From Candidatus Eisenbacteria bacterium (GTDB lineage: Bacteria > Eisenbacteria > RBG-16-71-46), in the NCBI GenBank assembly GCA_013140805.1, contig JABFRW010000086.1, positions 1 through 46,021 of the forward strand: DNA of 46,021 nucleotides, given 5' to 3'. This document shows positions 1 to 46,021 of this stretch, in pieces (the first letter of the stretch is position 1; every line of letters starts with the position of its first letter). Both the position numbers and the translations under genes were made by a program. The notes below the pieces were generated by a model, which did no database searches, was not told the origin of the DNA, and was given only the letters and a program-made list of their open reading frames with translations.

Positions 1-857
1 GGTTGAGTCTCCGCAGGCTTCGGCTCCGCGCGCGCCGGGCGCGGCGCGCCGGTCGGGCGCGACGCGGGTCCGACACCGGGGCCGCGTCGCTTGGGTCGCG
101 TGGGTCGCGCTGAGTCCTGCTTGAGTTCCGCGATCTCGTCTTCGTCGAGCGCCCGAACGTCCCCGCGCCTCAGCTCGCCCAGTCGCAAGGGTCCGTAGCC
201 GGCCCGGTGAAGTCCGGTCACGGTCAGACCGACCGCCTCGAACATGCGGCGCACCTGCCGGTAGCGACCTTCGTGCACGATGATCTCGACCAGCGGCCGA
301 TTCGGATCCTCGGCGCGCAGCCGCACGTCGGCCGACGCGCTGCGGATGCCGGGCTCGAATTCAACTCCACGCCGCAGTCGGTCGAGTTGGTTTGCCGTCG
401 GCATGCCCGGCACTCGCACGCGATACACCTTGCGAACGCCGTAGCGTGGATGCATGAGGTGATGCGCCAGCTCGCCGTCATTGGTCAGCAGCAGCAGTCC
501 ACTGGTGTCGGCGTCGAGTCGTCCAACCGGAAACAATCGCGCACCGGGCGGCAGGAATTCGCGGATGGTGGGCCGGCCCTCCGGATCGCTCATGGTGGTG
601 ATGATGCCGACCGGCTTGTGCAGCATGTAGTAGCGCAGTGTCACGCGGCCAGGAATCGGCTTGCCGCGGACCATGATGCGATCGTGCTCCGGGTCGACGC
701 GGGTGCCCAGCTCGCGAATCACCTCGCCGTTCACGCGCACGTCGCCTTGCGAGATCAGTTCGTCGCAGGCGCGCCGCGAGGCGATACCCCGGCTGGCCAG
801 CAGCTTATTGAGGCGCACGCCGGTCTGCGGTTCGCTCCGAGCGACGTCACGTGCCAC
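1..857 (-). CDS. RsuA/RluB-family rRNA pseudouridine synthase (3' end cut by window edge)
   Basis: Translating the minus strand from GTG 857 gives 285 codons open to the window edge, so the C-terminus is missing. The N-terminus is an S4 RNA-binding domain (about residues 14-75, RLNKLLASRGIASRRA). The catalytic core follows with the family signature GRLDADTSGLLLL (residues 112-124), in which D115 is the expected catalytic aspartate, and later the conserved EGRYRQVRRMF. Enzymes of this family convert a single uridine of 16S or 23S rRNA to pseudouridine. The visible tail is rich in Pro, Arg and Ala, as often seen in RluB. The start overlaps the 3' end of scpB by 11 bases, so the gene is translated last in the scpA-scpB run; scpB next to rluB is a common bacterial order. 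The alternative GTG 39 bases downstream (codon 14) also precedes the S4 domain. Whether it modifies small- or large-subunit RNA cannot be told here. Confidence 0.9.
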   Translation of the reverse strand, partial: MARDVARSEPQTGVRLNKLLASRGIASRRACDELISQGDVRVNGEVIRELGTRVDPEHDRIMVRGKPIPGRVTLRYYMLHKPVGIITTMSDPEGRPTIREFLPPGARLFPVGRLDADTSGLLLLTNDGELAHHLMHPRYGVRKVYRVRVPGMPTANQLDRLRRGVEFEPGIRSASADVRLRAEDPNRPLVEIIVHEGRYRQVRRMFEAVGLTVTGLHRAGYGPLRLGELRRGDVRALDEDEIAELKQDSARPTRPKRRGPGVGPASRPTGAPRPARAEPKPAETQ

Positions 858-1683
858 GGGTGCCTACCGTCTCGCTACGCGCGCGCTCTTCATCGGCGTC
901 GTCATCGTCATCTGTTTCCTCGTCCTCATCGGCTTCCTCATCTTCTTGGGCGTCCTCGTCTTCCTCGTCTTCGAACTCCTCCTCGTCCTCGTCGTCGCGT
1001 TCCACGTCGCCGTCAATTCGGAAGTGTTCGTCGGCCTCGTCGGAGGTCTCGTGTTCGGCCCCCGGCGAGCCCGTCACCGGACTACCGGCCGGCAGTCCGG
1101 ACGCGGCCTCGGCCATGACTTCGAGATCCGAGAGTTCCATCTGTTCGGGCTCGCGAGCGGCGACCAGCGCCTTCAGCTCTTCGGGGCGCGGCAATTCGGT
1201 CAGATCCTTGAGCCCGAAGTAGTCGAGGAACTCCGAAGTGGTGCCATAGAGCAGCGGGCGTCCCACCACCTTCGAGCGTCCGCGGATCGTCACGAGGTTG
1301 CGCTCGATGAGAGTCGCGAGCACGCCGGTCGCGTCAACGCCGCGAATGGCCTCGATCTCCGACTTCGTGACCGGCTGCTTGTACGCGATGATCGCCATGG
1401 TTTCGAGGGCGGCGCGGGACAGCCGCATTTTCTTCTTGCCGCGCAGCAGGCGGCTGACCCATTCCGCATGCTCCGGTGCGGTGACCAGCACCCAGCCACC
1501 CGCGATCTCGCGCAGTTGCACCCCCGCCTCGCGCTCGGCATAGGCAGCCTCGAGCCCGCCGAGGCCCTGCATCACTTCCTCGGGCGTGACGTCGAGTGAT
1601 TCGACCAGCAGCGCCAGTGGCAGCGGCTGATCGGATGAAAACAGCAGCGCCTCAAGCGCCGCCTGGAGATGTCTCGGAGGCAT
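847..1683 (-). CDS. scpB: Segregation and condensation protein ScpB with long acidic tail
   Basis: ScpB is the dimeric winged-helix (kite) subunit of the Smc-ScpAB condensin, which compacts and segregates the nucleoid. The 278-residue protein starts at ATG 1683 (MPPRHLQAALEALLF), overlapping the end of scpA by 32 bases. The two winged-helix domains span about residues 4-165, with the family motifs ETMAIIAYKQPVTKSEIEAIRG and GRPLLYGTTSEFLDYFGL. The core is of normal length. After residue 165 there is a variable linker, then residues 228-266 are almost all Asp and Glu (bases 886-1002), which is unusual for ScpB. An upstream in-frame start at 1731 lies inside scpA and is less likely. The family assignment is firm; the function of the acidic tail is unknown. 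Confidence 0.94.
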   Translation of the reverse strand: MPPRHLQAALEALLFSSDQPLPLALLVESLDVTPEEVMQGLGGLEAAYAEREAGVQLREIAGGWVLVTAPEHAEWVSRLLRGKKKMRLSRAALETMAIIAYKQPVTKSEIEAIRGVDATGVLATLIERNLVTIRGRSKVVGRPLLYGTTSEFLDYFGLKDLTELPRPEELKALVAAREPEQMELSDLEVMAEAASGLPAGSPVTGSPGAEHETSDEADEHFRIDGDVERDDEDEEEFEDEEDEDAQEDEEADEDEETDDDDDADEERARSETVGTRGT

Positions 1684-2545
1684 GGTCGGAACTCCCCTCG
1701 GGGGCGCGGGCGACGATCGCGATCTCGCCAAACGCCTCGCTCTGCACTGCGGCCACCTGACCGAGCTTGATCAGCTCGAGCAGGGCAATGAAGGTCACGA
1801 TGACCTCGGCGCGCCCGCGGCATCGCGCGATCAGCGTCGCGAACGACACGCCGTTCTGTTCGTGAGTGAGTCGGGTGATGAATGCCATCTTGTCATCGAG
1901 GTCGTAGACCTCGCCCTGCACCTCGTACACGACACGCTCGGGCATCCGCGACAACACGCGGTTGAGCGCATCGAGGAGGTCGAACAGCGTCGCGGGCGCG
2001 AGCGGTCGCGGACCGGCTTCCTCTTCGCCCGGCACCATTCCGCGCTCGAACAGCTTGCGGCGGTCGTCCTCGCGCACCTTCAACGTGCCGGCCGCCTCTT
2101 TGAACTGCCGGTACTCGATGAGGCGCTGAACCAGTTGTTCGCGAGGATCGCCCTCGTCCTCCTCCTCGCCCACCGCCGGCTGCGGCAGCAGCATCTTCGC
2201 TTTGATGCGCATGAGCGTGGCGGCCATCACCAGGAACTCGCCCGCCACGTCGAGATCGAAGGAGCGCATCAGATCGAGGTAGGCCAGATACTGCCGCGTG
2301 ATGTGCGCGATCGGAATGTCGTAGATGTCGATCTCGTCGCGCTTGATGAGATGCAGCAGCAGGTCGAGCGGACCCTCGAAGCGCTCGAGTCGCACCATCA
2401 CCGGCGGGCGACCCGGGCGGCGCGGCAGAACGGTCATCTCGAGATTCGAAGCCGGATCGGCCGGCGCATCCGGTGCCGGCGCGGCGGGTTCGACGTCGGC
2501 GGTCGGCGCGGTCGTGATTTCGGGCTCGGAGTCGCGATCGATCAT
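1652..2545 (-). CDS. scpA: Segregation and condensation protein ScpA
   Basis: ScpA is the kleisin subunit that bridges the Smc heads and binds the ScpB dimer. The protein has 297 residues from ATG 2545, whose ATG overlaps the trpS stop (ATGA), implying translational coupling. A 45-residue Pro/Ala-rich leader precedes the family start signature VRLERFEGPLDLLLHLIKRDEIDIYDIPIAHITRQYLAYL. The helical N-terminal head-binding part is followed by MRIKAKMLLPQP and a variable linker. The C-terminal winged helix ends with the conserved VIVTFIALLELIKLGQVAAVQ. The leader is longer than in most homologues, so translation could in principle begin later, but the ATGA overlap favours this start. Confidence 0.94.
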   Translation of the reverse strand: MIDRDSEPEITTAPTADVEPAAPAPDAPADPASNLEMTVLPRRPGRPPVMVRLERFEGPLDLLLHLIKRDEIDIYDIPIAHITRQYLAYLDLMRSFDLDVAGEFLVMAATLMRIKAKMLLPQPAVGEEEDEGDPREQLVQRLIEYRQFKEAAGTLKVREDDRRKLFERGMVPGEEEAGPRPLAPATLFDLLDALNRVLSRMPERVVYEVQGEVYDLDDKMAFITRLTHEQNGVSFATLIARCRGRAEVIVTFIALLELIKLGQVAAVQSEAFGEIAIVARAPEGSSDHASETSPGGA

Positions 2546-3600
2546 GCCCACGTCCCCGCTCGGGCGCTCAGGCCCATCGCCGCGCGCGCCGCCTCGAGCG
2601 TCACGGTCGCGATCTCTCGCGCGCGCTGATTTCCGTCGCGAATGACATCGTGGACCGCGTCCAGATCGCGAGCCCAGCGCTCGCGGCGCTCGCGGATCGG
2701 CGCCAGTGCGTCGGTCAGGATCTGCGCGAGCTCGCGCTTGTCGGGCACGCACGCCAGCTCGCCTTTTCGGCAGCGCTCGGCGACTGACGCGGCGCCTGCA
2801 GAATTGAACTTGCGGTGGTACTCGTACACCACGCAGCCCGGATGCCCGTCCGCAGGATCCGGCTCCGGGCGTCCGGGATCGTTCGCGCGCAGCTTCTTCG
2901 GGTCGGTGTAGGCACTCTTGACCCTGGCCACGATTGCTTCCGGCTCCTCGGCGAGCAGGATCGTGTTACCGACCGACTTGCTCATGCGATTGCCGTCGAG
3001 GCCGCGCAGGCGAGCGAAATCGGTCAGCAGCACGTCGGGCTCGACGAACACCGGAGCGCGGTCCTGGCAGTAGGTGAAATTGAAGCGTCGCGCCAGCTCG
3101 CGCGTCAGCTCGACGTGCGGCACCTGGTCCTCGCCGACCGGCACGTGGGTCGCGCGGTAGAGAAGGATGTCGGCGGCCTGCAGCACCGAGTAGCCGAGGT
3201 GCCCGTAGGAGATCGTCGCTTCTTCGAGTCCCAGGTCACGCACCTGTTCCTTGAGCGTCGGAATGCGTTCGAGTCGCGCCTTGCTGACCAGCATCGAGAG
3301 CAGCAGGTGCAGCTCCGCGTGCTCCTTCACCGCCGACTGCACGAACATCACGCTGCGCGCCGGATCGAGCCCGGCGGCGAGCCAGTCGAGCACCATGTCG
3401 AGGATGTGATCCTGGAGCTGCGAGGTGTCCTCGAACCCGGTGGTGAGCATGTGCCAGTCCGCGACCATCAGGTAGTTGGTCCAGCCTGCGTCCTGCAGCC
3501 GCACCCAGTTCTCGAGCGCCCCGACGTAGTTGCCGAGATGCAGCCGGCCGGTCGGGCGCATGCCCGACAGGATGCGCCCGGTTCCAGGCGTCGAAGTCAC
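2542..3600 (-). CDS. trpS: Tryptophan--tRNA ligase
   Basis: Class I aminoacyl-tRNA synthetase that charges tRNA-Trp using ATP and tryptophan. The 352-residue length is typical for bacterial TrpS. The HIGH-type motif is HLGN at residues 21-24 within GMRPTGRLHLGNYVGAL, and the KMSKS motif is RMSKS at 205-209. GEDQVPHVELTRELARRFN is also family-typical. I start at GTG 3600 because it overlaps the stop of the upstream protease gene (GTGA) and gives the usual distance to the HIGH motif. The frame stays open far upstream, but that stretch is antisense-like shadow over the protease gene and has no TrpS similarity. It is the third gene in the minus-strand run ending in rluB. Confidence 0.96.
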   Translation of the reverse strand: MTSTPGTGRILSGMRPTGRLHLGNYVGALENWVRLQDAGWTNYLMVADWHMLTTGFEDTSQLQDHILDMVLDWLAAGLDPARSVMFVQSAVKEHAELHLLLSMLVSKARLERIPTLKEQVRDLGLEEATISYGHLGYSVLQAADILLYRATHVPVGEDQVPHVELTRELARRFNFTYCQDRAPVFVEPDVLLTDFARLRGLDGNRMSKSVGNTILLAEEPEAIVARVKSAYTDPKKLRANDPGRPEPDPADGHPGCVVYEYHRKFNSAGAASVAERCRKGELACVPDKRELAQILTDALAPIRERRERWARDLDAVHDVIRDGNQRAREIATVTLEAARAAMGLSARAGTWA

Positions 3601-4253
3601 GACAGCACCTCGCCAGGCGACAGTCCGACTGCCGTGAGGTAAAGCGAGACCACGGCCTCGAGCGGCCCCATGAACACCACGCGAGAAATCGCCGGCACGG
3701 CGAGCAGCACCGCCACGACCGCGAGTCCCGCGAGCCGGAAGCGCTGAATGGCCCGCACGTGTCGAAACGGCAGGAATCGCATCAGGAGCCACGAGCCGTC
3801 GAGCGGCGGGATCGGCAGCAGGTTGAAGAGCCCGAGAGCACAGTTGGCGATCACACCGATCAAGCCCATGACCCGCAACGGTGCGAACAGGCCCTGCTCG
3901 GGAGCGACGCGCGCGAGCAGCGCGAACGCGAGCGCCAGCAGCGCATTTGAGAGCGGACCCGCCATCGCCACCTTGACCATGTCGTTGCGCGGCTGTCGCA
4001 GCCGCGAAGCTTCGATCGGGACCGGTTTCGCCCACGCGAACAGAAACGGCGACTTGAGCAGCAGCAGAACGCCCGGCAGCAGCAGCGAGCCGATCGGATC
4101 GATGTGACGCAGCGGGTTGAGCGTCAGCCGCCCGCTGTCGCGCGCGGTCGGATCCCCACACCACAGCGCGGCCACGCCGTGAGCGCACTCGTGGACGACC
4201 ACGCTCAGGACCAGGACGGGAACCGCGAGCAGCACATCGGGATCGAAGGGCAC
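3597..4253 (-). CDS. M50-family (site-2-protease-like) membrane metalloprotease
   Basis: Polytopic integral membrane protein of 218 residues, related to the short bacterial M50 peptidases (YwhC/Rip3-like without CBS or PDZ domains). The zinc motif HECAH lies at residues 21-25 inside the first transmembrane helix. The second catalytic motif NLLPIPPLDG (residues 144-153, Asp152) carries the third zinc ligand. Several hydrophobic segments follow. Such enzymes cleave membrane proteins within the bilayer; the substrate here is unknown. It starts at GTG 4253 with GGAG about nine bases upstream, and its stop overlaps the trpS start by four bases. Placement next to trpS and scpAB is common across several phyla. 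Confidence 0.9.
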   Translation of the reverse strand: MPFDPDVLLAVPVLVLSVVVHECAHGVAALWCGDPTARDSGRLTLNPLRHIDPIGSLLLPGVLLLLKSPFLFAWAKPVPIEASRLRQPRNDMVKVAMAGPLSNALLALAFALLARVAPEQGLFAPLRVMGLIGVIANCALGLFNLLPIPPLDGSWLLMRFLPFRHVRAIQRFRLAGLAVVAVLLAVPAISRVVFMGPLEAVVSLYLTAVGLSPGEVLS

Positions 4254-4374
4254 GGGACAGCTCCGGGGCCGGAAGATGCGGGGAGCGCGCAGCCTATCGG
4301 CCCGCTGGTGGCGCGGTCAAGAACGTGTTGCTCGATTCCGAGCGCTCGGCGTGCGGCTGCGCGGCATCGCCCAC

Positions 4375-6144
4375 TCAGCGCGAGTCGGCCTGCGGCCTCA
4401 CCTTGACCACCATGAGCGTCAGATCGTCGTTCTGGCCGCGCTCGCCGCACCAGTCGAGGACGGCTCGCACGATCCCGTCGAGGATCTCCTGCGCGCCGCG
4501 TTCGCGCAGCGCCGCGATGGTGTGCTCGAGGCGCGTGGTGCCGAACTGCTCGCCCATCGGCCCCTCGGCCTCGGTGACGCCGTCGGTGTAGAGCACCAGC
4601 ACGTCGCCGTCTCGAAGCGGGAACGGCCGGTCCTCGTACTCCGCTTCGCGCAGCACCCCGAGCGCCACGCCACCGTCGGTCAGGAGCTCCACTTCGCCGT
4701 TTTGCCGCAGCAGAATTGGCGGGTTGTGGCCGGCGTTCGAATAGATCAGGACGCGGTTCTTCAGATCGAGCACCGAGTAGAACGCGGTCACGAACTTGTC
4801 GCGATCGGTGCTCTCGTGGAGCAGCGAGTTCACCTTGCGCATCACCGCGCGGATCGCGAAGTCGTTGCGGATCTCGGCGAGCAGGCTCATGCGAAAGCCG
4901 GCCATCAGGATCGCGGCCGGAATGCCCTTGCCGGACACGTCGGCGATCGCGAGTCCGAGGCGGCCATCGCTCACGCGAATGAAGTCGTAGTAGTCGCCGC
5001 CGACCTGCGTGTGCGTGAGTGCGGTGCCGGCGAACTCGAAGCCGGTGACCTGCGGTGCGCGCTTGGGCAGGAAGGACTCCTGGATCTCACGCGCGATCGC
5101 CAGCTCGCGCTCGAGGCGCCGCTGATCGACCAGCTCGCGCGTCAGCTGGGCGCGTTCGATGGCGACCGCGGCCTGCGCCGCAAAGGAAGTGAGCAGCTCG
5201 AGATGCCCCTCGTGATACGCGTCTTCGCTGTCGCTCTCGAGATTGAAAACGCCGATCGTCTTTCCGCGCAGCACCAGCGGCGCCGCGATCTCGCTGCGTG
5301 TCGAGGGACGCTCGGCGACGTAGCGCGAGTCGGCGCGCACGTCCGGAACGATCACGGCCTCACCCGTCTTGGCGACCCAGCCCACCAGTCCGACGCCGAC
5401 CCGCAGGTTGAACACCTCCGCCGCGCCAGTGCCGAAGCCCACTCCGCTCACGCGCTCGATCGCGAGCGTCTTGCGGTTGACCAGATAGACGGCGGCCGCG
5501 TCGTACTGCACGACCTCGCGCAACGACTCGAAGATCGCCGCGATCACCGCGTCGAGATCCAGAGGCCCGGACAGGGTCTTGGTGATCTCGAGCAACACTT
5601 CCTTCTCGTGCACGCGGCGTTCGATCTCTTCGGTGAGCAGCGCGTGATCGAGTGCGATCGCGATCGCTTCGGAGGCGACCCCGAGTCGTTCGACGTCCAC
5701 GTCTGTGAAACCTTCGGCGGCAGCGGCGCCCTGGCGATCGAGACACTCGATCACGGCGAATGCGGCGCCGCGCCGAAACAGCGGCACCAGCAGCGCGGAG
5801 CGAAAGTCGGCGTGTCGGGTGGCGTCCGAAGGCCGCGGATCCGAAGGCGCGAGCCGCATCACCTTGGGGTCCGCAAGCACCCGGCCGGCCAGACTCTCGC
5901 CCCGCAGCAGCCGCAGCTCGGCCACCGCCGCCCCATCTTCCCCACGCAGTTGCGTCACCAGCCGCCGCCCCCCGCGGCGCGCGAGCCACACCCGCGCGAG
6001 CCGACAATCCACGAGGCGCCGGCAGTGGCGAGCGGCGGTGTCGAGCAGCGAATCCAGTCGGGACGGGCCGGCCGCGGAGGTGACGCCCGCGCTCACGGTG
6101 TCCGCGATCGCGGCCAGAGTGCTCTCGGTAGGGTGGTCGGACAC
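4375..6144 (-). CDS. GAF-GAF-PP2C (SpoIIE/RsbU-type) serine phosphatase
   Basis: The protein has 589 residues from GTG 6144. Two GAF-type sensor domains occupy roughly residues 20-180 and 190-345, the second with DYDAAAV-like and FNLRVGVGLVGWVAKTGE motifs. A helical linker (RRLERELAIAREIQESFLP) leads into a C-terminal PP2C phosphatase of the SpoIIE/RsbU type. Its metal-binding motifs are visible: VGGDYYDF, IADVSGKGIPAAILMAG, YSNAGHNPPI and LYTDGVTEA, then GQNDDLTLMVV. Such proteins usually dephosphorylate an anti-sigma-factor antagonist in a partner-switching stress pathway, but no antagonist or kinase gene is nearby. The frame is open 41 codons further upstream without a good start. It heads the minus-strand run, and 125 bases separate it from the divergent PilB gene, a likely two-way promoter region. 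Confidence 0.88.
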   Translation of the reverse strand: MSDHPTESTLAAIADTVSAGVTSAAGPSRLDSLLDTAARHCRRLVDCRLARVWLARRGGRRLVTQLRGEDGAAVAELRLLRGESLAGRVLADPKVMRLAPSDPRPSDATRHADFRSALLVPLFRRGAAFAVIECLDRQGAAAAEGFTDVDVERLGVASEAIAIALDHALLTEEIERRVHEKEVLLEITKTLSGPLDLDAVIAAIFESLREVVQYDAAAVYLVNRKTLAIERVSGVGFGTGAAEVFNLRVGVGLVGWVAKTGEAVIVPDVRADSRYVAERPSTRSEIAAPLVLRGKTIGVFNLESDSEDAYHEGHLELLTSFAAQAAVAIERAQLTRELVDQRRLERELAIAREIQESFLPKRAPQVTGFEFAGTALTHTQVGGDYYDFIRVSDGRLGLAIADVSGKGIPAAILMAGFRMSLLAEIRNDFAIRAVMRKVNSLLHESTDRDKFVTAFYSVLDLKNRVLIYSNAGHNPPILLRQNGEVELLTDGGVALGVLREAEYEDRPFPLRDGDVLVLYTDGVTEAEGPMGEQFGTTRLEHTIAALRERGAQEILDGIVRAVLDWCGERGQNDDLTLMVVKVRPQADSR

Positions 6145-6269
6145 GCGGCGAACGCTAACAAAGCACCTCGCGAGCGGCAACAGAAGGCGTGTTCGAGCGG
6201 TGAATTTCGACCTCCGATCGGCCGATAACTCCCGGGTCAACCCCTTCAGTACCCACCTCGGAGTCACGG

Positions 6270-8246
6270 ATGGCGCGCGATCACAAGCGACTGGGCGACC
6301 TCCTCATCGACGAGAACATCCTGACTCCCGAGAATCTCGCGGACGCCATCACCGAACAGCGGCGGAGCGGGGAACTTCTGGGATCGACGCTCGTGCGCAT
6401 GGGGCTCGTCACCGAGCACCAGCTCATGAAGGTGCTGCAGCTGCAGCTCGGGCTCCCGCTCGTCGACCTCGCCGAGGTGGTCGCGGACGAGCAGGCGCTG
6501 TCGCTCATCAAGGAAGACCTGGCCCGCAAGTACAGCGCGCTCCCGCTCGAGCTGGAAGGGCGCAAGACGCTGGTCGTTGCGATGGGGGATCCGCTCAACG
6601 TCGCGGCGCTGGAGGACCTGCGCTTCCACTCCGGCATGTTCATCAAGCCGGTGCTGGCGTTGCCGAGCGCGATCCAGGAAGCAATCGCGCGCTACTACCA
6701 CATCGACACTTCCATGAACGAGGTGATCAGCAACATCATCTCGACCGAGGAAGAGCTGGTGATCTCGGCGATCACCGAGGAAGATCCGCAGGCGCAGGCG
6801 ATCGACGAGCTGATGAAGGAGGCCGAGGGCAAGCCGATCGTGCGACTCACGAACTGGCTGCTGCATCGCGCGGTCGAGGATCGCGCGAGCGACATCCACA
6901 TCGAGCCGCAGGAGAAGGAAATCATCGTGCGCCTGCGCGTCGACGGTCTGCTGCAGGCGGTGCAGCGGCTGCCCAAGTGGACGCAGAGCGCGATCGTGTC
7001 GCGCATCAAGGTGCTCTCGAACCTCGACATCGCGGAGAAGCGACAGCCTCAGGATGGCCGCCTGATGGCCGACGTGCGTGGACGGCGCGTGGACATGCGC
7101 GTCTCGACGCTGCCGACCACGCACGGCGAAAAGGTCGTGATCCGCGTGGTCGACCAGTTGCGCGCCAACGTCAGCCTCGACGAAGTCGGCCTGCTGCCCG
7201 ACGATCTCGCGCACATCCGGCGCTTCCTGGATCGCCCGCAGGGCATCATTCTGGTGACCGGTCCGACCGGATCCGGCAAGAGCACGCTGCTCTATGCGGC
7301 GCTGCGACACCTCCAGCACGAGACGCGCAACATCGTGACGGTCGAGGATCCGGTCGAGTATCAGATCGGCGGCATCAGTCAGGTACAGGTCGACGAGAAG
7401 GCAAAGAAGACCTTCCCCGCTGCGCTGCGTGCGATCCTGCGACAGGACCCGGACGTCATCATGATCGGCGAGATCCGCGATCGTGAGACCGCCCAGATCG
7501 CGTTCCGCGCCTCGGTCACCGGCCATTTGGTGCTCAGTACCGTGCATACCAACGACGCCGCGGGCGCCGTCACCCGCCTCGTCGACCTGGGACTCGAGCC
7601 GTTCATGGTCGCCTCTTCGCTGCTCGGTGTGGTGAGCATGCGGCTGGTGCGCACGCTGTGCCCGCGCTGCAAGGAGACCTACGAGGTCAACGCCTCCAAT
7701 CTCAATCGCCTCGGTGTCCGCGACCTGGTCGACGGCACCGTCGAGTTGAGCCGCGGCCGCGGGTGCCCGAACTGTCGCGAGACCGGGTACATCGGCCGCA
7801 CCGGCGTGTTCGAGGTGCTCGAGATCAGCGATCACGTGCGTGGCCTGGTGCTGCAGAACTCGCCCGACTCGGCGATTCGCCAGGCGGCGGTCGAATCCGG
7901 AATGCGCGGCATGGGTGAGGACGGCCTGAAGAAAGTCATGATGGGGCGCACCACGCTGGAAGAGGTCACGCGCGTGGTGTATCTGGCGGAGAACGAAGCC
8001 AAGACCTGCGTGGCGTGTGATGCCGTGGTGGCGCGCACCCACGAGTTCTGCACGCAGTGCGGTGCGTTCGTCGGTGACCACTGCACCAAGTGTCACCGCC
8101 GCATCGACACCAAGTGGACGTTCTGCCCCCATTGCGGAAACGACAGCGGACGCGCGCGCGAGGACGACGCCGAGGGCTCGAAGCCCGACATCTCGCACGG
8201 ACGCCGGCCGCGCCGGGGTCGAGCGGAGCTGCGCAAGGCCGGTTGA
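6270..8246 (+). CDS. pilB: PilB/GspE-type assembly ATPase with C-terminal double zinc ribbon
   Basis: Hexameric secretion ATPase that powers type IV pilus or type II secretion pseudopilus assembly at the inner membrane. It has an N-terminal T2SSE_N-like domain (about residues 1-150) and an N2 domain with ASDIHIEPQEKEIIVRLRVDG. The Walker A motif GPTGSGKST is at 331-339. Asp-box and His-box motifs follow (MIGEIRDRETAQIA, TGHLVLSTVHTNDAAGA), as does the tetracysteine CPRC...CPNC. The unusual part is the tail: four CxxC pairs at about residues 580-622 form two zinc ribbons, and a basic end brings the length to 658, against about 570 for typical PilB. ATG 6270 is preceded by GGAG at good spacing. 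No pilin, PilC or PilT gene is adjacent, so pilus versus type II use is undecided. Confidence 0.9.
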   Translation: MARDHKRLGDLLIDENILTPENLADAITEQRRSGELLGSTLVRMGLVTEHQLMKVLQLQLGLPLVDLAEVVADEQALSLIKEDLARKYSALPLELEGRKTLVVAMGDPLNVAALEDLRFHSGMFIKPVLALPSAIQEAIARYYHIDTSMNEVISNIISTEEELVISAITEEDPQAQAIDELMKEAEGKPIVRLTNWLLHRAVEDRASDIHIEPQEKEIIVRLRVDGLLQAVQRLPKWTQSAIVSRIKVLSNLDIAEKRQPQDGRLMADVRGRRVDMRVSTLPTTHGEKVVIRVVDQLRANVSLDEVGLLPDDLAHIRRFLDRPQGIILVTGPTGSGKSTLLYAALRHLQHETRNIVTVEDPVEYQIGGISQVQVDEKAKKTFPAALRAILRQDPDVIMIGEIRDRETAQIAFRASVTGHLVLSTVHTNDAAGAVTRLVDLGLEPFMVASSLLGVVSMRLVRTLCPRCKETYEVNASNLNRLGVRDLVDGTVELSRGRGCPNCRETGYIGRTGVFEVLEISDHVRGLVLQNSPDSAIRQAAVESGMRGMGEDGLKKVMMGRTTLEEVTRVVYLAENEAKTCVACDAVVARTHEFCTQCGAFVGDHCTKCHRRIDTKWTFCPHCGNDSGRAREDDAEGSKPDISHGRRPRRGRAELRKAG

Positions 8247-8365
8247 GCGAGACACGCGAGCGTGCTTGAGAGCCGCGCGCCCGCCGCCTAGACTGCCGCC
8301 GCTCGCCCGCTCCTCGCTGCTTCCCGATCCGCGCCCGCTCCTGCTCGCGTCCTGGAGACTCGCTC

Positions 8366-10222
8366 GTGCCGGCACTCTACCTGGTGGTGATCTCGGCGCT
8401 GGTCGCGATCATCGCCTATCGCACCTACGGCGCGTTTCTGGCCGCGCGGGTCGCGACGCTCGACGACCTGCGCCGCACGCCCGCGCACACGCAGCGCGAC
8501 GGCCGCGACTTCGTACCCACGAATCGATGGGTGCTGTTCGGCCACCACTTCGCGGCGATCGCCGGCGCCGGTCCCCTGATCGGCCCGGTGCTCGCCGCAC
8601 AGTTCGGCTACCTGCCGGGCTTCCTGTGGCTGCTGGTCGGCTCGGTGCTCGCGGGTGGCGTCCACGACTTCGTGATCCTCACCGCCTCGGTGCGTCGCGG
8701 CGGCCGCTCGCTCGCGAACATCGCGCGCGAGGAGGTCGGCCCCATCACCGGAACCGCGACCGCGATCGCGATCGTGTTCGTGATGGTGGTGGCGCTCGCC
8801 GCGATGGCACTGGTGGTCGTGAACTCGCTCAGGGACAGCGCCTGGGGCGTGTTCTCGATCTCGCTCACGATTCCGATCGCGCTCGCGATGGGACTGTGGT
8901 CCTACCGCATCCGGCCCGGCTCGCTGCGCACCGCGACCGTATTCGGCGTGATCGCTCTGCTGGTCGCGGTCGCGGCCGGCGCATGGATCCAGAACTCGCC
9001 GATCCGCGAGTGGTTCGTGTTTCCCGATCGCGGCATCGCGATCGGCGTGATGCTCTACGGATTCATCGCTTCGGTGCTGCCGGTCTGGCTGCTGTTGTGC
9101 CCGCGCGACTATCTGTCGTCATTCATGAAGATCGGCGCGGTGCTGCTCCTCGCGGTCGGCGTGATCGTTGTGAACCCGGTGCTGCGCATGCCGGCGCTGA
9201 CGCCCTACATCCACGGCGGCGGCCCGGTGTTCCCCGGCACGCTGTTTCCGTTCGTGTTCATCACCATCGCGTGCGGGGCGATCTCGGGCTTCCATTCCCT
9301 GATCGCCTCCGGCACCACGCCCAAGATGCTCGATCGCGAGCGCGACATCCTGCCAATCAGCTACGGCGCGATGGTGCTGGAAGGCTTCGTGGGAGTCATC
9401 GCGCTCATCGCCGCGTGCGCGCTGCATCCCGGCGACTACTTCGCGATCAATGCGAAGCCCGAGGTGTTCGCGAAGCTCGGGCTCGCGGTGCATGAGCTGC
9501 ACGTGATCGAGGCGCAGGTCGGCGAGAAACTCGCCGGCCGACCCGGCGGAGCGGTCTCCCTCGCGGTCGGCATGGCCTCGATCTTCACCTCGATCCCGTG
9601 GCTCAAGGGCATGATGGCATTCTGGTACCACTTCGCGATCATGTTCGAGGCGATGTTCGTGCTCACGCTCATCGACACCGGCACGCGAGTGACGCGCTAC
9701 ATGCTGCAGGAAGTCGGCGGCATGGTGGTGCCGGCGTTGCGCACCTGGCAGGGCGTGGCGCCCGCGATCGTGTTCAGCGCGCTCGCGGTGCTCGGCTGGG
9801 GCTACTTCGTGTGGACTGGAACCGTCAGCACCATCTGGCCGATGCTCGGAGTGGCGAACCAGCTGCTCGCGGGGTTCGCACTGGCGATCGGGACCTCGGT
9901 GCTCATCAACATGGGAAAGCAACGCTACATCTGGACCACGTTGCCGCCGCTCGCCTTCATGTGCGTGAACACACTGACCGCTGGATGGCTCAACCTGAGC
10001 GTCAACTATTTGCGGCCGCAGCTCGCGGCCGGCGCCCCGAACCTGTGGAGCGCATTCCTGGCGGCGCCGACGCCGGCCCGCATCCAGTGCCTGATCACGC
10101 TGGTGCTCATGACGCTGCTCGTGATCGTCGTGGTCGACAGCGTGGCACACTGGACTCGCTCGCTGCGTGGGGCGCTTCCGGCGCAACGCACCACCGCCCC
10201 CTCGCATGCCGCCGGATCGTGA
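8366..10222 (+). CDS. cstA: CstA-family carbon starvation / peptide or pyruvate transporter
   Basis: Polytopic inner-membrane transporter of 618 residues. The N-terminus carries family motifs GRDFVPTNRWVLFGHHFAAIAGAGPLIGPVLAAQFGYLPG and GGVHDFVIL. Later segments include AISGFHSLIASGTTPKM and FEAMFVLTLIDTGTRVTRYMLQE. The C-terminus has GVANQLLAGFALAIGT. CstA proteins are induced by carbon starvation in E. coli and import peptides; related BtsT proteins import pyruvate. The substrate cannot be assigned here. The start is GTG 8366 with GGAG nine bases upstream. The family also comes in longer versions of about 700 residues, so this is a normal short form. It stands alone on the plus strand, followed closely by a thioredoxin-like gene. 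Confidence 0.92.
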   Translation: MPALYLVVISALVAIIAYRTYGAFLAARVATLDDLRRTPAHTQRDGRDFVPTNRWVLFGHHFAAIAGAGPLIGPVLAAQFGYLPGFLWLLVGSVLAGGVHDFVILTASVRRGGRSLANIAREEVGPITGTATAIAIVFVMVVALAAMALVVVNSLRDSAWGVFSISLTIPIALAMGLWSYRIRPGSLRTATVFGVIALLVAVAAGAWIQNSPIREWFVFPDRGIAIGVMLYGFIASVLPVWLLLCPRDYLSSFMKIGAVLLLAVGVIVVNPVLRMPALTPYIHGGGPVFPGTLFPFVFITIACGAISGFHSLIASGTTPKMLDRERDILPISYGAMVLEGFVGVIALIAACALHPGDYFAINAKPEVFAKLGLAVHELHVIEAQVGEKLAGRPGGAVSLAVGMASIFTSIPWLKGMMAFWYHFAIMFEAMFVLTLIDTGTRVTRYMLQEVGGMVVPALRTWQGVAPAIVFSALAVLGWGYFVWTGTVSTIWPMLGVANQLLAGFALAIGTSVLINMGKQRYIWTTLPPLAFMCVNTLTAGWLNLSVNYLRPQLAAGAPNLWSAFLAAPTPARIQCLITLVLMTLLVIVVVDSVAHWTRSLRGALPAQRTTAPSHAAGS

Positions 10223-10928
10223 TCGCGTGACCGCCGTGCGCCGTGTCCTGCCTGCGCTGTTCCTGGTCGCGGCACTCGGGGTCTCGGCACTCGCGTGGCG
10301 GTCGCAGCTGGTTCCGGTCATGCGCGAACGGCTCGAGCCGCGCTCGCTTCGACTGACGCCCGCAACTGAGCGCGCCGCGATCGAGTTCGACGTGGTGCTG
10401 CCGGTGGTGCCGGTCGGCGAACGGCGCTTGCACTCGCGAGGCCGACCGATGATCGTTCACTACTGGGCGCCTTGGGAACGGAACGGTCGCGCGCAGATCC
10501 AGGCGCTCGACTCGCTGCTCGCCTCGAGCGACGCCTCGGGGATCGAGGCGGTCGTGGTGTGCGGTGACCCGTTCCCGACCGTTGCGCGCTTCATCGGGCG
10601 GCATCACATCCGGGTGCCGGTGGTGCTCGACGGTGCGCGCGCGTTGCGTGGCCAGCTCCCGTGCCCGCTCCTGCCCTACACGTGGGTGATCGATGCCGGC
10701 GGTCGGGTGGCGGCGCGAATCGAGGGTGAGATCGACTGGCTTGCGCCCGAGACGCGTCGGGCGCTGCGCGAGCTCGCGGCCGAGGGGCCGGAAAGTGGTG
10801 GAGCTGAACGGGATCGAACCGTCGACCTCCTGACTGCCAGTCAGGCGCTCTCCCAACTGAGCTACAGCCCCACCTCGACTTGCGGCGTTCGGGCCGTCGG
10901 GTGGCCCGTCGCGAACGCGGAGTTATAG
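10206..10928 (+). CDS. Membrane-anchored thioredoxin-like (TlpA/AhpC-type) protein, frame crosses tRNA-Ala
   Basis: The protein has an N-terminal signal-anchor helix (VLPALFLVAALGVSALAW) and a thioredoxin-fold body with IVHYWAPWERNGRAQIQALDSLL. The usual CxxC is replaced by WERN, so the redox cysteine pair is absent. The fold continues through VVVCGDPFPTVARFI, PVVLDGARALRGQL and PYTWVIDAGGRVAARIEGEID. The body ends near residue 190. The frame then stays open through the whole antisense tRNA-Ala gene to 10928, giving a tail (ERDRTVDLLTASQALSQLS) that is simply tRNA read on the other strand. This tail is a known annotation artefact type, so either the true gene ends as shown or a stop was lost. 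The start is ATG 10206, overlapping cstA by 17 bases, or GTG 10227; neither has a clear ribosome binding site. Confidence 0.6.
   Translation: MPPDRDRVTAVRRVLPALFLVAALGVSALAWRSQLVPVMRERLEPRSLRLTPATERAAIEFDVVLPVVPVGERRLHSRGRPMIVHYWAPWERNGRAQIQALDSLLASSDASGIEAVVVCGDPFPTVARFIGRHHIRVPVVLDGARALRGQLPCPLLPYTWVIDAGGRVAARIEGEIDWLAPETRRALRELAAEGPESGGAERDRTVDLLTASQALSQLSYSPTSTCGVRAVGWPVANAEL
10796..10871 (-). tRNA. tRNA-Ala (anticodon GGC)
   Basis: On the minus strand a 76-base cloverleaf begins GGGGCTGTAGCTCAGTTGGG. The acceptor arms GGGGCTG and CAGCTCC pair (one G-T), the anticodon loop reads CTGGCAG inside a five-pair stem (anticodon GGC), and the T loop is TTCGATC. The discriminator is A and CCA is encoded. 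It reads GCC and GCT alanine codons. It lies antisense to the 3' end of the thioredoxin-like reading frame. Confidence 0.97.
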
Positions 10929-11016
10929 CGAGCCGACGGCCGCAGGGTCAAGGCGCACGCGCATCGAATCGACGATGCTCGCACGGCGGAATGCCGCGGA
11001 CCGACGAATCGAGCCT

Positions 11017-12597
11017 CTAGAAGAGTCCGCGCCGCCTCGTGGTCCGGCGCCGCGGCGGCGGGCCGAGAAGGGCCCCCATCACGCCGCGCATCACCTGCGT
11101 GGCGGCGCGGCCCGCGATGGTCTTGACCAGCGGCGAGTTGAGCATTCCGGCCAGCCCGCCCGCTTCCGCCGCATCACGTGCGCCTCGCGCCGGACGCGCC
11201 GCCTCGGAATCCTTCGCGACTTCACCCGCGTCGCCGCCACGACCCGCCGCATCGCCGGTCATGCGTGCGGCGAGCAACTCCCGGGCACTCTCGCGATCGA
11301 CGGCCTGCGCGTACTCCTTCACCTGCGCCGAGGCGCCGAGGCGCTGCTGCATCTCGGGTTCGGTGAGCGGCCCCATGCGCGAAGCCGGCGGAATCATGCG
11401 GGTCGCGAATGGCGGCGTGGGTGCACCGTTCGAGTTGAGTACCGTGACGAGCGCCTCTCCGATGCCGAGCGTCGTGAGCGTCTCTTCGATGTCGTAGAAC
11501 GTGGTCTTGGGAAACGTGCGGGCCGCCGCCCGGAGTGCCCTGTCGTCGTCGGCTGTGAACGCGCGCAGCGCATGCTGCACTCGATTGCCGAGCTGGCCGA
11601 GCACATCGGCCGGCACGTCCTTGGGGCTCTGGGTGACGAAGAACACTCCCACGCCCTTCGAGCGGATGAGCCGCACCACCTGTTCGACCTGAGCGAGAAA
11701 GTCTTTGCTCGCGTCCGCGAACAACAGGTGAGCTTCGTCGAAGAAGAACACCAGCTTCGGCTTCTCGACGTCGCCGAGCTCAGGCAGCTCCAGGTAGAGC
11801 CGCGCCAGCATCCACATCATGAAGGTCGAGAACAACGCGGGCTTATCCTGCACGTCGTTCAGCTCCAGCACGCTGACGAGTCCGCGGCCGTCGCGTTCGA
11901 TCTGGATCAGATCTTCCAGTTCGAACTCGGGTTCTCCGAAGAACTGACCGGCCCCCTGCTGTTCGAGCTGGATCATCTCGCGCAACAACACGCCGACGGT
12001 GGCCTTCGACATGCCGCCGTAGTCCTTGAGGTCGGCCGCACCGTCTCCGGTCAGGTGCTGCAGCACCGCGCGCAGGTCCGCGAAGTCGAGCAACGGGAGC
12101 TTGCGGTCGTCGCAGTACTTGAACACCAGCGCGAGCACGCTCGACTGAGTTTCGTTGAGGCCCAGCACTTTGGACAGCAGCAGCGGTCCGAAGCTCGAGA
12201 CGGTGGCGCGCAGTTGCGCGCCGCGACCGCCCGAGAGGCTCAGGAACTCGACCGGGAACGAGTTCGGCTGCCAGGCGAAACCGGTGTCGGTGGAACGCTG
12301 CGCGACCCGTTCGCTCGTCTCGCCGGCCACGCCGAGCCCGGAGAGATCGCCCTTCATGTCGGCGACGAACACCGGCACGCCCGCGTTCGAGAGCTGTTCG
12401 GCGATGAGCTGGAGCGTCTTGGTCTTGCCGGTGCCCGTCGCGCCGGCGATCAGCCCGTGGCGGTTGAGCATGGCGAGCGGCATGCCCACCAGCGGCTCTG
12501 CGTGGCACTCGCCGTCTCGCAGCGGGGCGCCGAGCGTCAGTGCACCGGCGCCACGTGGAAACGAGGAACGAACCGCGGCGAGAAACGTCTCTTCCAT
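11017..12597 (-). CDS. HerA-like P-loop ATPase (DUF853/YjgR family)
   Basis: The protein has about 526 residues and belongs to the HerA/FtsK superfamily branch known as DUF853 (E. coli YjgR). Counting from ATG 12603, Walker A is GATGTGKT (residues 54-61) and Walker B is LVFFFDEAH (284-292). An arginine/sensor region GVGVFFVTQSPKDVPADVLGQLGNRVQHALRAFT follows. The family signature PVFVADMKGDLSGL is present. The C-terminus is Ala/Arg-rich and low in complexity. The cellular role of this family is not established; a DNA-translocase or helicase activity is inferred from the fold. I prefer ATG 12597 because it sits nine bases after GGAGG; ATG 12603 is only three bases away. A perfect hairpin covers this ribosome binding site (see the adjacent entry). 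Confidence 0.85.
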   Translation of the reverse strand: MEETFLAAVRSSFPRGAGALTLGAPLRDGECHAEPLVGMPLAMLNRHGLIAGATGTGKTKTLQLIAEQLSNAGVPVFVADMKGDLSGLGVAGETSERVAQRSTDTGFAWQPNSFPVEFLSLSGGRGAQLRATVSSFGPLLLSKVLGLNETQSSVLALVFKYCDDRKLPLLDFADLRAVLQHLTGDGAADLKDYGGMSKATVGVLLREMIQLEQQGAGQFFGEPEFELEDLIQIERDGRGLVSVLELNDVQDKPALFSTFMMWMLARLYLELPELGDVEKPKLVFFFDEAHLLFADASKDFLAQVEQVVRLIRSKGVGVFFVTQSPKDVPADVLGQLGNRVQHALRAFTADDDRALRAAARTFPKTTFYDIEETLTTLGIGEALVTVLNSNGAPTPPFATRMIPPASRMGPLTEPEMQQRLGASAQVKEYAQAVDRESARELLAARMTGDAAGRGGDAGEVAKDSEAARPARGARDAAEAGGLAGMLNSPLVKTIAGRAATQVMRGVMGALLGPPPRRRTTRRRGLF

Positions 12598-12599
12598 GG

Positions 12600-12628
12600 G
12601 CATGCGCCTCCGAAGTGGAGGCGCATGC
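12600..12628 (-). promoter_or_regulatory. Perfect 12-bp hairpin covering the HerA-like gene's ribosome binding site
   Basis: Arms 12600-12611 and 12617-12628 are perfect reverse complements (GCATGCGCCTCC and GGAGGCGCATGC) around a five-base loop. In the minus-strand transcript the second arm contains GGAGG and the ATG at 12603, so folding would hide the ribosome binding site of the HerA-like gene. The hairpin also lies 13 bases after the stop of the upstream secreted-protein gene and could serve as a terminator, although no T-run follows. Confidence 0.7.
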
Positions 12629-12641
12629 TATCGCGTCGACG

Positions 12642-13211
12642 CTACTTCTGCATCTTCAAGACCACGCGGGCCTCGTCGCTCTTGGCGCGCGCCACGAGAC
12701 GCACGTGATCGACCTTGCGGCCGTCCGCGAACTCGAGAACGTCGTAGTGGCCGGGGCCGCGCGTGTACTCCTTCATGTCGACCACGCGCGTATCGCCGTT
12801 CTCGAACACGAGTTCCGCCCAGTCGAACTGCACGCGACCTTCGACCACCTGCAGCCACATCCGAGTGCCGCGGCTATCGGCATTCAGCGTGACCTCGGTC
12901 CAGTCCTCGTCGCGGCGGATGGTCTCGCCGTCCTCCCACACCATCGCGGTGCGCGCCGGAGCGGTGGCGATCATCGCGCCGCTCCACACCACGAGCGGCA
13001 GGTAGGTCACGGGCGCAATGCGAATCACGGTGCGCGCGGGACGCACGATCACCGCTCGATAGGGTCGGCGGATCGGCCAGCCGCGCCGGACCACTACGGT
13101 GGTGCGGCGGTGCGCGCCACCACGAACCACCACGCGGCGCGCCGCGAAGGCGGGCGCGGCGATTTCGACGCCGAGGAGCAGCACGAGCAGGACAGTAAGA
13201 AGTCGATTCAT
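12642..13211 (-). CDS. Exported protein of unknown function
   Basis: The 189-residue protein begins at ATG 13211, with GGAG six bases upstream. It has a clear signal peptide (MNRLLTVLLVLLLGVEIAAPAFA, likely cleaved after AFA). An Arg/Val-rich basic stretch follows (residues 24-65). The C-terminal half is beta-rich (WLQVVEGRVQFDWAELVFENGDTRVVDMKEYTRG and YDVLEFADGRKVDHVRLVARAK), suggestive of a small beta-sandwich that could bind a ligand or the envelope. I do not recognise a named family. It is transcribed toward the HerA-like gene with a 44-base gap occupied by the hairpin, so read-through expression of that gene is possible. Confidence 0.7.
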   Translation of the reverse strand: MNRLLTVLLVLLLGVEIAAPAFAARRVVVRGGAHRRTTVVVRRGWPIRRPYRAVIVRPARTVIRIAPVTYLPLVVWSGAMIATAPARTAMVWEDGETIRRDEDWTEVTLNADSRGTRMWLQVVEGRVQFDWAELVFENGDTRVVDMKEYTRGPGHYDVLEFADGRKVDHVRLVARAKSDEARVVLKMQK

Positions 13212-13540
13212 GGCGGACTCCGAGTTGGGGTGTTTGGGAAGTCACCGGACACGACCGAAGAACTGCAGGCCCTGTGCCACCCGAGCCGAGCCGCTAAGTG
13301 CTTGTCGCAGCGAGCCTGGCCGTGGAGTGGGCAGCCCGAGCGGGCCGCTGGCGGTCCACCGGCGACTACGGGTGTACCGGTTCGGGCGGCGACCCGGGAT
13401 CGCTGCCCAGCAGCACCCCGACCTGCACGCGCCCCGAAATCGCACGCGCCAGCAGGGAGACTCTCGAGACGGCACCCGCCACGAAGTCGGCGCGCCCCGC
13501 TCACCACTTCACTCTCGAAACGAGTAGATGTCGGCCGGGT
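13212..13540. other. Gene-free spacer
   Basis: No convincing gene is seen between the secreted-protein start and the BNR-protein stop. A minus-strand frame of 99 codons (13208-13507) is Arg/Ala/Gly-rich, lacks any domain and looks like open-frame noise in high-GC DNA. The stretch must hold the promoter of the gene starting at 13211, but I cannot point to one. Confidence 0.5.
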
Positions 13541-16500
13541 CTACGGCTTCCATTCCGGCAACCGACCGGGAGTCCACGGCGCTCGCGCCTGCTCGGCGGC
13601 GTTCTCAAGTTTCGACAAGTCGTTGCGCACCAGCCCTCGCAGCGTCTCGAGCAGCGGCGCGAATTCCTGCGCGACGATTTCGACCGCGCGTCGCTGCGTT
13701 GCGGTCGGGCTCGCGGTGCTCGACCACTGCGAGTAGACGACCGCGTCGAGTCGTTCGACCAGCGACGGCGCGTCGGGCTCGTTGCGGGAACGCCGCACTT
13801 CGTCGCCGTTGAATCGCGTGCGCAGTTCGCGCAGGCGCGCCTCGAGCGCGCGTGCATCACGCGCCAGCGTGGGTGGTGCGGCCGGCGTGTCGTCGATGGC
13901 CTTCTTCAGGTGGCTCACGCGCGATTCAGCCTCGGCGAGCGACCGCAGTGCTCCGCGCACCGCGCGCTGCGCCTCGGCGGTACGCCGGCGGAACTGCAGC
14001 AGCTCCGCTGCGTTGGTGGCCGGCAGCGTAGCCGCACCGAGCGGGGCGCATGTGAACTTCTGAGGCGGGCCGAGCGGCGTCTCGACGCCCTCGATGCGAG
14101 TGCTCAACGCGACCGTGTACTCACCGGGTGCCGCGGGTGGCCCCAACGTCGGCGCGGAGTAGCGGCCCGGCGGCGTCGGATTGAGATCGGTCGGTGTCGC
14201 GGCCGGGTACGTGAAGTCCCACGCCACGCGGTGGAATCCCTCGGCGGTCGGTCCGGACAATCGCCGCACCACCCGCCCTTCGGAATCGCCTACGGTCAGG
14301 ATCAGGCTCGGCGCTTCTTCGCGGTCTTCGGCGCCGAGGCTGTCCCAGCTCGGGTAGTAGATGCTCTTGCCCGCTTCGGCGAGCTTCTTCTCGTCGGCGC
14401 GTCGCCGATCGCGACGCGACTTGAGTTCGTCGCGCAACCGATAAGTAAAGATCGCACCGAACGGCGGATTCGGCGCCACAAAGAAGTTCTCGCCCATCTC
14501 GGCCTTGCCGTCACCGCCATTCGGACTCGAGGGCACGTACATGAGCGCACGCTTGACCGGCGTGAGTCCCCCTGCCGAGGTCAGGTACGGCAACGTCGCG
14601 TGGCGCAGCGGCGAGTAGTCGTCGAGCACGTAGTAACCGCGACCGAAGGTGCCGACCACCAGGTCGTTCTCACGCTTTTGAATCGCGAGGTCGCGCACGC
14701 AGATGGTGGGGATTCCGCCCTTGAGCTGAACCCAGTGACGGCCGCCGTCACGGGTGAAGAACACGCCGAACTCGGTGCCGGCGAACAGCAGGTTGCGGTC
14801 GACGTGATCCTCGGCGAGCGCGTAGACGGTGCCGCGTTCGGGCAGGTCGCCGGCAATCGAGGTCCAGCTGCGGCCGCGGTCGTCGCTGCGCAACACGTAG
14901 GGCTTGAAGTCACCGATCTTGTGCGCGTCGAACGCGGCATAGACCACGTTTTCGTCGTGTTGTGAGGCCTCGAGCCGTGAGACGTAGGTGATCTCGGGTA
15001 CGCCGGGAAAGCGCTCGGCGCGCCGCCAATGACTCCCCGCGTCCTCGCTGACCTGAACGAGTCCGTCGTCACTTCCCACGTAGAGCAGTCCTTCGCGTTT
15101 CGGTGATTCCGAGAGCGCGACCAGGTTGCCATAGAACGAAGTGCTCGCATTCTTGGACGGCGCATCGACGCTCCAGACACGCCCCATGATCTCGAGCCGA
15201 TTGCGATCAATCTGGCGCGTCAGGTCGGGGCTCACCGGGCGCCAGGTATCGCCGCGATCGTCGGTGCGGTAGAGCCGATTAGCCGCGAAGTAGAGCCGCG
15301 TGTGCGAGTGAGGGCTGATGATGAGCGGGCTGTCCCAGTTCCATCGCAATCCCGGTTCGCCGGGTTCGGGCTGCGGCTGGATGTCGAGCGCCTCGCCGTT
15401 GCGACGATCGAAACGCACCAGCTGACCGTGCTGCCACTGCGAATAGACGATGTTCGGATCGGTCGGGTCGACGCGCGGCTGGAAGCCATCACCGCCGACG
15501 GTGATGAACCAGTCCGAGCTACGAATGCCGTGCACGGTGTTGGTGCGCGACGGCCCGCCCTGTGTGTTGTTGTCCTGCGTCCCGCCGTAGATGTTGTAGA
15601 ACGGCTCGGCCTCGTCGACACAGATCTTGTAGAACTGCGTGATCGGCAGATTTGAGAAGTACGACCAGATCTTGCCGCGGTCGTAGCTCTCGTAGAGGCC
15701 GCCGTCGCAGCCCACCAGCAGGTGCTCGTTGTCGGCGGGATCGATCCACATCGCGTGGTTGTCGACGTGCTTGCTCTCTTCGCCGAGCCGCCTGAACGTC
15801 TTGCCGCCGTCCTCGCTGACCTGCATCCAGGTATCGAGCGAGTACACGCGATCGCGCACCTGCGGATCGGCGACGATCTCGTTGTAGTACTGAGGGCTGG
15901 TGGCGCCGTAGTCGCCCATCTTCTCCCAGCTCGCTCCCGCGTTGCGCGATCGAAAGAAGCCGCCCTTTCCCTGCGCCGCGTCGATGATCGCGTACACCAC
16001 GTCCGGATCGACCGGCGAGATCGCGAGCCCCGGGCGTCCCATGTCGGTGGCCGGCAGCCCGGTGGTCAGCTTCGTCCAGCTCTTGCCGGCATCGGTCGAC
16101 TTGTGGATGCCCGACCCGGGACCGCCATTGACGAGCGTCCAGACGCGGCGATGGCGCTGGTACGTCGAGGCGTACATCACCTTCGGGTTACGCGGATCGA
16201 GGTGCACCTCGTTGACGCCGGTCCACGCGTCGACTTCGAGGATGCGCTCCCAGGTCTCGCCGGAGTCGGTCGTGCGGTAGAGCCCGCGATCTCCGCCCGC
16301 GCTCCACAGCGGTCCCTGCGCGGCCACGTACACGGTGCGCGAGTCGGAGGGGTGCACGACGATGCGGCCGATGTGCTCGGAGGACTTGAGGCCAACGTTC
16401 TTCCAGCTCACTCCCCCGTCGGTCGAGCGATAGACTCCGTCGCCGTAGCCCACGCTGCGCTGGCTGTTGTTCTCGCCCGACCCGACCCACACCACCAGCG

Positions 16501-16885
16501 GATCGTTCGGATCGATCGTCACGCAACCGATCGAGTACGAACCTTCCTTGTCGAAGATCGGTGCCCAGGTGGTGCCCCGATTGCTGGTCTTCCACAAGTT
16601 TCCAGAGCACGCCGCGACGTACCAGGTATTGAGGTCCGACGGATGAATCGCGAGGTCGCCGATGCGTCCGGACGTGAGTGCCGGCCCAATGCCGCGAAAC
16701 GCCAGCCCGCTCCAGGTTTCGGGCTTGAGTTCCATTGGCTTCTCGGGCGCGGTAGATTTGCCGCCCTTCGACTTGCCGCCCTCGGCCGCCTTCGAAGTCG
16801 GAGCACCCTCGGCCGCGACGTGAAGCACGGCGAGCGCCAGCACGCACACTGCGGTTCGAATCAGCGAAGACATGGACGGCGGCAT
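13541..16885 (-). CDS. Secreted BNR/sortilin-like multi-propeller protein
   Basis: The protein has 1114 residues from ATG 16885, with GAGG six bases upstream, and an N-terminal signal peptide (SLIRTAVCVLALAVLHVAAEGA). It is related to the VPS10/sortilin-type BNR-repeat proteins annotated as glycosyl hydrolases in many soil bacteria. Asp-box style repeats recur through residues 60-790: NLWKTSNRGTTWAP, GVYRSTDGGVSWKNVG, GLYRTTDSGETWERI, GIHKSTDAGKSWTKL and others. These predict two stacked seven-bladed propellers. A C-terminal beta domain with GPPAAPGEYTVAL and a helical end (about 990-1100) follow. No hydrolase catalytic residues can be assigned from sequence, so binding or scaffold roles are equally possible. 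A long upstream extension of the frame to 17599 overlaps the divergent membrane-protein gene and is rejected. Confidence 0.85.
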   Translation of the reverse strand: MPPSMSSLIRTAVCVLALAVLHVAAEGAPTSKAAEGGKSKGGKSTAPEKPMELKPETWSGLAFRGIGPALTSGRIGDLAIHPSDLNTWYVAACSGNLWKTSNRGTTWAPIFDKEGSYSIGCVTIDPNDPLVVWVGSGENNSQRSVGYGDGVYRSTDGGVSWKNVGLKSSEHIGRIVVHPSDSRTVYVAAQGPLWSAGGDRGLYRTTDSGETWERILEVDAWTGVNEVHLDPRNPKVMYASTYQRHRRVWTLVNGGPGSGIHKSTDAGKSWTKLTTGLPATDMGRPGLAISPVDPDVVYAIIDAAQGKGGFFRSRNAGASWEKMGDYGATSPQYYNEIVADPQVRDRVYSLDTWMQVSEDGGKTFRRLGEESKHVDNHAMWIDPADNEHLLVGCDGGLYESYDRGKIWSYFSNLPITQFYKICVDEAEPFYNIYGGTQDNNTQGGPSRTNTVHGIRSSDWFITVGGDGFQPRVDPTDPNIVYSQWQHGQLVRFDRRNGEALDIQPQPEPGEPGLRWNWDSPLIISPHSHTRLYFAANRLYRTDDRGDTWRPVSPDLTRQIDRNRLEIMGRVWSVDAPSKNASTSFYGNLVALSESPKREGLLYVGSDDGLVQVSEDAGSHWRRAERFPGVPEITYVSRLEASQHDENVVYAAFDAHKIGDFKPYVLRSDDRGRSWTSIAGDLPERGTVYALAEDHVDRNLLFAGTEFGVFFTRDGGRHWVQLKGGIPTICVRDLAIQKRENDLVVGTFGRGYYVLDDYSPLRHATLPYLTSAGGLTPVKRALMYVPSSPNGGDGKAEMGENFFVAPNPPFGAIFTYRLRDELKSRRDRRRADEKKLAEAGKSIYYPSWDSLGAEDREEAPSLILTVGDSEGRVVRRLSGPTAEGFHRVAWDFTYPAATPTDLNPTPPGRYSAPTLGPPAAPGEYTVALSTRIEGVETPLGPPQKFTCAPLGAATLPATNAAELLQFRRRTAEAQRAVRGALRSLAEAESRVSHLKKAIDDTPAAPPTLARDARALEARLRELRTRFNGDEVRRSRNEPDAPSLVERLDAVVYSQWSSTASPTATQRRAVEIVAQEFAPLLETLRGLVRNDLSKLENAAEQARAPWTPGRLPEWKP

Positions 16886-16972
16886 ACGAATCCTCGGAGG
16901 TGAACTCGAGATGAGCTGGGCCGCGACGACGATGGACGGAGACCGAGCCTGAAGCCCGGGGAATCTAACGCT

Positions 16973-18148
16973 GTGGGCGAATCGCAGCCAGCGACTCGAC
17001 GCCCCGAAGCGGAACCCCGCGAGGGGGCGCTCGCAGGGCAGCGACGCCTGATCGCGCTCGACGCGATCCGAGGGATCGCGATCGTGCTGATGACGGTGGA
17101 TCATGCGGCCGCGCTGGCTCGATTCAATGTTCTGGCGGAGCGCTATTCCGGACGATTCGAGCCGATGGCGCCCTTCCCGTGGTGGGTTCTGGGACTCGTG
17201 ACCAACTTCGCTGCTCCGCTCTTCTGGTTCGCGAGCGGCGTGAGTCTCGGGCTCTTCGAGCGCGGAATGCGCGGCCGTGCCGATGCCGGGCTGAGTCTCA
17301 CAAAGATCATCCTCGTTCGGGCGGGATTGCTGCTGTTGCTCGACGCGTTCGTGATCTCGCCGCTCTGGGCCCCCCTGCTTCGACTCAAGGTCTTTTACAC
17401 GTTCGACATGTTGTCGAGCCTCGGACTGTCGCTCGCACTCCTGGCCGGGCTCCGGTTCCTTCCGCGCCGCGCGCTCGGCGTGCTCGGGTTGGTGCTGATC
17501 GTCGGATTCGAGGCGCTGCGTGCGGCCCTGCCCGCGGGTCTGCGGGAGGCCGGCGGATTCTGGCTGGCGGTGTGGCTCGATCACGTCGGAGGCAGCCATC
17601 CGGTGGTCTCGTTCCCGGTACTCGGCTGGCTCGGCCTGCTGCTGTTGGGGTACGCATTCGCGGTGGCCGCGCTGCGGCCCACCTGGCGATCCCCCGGTCG
17701 TTGGGTGTGGATCGGGGGCCTGTTACTCACGAGCTGGGCGGTGCTTCGTTGGTCGCGTGGCTACGGAAACCTCGACGTCCCGATCCCCGAGACCGGCTTC
17801 GTGGAATTCCTCACGATGACGAAGGGCCCGCCGAGCCTGACTTTTCTGCTCTTCAACCTCGGGCTCGCGGCGTTGGCCTACGCAGGTGTCTTGCTGTGGG
17901 AGACGCGCGGTGGCGGCCGAATCTGGAGTGCGCTGGGCGACCTCGGGCGAGCCGCCCTGTTCGTCTACCTCGTGCACCTAGTGCTCTACAAGGTGATTGC
18001 ATGGGGCACGCACCGCGCGATCCACGATTACGAGGTCATCCGTTTCGTGATCACGTGGACGATCGGCATTACGGTCCTGGTCCCGCTGGCGCGCTGGTAT
18101 CGCAAGCTAAAGATGAGCTACCGCAAGAGCGTATTGAAGTACTTGTAG
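16973..18148 (+). CDS. DUF1624-like polytopic membrane protein (putative acyltransferase)
   Basis: The 391-residue integral membrane protein starts at GTG 16973. After a short charged leader it carries RLIALDAIRGIAIVLMTVDHAAAL, the signature of the DUF1624 / heparan-alpha-glucosaminide N-acetyltransferase catalytic-like family, including the conserved Asp-Arg-Gly and a His in the first helix. About ten hydrophobic segments follow, and the C-terminus is basic (KLKMSYRKSVLKYL). Family members are thought to move acyl groups across or onto envelope molecules; no substrate is indicated by neighbours. It is divergent from the BNR gene, separated by 87 bases, and is followed by tRNA-Leu. Confidence 0.8.
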   Translation: MGESQPATRRPEAEPREGALAGQRRLIALDAIRGIAIVLMTVDHAAALARFNVLAERYSGRFEPMAPFPWWVLGLVTNFAAPLFWFASGVSLGLFERGMRGRADAGLSLTKIILVRAGLLLLLDAFVISPLWAPLLRLKVFYTFDMLSSLGLSLALLAGLRFLPRRALGVLGLVLIVGFEALRAALPAGLREAGGFWLAVWLDHVGGSHPVVSFPVLGWLGLLLLGYAFAVAALRPTWRSPGRWVWIGGLLLTSWAVLRWSRGYGNLDVPIPETGFVEFLTMTKGPPSLTFLLFNLGLAALAYAGVLLWETRGGGRIWSALGDLGRAALFVYLVHLVLYKVIAWGTHRAIHDYEVIRFVITWTIGITVLVPLARWYRKLKMSYRKSVLKYL

Positions 18149-18207
18149 ATCATCGACTGCGTTGAACGTAGGGCGGTACCGCTGCTAGGCTCGCTGCCCT
18201 TCCGAGT

Positions 18208-18294
18208 GCCGGAGTGGCGAAACTGGCAGACGCGCGGGACTCAAAATCCCGTTCGGGCAACCGAGTGGGGGTTCGACCCCCCCCTCCGGCACCA
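18208..18294 (+). tRNA. tRNA-Leu (anticodon CAA)
   Basis: An 87-base class II tRNA starts GCCGGAGTGGCGAAACTGGC. The acceptor arms GCCGGAG and CTCCGGC pair, the anticodon loop CTCAAAA gives anticodon CAA, and a long variable arm precedes the T arm (GGGGGTTCGACCCCC). Discriminator A and CCA are encoded. It reads TTG codons. Its 3' end faces an integrase gene and is the likely integration target. Confidence 0.97.
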
Positions 18295-18308
18295 ACTCCT
18301 CAAATGAC
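18270..18308. other. Probable attachment site (tRNA-Leu 3' end, integrase-proximal end of the element)
   Basis: The T arm and acceptor end of tRNA-Leu lie directly next to the 3' end of a tyrosine integrase, with 14 bases between CCA and the integrase stop codon. Tyrosine integrases commonly recombine at tRNA 3' ends and regenerate the tRNA. The core cannot be delimited because the matching repeat at the other end of the element was not found by eye in this window. Confidence 0.6.
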
Positions 18309-19430
18309 TTACGCCGTCGACTCGTCCTCCGCCGTTCCCCTCGTAGCACCAAACTGGGCGGGAACTGGGCGGGAGTTCGAACGAAACGCGGCTCGCCGAC
18401 CGACGCCCTCGGCAAGATCCGCCTCAGAGACGATGGCGTACCGGCGGTAGATGCTTTCGGTCTTGTGGCCCGTCAACTTCATGGCGACCGAGCGCGATAC
18501 CCCCGCTCGTTCCATCTCTCGAACTGCCGTCCGGCGCAGGTCGTGCACGAGTCGCGCGGGACAACCTGCCTCGCGACAGGCTCGCCGCCATGCATCGTGG
18601 AAGGTGCGAACCGGTTTCCCGCGGCGGTGAAAGACCCACGGCACCAGCCGTCCCTGCTCCTGCTCGACGACTGATGTGAGCTGCCGCTGACGCTGGAGCA
18701 ACGCACAGAGATCGGGCGCTGCACCAAAGGGGAACACACGGCCTTCGTCGTTCTTGGTGGTCCCCGGCTCAAGCCGAACGATACTGGCCACGAAATCGAC
18801 CTGCCGCCATTGCAGCGTTCGAACCTCACCGATCCGCCACCCGGTCAGGAACGTGAACTCCACGATCCCGCGGATGTCGTGCGGCAGACGCTTGAGGACG
18901 GCTTGGAACTGCTCCTCCTCAAAGAATCCCGAGCGCGTATTGCGCACCTTGATTCCAGGGAAGGCAGGCCGGGCCGCGACCTTGCCCGCGCGGTACGCCA
19001 GGCTGAACATTCGCTTGAGCGCCGCCAGTTCGTTTTGGATCGTCGCCGGCTTCGCTGGCGGCGTGGCCTCGAGCCGGAAGCGGATGTAGGAGCTCACCCG
19101 ATCCGATGTGACCTCGATCGCACGGCAACCGCCGAAGAACGAACGCAGGTGTCGAATGGACCGAACAGCGCGATCCAGTGACTTGCGTCCATTAACTTGG
19201 TAGTCATCGACCAGCATCTGCGTCAACTCCTCGAACGTCGTGCGCTCGAATTGTGGTCCGACAAGCCGCCCCGTATCGACTTGACCGAGGCGTCGGCGCA
19301 AGAGTGCGACCGCGTCGCGTTCACGAAACGAACCTGACGACTCCCGGTGCTGCCGGCCTTGCCACCAGTACTCGATGTACCACTTCTTACTGCCTCCTCG
19401 TTGAAACACCCTGCCTTGGCCGCGAGCCAT
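18309..19430 (-). CDS. int: Tyrosine site-specific integrase
   Basis: The 373-residue phage-type integrase has an arm-type N-terminal domain (GRVFQRGGSKKWYIEYWWQG), a SAM-like core-binding domain (about 65-150) and a catalytic domain (165-340). Catalytic residues are all visible: Arg199 (TGWRIGEVRTLQW), Lys226 (TTKND), His296 and Arg299 (HDLRR), His322 (GHKTE) and nucleophile Tyr331 (YRRYAI). The enzyme would insert and, with the excisionase gene next door, excise the element at tRNA-Leu. It points toward the tRNA, as is usual for elements whose integrase gene adjoins the attachment site. The complete catalytic set and intact frame suggest it is functional. Confidence 0.95.
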   Translation of the reverse strand: MARGQGRVFQRGGSKKWYIEYWWQGRQHRESSGSFRERDAVALLRRRLGQVDTGRLVGPQFERTTFEELTQMLVDDYQVNGRKSLDRAVRSIRHLRSFFGGCRAIEVTSDRVSSYIRFRLEATPPAKPATIQNELAALKRMFSLAYRAGKVAARPAFPGIKVRNTRSGFFEEEQFQAVLKRLPHDIRGIVEFTFLTGWRIGEVRTLQWRQVDFVASIVRLEPGTTKNDEGRVFPFGAAPDLCALLQRQRQLTSVVEQEQGRLVPWVFHRRGKPVRTFHDAWRRACREAGCPARLVHDLRRTAVREMERAGVSRSVAMKLTGHKTESIYRRYAIVSEADLAEGVGRRAAFRSNSRPVPAQFGATRGTAEDESTA

Positions 19431-19540
19431 AGTTGCCTCCCTTCTTCAGCCGGACGCAGCGCGTCGGCTGAGGCTTCGGCAGTTCCCGCAGGGGTTCCCG
19501 CAGTCGGATCGTGCCTGCGAAGAGCACTCCTGACAAGAAT

Positions 19541-19906
19541 TCATCGGTGTTGCATCCAGTGCGTCAGTCCACGCTCCGAGATGAGGAGCGTCTTCCGCGA
19601 TGGACGCTTGGCGAACGTCCAGCGCCGCGCCTGTCGGTAGACCCAAGGACGCGTGCGCCTGAGTCGGACCGCCACCTCGTCGGCAGTCAGCCACGCGTCG
19701 GGTGGCGATGCTTCGTGCGCGCTGGCCGCCTCCGGTCGCGGCGTGAGTTGGCGGGCAAGCAGCCTCACCTCGATCAAGCGCAAGACCCCGAGCAGTTCCG
19801 GAATGACCTCGGCTGGGACGACCGCGCTATCGCCGGCTTGACGCCAGAGCTGACTCAGCAGGTCCTTGAGGTCGGACATCGGCCGCGGTCTGCGCTCCTC
19901 ACTCAT
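19541..19906 (-). CDS. Excisionase-like helix-turn-helix protein
   Basis: The 121-residue protein has a C-terminal MerR/AlpA-type winged helix (residues about 71-118: WLTADEVAVRLRRTRPWVYRQARR, then the wing and ISERGLTHWM), as in recombination directionality factors. The N-terminal half is helical and Leu-rich (LKDLLSQLWRQ, VIPELLGVLRLIEVRLLARQL) and may mediate self-association. It begins eight bases inside the end of the replication-relaxation gene, so the two are translationally coupled, and it is followed after 110 bases by the integrase. It could alternatively be a small transcription regulator of the element. Confidence 0.75.
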   Translation of the reverse strand: MSEERRPRPMSDLKDLLSQLWRQAGDSAVVPAEVIPELLGVLRLIEVRLLARQLTPRPEAASAHEASPPDAWLTADEVAVRLRRTRPWVYRQARRWTFAKRPSRKTLLISERGLTHWMQHR

Positions 19907-20792
19907 CTTCCGAAGGCCCCACTCCCGTTACGCCGAGGCCCGCTGCAACGACACGACTTGCGTCATCGTGACTCCCGTTACAGTGACGGGAGTCCGTAAC
20001 GGGAGGCACGGAGCTCTCGACGAGTGATCGAATCTCGTCGGCGAGCACGCTCGCTGGCGTCCAGATTCTGCTCGGTCCGCCCCACTCCTTCGCGAGGAGG
20101 TCACGGACCTTGCCCTCCCGTGAGCGACCGGCCTCATCGAGCACGAGGACCAAGTCGAACGACGTCCAGTCGAGAAAACTCGGGCGCGCGACGCGCGCTT
20201 CGTCGAGAAGGCGAACCTTGCGCCGGAGCACTTCCAGCGACTCCGTACCGCGATCCAATTCCACCGCGAGACAGACGCGGCGCTCCTGCCCGTCCGATTC
20301 GCAGGCAAGTTCAATGAGCGCGTCAGGAACCACACCGAGGCCGACGGCAGCACCTGCACGAACCTCCCAGTCAGGCACGCATCGTGTGAGTCGCACGTCA
20401 GGAAGCAGGTGGAGGGCTGACGCGATGCTCGTCCAGAGCCGGACGATGCCGAGGTGATGCGGCCACGGCTGGCGCGGCACCGCTCGGGCGGTCGCGCCCG
20501 CGGTCCGCGTCCAGGCGATGCCGGCCGGTCCCAGCGAGTAGATATTTTCCGCAGCGCGATCGAGCACGTGCGCCTGAACGAAGCCGGCATCGAAGAGCGC
20601 CCGCAGGCGAGCGGCGAGCACGTCACGGTGCTGACCGGGAAAGAACAGGCGCCCCAGGTCGCTCGATCGAGCGATCCGAAACCGCCCGAGCGCTCGCAGA
20701 AGCGCGGCATCGCGCACGGTGAGCCGCACCTTCCCCCCGCCGCGACGACGATCGCGCGGCTGACGCTTGCGCGATCGCGCGTCTACGTCCAT
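19899..20792 (-). CDS. Replication-relaxation (Replic_Relax) family winged-helix protein
   Basis: The 297-residue protein starts at ATG 20792 (MDVDARSRKRQ), overlapping the upstream zinc-ribbon gene by ten bases. After a basic leader it has the Replic_Relax signature VRLTVRDAALLRALGRFRIARSSDLGRLFFPG, followed by a winged helix (DVLAARLRALFDAGFVQAHVL). An alpha/beta domain with CLAVELDRGTESLEVLRRKVRLL and FDLVLVLDEAGRSREGKVRDLL resembles a nuclease-like fold in outline. Members occur on plasmids and integrative elements and are linked to plasmid replication or mobilisation; their biochemical role is poorly defined. The acidic C-terminal tail is Val/Gly-rich. An upstream ATG at 20861 would place 69 more bases inside the neighbour and is less likely. 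Confidence 0.82.
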   Translation of the reverse strand: MDVDARSRKRQPRDRRRGGGKVRLTVRDAALLRALGRFRIARSSDLGRLFFPGQHRDVLAARLRALFDAGFVQAHVLDRAAENIYSLGPAGIAWTRTAGATARAVPRQPWPHHLGIVRLWTSIASALHLLPDVRLTRCVPDWEVRAGAAVGLGVVPDALIELACESDGQERRVCLAVELDRGTESLEVLRRKVRLLDEARVARPSFLDWTSFDLVLVLDEAGRSREGKVRDLLAKEWGGPSRIWTPASVLADEIRSLVESSVPPVTDSRHCNGSHDDASRVVAAGLGVTGVGPSEDE

Positions 20793-21109
20793 GGGTTCGC
20801 CACTGCCACACAGCACTTCGGGCATGGCGTCCACGCCGGCCGCGATCCACACAGACGGCATGACCGGAAGAGATACCCTTCACTCGTCCCGCGGCAGCTC
20901 GAGCACCGATACACGCCGTAAAGCGGGACACGATGGCCACGCGGACACCGCGTCGTCTCGGCGAATAGCGTCCGGGCGCGCGTAGCGAACACTCCGACGC
21001 GCCAGAGCACACGCGCGCCAAGCCAGATCGTGACCGCGACCCAACCGAGCACACGTAGCACGTCTTTGATGAAAGATCCGACCTTCCGAGCATCACCGAG
21101 GAGATTCAT
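20783..21109 (-). CDS. Small membrane protein with tandem zinc ribbons
   Basis: This 108-residue protein has one hydrophobic helix (residues about 17-42, VLRVLGWVAVTIWLGARVLW) and a cytosolic C-terminus with four cysteine pairs or near-pairs: CPRGH, CSSC, CRLC and CPKC. It ends in VAVANPWT. The Cys pattern predicts two zinc ribbons in tandem. It sits between the ATPase gene (three bases upstream) and the replication-relaxation gene (ten-base overlap), so all three are probably made together. I infer a membrane adaptor role for the ATPase; no named family is recognised with certainty. Confidence 0.75.
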   Translation of the reverse strand: MNLLGDARKVGSFIKDVLRVLGWVAVTIWLGARVLWRVGVFATRARTLFAETTRCPRGHRVPLYGVYRCSSCRGTSEGYLFRSCRLCGSRPAWTPCPKCCVAVANPWT

Positions 21110-21112
21110 CGC

Positions 21113-22660
21113 TCATCCGAGGGCCGGGAACGGCCCCTCCTCGGGCTCGGTGTCGGTCGAGAGCGCGGTGCTGTGCGTCTGCGACTCCGACAAGCGCGCC
21201 TTCGACACGACCGCCTCGGCCCGCGGAACCGCGGCGATGCCGCGGCGGATCGCCAGCCGCGCCTCCGGCGAGAGCGACTCTCCCGCCGCGCGAAAGCGGT
21301 CGAAGTCGATTCGCGGCGCAAGCGCGAGCTGGGCCGTCTGTCCTATGTCGCGGACGGCGATGTAGCAGTGCCGCTGCGGTAGCCGAGTGAGGCAATTGAT
21401 GAGCGTTCGGCGCGCGGTCTCGCCTTCCGCTTGCTGCGGTAGCAGGTGGGCGAAGGCGGCCGCATCCTCGGGGCTCGAACGAAATTGAACCTGCAGTCCG
21501 ACGTTCGCCCGCAAGGCCGCAACCAAGCCTGGGTCCACCGCGCTCAGCTGTGATCGACTCTGTCCGGTCACCCAGACGGCGGCGCGCTTGAAGCGCGCGA
21601 TCGCCAGTAGCCGACCGAACTGCCGCGCCTCCTCTGGCCCGAGGTTCTCCTGAATCTCCTCGGCCACGAAGAGTGCTGGCAGCGTGTCGGGCCTCACCTC
21701 GCGGCTCAGGATCGCGCGGACGACTTTGCCGAGCAGAAGTGCGCCGAAGAAGCGCGCCAACCGCTCGGCCCCCGCCGGCGGCGAGCCGGTGCTGATGACG
21801 GTGAGGCCGGGCTCGGCGAGCGCGTCACTGAAGGAGATCGAGCCCGGCGCGCACAGTGCCTGCCGCGCGCCAGGCCAGAGAAACAGCGCGTTGAGCCGTG
21901 CGCCGAGTGCTCGGAGCGACTCCTTGCTCTCCTGCTGGAATCCGACGCGAGCGTACTCGCGGAGCGACTCGTCCTCAGATTGCTGAGCGGCCCGGAGAAA
22001 ATTTGCGGGGGCGGCCAGCCACTCCGAGACCTGGGTCAACGGCCACCGCTTCTCGATGCAGAGGGTCACGAGCCGCACGAGGACGTGATGCATGCGTCCA
22101 CCGAGCGGCTCGGCCAAGGCCTGCTCGACCGCCGCGGCGACGCCGAACGCCTGCGCCTCGCGCGGCACGCCAGCCTCCGGGTGGGTGACGTTCAACAGCG
22201 GCACGAATTCGTGGTCGAACACGCGAACGACGCGCAAGCGCGCGAGCAGTGCTTCGCCACCTTCAACCTCGAGCACGTACGGCACGAGAAGCTCGAGCAC
22301 TTGATCCGCAGTCTCGCCCTTGAAGTCGGCAACGAGCAGCGGAAATTCGCCCCGAGTGAGCAGCTGGGTGAGGACTCCGAAGAGCCAGCTGCTCTTGCCG
22401 GTTCCGGTCCCGCCGCTGATGGCCGCGTGCATCCCAAGCAGCCGCTTCGTCGGGAGACCGATCCACTGCCACCGGCCGCGGCCATCCGGCATCGTCGCGA
22501 GTACGACCTTGCCCGGTCCGGGTGATGTGGCAAGCGCTCGCATGAAAGCGCGTCGATCGCGAGCCACCGGATCGATCAATCTCGACTGCCACCGCCGAGC
22601 GAGTGACGCTTCGGGCCCGACCAGCCACCGCTGCGCGAGGCGCAAGGCCCAGTCACTCAT
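21113..22660 (-). CDS. VirD4/FtsK-like conjugative coupling ATPase
   Basis: The 515-residue P-loop ATPase has Walker A GGTGTGKSS at residues 83-91 and a Walker B region LPALFVAEEIQE around 327-338. VWVTGQSRSQLSAV then matches the sensor region of TraG/VirD4/HerA-type DNA pumps. PLLVADFKGETADQVLELLVPY follows the P-loop as in the family. There is no clear transmembrane segment at the N-terminus (residues 1-70), unlike classical VirD4. The neighbouring small membrane proteins on both sides could supply the membrane anchor. The start overlaps the stop of the upstream membrane-protein gene (ATGA). The likely role is to move element DNA during transfer or to act as an element-encoded DNA pump; no relaxase is seen nearby. 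Confidence 0.82.
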   Translation of the reverse strand: MSDWALRLAQRWLVGPEASLARRWQSRLIDPVARDRRAFMRALATSPGPGKVVLATMPDGRGRWQWIGLPTKRLLGMHAAISGGTGTGKSSWLFGVLTQLLTRGEFPLLVADFKGETADQVLELLVPYVLEVEGGEALLARLRVVRVFDHEFVPLLNVTHPEAGVPREAQAFGVAAAVEQALAEPLGGRMHHVLVRLVTLCIEKRWPLTQVSEWLAAPANFLRAAQQSEDESLREYARVGFQQESKESLRALGARLNALFLWPGARQALCAPGSISFSDALAEPGLTVISTGSPPAGAERLARFFGALLLGKVVRAILSREVRPDTLPALFVAEEIQENLGPEEARQFGRLLAIARFKRAAVWVTGQSRSQLSAVDPGLVAALRANVGLQVQFRSSPEDAAAFAHLLPQQAEGETARRTLINCLTRLPQRHCYIAVRDIGQTAQLALAPRIDFDRFRAAGESLSPEARLAIRRGIAAVPRAEAVVSKARLSESQTHSTALSTDTEPEEGPFPALG

Positions 22661-22944
22661 GACTTGCCTCGTCGAAGTGGTAGCGGCGGGTCGTCGCTGG
22701 AGCGACGCCGACGTCGAAACGGCGGCGTCTCATCCGATAGTTCCCGGCCTGAGGCGCGTTGAGGCCGCCCGCCTTGGCGTCCACCGCCCGTGAGCAAGTC
22801 CCGAACAGCATCGACTGTGCGTACCGCGAGCCCGATGGCGAAGCAGACGACCGCCGCGCACGCCAAGACGGCGCCCAAGGCGACGCCAGCGTCCGTGGCA
22901 AGCGAGAGCGCGGCGCCGGCCAGGATCGGTGAAAGGGCCGTCAT
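22657..22944 (-). CDS. Small membrane protein upstream of the coupling ATPase
   Basis: The 95-residue protein is mainly hydrophobic in residues 1-50 (two predicted helices, ILAGAALSLATDAGVALGAVLACAAVV and CFAIGLAVRTV). It then has a highly basic, Arg-rich tail (PPFRRRRRSSDD). ATG 22944 lacks a strong ribosome binding site. The stop overlaps the ATPase start by four bases, which indicates coupled translation and suggests a membrane anchor or partner for the ATPase. No family is recognised. Confidence 0.6.
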   Translation of the reverse strand: MTALSPILAGAALSLATDAGVALGAVLACAAVVCFAIGLAVRTVDAVRDLLTGGGRQGGRPQRASGRELSDETPPFRRRRRSSDDPPLPLRRGKS

Positions 22945-23014
22945 GCGGACCGGCCCCGGTCACTACGCGTCTCCTCCCCGAGACGCTGGCACAGCGATTG
23001 GAAGGAAGCGCGGG

Positions 23015-23221
23015 TCAATTCCGTCTCCCGAACAGGATGCTCAGCACCACGACCGCGCCGACGACTGCCAGCGTGGCTCCGACCGGGCCGAGATGCGACC
23101 GGTCGCAAGGCTCGGTCACCCGCTCAGTACGGACTTGCGGCACGTAGACGGTCTTGGCTGGCGGACGACGGTGATGATGGAAGTGGTGTTTTTCGATGCG
23201 AATCAATTTCTGCTCGCTCAT
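23015..23221 (-). CDS. Small His-rich single-pass membrane protein
   Basis: The 68-residue protein starts at ATG 23221, with AAGGAG seven bases upstream, a better start than any further up. The N-terminus holds a histidine cluster (IEKHHFHHHRRPPAKTVYVP), which could bind metal. The C-terminus is one transmembrane helix (VGATLAVVGAVVVLSILFG) followed by a short basic end. It belongs to the same minus-strand series of tiny element genes. No family is recognised. Confidence 0.65.
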   Translation of the reverse strand: MSEQKLIRIEKHHFHHHRRPPAKTVYVPQVRTERVTEPCDRSHLGPVGATLAVVGAVVVLSILFGRRN

Positions 23222-23277
23222 GGCGAACTCCTTCTGGAGATCAGAACGGACGTGAGGGTGACAAGGGTGAGATCTGC

Positions 23278-23457
23278 CTAGCGAAAGTGTTGCGTCCCGC
23301 ACCGCGGACAGATCCACCGCGGGCGACGTTGGCCAAAGCACCACCCGACGCCGGCCCGCTTGCAGTGGCAGGCGCGATGCGGGAAACGGACTCCTGCGCA
23401 CATTGGCGAGTTGCTGCGCGGTCGGCGTCGGACTTGCGGGGTGCAGTTCCAGGTCAT
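23278..23457 (-). CDS. 59-residue zinc-ribbon-like protein
   Basis: Read directly from the minus strand, ATG 23457 is followed by 59 codons and TAG at 23278-23280. AGGAG sits eight bases before the ATG. The peptide has Cys at positions 5, 20, 30, 32, 40, 50 and 53. The last pair is CPRCG (WICPRCGTQHF) and the region 30-40 contains CHCKRAGVGWC, together consistent with a zinc ribbon or knuckle. Basic residues are abundant. It is shorter than common gene-calling cut-offs and easily missed. It lies between two other tiny element genes and is probably co-transcribed with them. Confidence 0.62.
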   Translation of the reverse strand: MTWNCTPQVRRRPRSNSPMCAGVRFPHRACHCKRAGVGWCFGQRRPRWICPRCGTQHFR

Positions 23458-23474
23458 CGATGATCTCCTTTCAT

Positions 23475-23990
23475 CTATTCAGCTACCTTAGTGATCCGGC
23501 CACGCCAAAGGGCACCGTCATTGGAGCTACCCATCGCGATTTCGGAGAGAACTTGTGTTCGCGCTTGCGCGTCCGACAGCACCACTTTGGTCAGCCTTGG
23601 CCTAATCAGATAGAGGCGCTGTTGAACGGCAACAGCTAGCGCAGCCTGCTTCATCTGCGCTGCCATTCCGAGCAGTCGAGTGACAATTGTGTGCGCAGCG
23701 GTTCTACCAATCCGTTTGCGAAGGTAGATGTCAAGCGTTGCGATCGGTTCCGCCACTAGCGTTTTCGCGTCATCGAGCCAATAGCCGAAGCCACGGTGTT
23801 CGATTGCTCCTCCGCTATATGGAAGCGCAACGCTCAGCACGGCAGCGGTCCACTTGTCGAGCTTGAGTGCCCTGCCCTCCGCGGTACGAGAAGGAACGAC
23901 GATCCGTACGAACGTCCCGCGCGCAAGGTGGTGCTCCAGCCGGTCGGCATCCGACTGCGGACTAGTCCGATGCGGGGGACGTGCGCTCAA
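23475..23990 (-). CDS. Hypothetical protein of the element
   Basis: The 171-residue frame has protein-like composition, including LDKWTAAVLSVALPYSGGAIEHRGFGYWLDDA, IATLDIYLRKRIG and a helical RLLGMAAQMKQAALAVAVQQRLYLI. No family or motif is recognised. The start at TTG 23990 overlaps the end of a short upstream frame by 29 bases; an internal GTG is possible. It stops 17 bases before the 59-residue zinc-ribbon gene, so they likely share a transcript. Local G+C is lower than in the chromosomal part. Confidence 0.55.
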   Translation of the reverse strand: MSARPPHRTSPQSDADRLEHHLARGTFVRIVVPSRTAEGRALKLDKWTAAVLSVALPYSGGAIEHRGFGYWLDDAKTLVAEPIATLDIYLRKRIGRTAAHTIVTRLLGMAAQMKQAALAVAVQQRLYLIRPRLTKVVLSDAQARTQVLSEIAMGSSNDGALWRGRITKVAE

Positions 23991-24171
23991 CCTCGATCAC
24001 CCCCTCCGAGCGTTGCAGGACGATTACGGCTGCTTCAATCTCGCGGCCTTCAACACTGGGCCACATGATCGAGACTAGCGGCCCGATTCGCCTGTCTCGG
24101 ACAAACGGGTGCTCTTGATGTCTGATCGATGGTCTAGTCAGACCTTTGATTGCGCGGTATCCTCTCGACAT
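23962..24171 (-). CDS. Possible short protein (69 residues)
   Basis: The frame from ATG 24171 reads MSRGYRAIKGLTRPSI and continues through IGPLVSIMWPSVEGREIEAAVIVLQRSEGVIEVE. It has ordinary composition and overlaps the next gene by 29 bases, which would fit coupling. No ribosome binding site is clear and no family is seen. It faces the divergent gene starting at 24195, leaving only 23 bases between starts, so the two could not both have separate conventional promoters there. It may be spurious. Confidence 0.35.
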   Translation of the reverse strand: MSRGYRAIKGLTRPSIRHQEHPFVRDRRIGPLVSIMWPSVEGREIEAAVIVLQRSEGVIEVERTSPASD

Positions 24172-24194
24172 GCTCGTAATTGCCATCGCCACCA

Positions 24195-25691
24195 ATGACT
24201 AACGCGACTCGCGAGTCTCGAATCAGACTGGCGCTGGATTCGGCGCAAATGGCACGCCGAAAGGACTTCGTCGCCGCCATCGACGGACTCACGCTCGACG
24301 ACGGCGTAGCGGCGCCGTTGGACGAAGTCTGGCTCACCGCAGAGCGCGCTCACATTCGCGGGTGCCCTAACGTCACCCTGCAACGCTTCAAGCGCTTCGA
24401 GTCGGATGAACGCATCGCTAGCGCGCCGGCGTGGCAGCGATACCTCAGCGCACATCGCCGATGCTTCGCGCACCTGCAGATGGGGCAGTACGGTCTAGTG
24501 AGCCGCAGCCTTGCCGAAGCAGAAGCCGCACTCGCCAAGTCTCCCGAGCTTCAGTTCTACCGCGCCGACCTCGATGTCTTGCACGCCTATCTCTTTGAGC
24601 TGCAAGGCGACTTCCATCGCGCCTACGCACGCATTGCGCTAGCGCATGAGTCAGCCACCTCAGATCAGAACTGGCATCGAGCCATTACCACGGCTTCCGA
24701 CGCGGGTCGGATTGCGCTCATCCTGCAGGAACCCACGAAAGCACGGGACTGGTACGCGATAGCCGAGACTCTGGCCGAACGCCACGGATCCCTCTCGACT
24801 CGGTTGGCCGTGCAGGAACGGTTGGCTGCCCTCTGGAAGACCATCGGCCGACAGGCCGATGCCGCTCGCCTCTACGCATCCGTCATCGCCGGATGTTCGG
24901 ACGGGTCATCGCCCGCCACGCTTGAAGCGGCTCTGACTGGCCGAGCCGATCTCTCCTTTGCGGAAGGCGACTTTGCATCTGCGGAGGCTGACTATCGCAG
25001 CGCGCTCGCCATTTGCGAGTCGCATGACATGCGTCGTCACGCGATCTATCCGCTCAAGGACCTAGCGCGACTCTGCTTGGCTCGCGATGGAGACGGCGAC
25101 TCGGACGAAGCGAGGGAACTGTTCTCACGAGCCGTCGACATCGTATTTGCGTTGGAGCCTTCGCAACCACTCCACTTCATGCAACTGGCCGAAGACATTC
25201 TTCGCGAACCGCGCTTCCTCGGAGCATCGCTGTCGTCGCGAACAAAAGACGACCTCGTTGCCACGCTCTCAATGGTGCGCGAGCTCAGTCGGATCCAACC
25301 CTATCAGCAAGCGGCTCGTCGGCATGCCAATGCAGCGGCAATACGCAGGCTAATCAGCCTCCTGCAAGCCATCAGATCCCCCACCATCCGTCTGGCGTCC
25401 TGCGTGGTTCGGCCCCTAGCTCAGACAGTTGTGAGTAGTTCCGACGCGAAGGTGCGCCGGATTACCTCCGCGCAGTTGGAGGTATTGACGTACCTCCTTG
25501 CGCTTCCGCTACACAGCGCATCCTTGTTAGAGCTCGAACATGACCTCAACCTTAGGTCTCCCGAGGCGACTCAAAAGCGCGTTGATCGATTGCGCGACGC
25601 GATAGGTGACGATCTCCAGGTCGCGACGCGCGGGGCCATCTGCTACTACACTGTGCGCACGGGCCTGCCCGACTTGCGCGCGAAGTCGTGA
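24195..25691 (+). CDS. TPR-repeat protein with C-terminal winged-helix-like domain
   Basis: The 498-residue protein from ATG 24195 is almost all helical. Residues about 60-380 contain TPR-like pairs (LSAHRRCFAHLQMGQYGLVSRSLAEAEAALA, GDFHRAYARIALAHESA, GDFASAEADYRSALAIC). The last 80 residues (RRITSAQLEVLTYLLALPLHSASLLELEHDLNLRSPEATQKRVDRLRDAIGDDLQV then a YYTV strand) resemble an OmpR-type winged helix with an unusual C-terminal position. This suggests a regulator that senses a partner through the TPR part. It is transcribed in the same direction as the glycosyltransferase 100 bases downstream. A TTG at 24180 is a weaker start. The assignment rests on helical pattern, not a firm family match. 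Confidence 0.6.
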   Translation: MTNATRESRIRLALDSAQMARRKDFVAAIDGLTLDDGVAAPLDEVWLTAERAHIRGCPNVTLQRFKRFESDERIASAPAWQRYLSAHRRCFAHLQMGQYGLVSRSLAEAEAALAKSPELQFYRADLDVLHAYLFELQGDFHRAYARIALAHESATSDQNWHRAITTASDAGRIALILQEPTKARDWYAIAETLAERHGSLSTRLAVQERLAALWKTIGRQADAARLYASVIAGCSDGSSPATLEAALTGRADLSFAEGDFASAEADYRSALAICESHDMRRHAIYPLKDLARLCLARDGDGDSDEARELFSRAVDIVFALEPSQPLHFMQLAEDILREPRFLGASLSSRTKDDLVATLSMVRELSRIQPYQQAARRHANAAAIRRLISLLQAIRSPTIRLASCVVRPLAQTVVSSSDAKVRRITSAQLEVLTYLLALPLHSASLLELEHDLNLRSPEATQKRVDRLRDAIGDDLQVATRGAICYYTVRTGLPDLRAKS

Positions 25692-25791
25692 GCGCCAGTC
25701 GTTAGCAGGACCCGCTGCGCCACAGCAGAAGCCGCTCTCGCAATGTGGCAACCAGTGCACACCCACCCCGCAGACCGTAGTAGAGGTTCGC

Positions 25792-26913
25792 TTGTCGCAT
25801 GTTGTGGTTGATGCGCGCACGATGCTTCCCAACCGCGACGGCCTCGGCATGTATACCTACTTCCTCGTTCGGCGACTATGCCAATGGCGCACTCGCGCCA
25901 CTCGCATGTCTATTATCCTAGCGCCCGATGCGCCATGGCCACGCGCGCTCAGTTCCGGGTGCAAGTCGCTGCGGGTTGTGTCCCTGCCATACGCACGTCC
26001 CGGACGATTCTTGTGGCAGCGGAATACACGAGACGAGTGGGATGCGTTCATAGGCACATTGCGGCCAGACGTGTACGTGAGCGCGGCCTTTGTGCCGACG
26101 CGCCTCGCCGTACCACAGGCGGTCGTTGTTCATGACGTATTGCCCGTACTGCATCCCCAGCTTGTGCACCCCGAGAAGACTGCATTCTTCCACGAGGCTA
26201 TCCGAGATGCCGTCAATCACGCCTCGCTTGTCGTTGTCACGAGTGATTCAACACGAGCGGATCTGATGCGATTGTTTAGCTTGCCACGAGCTCGGTCGCT
26301 AACCCTATACCCAGACATCGATGGCATGATGACACGGATGGCTTGGAGACACGCGCGGCCCCCCAAGCGCCTAGCACAAATGTTGATGGTGGGCGTGAAG
26401 TGTGCGCGCAAGAATGTGACGATGGTGCTTGACGCGTTGGTGCGACTGCGAAGTGCTGGTGTGCAAGTACCTCGCACCATCTTTGTCGGCAACCTGCGCG
26501 AGGACGTCGTGCCGGTGACCACTGGGATCGCAGAGCGCGGACTCGCAGACTATGCGACCATAACGAACTATGTTTCGGATGCTGCGATGCGGCGAGTGAT
26601 GTGGAGTAGCGCAGCACTTCTCTTTCCGAGCATGTATGAGGGGTTCGGGATGCCGCTTGTCGAAGCATTGGCATCGCGGACGCGAGTTCTTTGCACTAGA
26701 CTGCCCACGACCATTGCCATTCTGGACAAGCTGGGCACCTACTTAGCTGCTGACGCGGGTGCACTAGCGCTCGCGATGAGGGACGCTTGCCAATCACCTC
26801 GAGGACTGCCAAGTCGATTGTGCAATGAACGACTAGCGATACTCGGCGCTCAGAACGAGCTCCAGTTCGCAACGCTTCGGAAGTGGATTGATGAGGCGCT
26901 GGGGACGCCGTGA
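25792..26913 (+). CDS. Glycosyltransferase family 4 (GT-B)
   Basis: The 373-residue protein starts at TTG 25792, with AGAGG five bases upstream and MSHVVVDARTMLPNRDGLGMYTYFLVRRL as N-terminus. The GT-B fold is supported by HDVLPVLHP, RMAWRHARPPKRLAQMLMVGVKCARKNVTMVLDAL (the donor-domain GxxxxKN pattern) and ALLFPSMYEGFGMPLVEALASRTRVLC, the classic E-x7-E region (EGFGMPLVE). It would transfer a sugar from a nucleotide sugar to an envelope glycan or protein. Upstream in-frame codons to 25606 overlap the TPR gene and have no similarity. G+C is lower than in the core chromosome. Acceptor and sugar are unknown. Confidence 0.85.
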   Translation: MSHVVVDARTMLPNRDGLGMYTYFLVRRLCQWRTRATRMSIILAPDAPWPRALSSGCKSLRVVSLPYARPGRFLWQRNTRDEWDAFIGTLRPDVYVSAAFVPTRLAVPQAVVVHDVLPVLHPQLVHPEKTAFFHEAIRDAVNHASLVVVTSDSTRADLMRLFSLPRARSLTLYPDIDGMMTRMAWRHARPPKRLAQMLMVGVKCARKNVTMVLDALVRLRSAGVQVPRTIFVGNLREDVVPVTTGIAERGLADYATITNYVSDAAMRRVMWSSAALLFPSMYEGFGMPLVEALASRTRVLCTRLPTTIAILDKLGTYLAADAGALALAMRDACQSPRGLPSRLCNERLAILGAQNELQFATLRKWIDEALGTP

Positions 26914-26929
26914 GCGCATCGCCTGACGC

Positions 26930-27787
26930 CTAGAGCGCAGGTCGTTGAGTCTCGCGGGAGATTGAACGTCGCAGAGCCTCGGAGATTTCGAGGAGGTGAC
27001 GCCGGTTGACGCGGTCGTGGTCAGCGATGCGGCTCGAGGCTTCGCTGAGCGATTTGGCACTTGAACAGGCCAACAATGTCCCCTTCGCGAACTGAGCCGC
27101 CTCCGAGTCCCCTCCGTAGTGGAAGAGTGAGCACGGCGTGCTCGCAGTGAGCCAGGAAGATTGGACGCTCGGACCGACTTCCTGAACCGTGCAACCTAGC
27201 CGCCTGGCCGCCCACCCAAACGCAATCTCCTCGCGCCACCGAGCCGGGATGCTCGGCCGCAATACTTCGTAGCATTGGCGCCACTCCTCCGCACATCGGG
27301 TCATTGTCGCCGGACTCAAGTAGAGAAGTGATGTATTCGGGTGTCTCCCATCGAGCATCTTCGCAAGGTCTCCTGGAGGTCCTATCACCTTGGAGTGCGC
27401 GAGGGTCTCACGCTGTGAGCTGATCCAGACAACATCGTCGTTGCAAGGCGGTAGCGATGGCGCCGAGTACGCCAGGTGATCGTAGTCCAGATACAGCATG
27501 GCATCAGTCTCGCAACTGCTGAGCCACGCTGGTGAAGTAAGCAGAAACTTGAGGCCATATGGATCATCGCTGGGCAGCTGACAGCTCACGGGCACGATGC
27601 GAGCACGCGCCGGTTGGGCTCCGACTAACGTGCTGATGCTCGCGGCTTGCTCCATCGGGCACAAGATGTCGATTGGCCCGAATAGTTCGGTCACCTGATC
27701 GATCGCAGCCAATTGATCAATCAGACAACGAAGCGCGCGACACTGGGTCCGCAATCCGCTGCAAATGGTTACTAGCCGAATCTGCAT
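26930..27787 (-). CDS. Putative GT-A-like glycosyltransferase or nucleotide-sugar-binding protein
   Basis: The 285-residue protein from ATG 27787 (MQIRLVTICSGLRTQCRALRCLIDQL) has an alpha/beta start. It then has a metal-binding-like DxD region in AMLYLDYDHLAY, HPNTSLLYLSPATM and a C-terminal GTLLAC/SLFHYGGDSEA region. These resemble GT-A transferases of the glycosyltransferase-8 or capsular type in outline only. It is convergent with the GT4 gene, ending 17 bases away, so both could serve one glycan pathway. The assignment is an inference from the DxD-like motif and position; no family is certain. Confidence 0.45.
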   Translation of the reverse strand: MQIRLVTICSGLRTQCRALRCLIDQLAAIDQVTELFGPIDILCPMEQAASISTLVGAQPARARIVPVSCQLPSDDPYGLKFLLTSPAWLSSCETDAMLYLDYDHLAYSAPSLPPCNDDVVWISSQRETLAHSKVIGPPGDLAKMLDGRHPNTSLLYLSPATMTRCAEEWRQCYEVLRPSIPARWREEIAFGWAARRLGCTVQEVGPSVQSSWLTASTPCSLFHYGGDSEAAQFAKGTLLACSSAKSLSEASSRIADHDRVNRRHLLEISEALRRSISRETQRPAL

Positions 27788-27911
27788 GGCGGCGATTCCC
27801 CAGGCGGCTAGATCGTCCGACGGCGGTATCAAGGCGAGTCAACAGGCAAACTCGATGACGCGCAGCCGCGCGCTCCTAGATAGACGCTTGGGCTGATCGC
27901 GCGATGCGACT

Positions 27912-27936
27912 GGGGCCCGCCGGTTCGGCGGGCCCC
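27912..27936 (-). terminator. Strong GC hairpin, likely terminator
   Basis: Arms GGGGCCCGCC (27912-27921) and GGCGGGCCCC (27927-27936) are perfect reverse complements around a five-base loop. It lies directly downstream of the decayed FlgD-like remnant on the minus strand, before the possible GT-A gene. No T-run follows on either strand, so it may act as an intrinsic hairpin or an RNA-stabilising end. Confidence 0.55.
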
Positions 27937-27946
27937 GTCGACGAGC

Positions 27947-28190
27947 CTAGTGCCCCGACAGCACCGCGACCTTCTTCGTCTCAACCCACCCGCCGGCCTA
28001 AATTCGACAGACGTACATGCCCGCTTCCACAGGCCGGCCACCGAACGCCTTCCGATCCCATGTCACCGTGTGCACTCCCGCCGGGAGTTCCTGATCAACT
28101 GGGATCGCCACGCGACGCCGAGCAGGTCCAACACTGGTTGGCCATCGACTGACTTGGTACCTCGGCTCAGCTCGTATCCGGATGGCGGAG
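27947..28190 (-). pseudogene. Decayed FlgD-like / T9SS C-terminal sorting domain
   Basis: Read in successive frames on the minus strand, the remains of one FlgD-like C-terminal domain appear in order. First is YELSRGTKS and VLDLLG in one frame (from about 28176). Next is RRVAIPVDQELPAGVHTVTWD and FGGRPVEAGMYVCRI in another (from about 28117). An in-frame TAG (27998-28000) is followed by AGGWVETKKVAVLSGH and a final TAG (27947-27949). The pieces match the usual order of such domains in FCB bacteria (RRVA, GxHTVTWD, GRPVxxGxYxCR, ETKKV). At least one frameshift and one nonsense codon have accumulated, so this is a pseudogene whose upstream part is gone or replaced. Confidence 0.75.
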
Positions 28191-28314
28191 ATCGAGGTCG
28201 GCACAGGCCCAGTCTTGCATGACCTCCTGCGGCTTGATCCGCGCGAGCTGCTCCGAAGACCCGTTGTAGCCTTCCTGAGTCAGGTAGCGAATGCAGGCGA
28301 TCCAATGCGGAAGT

Positions 28315-28785
28315 CTATCGGCGCCGGACAAGGCGCTCTTGGAGTGTCCAGCGAATCCGCCGAATACTCCCCTCCGCAGGCTGACGTGCCTGTTGCATTC
28401 GCCCGATGGCCTCGTCAAGAACTAGTAGTTGGCTCGAATCCACGGATACCGAGTCGAGGTCGACCATCTCCTCAAGTCCGGTGACGAGGTCAAGTCTCGC
28501 ATAGTCGCTTGAATCTGTCGCGATCGCCTCCACGAGATAGGGAACTATCGAATCCCCCGAAGCTCTTAATATTTCCACCGGCGACTGAGAAGGGTGGGTG
28601 AGATTTCGCGCAAGTCGAAACAATCGCACTCGCTCCCTCATGGGCATGCGCAACGCGTAGGCGATTTGCTCTGATCTCGATTTGTGAAGATAGGCGCTAT
28701 CTTCAGGGCTCGGCTTCGGATCGCAAGAGCACGATACTGACATCAAGCAGAGCGCGCCGACCACAACATACCTATTCACAGTCAC
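28315..28785 (-). CDS. Small exported (possible lipo-)protein overlapping the RHS gene end
   Basis: The 156-residue protein has a signal sequence MTVNRYVVVGALCLMSVSCSC with possible lipidation cysteines at 19 and 21, although the lipobox is not canonical. Helical repeats follow (RVRLFRLARNLTHPS, GDSIVPYLVEAIATDSSDYARLDLVTGLEEMV), resembling short HEAT-like repeats. Its ATG lies 14 bases inside the 3' end of the RHS gene, so the two are translationally coupled. Genes in this position next to polymorphic RHS toxins often encode immunity proteins; an exported immunity protein would fit a toxin acting in the periplasm. This is inference. Base composition is less GC-rich than the core. Confidence 0.6.
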   Translation of the reverse strand: MTVNRYVVVGALCLMSVSCSCDPKPSPEDSAYLHKSRSEQIAYALRMPMRERVRLFRLARNLTHPSQSPVEILRASGDSIVPYLVEAIATDSSDYARLDLVTGLEEMVDLDSVSVDSSQLLVLDEAIGRMQQARQPAEGSIRRIRWTLQERLVRRR

Positions 28786-31700
28786 CCTCCGGGCATGGGT
28801 CGCGATCGCCGTACTCCGCCCTCAATCCCTCGCGGATAACCCGCTCATAAGCCCGCGCTTCTCTTTCAAACCCAATTTGCAGATATGCCTCATCGTGACC
28901 CAATCCTGCAAGCTGCCCCTTCAGATAGTCAGTCGTGTATCGAGTCATGAACCCTATCACCCCGAAGTGTTGGAACTGCCTCGTATGTGCCACTTCGTGG
29001 CCAATCAGCGCAAGTCCTCTTGAACTAAATGGATCGTACGCTCCTGGCGCAAAATACACTGAACTACCGAGCGTGATCGCGCTCGCGCCATCAGGCGGGT
29101 GACTATTCGGGAACAATTGCACGCTACCAAGGTCGAAGCCCGGAAAGTAGGCGGCCAGAATACCCCTTGCACAATCGGGTATTGGCATTAACCCGTCAGG
29201 GTCAACGTGGTTGATCGGCTCCGAAGCGCAGTATTGCTGAAGGTTGGGACTTCCGGCCGCGAATAGCACTGGGTCTCGCCTAGTCCAGCGTCCCACTCGA
29301 GGATCGTAGTCCCGCGCCCCGAACCGCGCGAGCCCACTAGTCGCATCCCACAGCCCGCCCGCATAGCCGAAGCACTGGAATCCGGGGTTGGTGTCAGTGA
29401 TCAGACGCCCATAGCCATCGTAGTCCATGCGCTCTGCGATCCAGCCACTTGTGGCGTTGACGACCAGGCGCACCGATCCCAGGTGATCAGAGACGATCCG
29501 GTAGGTAGTGTCGCCCTTGATCATGAGGTCGGGCACGTGGCTCTTGGTGGCGTACACGTAGCGGACCAATAGGCTATCCGAGCCGTTGAGTTCCGCGACC
29601 GGCTCGAGCTGGTCTTGGTACAGCCACTTGCGCGTCACCACGCCATTCCACTTGCGCGCAACCCGGCGGTTTCGGCCGTCCACCAGGTAGTTCAAGCTAT
29701 CAGTGCTCTGGAATCGAATCTTGATCAGGTTGCCGAGCGGATCGTAGGTGAAGCGCGTGGTGTCGGTGCCGGTGATCGAAGTCGCGAGTTCACCCGAGGC
29801 GGTGTAAGTGTAGCGAGTGTCTTTGTAGCGGAGCTGGCGATCCTGATCGTCGTCGTTGAGCGCGCTCGCTGAATCCCCGGGGGAATTGAACTGGGAGCGA
29901 TTGCCGTTGCCGTCGTAGGCGTAAAGCTCGGTTACGGTGCCGGCGGTGGATACCGATTTCAAGAACCCTGTGTCGGAGTAAGCGTAGACGTATGCCGTGG
30001 TGGTGCCGAGTACGGATTCTGAGATGCCGGTTATGCGGCCGAGGCCGTCCCGGGTGTAGGAGGCCTTCCACAGCGTGTCCGAGCCTCGTGCAAGTGCGGA
30101 GACCAACGGCTCACCAAAGCCGTTGTACGCCTCAACGGAGGCAATCGTGGAGCTGGCGAGAGTCGTGCCAGTCATGAGTCCATTGTCGGCGTCGCGGGCA
30201 ATCGTGAGCGGACCGGCGCGGGTCACGAGCCCGTCATCGTCATAGCCGTAGATCATCGGACTTCCGGCATTCACGCGCTGGCTTGAGACCCGGAAGTCGC
30301 GATTAAGCGACACAGACACACTGCCTGTGACCGCCCCGCTCCAGGTCGTCACCGTGTCGGCCGGGCCGTCGTAACCGAATGCCAGGGTCACGCCATCGGG
30401 CGAAGTGACTCCCGACAGCAAGCCGCTTGCACTCGAGTAGCTTAGGTTCAGCGTCCCGCGCGGAATCGCGATCGACTCGAGGCGGCCGTTCGAGCTGCCG
30501 TAGATGAGCGTCACGTTGCTACTGTCTGGGCGTAGGATGCGAAACACCTGCTCATCGCTATTGTATAGGTACTGCGTGAGCGAAGCTGCCAGGCCAGCGG
30601 CGGGCGGGCGGTACTTATCAGTCAGATTCACTGCGGTGTAGTCGAACTCATGGGCCGGGCGCCCCGGAGGCGCAACGCTGGTGAGATTCCCGACAGCGTC
30701 GTAGTCGAATGCGATCGATCGGCCACCGGGCATGGTCTGACTCGTCAGGCGATCGGCATTGTCGTATCCGAATGTCGTCATGCGACCTAGAGTGTCGCGC
30801 AGAACCGACAGTCGGCCACTCGCATCGTAGCTGAAACGAACACCGCGGCCCGCCTGAGCGATGACGGAGTCACGTCCACGCTGGTCATACTTGAAGGTTA
30901 TCGGTTCCAAACCCGGAATCGTGACCATCAGTGGGCGCCCGGCGCTATCCACCGTTGCGGTGGCGGTGCGACCCTCGGCGGAAGTCAGTGTCAGCTCGCG
31001 AGTCGAAGAGTTGAACTCGGTCGTAGCCGCTGTTCGGTCGTTTATTTCAAAGGAGCTTGAGACGGTCCCGTGTGTCGTTGGTGGGTCGAAACCGCCGCTG
31101 TACGTTCGCGAAGCCTCACTCGTGCGCGCGATGCCGCTCGGGAGCTTCTCAGTTGTGAGGCGTGGCATGGGTCTCAGCATTCCGAATCGCGGCTCGCGAC
31201 CAAGGCTGTCGACCATCAGGAGTCCGCTGGGCGCCCACCGCCTGATCTTCGCGTCCGCGCTATCGCTCTGGTAGGTCAGCAGTCCGTTCGTGCCGATCAC
31301 GCGATGCTGCCTGCTGCCGTCGAACAGGTCGGTCACCGAGAACTTGCTGACCCGCGCCATTCCGGTTGTGCGCGTTACCTCCCGCGTGGTGCCTGAGAAT
31401 ACCGTGCTGAGAGCCTGACTTCCGCCCGCCGGATCGGCCTCAGAATCAAGTCGACCGTCCTCCGCGTTGAACGAATACGTGTGCTCCCGGTCCAGCGCAT
31501 CCTTCGCCTTTGTTAGGAGGCCATTTGTTCCAAAGGTCAGTGTGAAGGGTTCGCCTGCCGGATTCGTCACTGTCTTGAGGAACCCGTTCTCAAGAGTGAG
31601 GTCGGTTTCCTGCCCGAAGGGTCCCGTGATCATCGTGGGAACGCCACTTGATCGCGTAACCGTCGTCGCATCGCCGTTCATGTCGTGGATGGAACTCAAC

Positions 31701-34700
31701 CGACCGCCTCCGTCATAGGCAAAGCGGTATCGAACGGCGCCCGTTAGCGCGTCACGCGTCCGAAGATGACGGCCATTGAGACTGAAAAAGTAGATCTCAG
31801 ATCCGTCTTCACTCGTGACACTGAACTCGTCAATGCTTTCCCCGCGCTCGGAGGCACCGATTCGCCGCACTCCGCCTTGTGCGAGAAAGAGACTGCCGTC
31901 GGGCGCGCTCGCGATTCCGTACGAGACGGCCAAGTGCGCCCCAAGCGCCGGAATGCCGTCGGCAAGGTACTCCGACGCGCCCGGTCCGCCGCCCGCGATT
32001 ACAGTCAGCGTTCCATCCGGATCCAGTCGGTGTACTCGCTTGATGAGGGTCGGGTTGTCGGGGCCGGAGGCGATGTAGACCGCACCGTCCGGAGCCGCTA
32101 CTAGGTCGTAGGGCCAAAACGACGAAGTCACATTGTCTAGTAGCGTGACCATGGAGCCGTCGGGCGCAACCTTGCGCACTCGGAGACTTCCCGCCTCCGC
32201 GATGAACAGATTGCCCGCTGCATCGCACGCCAATCCACTGGGGGCGCCAATCGCGGTGGAGTCCGCTCGGCCGCTGGTTGCGGTGCTTGCCTCAACGCCG
32301 GTGCCTGCATATCTGTCGATGTACCCGTCGGGCCCGATCCTCCGAACGGAGTAAGTCTCGCGGTCGCCCACAAAGATGCTGCCATCTGGCCCGATCGCGA
32401 TGGCGCTCGGCACGCTGAACCCGCATGTGTCGGCTCGCCCTCCATCGCCATAGTTCACACCCGCGTGGCGTGTACCATCGCCAGCGATGCTGCGCACATA
32501 GCCGTCTGTCCCAATGCGTATCACTCGCTGGCAGTTGTTGGAAGCCTCGGTGTCCATAACAAAATAGACACTGCCGTCCCGCGCAACCGTCAATTGACGC
32601 GCGCCGGTCAAATACGTATCGGTGCCGAGCACGCCGTCGCTGTATGAGCCCGACGTTGACTTGCCAGCGATAATGGCAATGAACACACCCTTGCTGGACC
32701 ACTTCACGATCGCGTTGCCGGACGACGTGTAGATTGCCCCGTCTGGGCCAATGGCGACATCATTGGCGTTGATGGACGTCCCCGGAATGACCGTAGTAAT
32801 GACGGGGTAGGTGCGCTCGCCAAGATCCACACGACCATCGCCATAGTAGAGAGTGCCGCGACCAGTGACGTCATAGAAGTGATGCGGACTGATCGTCCAT
32901 CCGCCGAGCCCCGCCGAACCCGCTCCTGGGGCCCCCAGACTCACTCGTCGCCTGCTCCAGCTTATCCACCGCTCTGAGCGATCGCCGCTTGCGAGCCCCA
33001 AGAACGCACCCCGAGCCCCCGCCGCATTGAACGACGGCCCGCCTCGACCACCAGCGCCGGCGCGCCAGTTTGGAGCAGATCGATACCCGACAGCGACGAG
33101 TGCTTCGATTGCGCCCTGCACTAGGCGACCAAATACGTCGCGTCCGTCCCATTTGATTTCAGCGATCTTGTTTTTCAGGGTTGACGCATTGCCGGTGAAG
33201 CTCTGCTCGAGGCGCTGGCCGGCGACTTCAAGACGCGTGATGATTTGCGAGACATTCGGAGGCACCGAGTCGCCACTGACCTGAATTCTGAGCGTCCTCA
33301 TGGCGACGTCGCCGGGCATGCGAAAGCTACGATAGTGCAAGCTGTACGGCGTGCCGACGATCGGTACCTCCTCACCTAGAACGCGGTTCTCAACTTCGAT
33401 GACACACCCATGGCACAGGCTCGGATTCTCAGCAAGCTCCATGGGTTGTCCCGCCCGGCCGGCGGCAAAGGACTGTTGCGCGGCGGCCTGATCGACGTTC
33501 ACATTGTCATCGGGCGTGCTGAAGTGATCGTGCACAGCTCGCCAGAGCGTGTCGCCGACGGCGAATTCCTGGGCGAGCACGATCAGTTCGTCGGCGCTGA
33601 TTCCAAGCGAATCAAGTCTACCGGATCCGTCGGCCAGGCCGTTTCCGTCGCTATCGATCGTCGCGCTGCCACCTGATGTCGAGAGAATCGCCAAGACATA
33701 AGCATCCTTGCCCGCCTTCCACTGGCCTGACCAAGGGTCGTATGTCCCGACTGGGACTGCTGTACCGACAGGGAAGTGCAGAAAATTGCGGACATATCGG
33801 CTCACTGGCTTTGAAAAGACCACGCCTGGCTCGGGTTCGCCAGGGATCCACAAGGTGTCGGACTCATCGAGGCGAAGGTCGACGCAATACGTGTAGGCCG
33901 TCGTCGGGGGAAGTGCGCCTGGCATGGCGTTCTCCCCGTCCGCGCCGACCGTGTATTCCGTGATCCGCACTCCGACCTTGGTATTACTCAGCGTGACCGT
34001 ATCGCCCGGAGCTCGGCCAATCTTGACCGTGGTCCCGGCCTGAAAGAACAAGCGCACGTTGCGATCGCCATTCGCGTCCGTCTTGAAGCGACTGCGAACC
34101 ATCTGGTTGAGAGCGAGATTCACCTCTGATCGGACGGCAGTGCGACCGATGAGCGCCACTGTGTCGAGAATGGCGTACTCATTCCATCCAGGCGTCACGG
34201 AGCGCTGACTCTCGAGATGGCCATCGCGGTTGAACCGAACGGTGAGTTGCCCACCACCGTTCACAAGCATGTCGAAGCGGCCATTCCCGCGTGTCTTCGT
34301 CATCCCATATTCAGGGTGACCGAGGATGCGAACGTTTACGTTTGCGAGTGGCCCGAAGTCGCGACTCTTTACGTAACCGTGCAGGACCGCCATCCTTTCA
34401 GGATCGAGGACGGTCGTATCGATGTCGGTCTGGAGCGGAGGCGAGGCGGCGTAGAGGAATCGCACCTGATCCTTGAAGGAACTGACGATGGTGGGGTCGA
34501 GCGCCGAAGGAGCGACCCCCATGGTATCCGCCTCAACCGTGAGTTTGCGGAAGACCATCCACGTAAGTTGGGTCTTGTTGCCCGCGGCGTCTCGTGCGCG
34601 GATCGTGATGCGGTTCGAACCGAGGTCGAGCAGCACCGTATCGGCGAATGATCCACCAAACCCGGTGCCGACTGTGTCGTCCTCGATCGTGACGACGGTT

Positions 34701-36016
34701 CTCGTTGTGTCTGGCCCCCACGTACCCGAAACGGGGAAAAGCGAATCGGTGACCGTTTGCGCGGTCGGAAACGGGCTCGCAACCGTAAGCGCGGGCGCCT
34801 GAGTATCGCGCCACACAGTTCGAGTCGTCGCAGTCGACAAACTCGCGCTGTTCAACGTCGTGATCGTCAGTGGGTACTTGCCATCGCTCGCCATCGGGAC
34901 GATGTCAGTCAACGTGTCCGGGGCTACGAACGCCGGGCGACTGTTGACTCTCATGGTTCCATACGTCTCATCCGTTACGACCGCAGAGACTTCGATCTGC
35001 GAAGCGGTCGTCACCAACGAGTCGACAGGCCCGAGCCACGTCACGATCGGAGCGGTGTTATCCGTTACGCGGAACCGCACGCTGTCGAGATAAGTGCCGG
35101 AACCGCTCTGGTTGTAGAAGTCGATCCGATTGGTGTCAGCGAGCGTCACCGTCTTAGTCACGGTCGCTACGCCCGTGCCCAAGTCCGCGGCCGACATCAC
35201 CTGCGTGCCGTTGATTGACAGCGTCGCATTGCTCACGCGGTTCGAGCCGTCGGGACCACCGTTGTATAGCCGCACTTGGTAGGGCGATGTGCCGGTGGCG
35301 AGGTTGAACGTGTCGAGCTGGTGCACCGACGAACCCGGCTTGGTGTAGCGCTTGGGTCCAAACACCACGTAGGTCGGATCGTTGACTCGCACGATCCGGA
35401 AGTGGACGAATGTGCCACTCGTGCCTTTGAGCATGACCGTGATCGTGTTCTCACCCGTGACCGGCTCGAAGATACGGGTGATGCTCGGGGTGCTGGTACC
35501 GCACTCACTTGAGCCCACGAACTCGCGCCCTTGAATGTCGACGATCACCTGGCTCACCCGGTTGGTGCCGTTGGTGTTGCCGTTGGTGAAGTCGATCAGG
35601 TACCGATGACCACGGATTGAGTCAGGGGTGAACGCATCCTCGAACACCGTCCAGGTCGAGGACCCGCCAGTCTTGGTGTACTTGGTGACCGCGAACACCA
35701 CCACGGTGTCGAGCGACAGAATGCTCTGGAGTTCGGGGTGACGATCGCCGGACTGACCGTTGCTTGGCAGTTCGGCCTTGGGGGTTTCGTGCGGGGCCTG
35801 GCGCCCCGCAGCGCCGCGTAGCACATCGAGCACGCTCCGCTTTGCGGCGTCAGCGCCGAGTGGCGCGCCACCATTGCCCGCGAGCCCCATGAGCACCAGA
35901 GCAGCCAGTAGCGCCGAAGCAGCAACCCGGCGAACGACTCGCGGCGACTGTCGTGGCGGAGGAATTCGCATTGGCACGTCGTGATCGGTTGTCGTGGACT
36001 CGGGTTCCTTGCTCAT
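28772..36016 (-). CDS. Giant RHS/YD-repeat protein with NHL propeller and HExxH tip domain
   Basis: The 2414-residue secreted protein has a signal/anchor segment at about residues 29-47. Residues 104-210 and 216-318 form a repeated beta domain (VSQVIVDIQGREFV and VSNATLSINGTQVM with TNRV/SNRV). Ig-like and carboxypeptidase-regulatory-like modules follow. An NHL-type propeller (IAIGPDGSIFVGD, IAAPDGAVYIASG patterns) spans roughly 32840-31800. YD repeats run to the RHS core end, with GSVRLVVN, CFGYAGGLWDATSGLARFGARDYDP and NHVDPDGL. The last 139 residues are the variable tip: SSVYFAPGAYDP, HEVAHTRQFQHFG (HExxH at 2340-2344) and a downstream EREARAYE. This resembles the DUF4157 (eCIS-core) metallopeptidase. 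Its ATG overlaps the propeller gene stop (ATGA). The overall order is teneurin-like; protease activity of the tip is inferred. Confidence 0.85.
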   Translation of the reverse strand: MSKEPESTTTDHDVPMRIPPPRQSPRVVRRVAASALLAALVLMGLAGNGGAPLGADAAKRSVLDVLRGAAGRQAPHETPKAELPSNGQSGDRHPELQSILSLDTVVVFAVTKYTKTGGSSTWTVFEDAFTPDSIRGHRYLIDFTNGNTNGTNRVSQVIVDIQGREFVGSSECGTSTPSITRIFEPVTGENTITVMLKGTSGTFVHFRIVRVNDPTYVVFGPKRYTKPGSSVHQLDTFNLATGTSPYQVRLYNGGPDGSNRVSNATLSINGTQVMSAADLGTGVATVTKTVTLADTNRIDFYNQSGSGTYLDSVRFRVTDNTAPIVTWLGPVDSLVTTASQIEVSAVVTDETYGTMRVNSRPAFVAPDTLTDIVPMASDGKYPLTITTLNSASLSTATTRTVWRDTQAPALTVASPFPTAQTVTDSLFPVSGTWGPDTTRTVVTIEDDTVGTGFGGSFADTVLLDLGSNRITIRARDAAGNKTQLTWMVFRKLTVEADTMGVAPSALDPTIVSSFKDQVRFLYAASPPLQTDIDTTVLDPERMAVLHGYVKSRDFGPLANVNVRILGHPEYGMTKTRGNGRFDMLVNGGGQLTVRFNRDGHLESQRSVTPGWNEYAILDTVALIGRTAVRSEVNLALNQMVRSRFKTDANGDRNVRLFFQAGTTVKIGRAPGDTVTLSNTKVGVRITEYTVGADGENAMPGALPPTTAYTYCVDLRLDESDTLWIPGEPEPGVVFSKPVSRYVRNFLHFPVGTAVPVGTYDPWSGQWKAGKDAYVLAILSTSGGSATIDSDGNGLADGSGRLDSLGISADELIVLAQEFAVGDTLWRAVHDHFSTPDDNVNVDQAAAQQSFAAGRAGQPMELAENPSLCHGCVIEVENRVLGEEVPIVGTPYSLHYRSFRMPGDVAMRTLRIQVSGDSVPPNVSQIITRLEVAGQRLEQSFTGNASTLKNKIAEIKWDGRDVFGRLVQGAIEALVAVGYRSAPNWRAGAGGRGGPSFNAAGARGAFLGLASGDRSERWISWSRRRVSLGAPGAGSAGLGGWTISPHHFYDVTGRGTLYYGDGRVDLGERTYPVITTVIPGTSINANDVAIGPDGAIYTSSGNAIVKWSSKGVFIAIIAGKSTSGSYSDGVLGTDTYLTGARQLTVARDGSVYFVMDTEASNNCQRVIRIGTDGYVRSIAGDGTRHAGVNYGDGGRADTCGFSVPSAIAIGPDGSIFVGDRETYSVRRIGPDGYIDRYAGTGVEASTATSGRADSTAIGAPSGLACDAAGNLFIAEAGSLRVRKVAPDGSMVTLLDNVTSSFWPYDLVAAPDGAVYIASGPDNPTLIKRVHRLDPDGTLTVIAGGGPGASEYLADGIPALGAHLAVSYGIASAPDGSLFLAQGGVRRIGASERGESIDEFSVTSEDGSEIYFFSLNGRHLRTRDALTGAVRYRFAYDGGGRLSSIHDMNGDATTVTRSSGVPTMITGPFGQETDLTLENGFLKTVTNPAGEPFTLTFGTNGLLTKAKDALDREHTYSFNAEDGRLDSEADPAGGSQALSTVFSGTTREVTRTTGMARVSKFSVTDLFDGSRQHRVIGTNGLLTYQSDSADAKIRRWAPSGLLMVDSLGREPRFGMLRPMPRLTTEKLPSGIARTSEASRTYSGGFDPPTTHGTVSSSFEINDRTAATTEFNSSTRELTLTSAEGRTATATVDSAGRPLMVTIPGLEPITFKYDQRGRDSVIAQAGRGVRFSYDASGRLSVLRDTLGRMTTFGYDNADRLTSQTMPGGRSIAFDYDAVGNLTSVAPPGRPAHEFDYTAVNLTDKYRPPAAGLAASLTQYLYNSDEQVFRILRPDSSNVTLIYGSSNGRLESIAIPRGTLNLSYSSASGLLSGVTSPDGVTLAFGYDGPADTVTTWSGAVTGSVSVSLNRDFRVSSQRVNAGSPMIYGYDDDGLVTRAGPLTIARDADNGLMTGTTLASSTIASVEAYNGFGEPLVSALARGSDTLWKASYTRDGLGRITGISESVLGTTTAYVYAYSDTGFLKSVSTAGTVTELYAYDGNGNRSQFNSPGDSASALNDDDQDRQLRYKDTRYTYTASGELATSITGTDTTRFTYDPLGNLIKIRFQSTDSLNYLVDGRNRRVARKWNGVVTRKWLYQDQLEPVAELNGSDSLLVRYVYATKSHVPDLMIKGDTTYRIVSDHLGSVRLVVNATSGWIAERMDYDGYGRLITDTNPGFQCFGYAGGLWDATSGLARFGARDYDPRVGRWTRRDPVLFAAGSPNLQQYCASEPINHVDPDGLMPIPDCARGILAAYFPGFDLGSVQLFPNSHPPDGASAITLGSSVYFAPGAYDPFSSRGLALIGHEVAHTRQFQHFGVIGFMTRYTTDYLKGQLAGLGHDEAYLQIGFEREARAYERVIREGLRAEYGDRDPCPEGDCE

Positions 36017-38022
36017 CGGACCAGCACCACTTTGCGAGAGAGGGTGCGTGAGCCCTGGGTAAGTCTCACGAAGTAGACACCGGTGCGCGTGCCACTGGCC
36101 GGGCGGATCTCGGCCGAGCGCTGCCCCGGGAGGTACTCGGCCAGCGTCCGGCTTGCCACCCGTCGGCCGGCCACATCAATCAGTTCGAGGCGAGGCGCAG
36201 GGCCGCGAGGCAAGGCGAACTCGATCCGAATCACGTCCGATCCGGGTGGACTCCAAGCGCGTTGAAGTGCCAGTTCAAGCGGCGTGACCGGCACCTGCAC
36301 GCGAATCGGCGTGAGGAACCGCTCCTCCTCGCCGATTGAGACCGACAGGCTGTAGCCGACCTCTCGACCTTCGGGTGCTTGCGCATCCTCCATCGCAATC
36401 TGACCACGGCCGTCGGGGATGAGCGTTGCGAGTTCTCGCAGTTCGCCCCCCTCTTCGATCCGGTAGGCGCGATAGGTCGCTGGGGTCTTGCGGTCAACGC
36501 TCCAGGTGAAGCGCACCCGACCGGGATCGATCGAAGTCTCGATCAACTGGGGCCGTATGACGCTTTGACCGGCGAGCAACAGCGAACCGCCGGCGGGCTG
36601 GTTCGCGGTATCGACCCAGGTGACGATCGCGCCGCCATTTCCATCGGGCGCGAGAGCCGGAGCAAACTGTTCGCCTGAGGCCACGCACACCGCGAACCCC
36701 TGCTCGGGCCAGCTAGCATGACGACTTCCCGCGGCCGCCACTCGTTGGGCAAAGATGTCGCCGTCGTCGTCGAGTCGGCGGTCAACCCAGGCGACTGTGG
36801 CACCACCGTCGCCGTCGGCAAGGATTGCTGGCGCGTCGAAGCCGACGGGGCCCGCACAGAGCGCCGCCCCGTTGGCTGGCCAGCCAGGCGCTACGGCCGC
36901 GCCTGCAATCAGCCGCACGAGACGAACGGATTCGTTACCAGCGCCACGCTCGCTCCACCCAATGAGCGCGCCCGCGCCGTCAGCGAGCATCGTCGGCGGG
37001 CCAACCATTGTGCCAGTGGCGAGCAATCGTGGGCTCTCAAGCGCGTGCAGCGGTGGCTGACTCACATTCACCGTCGCGGCCAGCAGTCGTGCCGCTTCAA
37101 GACTTTCCTCACGCCACACGAGCAACAGCTCATCGTTGGCGAGTCGAAGCGTCCTGAGGAGGGTCACTTGGAACTCAGGTGCGCCAACCACTAGTTCTGC
37201 ACCCTCGGCTGGCCAAGCCCCATCGCGCGTGCCACTGGCCGAAACGCGCTGTGCCCGCACTCCGAGCCGGCGTCCAGAGCGTTCGAGCCACACGAGCACC
37301 GCTCCGCCCGTGCCGTCCGACATGATCTGCGGATGTGCCTGCTCCGACCCACTCTCCGAAACGCGCAAGCCACCCGCGGGCCACTCCTGAGTCAGGGTTC
37401 CGGCGCCAGTCAGCCGAGTGACGTAGATGGCGCTCGTTTGCGCCCCGCGATGCTCCTGCCAAGCGACGAACACCCCGCCCGCTCCATCGCTGCACAGAGA
37501 CGGATACTCACGCGCGCCAGCGAAGTCTGCGACTGAAGTCGCGTCGATGCTCCAGCCCTCGGCGACGGATCCGCCACTCGTCAGGCGCTGGACGAGGACG
37601 TCGGGCTCGCTTCGGCGCGAGGCCGTCCATGCCACGAAGATGCCGCCGTTGCCATCGGACACGGCGTGACGCGCAAGGCCATGTGGGGAGCCCGTGCAGT
37701 CCCGCGTCGAGTCCGGCACCCAGGCGGAGTCGAGCATCGCCGAGCCGAGGATCCGCTGAGCACGCACTTCGAACGGTGTGCCGGTGCGTAGATCGGTGCA
37801 GTTGGCGGGCTTGCCGCGACTACTCGTATCGCCCGGCGCGAGCACACTTCGGTCTGGAAGGCTCGGCTGGGAGTTGCGCGGCTGGCTGGACGAGTTCGCG
37901 GGAATTGCCGCGAACAGCTGCAATGCGAGCGCGCCGAATGAGATAAACCATGCGAGCGAGGGTGCGGTGGGAACAAACAGGCCAAGCAGTAGCCGGCGGG
38001 CAGTGCGTCGAGTGGAGTCCAT
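36013..38022 (-). CDS. Secreted propeller protein with T9SS-type C-terminal sorting domain
   Basis: The 669-residue protein has an N-terminal hydrophobic signal (RLLLGLFVPTAPSLAWFISFGALALQL). About six DGxGGxxVxW repeats form a likely beta-propeller: SDGNGGIFVAW, SDGAGGVFVAW, SDGTGGAVLVW, ADGAGALIGW, ADGDGGATVAW and PDGNGGAIVTW. A fibronectin-like segment follows, then a C-terminal sorting-type domain (RLELIDVAGRRVASRTL, GVYFVRLTQGSRTLSRKVVLVR). That ending is typical of type IX secretion cargo or FlgD-like domains in FCB bacteria. Its stop overlaps the RHS start, so it is the first gene of an operon with the RHS protein. A role as carrier or surface partner of the RHS protein is possible but unproven. 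Confidence 0.8.
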   Translation of the reverse strand: MDSTRRTARRLLLGLFVPTAPSLAWFISFGALALQLFAAIPANSSSQPRNSQPSLPDRSVLAPGDTSSRGKPANCTDLRTGTPFEVRAQRILGSAMLDSAWVPDSTRDCTGSPHGLARHAVSDGNGGIFVAWTASRRSEPDVLVQRLTSGGSVAEGWSIDATSVADFAGAREYPSLCSDGAGGVFVAWQEHRGAQTSAIYVTRLTGAGTLTQEWPAGGLRVSESGSEQAHPQIMSDGTGGAVLVWLERSGRRLGVRAQRVSASGTRDGAWPAEGAELVVGAPEFQVTLLRTLRLANDELLLVWREESLEAARLLAATVNVSQPPLHALESPRLLATGTMVGPPTMLADGAGALIGWSERGAGNESVRLVRLIAGAAVAPGWPANGAALCAGPVGFDAPAILADGDGGATVAWVDRRLDDDGDIFAQRVAAAGSRHASWPEQGFAVCVASGEQFAPALAPDGNGGAIVTWVDTANQPAGGSLLLAGQSVIRPQLIETSIDPGRVRFTWSVDRKTPATYRAYRIEEGGELRELATLIPDGRGQIAMEDAQAPEGREVGYSLSVSIGEEERFLTPIRVQVPVTPLELALQRAWSPPGSDVIRIEFALPRGPAPRLELIDVAGRRVASRTLAEYLPGQRSAEIRPASGTRTGVYFVRLTQGSRTLSRKVVLVR

Positions 38023-38225
38023 TCACGTCTCACGAGTCGGTGGTGGGTTGAAGCGAACAGATCGCCCGATGCTCGTTTCGCTGCTGGCCACCATGCGCCC
38101 GTGATCACCGTCAAGGCAATGAAAAAATTTTCCGCCCTCGTAGCAGCTCGACGGAGCCACCTCCAACCAACGCTAGCGCGAACAAAACGCTGCAGTGAAC
38201 ATCATCGCCGTGGACGTTTCCGAGG

Positions 38226-38981
38226 CTATTGGCAGGCCGTTGGATTCGACGTCCGCCAGGTCACACAGCTGAACGCGTACGTCCCACCATCCGGATCGGG
38301 TCGTCGGCCGTTGATGACGATCGTGTAGTAACCGACCGGGTCGCCCGAACACTCGGGATAGATGCAGGACACATCGCGAAAGACATACGGTACTCCGGCG
38401 CGCAGGAGAAGTGGCGGCGCGTAGTTTGGATCGTAGCCACACCCAGAACTTGCCCCACCCGGCCAGATGTGGAATGCGGTGACCAGGAGGTCCTCAGTAG
38501 GCGTCACTTGGAGTGCGAACCCTGGGCAGTTTGGATTGGTCGGCGCGACCGGAAAGAGCGCGATCGTGGGCGTGTTGAGATTGCGGATGTACACACCGGC
38601 GGTTCCTTCGGCGCTCCCACCGTGACCGTCGCTCACGGTCACGAAGATCGTGTCACGGCCCCACCCCGACGTGGCGACGTAGGTGGCCGTCGTCGCAGTC
38701 GGCCCACTCGAGTTGACGGTGCCGTACTTGGCCCGCCAGCTGAGGGTCAGTTGGTCGCCGTCAGGATCCGCGGGCGTAGCCGTCAACTGAGCGGTCTGAC
38801 CAGGGTTGAAGACGGTTTGGCTGATGTTGAGGTTGACCGTTGGCGCGTGATTGCCTCCGCCCCCACCGCCAGGTGGTGCAGTCGGACCGTCACTTCCGCC
38901 TCCACAGCCGAAGGCGATGGAGACGAGAAGGAAAGCGGAGAGTGGCATCAGCAGTCGCGAAAAGTGCCGCTTCGGAGTCAT
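38226..38981 (-). CDS. Lipoprotein with Ig/PKD-like domain
   Basis: The 251-residue protein starts at ATG 38981, with AAGGAG about seven bases upstream. The signal peptide ends in a lipobox (LLVSIAFGC). A Gly/Pro linker leads to an Ig/PKD-type domain (APTVNLNISQTVFNPGQTAQLTATPADPDGDQLTLSWRAKYG, then DTIFVTVSDGHGGSAEG). A Cys-rich C-terminal beta domain has six cysteines and the motif YYTIVINGRRPDPDGGTY. It is likely anchored in the envelope. The ATG overlaps the stop of the short recombinase (ATGA), an odd pairing. Function unknown; it may bind a ligand or surface sugar. Confidence 0.72.
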   Translation of the reverse strand: MTPKRHFSRLLMPLSAFLLVSIAFGCGGGSDGPTAPPGGGGGGNHAPTVNLNISQTVFNPGQTAQLTATPADPDGDQLTLSWRAKYGTVNSSGPTATTATYVATSGWGRDTIFVTVSDGHGGSAEGTAGVYIRNLNTPTIALFPVAPTNPNCPGFALQVTPTEDLLVTAFHIWPGGASSGCGYDPNYAPPLLLRAGVPYVFRDVSCIYPECSGDPVGYYTIVINGRRPDPDGGTYAFSCVTWRTSNPTACQ

Positions 38982-39622
38982 AGCGTTGCTCCTTCTGCGG
39001 GGGCAGTTGGTGGGGCGGAGGAAGGCGAGATGGGTCGCGCGGGTTGAACGATCCACGGCGAACGCTCGAGCTTCTTGAACAGCGCTTCGCGATGGCGGTC
39101 GGTGATGCGGGCGTAGATCGCGGTCGAGCGGATGTTCCGATGACCCAGGTGGTCCTGGACGAACTCCAGTGACGCTCCGGCATCGAGCAGATGCGTGGCG
39201 ATTGAGTGGCGGAGTGAATGCGTGGTGATGTGTCTCGGTAGCTGGGCGAGATCGCGATAGCGGACGAAGCGGAGCTGAATCTGCCGACGCTGGAGCGGCC
39301 CCGCGCGGCCGACGAACAGCGGCTCGTCCGGCGTGCCGAAGGTTTGGGTCGTATGCGCGCGCAAGAGCGCGGCCGTGCCGGCGAAGAGGATCTGCTCACT
39401 CCAAACGCCGCCCTTGAGGCGCCGAACAAGAAGCCGACCACGACCTAGGTCCACGTCCGCTCGCCGTAGCAGGAGGACTTCGCCGACTCGGAGCCCGTGG
39501 TGATACATGAGGGTGAAGAGCGCGCGGTCGCGGGGATTCGCGATCACCGCGAAGAAGCGCTCGACTTCGGGCTGCGTGAGATACCTAGGCGGGAGTTGAT
39601 GAGGGTGCGGAAGAATGGACAA
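38978..39622 (-). CDS. Short XerC/D-type tyrosine recombinase (catalytic domain only)
   Basis: The 214-residue protein contains the entire catalytic set: Arg45 (HHGLRVGEVLLLRRADVD), Lys70 (RRLKGG), His135 and Arg138 (HSLRHS), His161 (GHRN) and Tyr170 (IYARI). The core-binding N-terminal domain of normal XerC/D proteins is absent, so it is about 80-90 residues shorter at the front. The TTG start at 39622 has no strong ribosome binding site, and no missing domain is visible upstream. It may be a truncated gene or one of the known small recombinases. The stop overlaps the lipoprotein start by four bases. Confidence 0.7.
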   Translation of the reverse strand: MSILPHPHQLPPRYLTQPEVERFFAVIANPRDRALFTLMYHHGLRVGEVLLLRRADVDLGRGRLLVRRLKGGVWSEQILFAGTAALLRAHTTQTFGTPDEPLFVGRAGPLQRRQIQLRFVRYRDLAQLPRHITTHSLRHSIATHLLDAGASLEFVQDHLGHRNIRSTAIYARITDRHREALFKKLERSPWIVQPARPISPSSAPPTAPAEGATL

Positions 39623-39809
39623 GGGGAGCGTGGTGAATTGCTCGACGGCCCCGCCACTGCGCGTACTAGCAGAAACGCGCAGTGGGCGCCGAGGACGCGA
39701 GATTCGGCGGGAGGTCTAGTTGGGCAGGGCGGCCACGAAGCCATCCACTGGCTTGCGGGCCGGCTCAGACGCAGCAGAATTCAGGGGGAAATGTGCCGCG
39801 GAGCTTGGG

Positions 39810-39837
39810 AGTGCGCGCTTCTGCTAGAAGGCGCACT
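39810..39837. terminator. Hairpin downstream of the DUF2726-like gene
   Basis: AGTGCGC and GCGCACT (39810-39816, 39831-39837) pair, and CTTCT/AGAAG extend the stem with a one-base bulge and three-base loop. It lies about 60 bases beyond the stop of the minus-strand gene at 39896. No T-run is present. The surrounding 273-base gap between 39623 and 39895 holds no other feature I can support. Confidence 0.4.
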
Positions 39838-39895
39838 GTTGAAGAATACAGGAGCCGTGAGAGAGATCAAGCCCAAGACGCCAACTCATTTCCAG

Positions 39896-40780
39896 CTACC
39901 GAGGCTGTCGGCCCACCAGCTGTTCGAGGGCGAGCAGAAGGGCGATCTCCTTCGCCAGCGTCGGGCCGTAGTAGTTCGGCAGCTCGAAGCGAGGCAACCA
40001 CACGACTCGCTCAATCCGCTCACCGGACTGTGTCTCGACCCAGACACGAGCACCCTCCCGCTCTGCGGACGCCATTGCCGCCAAGCGCTCGTCGATCGAT
40101 CCTTCGGGTAGCGGCGGATCGAAGAGTCCCTCGGATCCATGCGCCGGGTGGTTAGTCTCCATTTCAAGTTCCGCGATGCGCGCGTGGATCGGGCTATGCT
40201 CAAAGTCAGCCTCCACTTCGACACCGATTACCCAGTCTTGCACGCGCTCCTGTCGCTCATCCTCGGTGAGGCTTTGAAACTCCTCCACCGAGAGCCCGAT
40301 TTCCTCCGGGTCGAATGCCTCGAGCCGTGCACGCGTTGCGCGCCGCGCCATGACCTCACCAATGACTGCGTCCAGGATCGAGCTCTTCGTTCCCCTGGAA
40401 AGCGATTCGAAATATCGTGACCCGACCACCAGATACGGCGTGCCTGAAGACTTGGCTACCACAAGTTTGAGCCGAATAAGTCGACTCCACGGTGCGCTGG
40501 TTGGCAGGACCGGCTGGTAGTGGTCGCCGACGTTGACGCCGTCTCCGAGCTCATCGAAATCGACGCACAAGACGGCATTGCCACTCTCATCGCAGAGTGT
40601 GTACGGCACCGTCGCACTGGACAGGGCCGAGCCAAAGGCCACGTCCTCCACACCCGCGAGATCGAAGATGTTGCCGAACGGCAGTCCGTAGAAGACTCGA
40701 TACCGGTCCCCCCACTGCTGGTTGAGACTCAGAAAGTGTTCCTGCTGTTGCGGGGACGAGAACACGCCACTATCCGACAC
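39896..40780 (-). CDS. Hypothetical protein, possibly with a DUF2726-like nuclease-type domain
   Basis: The 294-residue protein starts at GTG 40780, with GGGAGG about five bases upstream. Residues about 13-120 (FLSLNQQWGDRYRVFYGLPFGNIFDL, TLCDESGNAVLCVDFDELGDG, RLIRLKLVVAKSSGTPYLVV) show a weak resemblance to the DUF2726 restriction-endonuclease-like pattern. The Asp and Glu/Lys positions cannot be fixed with confidence. The C-terminal 170 residues are acidic and helical. It is downstream of the TIR operon on the same strand, separated by 105 bases. Domain assignment is tentative. Confidence 0.45.
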   Translation of the reverse strand: MSDSGVFSSPQQQEHFLSLNQQWGDRYRVFYGLPFGNIFDLAGVEDVAFGSALSSATVPYTLCDESGNAVLCVDFDELGDGVNVGDHYQPVLPTSAPWSRLIRLKLVVAKSSGTPYLVVGSRYFESLSRGTKSSILDAVIGEVMARRATRARLEAFDPEEIGLSVEEFQSLTEDERQERVQDWVIGVEVEADFEHSPIHARIAELEMETNHPAHGSEGLFDPPLPEGSIDERLAAMASAEREGARVWVETQSGERIERVVWLPRFELPNYYGPTLAKEIALLLALEQLVGRQPR

Positions 40781-40885
40781 ACGACCTCCCTCGACAGGTT
40801 TCGAACCTAATGCTCATGCCGGGATTGAACCGGTCAGGAACATCTCGCGGAATTCCGCAGCCCCAGCCCGACCCCAGAAATCGCG

Positions 40886-41524
40886 TCACTGCGACGGTAG
40901 CTCGGCATTCACACGAGTGAGCCAATCGCGAAACGAGAACAGCCGAGACGGCGATATGGTCACGTACATCGGCGGATACGCACGCGACTGAAAATAGGCT
41001 GCCGGGATTTGCTGACGCTGGATTACGCCAAGGACAATGCAATCGGTCCAAGCGAACGTCATTTCGTACTCACTCCATAGTGCTTCGCGCCTCCAGCGCG
41101 CTCCAGTCTCGAGAAGTGAAGCAACCCCGGCGTTCAGAGCTTCAATCTGTGCTAGGTCGACAAATACCTCGGTACTCGACTGATACCCTGGCCCTTCGCG
41201 AACCGGGTCGAGCCAAGAGTTCGGAAGCTCTGGCGGCGGCGACTCGAAACGTCTGGTGTATGGGTTGCTTGGCGGCTCTTTGACTGCTTCGGACCGAATT
41301 ACGAAGCGAAGGCCTCGCGCGATTGCGCTTGCAGACTGGTCCTCGCGTAGCGCGAGTGCTTCGACATGCACGTGTTCCTCCACCAGGCAGAACTCCGCAT
41401 GCCGGATGCGGTAGGCGGGACGCCGAAGCCGGCGGTATTCAATCTCGAGTCGCGGGCAGGCCCTTCCTTCCTCGTCCGTTTCGGCTCGTGGCTCCGCGGT
41501 TGCTCTTGCCGACGGGGCGCTCAC
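40886..41524 (-). CDS. Hypothetical third gene of the TIR operon
   Basis: The 212-residue protein starts at GTG 41524, which overlaps the stop of the zinc-ribbon gene (GTGA), so it is translationally coupled to it. It has an Arg/Glu-rich N-terminus and mixed alpha/beta segments (FCLVEEHVHVEALALRED, FVDLAQIEALNAGVASLLE, MTFAWTDCIVLGVIQRQQIPAAYFQS). No family is recognised. The upstream GTG 41563 would overlap the neighbour further and is less likely. Its coupling to the zinc-ribbon gene suggests a shared role with the TIR protein. Confidence 0.55.
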   Translation of the reverse strand: MSAPSARATAEPRAETDEEGRACPRLEIEYRRLRRPAYRIRHAEFCLVEEHVHVEALALREDQSASAIARGLRFVIRSEAVKEPPSNPYTRRFESPPPELPNSWLDPVREGPGYQSSTEVFVDLAQIEALNAGVASLLETGARWRREALWSEYEMTFAWTDCIVLGVIQRQQIPAAYFQSRAYPPMYVTISPSRLFSFRDWLTRVNAELPSQ

Positions 41525-41754
41525 GCTGGCCCGCCAGTTTCGCGCTCTTCGCAGCCGACACACACTATCGGGGCCTCGACTTCGCGAAGGGAGCCGTCAG
41601 GAACCTCGCCGAAGAGTCGACCCGTGTCGTTGACATACAGGCGAAAGTTTGGCCCTTCATTCACGTTTCGCTCACGGAAGACGTCCAATCCACACTCGCC
41701 GCATGCAAGCGGCCAGTGTCCTGGATGCGCGCTCCTGGCTCTTCCCCCCTCCAA
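41521..41754 (-). CDS. Small zinc-knuckle-like protein in the TIR operon
   Basis: The 77-residue protein has two CxxC pairs, CGEC (residues about 18-21) and CVGC (about 65-68), separated by a beta-like stretch (FRLYVNDTGRLFGEVPDGS). This is consistent with a zinc ribbon. It begins 23 bases after the stop of the TIR gene and overlaps the next gene by four bases. The TIR protein itself also carries a zinc ribbon, so a shared architecture is likely. No family name is assigned. Confidence 0.55.
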   Translation of the reverse strand: MEGGRARSAHPGHWPLACGECGLDVFRERNVNEGPNFRLYVNDTGRLFGEVPDGSLREVEAPIVCVGCEERETGGPA

Positions 41755-41777
41755 TGGAACACCTCCTGTGAATTCAG

Positions 41778-43400
41778 CTAGAAGCCGCGCTCGAATCGGT
41801 TACAGATCTCGTTCCAAATTGCCTCGGCGAGTTCATCACCGGTGAGCCGATACGTGTCGCCCAAGTTTGGAAGCAGGCTCATGTTGTGCAGGACAATGAG
41901 GGGCAAGCCGCGCTCACGATCCCACTCGACGGTCCCGGTGGCATTCACGCCGTTTGAGCTCATCCGGGAGGCCCCAATCGAGAAACAGATGGTGTTGTCG
42001 CCCCAATCTCCACCGATCCAAACGTCGAGGCCGTAGACCGACGCTCCCGACCGCATGATCCGCAGCATAAAGCGGCCATTTCGATCCTGCGTGTGCACGC
42101 CGAAGCCACGGCCCTCGAGTTCTGCCGTCCGTCGCTCGAGGCCGGATCTCAGTAACCGAACCGCCACTTCGGTCTCAGCGTATGGATTGAAGTCCGACGG
42201 CGGCAAGGCGCGCAGTCGCGGCGATACCTCGGAGGGAAGTGGCGCCGACGCCGTCTCGCCCGTCAGCCGCTGAAGGATCGCTCTTGCCACTTCGTCGGGA
42301 GTCAGCTTGACGCCATCGAGATAGTGGATCGTAGGGCGAAGGCCGGGTAACTCGGTCTGGTCGAATCGAACCGGCAATATGTAGGGCTCGACGGATTGCA
42401 CCGCGGTGGCCAGCGCGCTCCGAAATTCGTGCTGAGGCCAAGCCTTGCTCGCATAGGCCGCCGACACAAACGGCACGACGAATCGGGCGCTAGAGCGATA
42501 GACCGTATCGAAACGCACGGCGAGATCGTGGCCCCACAACGCGACTGCTTCGAACTCGTCGAAAAACACGCTTGCGCCTCCCGCGCGCAGTGATTCCGCG
42601 ACGCGTTGTACGTAGGCGCGCTGTTCGCCTGCGAATGAGAGCGCTACGTCGTAATTTGACGTCGTCACTGTTGGCTCCGTCGTTGTGATGCGCGATCGTC
42701 GAAGTACCCGTTTGCGTCTGCGAGGAGTCGGCCGAAGCTGAGTCAGGCTCGCGCTTGGAACTGCGCCCTTGGTCGGGACCACGGAAGCCGCCGGCAACTC
42801 GTAGCGCTGCCCACATTGAAAGCACTTAAGTGCACTCGGCCGCGCAAGTAGGTGGAGTCGGTAGCGCGCGCCACAGCTCCAGCACGCGAAGGGTAGGCCA
42901 GCCGGTCGAAGGCCGGAGTTGTCGGCCGAGACAAGGCCAATGATGCCGCCGATAAGCGTGCCCGCTCCACTGGCCCTGGTGAGCACCGCCCCGGCGCCAG
43001 CGCCAGTGAGCGCGCGACCGAGCAGCTCGGAGTCGTCGTACGACTGCGCCACCGTGCGAACGAACTCAGAAATGTCCGAAGTGCGATCGGAACAGATGAC
43101 CAGGTGCTCAAGTCCCGAACAGCGAAGGGTTCCGTGAGCGGCATCCTCCGCGGCGCTGAAAATCCAGACGGGTGTGCCGGTCAGGCGACCGAGGAGCCAC
43201 GACAGTCGCTCGCGCCATGTCGGGGACGCCTCCGCCGCCTTCGTGTGAGCCACCAGAACTGCCGCTGGCGTCGGTGTCGGTTCCCACGAAGTGTTTGTGC
43301 AGGACATGTCGCGCGTCAGCGGCATCTGGTCCAGTCCCAGCCAGATGGTAGCCGCGAGTGGTTCGGACTCGGAGACGCTAGCGATCGTGATTCTGGCCAT
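41778..43400 (-). CDS. TIR-domain protein with internal zinc ribbon (candidate defence protein)
   Basis: The 540-residue protein starts at ATG 43400, with TAGGA five bases upstream. Residues 1-160 are an unrecognised domain with a Gly-rich helix (AGAGAVLTRASGAGTLIGG). Four Cys (173, 176, 193, 196) form a zinc ribbon. Residues 249-380 are a TIR domain: YDVALSFAGEQRAYVQRVAESL, VFFDEFEAVALWGHDLAVRF and FVVPFVSAAYASKAWPQHEFRSAL. Glu325 in WPQHEF sits at the catalytic glutamate of TIR NADases. The last 150 residues form an unknown beta-rich domain. Bacterial TIR proteins often deplete NAD+ upon phage sensing, so abortive defence is a reasonable inference. It leads an operon with two small genes. 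Confidence 0.8.
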   Translation of the reverse strand: MARITIASVSESEPLAATIWLGLDQMPLTRDMSCTNTSWEPTPTPAAVLVAHTKAAEASPTWRERLSWLLGRLTGTPVWIFSAAEDAAHGTLRCSGLEHLVICSDRTSDISEFVRTVAQSYDDSELLGRALTGAGAGAVLTRASGAGTLIGGIIGLVSADNSGLRPAGLPFACWSCGARYRLHLLARPSALKCFQCGQRYELPAASVVPTKGAVPSASLTQLRPTPRRRKRVLRRSRITTTEPTVTTSNYDVALSFAGEQRAYVQRVAESLRAGGASVFFDEFEAVALWGHDLAVRFDTVYRSSARFVVPFVSAAYASKAWPQHEFRSALATAVQSVEPYILPVRFDQTELPGLRPTIHYLDGVKLTPDEVARAILQRLTGETASAPLPSEVSPRLRALPPSDFNPYAETEVAVRLLRSGLERRTAELEGRGFGVHTQDRNGRFMLRIMRSGASVYGLDVWIGGDWGDNTICFSIGASRMSSNGVNATGTVEWDRERGLPLIVLHNMSLLPNLGDTYRLTGDELAEAIWNEICNRFERGF

Positions 43401-43579
43401 GGTTCCTACCGCGGGCTCCGTCCGAGCTTCGGGGTACGCTGGCTCCCATGCGAACGCGACGGCGCGCCCAAGACTGGAGGCCGCTTTTCACCTCTGGTAC
43501 GCTCCATACGAACGCTCCTTCCGATTTGCGGTGGGGCGCCGACGCTGACACGTCGACACCCCGAGTCCGCGCGCCCTGG

Positions 43580-43762
43580 CTAGCTCGTCATCTTCACACG
43601 GACCTGAGCAGTCAGGGCGTTCCTCTTGATCCAGTCAACCATCGCTTCGCAATCGGTGCGATTGTGGTACGCCTCGCCACTGTCACCGATGATCCGGTTG
43701 TTGTTGGCGAACATGCGCCACCGCCACTGATTCGAGCGATCGACGTAAATCTCGAACGACAT
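43580..43762 (-). CDS. DUF1508 (YegP-like) small protein
   Basis: The 60-residue protein starts at ATG 43762, with a GGAGG-rich leader at good spacing. It contains the DUF1508 pattern: FEIYVDRSNQWRWRMFANNNRIIGDSGEAY, then NRTDCEAMVDWIKRNA. DUF1508 proteins are small beta-sheet proteins of unknown role, often found as tandem repeats; only one copy is present here. The upstream extension of the frame runs through a hairpin and is not part of the gene. Downstream are 179 bases without features before the TIR gene. Confidence 0.8.
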   Translation of the reverse strand: MSFEIYVDRSNQWRWRMFANNNRIIGDSGEAYHNRTDCEAMVDWIKRNALTAQVRVKMTS

Positions 43763-43892
43763 CTTGTTTCTCCTCCCTCCTAGCCGAAGAAGCCCCGAGG
43801 AGCATCGGGCGCCCAGCGCCGGCTCGGCGTCGGACTGTTGCGAGCGTCGATCACAGTCAACGCGCTCCGAACAAGGCACGCTGCTCAAAACA

Positions 43893-43933
43893 ATGAGGAG
43901 CCCCGGCCCAGGAAGGCCACAGGGGCTCCTCAT
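43893..43933 (-). terminator. Perfect 12-bp hairpin
   Basis: Arms ATGAGGAGCCCC (43893-43904) and GGGGCTCCTCAT (43922-43933) are perfect reverse complements. A GGCC/GGCC pair inside the loop region could extend the structure. On the minus strand the stem is followed by TGTTTTG, so it looks like an intrinsic terminator for minus-strand transcription coming from the 44124-44384 gene. Confidence 0.65.
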
Positions 43934-44123
43934 CGCTTTCGTCACCGCCGTCCGGCTGGCTCTCGTGGGTGCTGCCACGCTTCGAGCAACCTACTACTGC
44001 GCCCTTGGTGGCCCGGGCCGCCTCATCCTCAGCGATCCGCCGAACGCTTCACGTCTGCAATGACCGCGCGCGAACATCGCGCACGTCACCCCTCTTGAAC
44101 GTCCGCGCGACCATGCGGACGCG

Positions 44124-44384
44124 CTATAGCTTGAACTCGATTCGCTTCGCACGATCCTCGAACTGCGCCCGAGTGATATCCACCTGGCGCAGAATCGCGC
44201 GAAATACTCGCTCGATTTCATCGTCACTGAACTCGTAGATCCCGCGGTTGGAGCAGTTCCCTAGAATGCGGAGCTTCTCCAGCACCTGCTGGGTCCGACG
44301 CTCAGCGATGCGCACGAACCTCTCGTGCTTCGTCTCGCCGGGAACTGCGTCGGTCAGAGCGATATCGGGATCTTGGTCCTTCAT
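44124..44384 (-). CDS. Small conserved-looking helical protein
   Basis: The 86-residue protein has an acidic start (MKDQDPDIALTDAVPGETK) and a helical body (HERFVRIAERRTQQVLEKLRILGNCSNRGIYEFSDDEIERVFRAILRQV). The LRILGNCSNR and YEFSDDEIERVFRAI motifs resemble small proteins found scattered in many bacterial genomes, but I do not recall a named family. A short inverted repeat (44101-44106 with 44115-44120) follows the stop. It is transcribed alone on the minus strand. Confidence 0.65.
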   Translation of the reverse strand: MKDQDPDIALTDAVPGETKHERFVRIAERRTQQVLEKLRILGNCSNRGIYEFSDDEIERVFRAILRQVDITRAQFEDRAKRIEFKL

Positions 44385-44930
44385 GCGGGCCGCATCCTAG
44401 AGCCATCAGATTCCATCTGGCAAGATCTAAAAGCACCTGGCAGCTTCAGTTCGCAATTACCGACGGTAGAGCGCCTCCAGGCGCGTGGACTGCCATTCGT
44501 GTTCAAGGCGGATTGGAGGCCGGAGCGGACTCGCAAATAGGACTGCCAACTGATTGTATGGCAACATTATACTAGAACCGATGAGGACCGCTGGCTCTGC
44601 CCCCGGAGACCAGTGGTGACGCGTCCAGGGCCCCTTGGGCTCCCAGGTTGCGACCGGCTGCGGCATCTCGTCCGGGTGGCTCATCCATCAAGCTCCCATA
44701 CCTGAAGCGCGACGCTCCCCAGCCGTGGCGACCTTGACGAGTCTTGGCGCGCCGATGGAGGTGTTCCTCGCACTCGAGTCGCTGCGGTGGGAGACGCGAG
44801 GCTTCGAATCTGCTGGGGGGACCGGAAGCACTCAATCGGCCAAGACGAGCACAGCGCAAACAGTCCGGCCGATGAGGATCAGGGGCGCACGCGAGTTCGC
44901 CGCGCGAGCGCTCTCCCGGCAGCCGTGCGT
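44385..44930. other. Gene-free stretch
   Basis: No gene is supported between these points. Two minus-strand frames (44457-44684 and 44572-44976) are open but low in complexity, lack ribosome binding sites and overlap each other. Toward the left end there is an AT-richer patch around 44540-44580. No hairpin or repeat stands out by eye. Confidence 0.45.
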
Positions 44931-45761
44931 CTACTCCTCCGCCTCTTCCTCGACCACGTCCCCAATCGCCCGCCACTTCGAGTCATCGTCCCAGGGACAG
45001 CCGCTGATCGAGGTGTTCACGCATACCTCGCAGCTGTAGACCGGGTGGATCTCCCAGAGGCTCACACGCGCCGGCTGCCCCGCGATCGGCTCGGTGCCGT
45101 TACAGAGCTTGTGGACTGAGTCGAAGAAGAGGTGCCCGCTGATCCGTACTGGGTGGCTCTCGATCTGATTGAGTGCGCCGACCGTCCAGAGATCGGGCCG
45201 AAAGTGCGGGCTAATCTCGGCGGTGATCGTCTTGCACTTGGGCTCGGCGTGCGTGCGGCCGAGGCTGACGTGAATGTCGGTGTTCTCGACGCCCGTCTCG
45301 CTGCAGTTGCACGACTCTTTCCCGGCCGCCTTCGCCTTGACGATGAAGCCGACGTAGACGACGCGGCTACCTTCGCCAATCGTCATGCCGTCGGTGGTCG
45401 TATAGATGTCCCGAAGAACCGCGCGATCGGTCGGCATCGCGCTGGCCGATCCGAACGGAATGCCGAGCTGGGTGACCTTGTTCTGCAGTCTTTGAAAACT
45501 GACCAGCGTGACGCGCGCGGCCGGGGACGGCGCGCAGAAATTACTCTTGGCGAGGTTCTGCGCCTTCTTCTTGGCCGTGCTCGCGTCCCCCTCTCGACCG
45601 CAAGTGCCGTCGATGGGGTGCTCGACCTTGATCGCGTCGAACGGAAGTACACAGCCAGGATCGAAGGGCTCAGCGGTGGCGGGGCTCGCCGCTAGCGCGA
45701 CGAGCAACCCGAGAGCGATGACTGAGGCGCGTCGCCACCGCTGCGATCCAAGGTTCCGCAT
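44931..45761 (-). CDS. Exported Cys-rich protein of unknown function
   Basis: The 276-residue protein starts at ATG 45761, with GGAGG about eight bases upstream. It has a signal peptide (RRASVIALGLLVALAASPATAEP, likely cleaved after ATA). The mature part contains at least ten cysteines, some in pairs (SCNCSE, YSCEVCVN), which suggests disulfides or metal binding. A beta-rich character is seen (RVTLVSFQRLQNKVTQLGIPF, VSLWEIHPVYSCEVCV). The C-terminal end is acidic (DVVEEEAEE). No family is recognised. The upstream in-frame start at 45815 has no better ribosome binding site. Confidence 0.65.
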   Translation of the reverse strand: MRNLGSQRWRRASVIALGLLVALAASPATAEPFDPGCVLPFDAIKVEHPIDGTCGREGDASTAKKKAQNLAKSNFCAPSPAARVTLVSFQRLQNKVTQLGIPFGSASAMPTDRAVLRDIYTTTDGMTIGEGSRVVYVGFIVKAKAAGKESCNCSETGVENTDIHVSLGRTHAEPKCKTITAEISPHFRPDLWTVGALNQIESHPVRISGHLFFDSVHKLCNGTEPIAGQPARVSLWEIHPVYSCEVCVNTSISGCPWDDDSKWRAIGDVVEEEAEE

Positions 45762-45850
45762 TCCCAAACCTCCACGTCCCGCCGAACCTTGCGCCTCGGA
45801 CGAAGTCAGATGCATCGGCCGCTGTCACGCTGGGTCTTCTTGCGAACATC

Positions 45851-45878
45851 CGGCCGCACGGATTCGCACGTGCGGCCG
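45851..45878. terminator. Perfect 10-bp hairpin upstream of the exported-protein gene
   Basis: CGGCCGCACG (45851-45860) and CGTGCGGCCG (45869-45878) are perfect reverse complements with an eight-base loop. It lies between the start of the minus-strand exported gene and the presumed insertion sequence end. No T-run follows; it may mark an element border or be a transcription signal. Confidence 0.45.
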
Positions 45879-45929
45879 TTCACTCGCAGTGGGCCTAGCC
45901 CGGTGTATTCGTGAAGGGTAGGAAAGACA

Positions 45930-45990
45930 AAGACCTCCATGTGGTAGAAAGCACTTGTTCAGGGAGCTTTCTGCCGACAACGGAGGTCTT
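45930..45990 (+). promoter_or_regulatory. Inverted repeat hiding the ribosome binding site of the edge gene
   Basis: AAGACCTCC (45930-45938) pairs perfectly with GGAGGTCTT (45982-45990), and AGAAAGC (45946-45952) pairs with GCTTTCT (45966-45972) in a nested inner stem. The second outer arm contains the GGAGG ribosome binding site of the frame starting at 45994. Folding would block translation, a known way for insertion sequences to silence transposase made from outside transcripts. Confidence 0.6.
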
Positions 45991-45993
45991 CGC

Positions 45994-46021
45994 GTGCGCG
46001 ACTCTATCACGACACCGTGCG
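45994..46021 (+). CDS. 5' fragment of an edge gene, possibly a transposase
   Basis: GTG 45994 follows GGAGG by seven bases and reads V-R-D-S-I-T-T-P-C before the window ends. The ribosome-binding-site hairpin and the position downstream of a possible element end suggest an insertion-sequence transposase, perhaps of the IS1380 kind. Nine codons are too few to assign a family. Confidence 0.4.

What the first reader, a model, noticed from the sequence alone, without database searches (positions are those of the whole stretch)
28315..36016. RHS protein with a DUF4157-like HExxH tip, translationally coupled to an exported small protein
The 139-residue tip after the RHS core end (NHVDPDGL) carries SSVYFAPGAYDP and HEVAHTRQFQ, resembling the eCIS-core DUF4157 metallopeptidase, rather than a nuclease or deaminase. 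The next gene starts 14 bases inside the RHS end and encodes a signal-bearing 156-residue protein, in the place of an immunity gene. Family knowledge: RHS tips are delivered toxins with adjacent immunity genes. Inference: a protease effector acting outside the cytosol, countered by an exported immunity protein.
Basis: partly seen in the sequence, partly recalled or inferred. Interest (0 to 1): 0.75.

Follow-up and report, generated by a model that had tools for sequence, protein, structure and literature searches.

The report
Teneurin-like toxin with zinc-peptidase tip
This bacterial gene encodes a giant exported shell protein of the same family as the brain receptors called teneurins; its swappable end is a predicted zinc-dependent protein-cutting toxin, and the small gene overlapping it probably makes the exported protein that protects the producer, a combination expected from known systems rather than a new kind.

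Summary
The minus-strand gene 28772-36016 encodes a 2414-residue RHS protein. Its C-terminal tip matches eCIS_core/DUF4157 (PF13699, E=2.9e-10), with the whole HExxHxxQ...E signature. With a family alignment the tip folds confidently (pLDDT 92), and the best PDB fold matches are small zinc peptidases, though weak (E>=0.04).

The body is a bacterial teneurin-like protein (BiTLP 9PT5, E=6e-246). The alignment ends at the known RHS autocleavage point, which would release residues 2277-2414. Seven such genes occur in the phylum, all in one family. All seven overlap by 4 nt an upstream partner gene. Bodies are 33-51% identical; tips differ after the DPxG motif. The only two loci sharing a tip also share the downstream gene. 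One sibling tip is TseH-like, followed by a membrane-anchored small protein.

Best explanation: a self-released zinc-peptidase toxin acting in the envelope of neighbouring bacteria, neutralised by the exported 154/156-residue protein. Toxicity, substrate and immunity are untested, and no relative of the immunity candidate was found. RHS-fused DUF4157 toxins, periplasmic DUF4157 effector/immunity pairs and teneurin-like toxins are all published, so this is a new member of a known kind. The constant partner gene and a linked recombinase are the less expected parts.

The parts
28772..36016 (-). Teneurin-like RHS/YD-repeat protein, 2414 aa
   Evidence: translation; TTR_TEN, TEN_NHL and TEN_YD-shell domains, BiTLP 9PT5 E=5.8e-246
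35843..35928 (-). Probable export signal of the teneurin-like protein (residues ~30-58)
   Evidence: by inspection; equivalent hydrophobic N-termini in all seven homologues; no signal-peptide program was available
34154..34405 (-). TTR_TEN domain (residues 538-621)
   Evidence: PF25020 E=2.6e-22;
33404..33406 (-). Cys871 (HG|CVIE): position of the FN-plug autocleavage serine of BiTLP (S724)
   Evidence: alignment to 9PT5; Ser in three and Cys in four of the seven family members; paper PMC13018210
31868..32278 (-). Teneurin NHL domain (best stretch, residues 1247-1383)
   Evidence: PF25021 E=7.4e-15
29189..30829 (-). YD shell and RHS-associated core (residues ~1730-2276) with R2235, D2248 and D2272 at the spacing of the BiTLP aspartyl autocleavage residues
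   Evidence: PF25023, PF05593, TIGR03696; residue spacing
28775..29188 (-). Tip released by predicted autocleavage: DUF4157/eCIS_core-type zinc peptidase domain (residues 2277-2414)
   Evidence: PF13699 E=2.9e-10; AlphaFold pLDDT 92.1, pTM 0.86; zinc-peptidase fold matches, weak
28985..28999 (-). HEVAH (H2340-H2344), zinc-binding and catalytic motif
   Evidence: invariant in all DUF4157 relatives aligned
28865..28867 (-). E2384 (FEREA), candidate third zinc ligand
   Evidence: Glu invariant; lies in the later helix of the model
28315..28785 (-). Candidate exported immunity protein, 156 aa (154 aa if the GTG at 28779 is used)
   Evidence: start-codon argument; signal and lipoprotein pattern; no family in Pfam, NCBIfam, PHROGs or PADLOC
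28786..28790 (-). GGAGG Shine-Dalgarno-like motif, 6 nt before the GTG at 28779
   Evidence: sequence
36013..38022 (-). Upstream partner, 669 aa, propeller-like repeats and weak T9SS-type C-terminal tail; its stop overlaps the teneurin-like start by 4 nt (ATGA)
   Evidence: TIGR04183 E=9e-5, 22.3 bits against a cut-off of 23; same order and 4-nt overlap in 7 of 7 loci

Best explanation
28772-36016 encodes an exported bacterial teneurin-like polymorphic toxin. Its YD shell is predicted to cleave its own chain after L2276 and release a 138-residue DUF4157-type zinc peptidase. That peptidase is proposed to cut proteins in the cell envelope of competing bacteria. The overlapping downstream gene makes a small exported, possibly lipid-anchored protein that neutralises the peptidase in the producer's own envelope. 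Shown by sequence: domain architecture, catalytic motifs, gene coupling, and swapping of tips together with downstream genes. Inferred: peptidase activity, toxicity, envelope target, immunity function. The delivery route is unknown; the T9SS-tailed partner encoded upstream is a candidate anchor or carrier.
For: Carrier: 9PT5 match E=5.8e-246, ending at the position where the BiTLP chain is cleaved, and R/D/D autocleavage residues at identical spacing. Tip: PF13699 E=2.9e-10, complete HExxHxxQ...E signature, phrog_15610 'protease' E=1.2e-5 spanning the motif and E2384, confident model, best PDB fold matches all small zinc peptidases. Only about 12 residues follow the last helix of the model, so there is no further toxin to release. 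Polymorphism: bodies 33-51% identical, similarity lost after DPxG. G028 and G022 C391 share a tip (E=8e-11) and a downstream gene (E=1e-13) although the G028 body is closest to G000. Envelope: signal on the small protein; sibling TseH-like tip (PF25218, E=6e-14) with a membrane-anchored overlapping gene, TseH/TsiH being a peptidoglycan hydrolase and periplasmic immunity pair; VgrG2b/PA0261 precedent; teneurin-like immunity genes shown experimentally elsewhere.
Against: No relative of the small protein was found anywhere searched, so its role rests on position and signal alone. The fold matches are individually weak (best PDB E=0.04; VgrG2b 6H56 not among the 50 PDB matches listed; profile match to it only E=2). 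The model relies on an alignment of HExxH proteins: without it pLDDT was 39. In the phylum's other genomes only canonical eCIS-type domains resemble the tip. VgrG2b itself has no proven substrate.
Confidence: 0.68

Rival explanations
1. The tip is a zinc peptidase, but it works as a processing or maturation enzyme for this protein or its partner and is not a toxin; the small downstream protein is a regulator or lipoprotein chaperone.
For: Most DUF4157 domains are thought to be self-processing peptidases in eCIS effectors.
Against: Those sit N-terminal to a toxin; this one is at the extreme C-terminus with nothing after it. The RHS core already has its own aspartyl cleavage site. Siblings carry unrelated domains in the same place, one of them TseH-like.
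Confidence: 0.12
2. The tip is a catalytically dead or non-peptidase DUF4157-derived module used for binding or adhesion, and the protein acts as a surface adhesin like animal teneurins.
For: Animal teneurins are adhesion receptors. Substrates of DUF4157 toxins are not established.
Against: All zinc-site residues are kept. The autocleavage residues lost in animals are present. Tips and downstream genes turn over together.
Confidence: 0.07
3. A real toxin, but the overlapping small gene is not its immunity factor; protection comes from the shell or from lack of the target.
For: No homologue of the small protein exists in anything searched. Many eCIS-type toxins lack immunity genes.
Against: Translational coupling with a good ribosome-binding site; a small same-strand ORF overlaps or directly follows the stop in most siblings examined; the only repeated tip comes with a repeated downstream gene. 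In tested teneurin-like proteins the shell did not protect and the downstream gene did.
Confidence: 0.13

Closest known systems
Bacterial teneurin-like proteins (BiTLP and relatives; Raoelijaona et al. 2026, PMC13018210)
   Different: The constant coupled upstream partner (7 of 7 loci) and a T9SS context are not mentioned in that paper's main text (terms searched). That survey reported six phyla; the window's phylum is not named by the tools, so whether it is a seventh is open. FN-plug cleavage residue is Cys in four of seven.
PVC-metallopeptidase / eCIS_core (DUF4157) as a C-terminal toxin of RHS proteins (Zhang et al. 2012, PMC3482391)
   Same: HExxHxxQ...E domain at the extreme C-terminus behind RHS repeats.
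   Different: That example (Pedosphaera) was a prediction from architecture; here the carrier is teneurin-like and an exported candidate immunity gene is coupled.
VgrG2b-PA0261 / Tpe1-Tpi1 periplasmic metallopeptidase effector-immunity pairs (PMC6899460)
   Same: DUF4157-annotated gluzincin toxin, small downstream immunity gene with signal peptide or lipobox.
   Different: Delivered by T6SS; here no T6SS domain in the carrier. Immunity protein not detectably related to anything; fold match to 6H56 not obtained.
WapA and T6SS Rhs polymorphic toxins
   Same: YD shell, DPxG cleavage, exchangeable tips.
   Different: Different carriers and secretion; the body here is of the teneurin type.

Membership tests
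Bacterial teneurin-like protein (TLP) | Teneurin superfold domains: NHL and YD shell | tested here: met
   PF25021 E=7.4e-15, PF25023 E=4.7e-30; 9PT5 E=5.8e-246
Bacterial teneurin-like protein (TLP) | FN-plug domain | tested here: met
   Pfam match only E=0.07, but the region aligns continuously with BiTLP (residues 497-1080, 314 bits)
Bacterial teneurin-like protein (TLP) | TTR domain and TIP insertion | tested here: inconclusive
   TTR_TEN PF25020 E=2.6e-22. No TIP model is available; the ~290 residues between TTR and FN plug align with BiTLP
Bacterial teneurin-like protein (TLP) | Aspartyl autocleavage motif (R...D...DPxG) before the C-terminal domain | tested here: met
   R2235, D2248, D2272 at the same spacing as R2103, D2116, D2140 of BiTLP
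Bacterial teneurin-like protein (TLP) | Polymorphic C-terminal domain with a downstream immunity gene | tested here: met
   Different tips in homologues; shared tip goes with shared downstream gene. Immunity function itself not testable here
DUF4157 / PVC-metallopeptidase (PF13699) | Profile match above curated cut-off | tested here: met
   40.6 bits against 22; covers profile positions 37-75 of 79
DUF4157 / PVC-metallopeptidase (PF13699) | HExxHxxQ...E signature and three-strand/three-helix zincin fold | tested here: met
   All signature residues invariant; model with strands at 25-27, 38-41, 44-47 and main helices at 57-94 and 107-127, pLDDT 92
eCIS effector | Contractile sheath genes in the genome, DUF4157 N-terminal to a toxin | tested here: not met
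   No PF04984 match in the 96%-complete genome; domain is C-terminal
Tpe/VgrG2b-type periplasmic metallopeptidase effector-immunity pair | Zinc peptidase tip with adjacent exported immunity candidate | tested here: met
Tpe/VgrG2b-type periplasmic metallopeptidase effector-immunity pair | T6SS delivery | tested here: not met
   No VgrG or PAAR domain in the protein; T6SS genes elsewhere in the genome were not searched separately
Tpe/VgrG2b-type periplasmic metallopeptidase effector-immunity pair | Periplasmic toxicity dependent on HExxH and blocked by immunity protein | not testable with these tools
   Needs expression experiments
T9SS cargo (upstream partner) | Por secretion tail and T9SS translocon in the genome | tested here: inconclusive
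   TIGR04183 just below cut-off (22.3 against 23); SprA present at 458 bits

The most novel reading that the evidence does not exclude
The constant upstream partner, a protein with a T9SS-type tail that overlaps every teneurin-like gene in this family, is the anchor or delivery factor. That would make this a T9SS-linked route for displaying teneurin-like toxins. A small tyrosine recombinase linked to three of the seven modules would spread or rearrange them.
Probability: 0.15. Interest if true: 0.7.

Novelty: new member of a known kind. Interest (0 to 1): 0.45.

Why it matters
If right, it links three separately described things in one locus: the bacterial relatives of animal teneurins, DUF4157 peptidases used as toxins, and an exported immunity protein. 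It gives a small, testable peptidase/immunity pair (138 and 154 aa). The constant coupled partner gene offers a handle on how teneurin-like toxins are displayed or delivered, which is unknown. The Ser/Cys choice at the FN-plug cleavage position is a clue to that cleavage chemistry.

Tried and rejected
Single-sequence fold of the tip: pLDDT 39, discarded. Sequence search of the tip against PDB: no meaningful hit; a profile of tip plus relatives reached BepA and, weakly (E=2), VgrG2b 6H56. Relatives of the small protein in 47 genomes, plasmids and viral contigs: none; a leucine-rich PDB match at E=0.004 was judged compositional. Tip relatives in phages: none. Genome-contig scan with the tip found one canonical N-terminal eCIS effector only. 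eCIS delivery rejected: no sheath. Considered and rejected that the recombinase sites form an array around the toxin module: good copies occur only as the pair beside the recombinase.

Full report
OBSERVATION. The genes are on the minus strand. The RHS ORF is 28772-36016 (2414 aa), the downstream ORF 28315-28785 (156 aa) and the upstream ORF 36013-38022 (669 aa). The tip alone matches PF13699 eCIS_core (formerly DUF4157) at E=2.9e-10, 40.6 bits against a curated cut-off of 22. It is the only such match in the 3.8-Mb genome, and that genome has one RHS-core gene. The GTG at 28785 abuts the GGAGG at 28790-28786, whereas the GTG at 28779 follows it by 6 nt; the latter is the likelier start (154 aa, 8-base overlap).

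WHAT THE CARRIER IS. Pfam finds TTR_TEN1-4 (2.6e-22), TEN_NHL (7.4e-15) and TEN_YD-shell (4.7e-30). Against the PDB the protein matches the Bacillus teneurin-like protein BiTLP (9PT5/9IFO) at E=5.8e-246, continuously over residues 497-1080 and again to 2276-2279. In the published structure the density ends after L2144 at an aspartyl autocleavage site using R2103, D2116 and D2140 (PMC13018210). The window protein has R2235, D2248 and D2272 at the same spacing, with L2276 equivalent to L2144. The second BiTLP cleavage site, before S724 in the FN plug, aligns with G870-C871; across the seven family members this residue is Ser in three and Cys in four. It is therefore a teneurin-like protein, and cleavage would release residues 2277-2414.

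THE TIP. The signature of the family is HExxHxxQ...E (PMC3482391). H2340, E2341, H2344, Q2347 and E2384 are invariant in an alignment with nine relatives from five phyla. Relatives with a matching 'RYxxD' stretch after the motif were found in viral contigs and plasmids as free proteins, some with signal-like N-termini. AlphaFold with an alignment of 14 sequences, all from the window or fetched loci, gave pLDDT 92.1 and pTM 0.86; without the alignment it gave 38.8, so the model depends on that alignment. HExxH lies in helix 57-94 and E2384 (residue 109 of the model) in helix 107-127. The best PDB fold matches are all zinc peptidases (Grifola zinc peptidase, abylysin, selecase, jannalysin), but with E of 0.04 to 0.5. 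Among viral models, a DUF4157 protein fits at 2.0 A over 80 columns. VgrG2b (6H56) was not among the PDB matches listed.

POLYMORPHISM AND THE DOWNSTREAM GENE. The phylum has 47 held genomes. Seven clear teneurin-like genes occur, all in the window's family. Bodies are 33-51% identical and similarity disappears after the DPxG motif. Tips: DUF4157-like in the window; TseH-like (PF25218, E=6.3e-14) in G021 C3; others without a family; one copy runs off its contig. The only shared tip (G028 and G022 C391, E=8e-11) comes with a shared downstream gene (E=1e-13), although the G028 body is nearest to the window's body, 51% against 42%. A tip and its downstream gene thus move together and apart from the body. 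A partial second core with another tip lies behind the G021 C3 gene, like orphan toxin modules of Rhs loci (the comparison is from general knowledge).

COMPARTMENT. The window's small protein has a hydrophobic N-terminus and a lipoprotein-type pattern, as does the G021 C21 one. The gene after the TseH-like tip begins with a membrane segment. The pair shared by G028 and G022 has none. TseH degrades peptidoglycan and its immunity protein TsiH is periplasmic (PMC7721734). VgrG2b's DUF4157-type domain is toxic in the periplasm and not in the cytoplasm, needs its catalytic residues and is neutralised by PA0261, whose export signal is required; homologous immunity proteins can be lipoproteins (PMC6899460). 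For another teneurin-like protein the downstream gene was shown to bind and neutralise the C-terminal toxin. These facts make an envelope-acting peptidase with an exported immunity protein the best reading, but each functional step in the window itself is inference.

PARTNER GENE AND DELIVERY. In all seven loci the teneurin-like gene can start with ATGA or GTGA on the stop of an upstream gene of the same family (27-33% identity to the window's where compared), and every protein then has a hydrophobic, signal-like N-terminus. The window's upstream protein has a T9SS-type tail just under cut-off and belongs to a family with many members in these genomes. The genome encodes SprA, the T9SS translocon (458 bits), and no PF04984 contractile sheath. 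Whether the partner anchors or delivers the toxin is unknown.

NOVELTY. RHS-fused DUF4157 toxins (2012), DUF4157 periplasmic effector/immunity pairs (2019) and teneurin-like toxins with immunity genes (2026) are published. The locus joins them and is a new member of known kinds. The constant partner gene and the linked recombinase are the parts that a specialist might not expect.

Noticed in passing
window 38978-39622 (-), sites 39658-39681 and 39812-39835: A 214-aa tyrosine recombinase (catalytic domain only) about 1 kb before the operon, preceded by two inverted 24-nt near-palindromic sites 130 nt apart. The phylum has five close copies (E<=1e-50); three lie within about 2 kb of a teneurin-like module (window, G021 C3, G021 C21), each with the same site pair; the copy in G021 C21 contains one stop.
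   Followed up: partly
L024:11031-11978: A partial RHS core with its own tip directly behind the G021 C3 teneurin-like gene and its small gene, resembling an orphan or displaced toxin module.
   Followed up: no
L024:3013-10677 tip and 10674-10976: TseH-like (PF25218) C-terminal domain on a teneurin-like protein, with an overlapping 100-aa membrane-anchored protein.
   Followed up: partly
residue 871 (window 33404-33406) and homologues: FN-plug cleavage position is Ser in three and Cys in four of seven teneurin-like proteins of this family.
   Followed up: no
window 27950-28260: Downstream of the small gene, readable remnants of what looks like a decayed T9SS-tail gene (by inspection).
   Followed up: no
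window 18309-22660: Integrase, Replic_Relax-type and HerA-like ATPase genes: a possible mobile or plasmid-like element in the same contig.
   Followed up: no
window 41778-43400: 540-aa protein with a TIR domain (PF13676, E=3e-16), possibly a defence gene.
   Followed up: no
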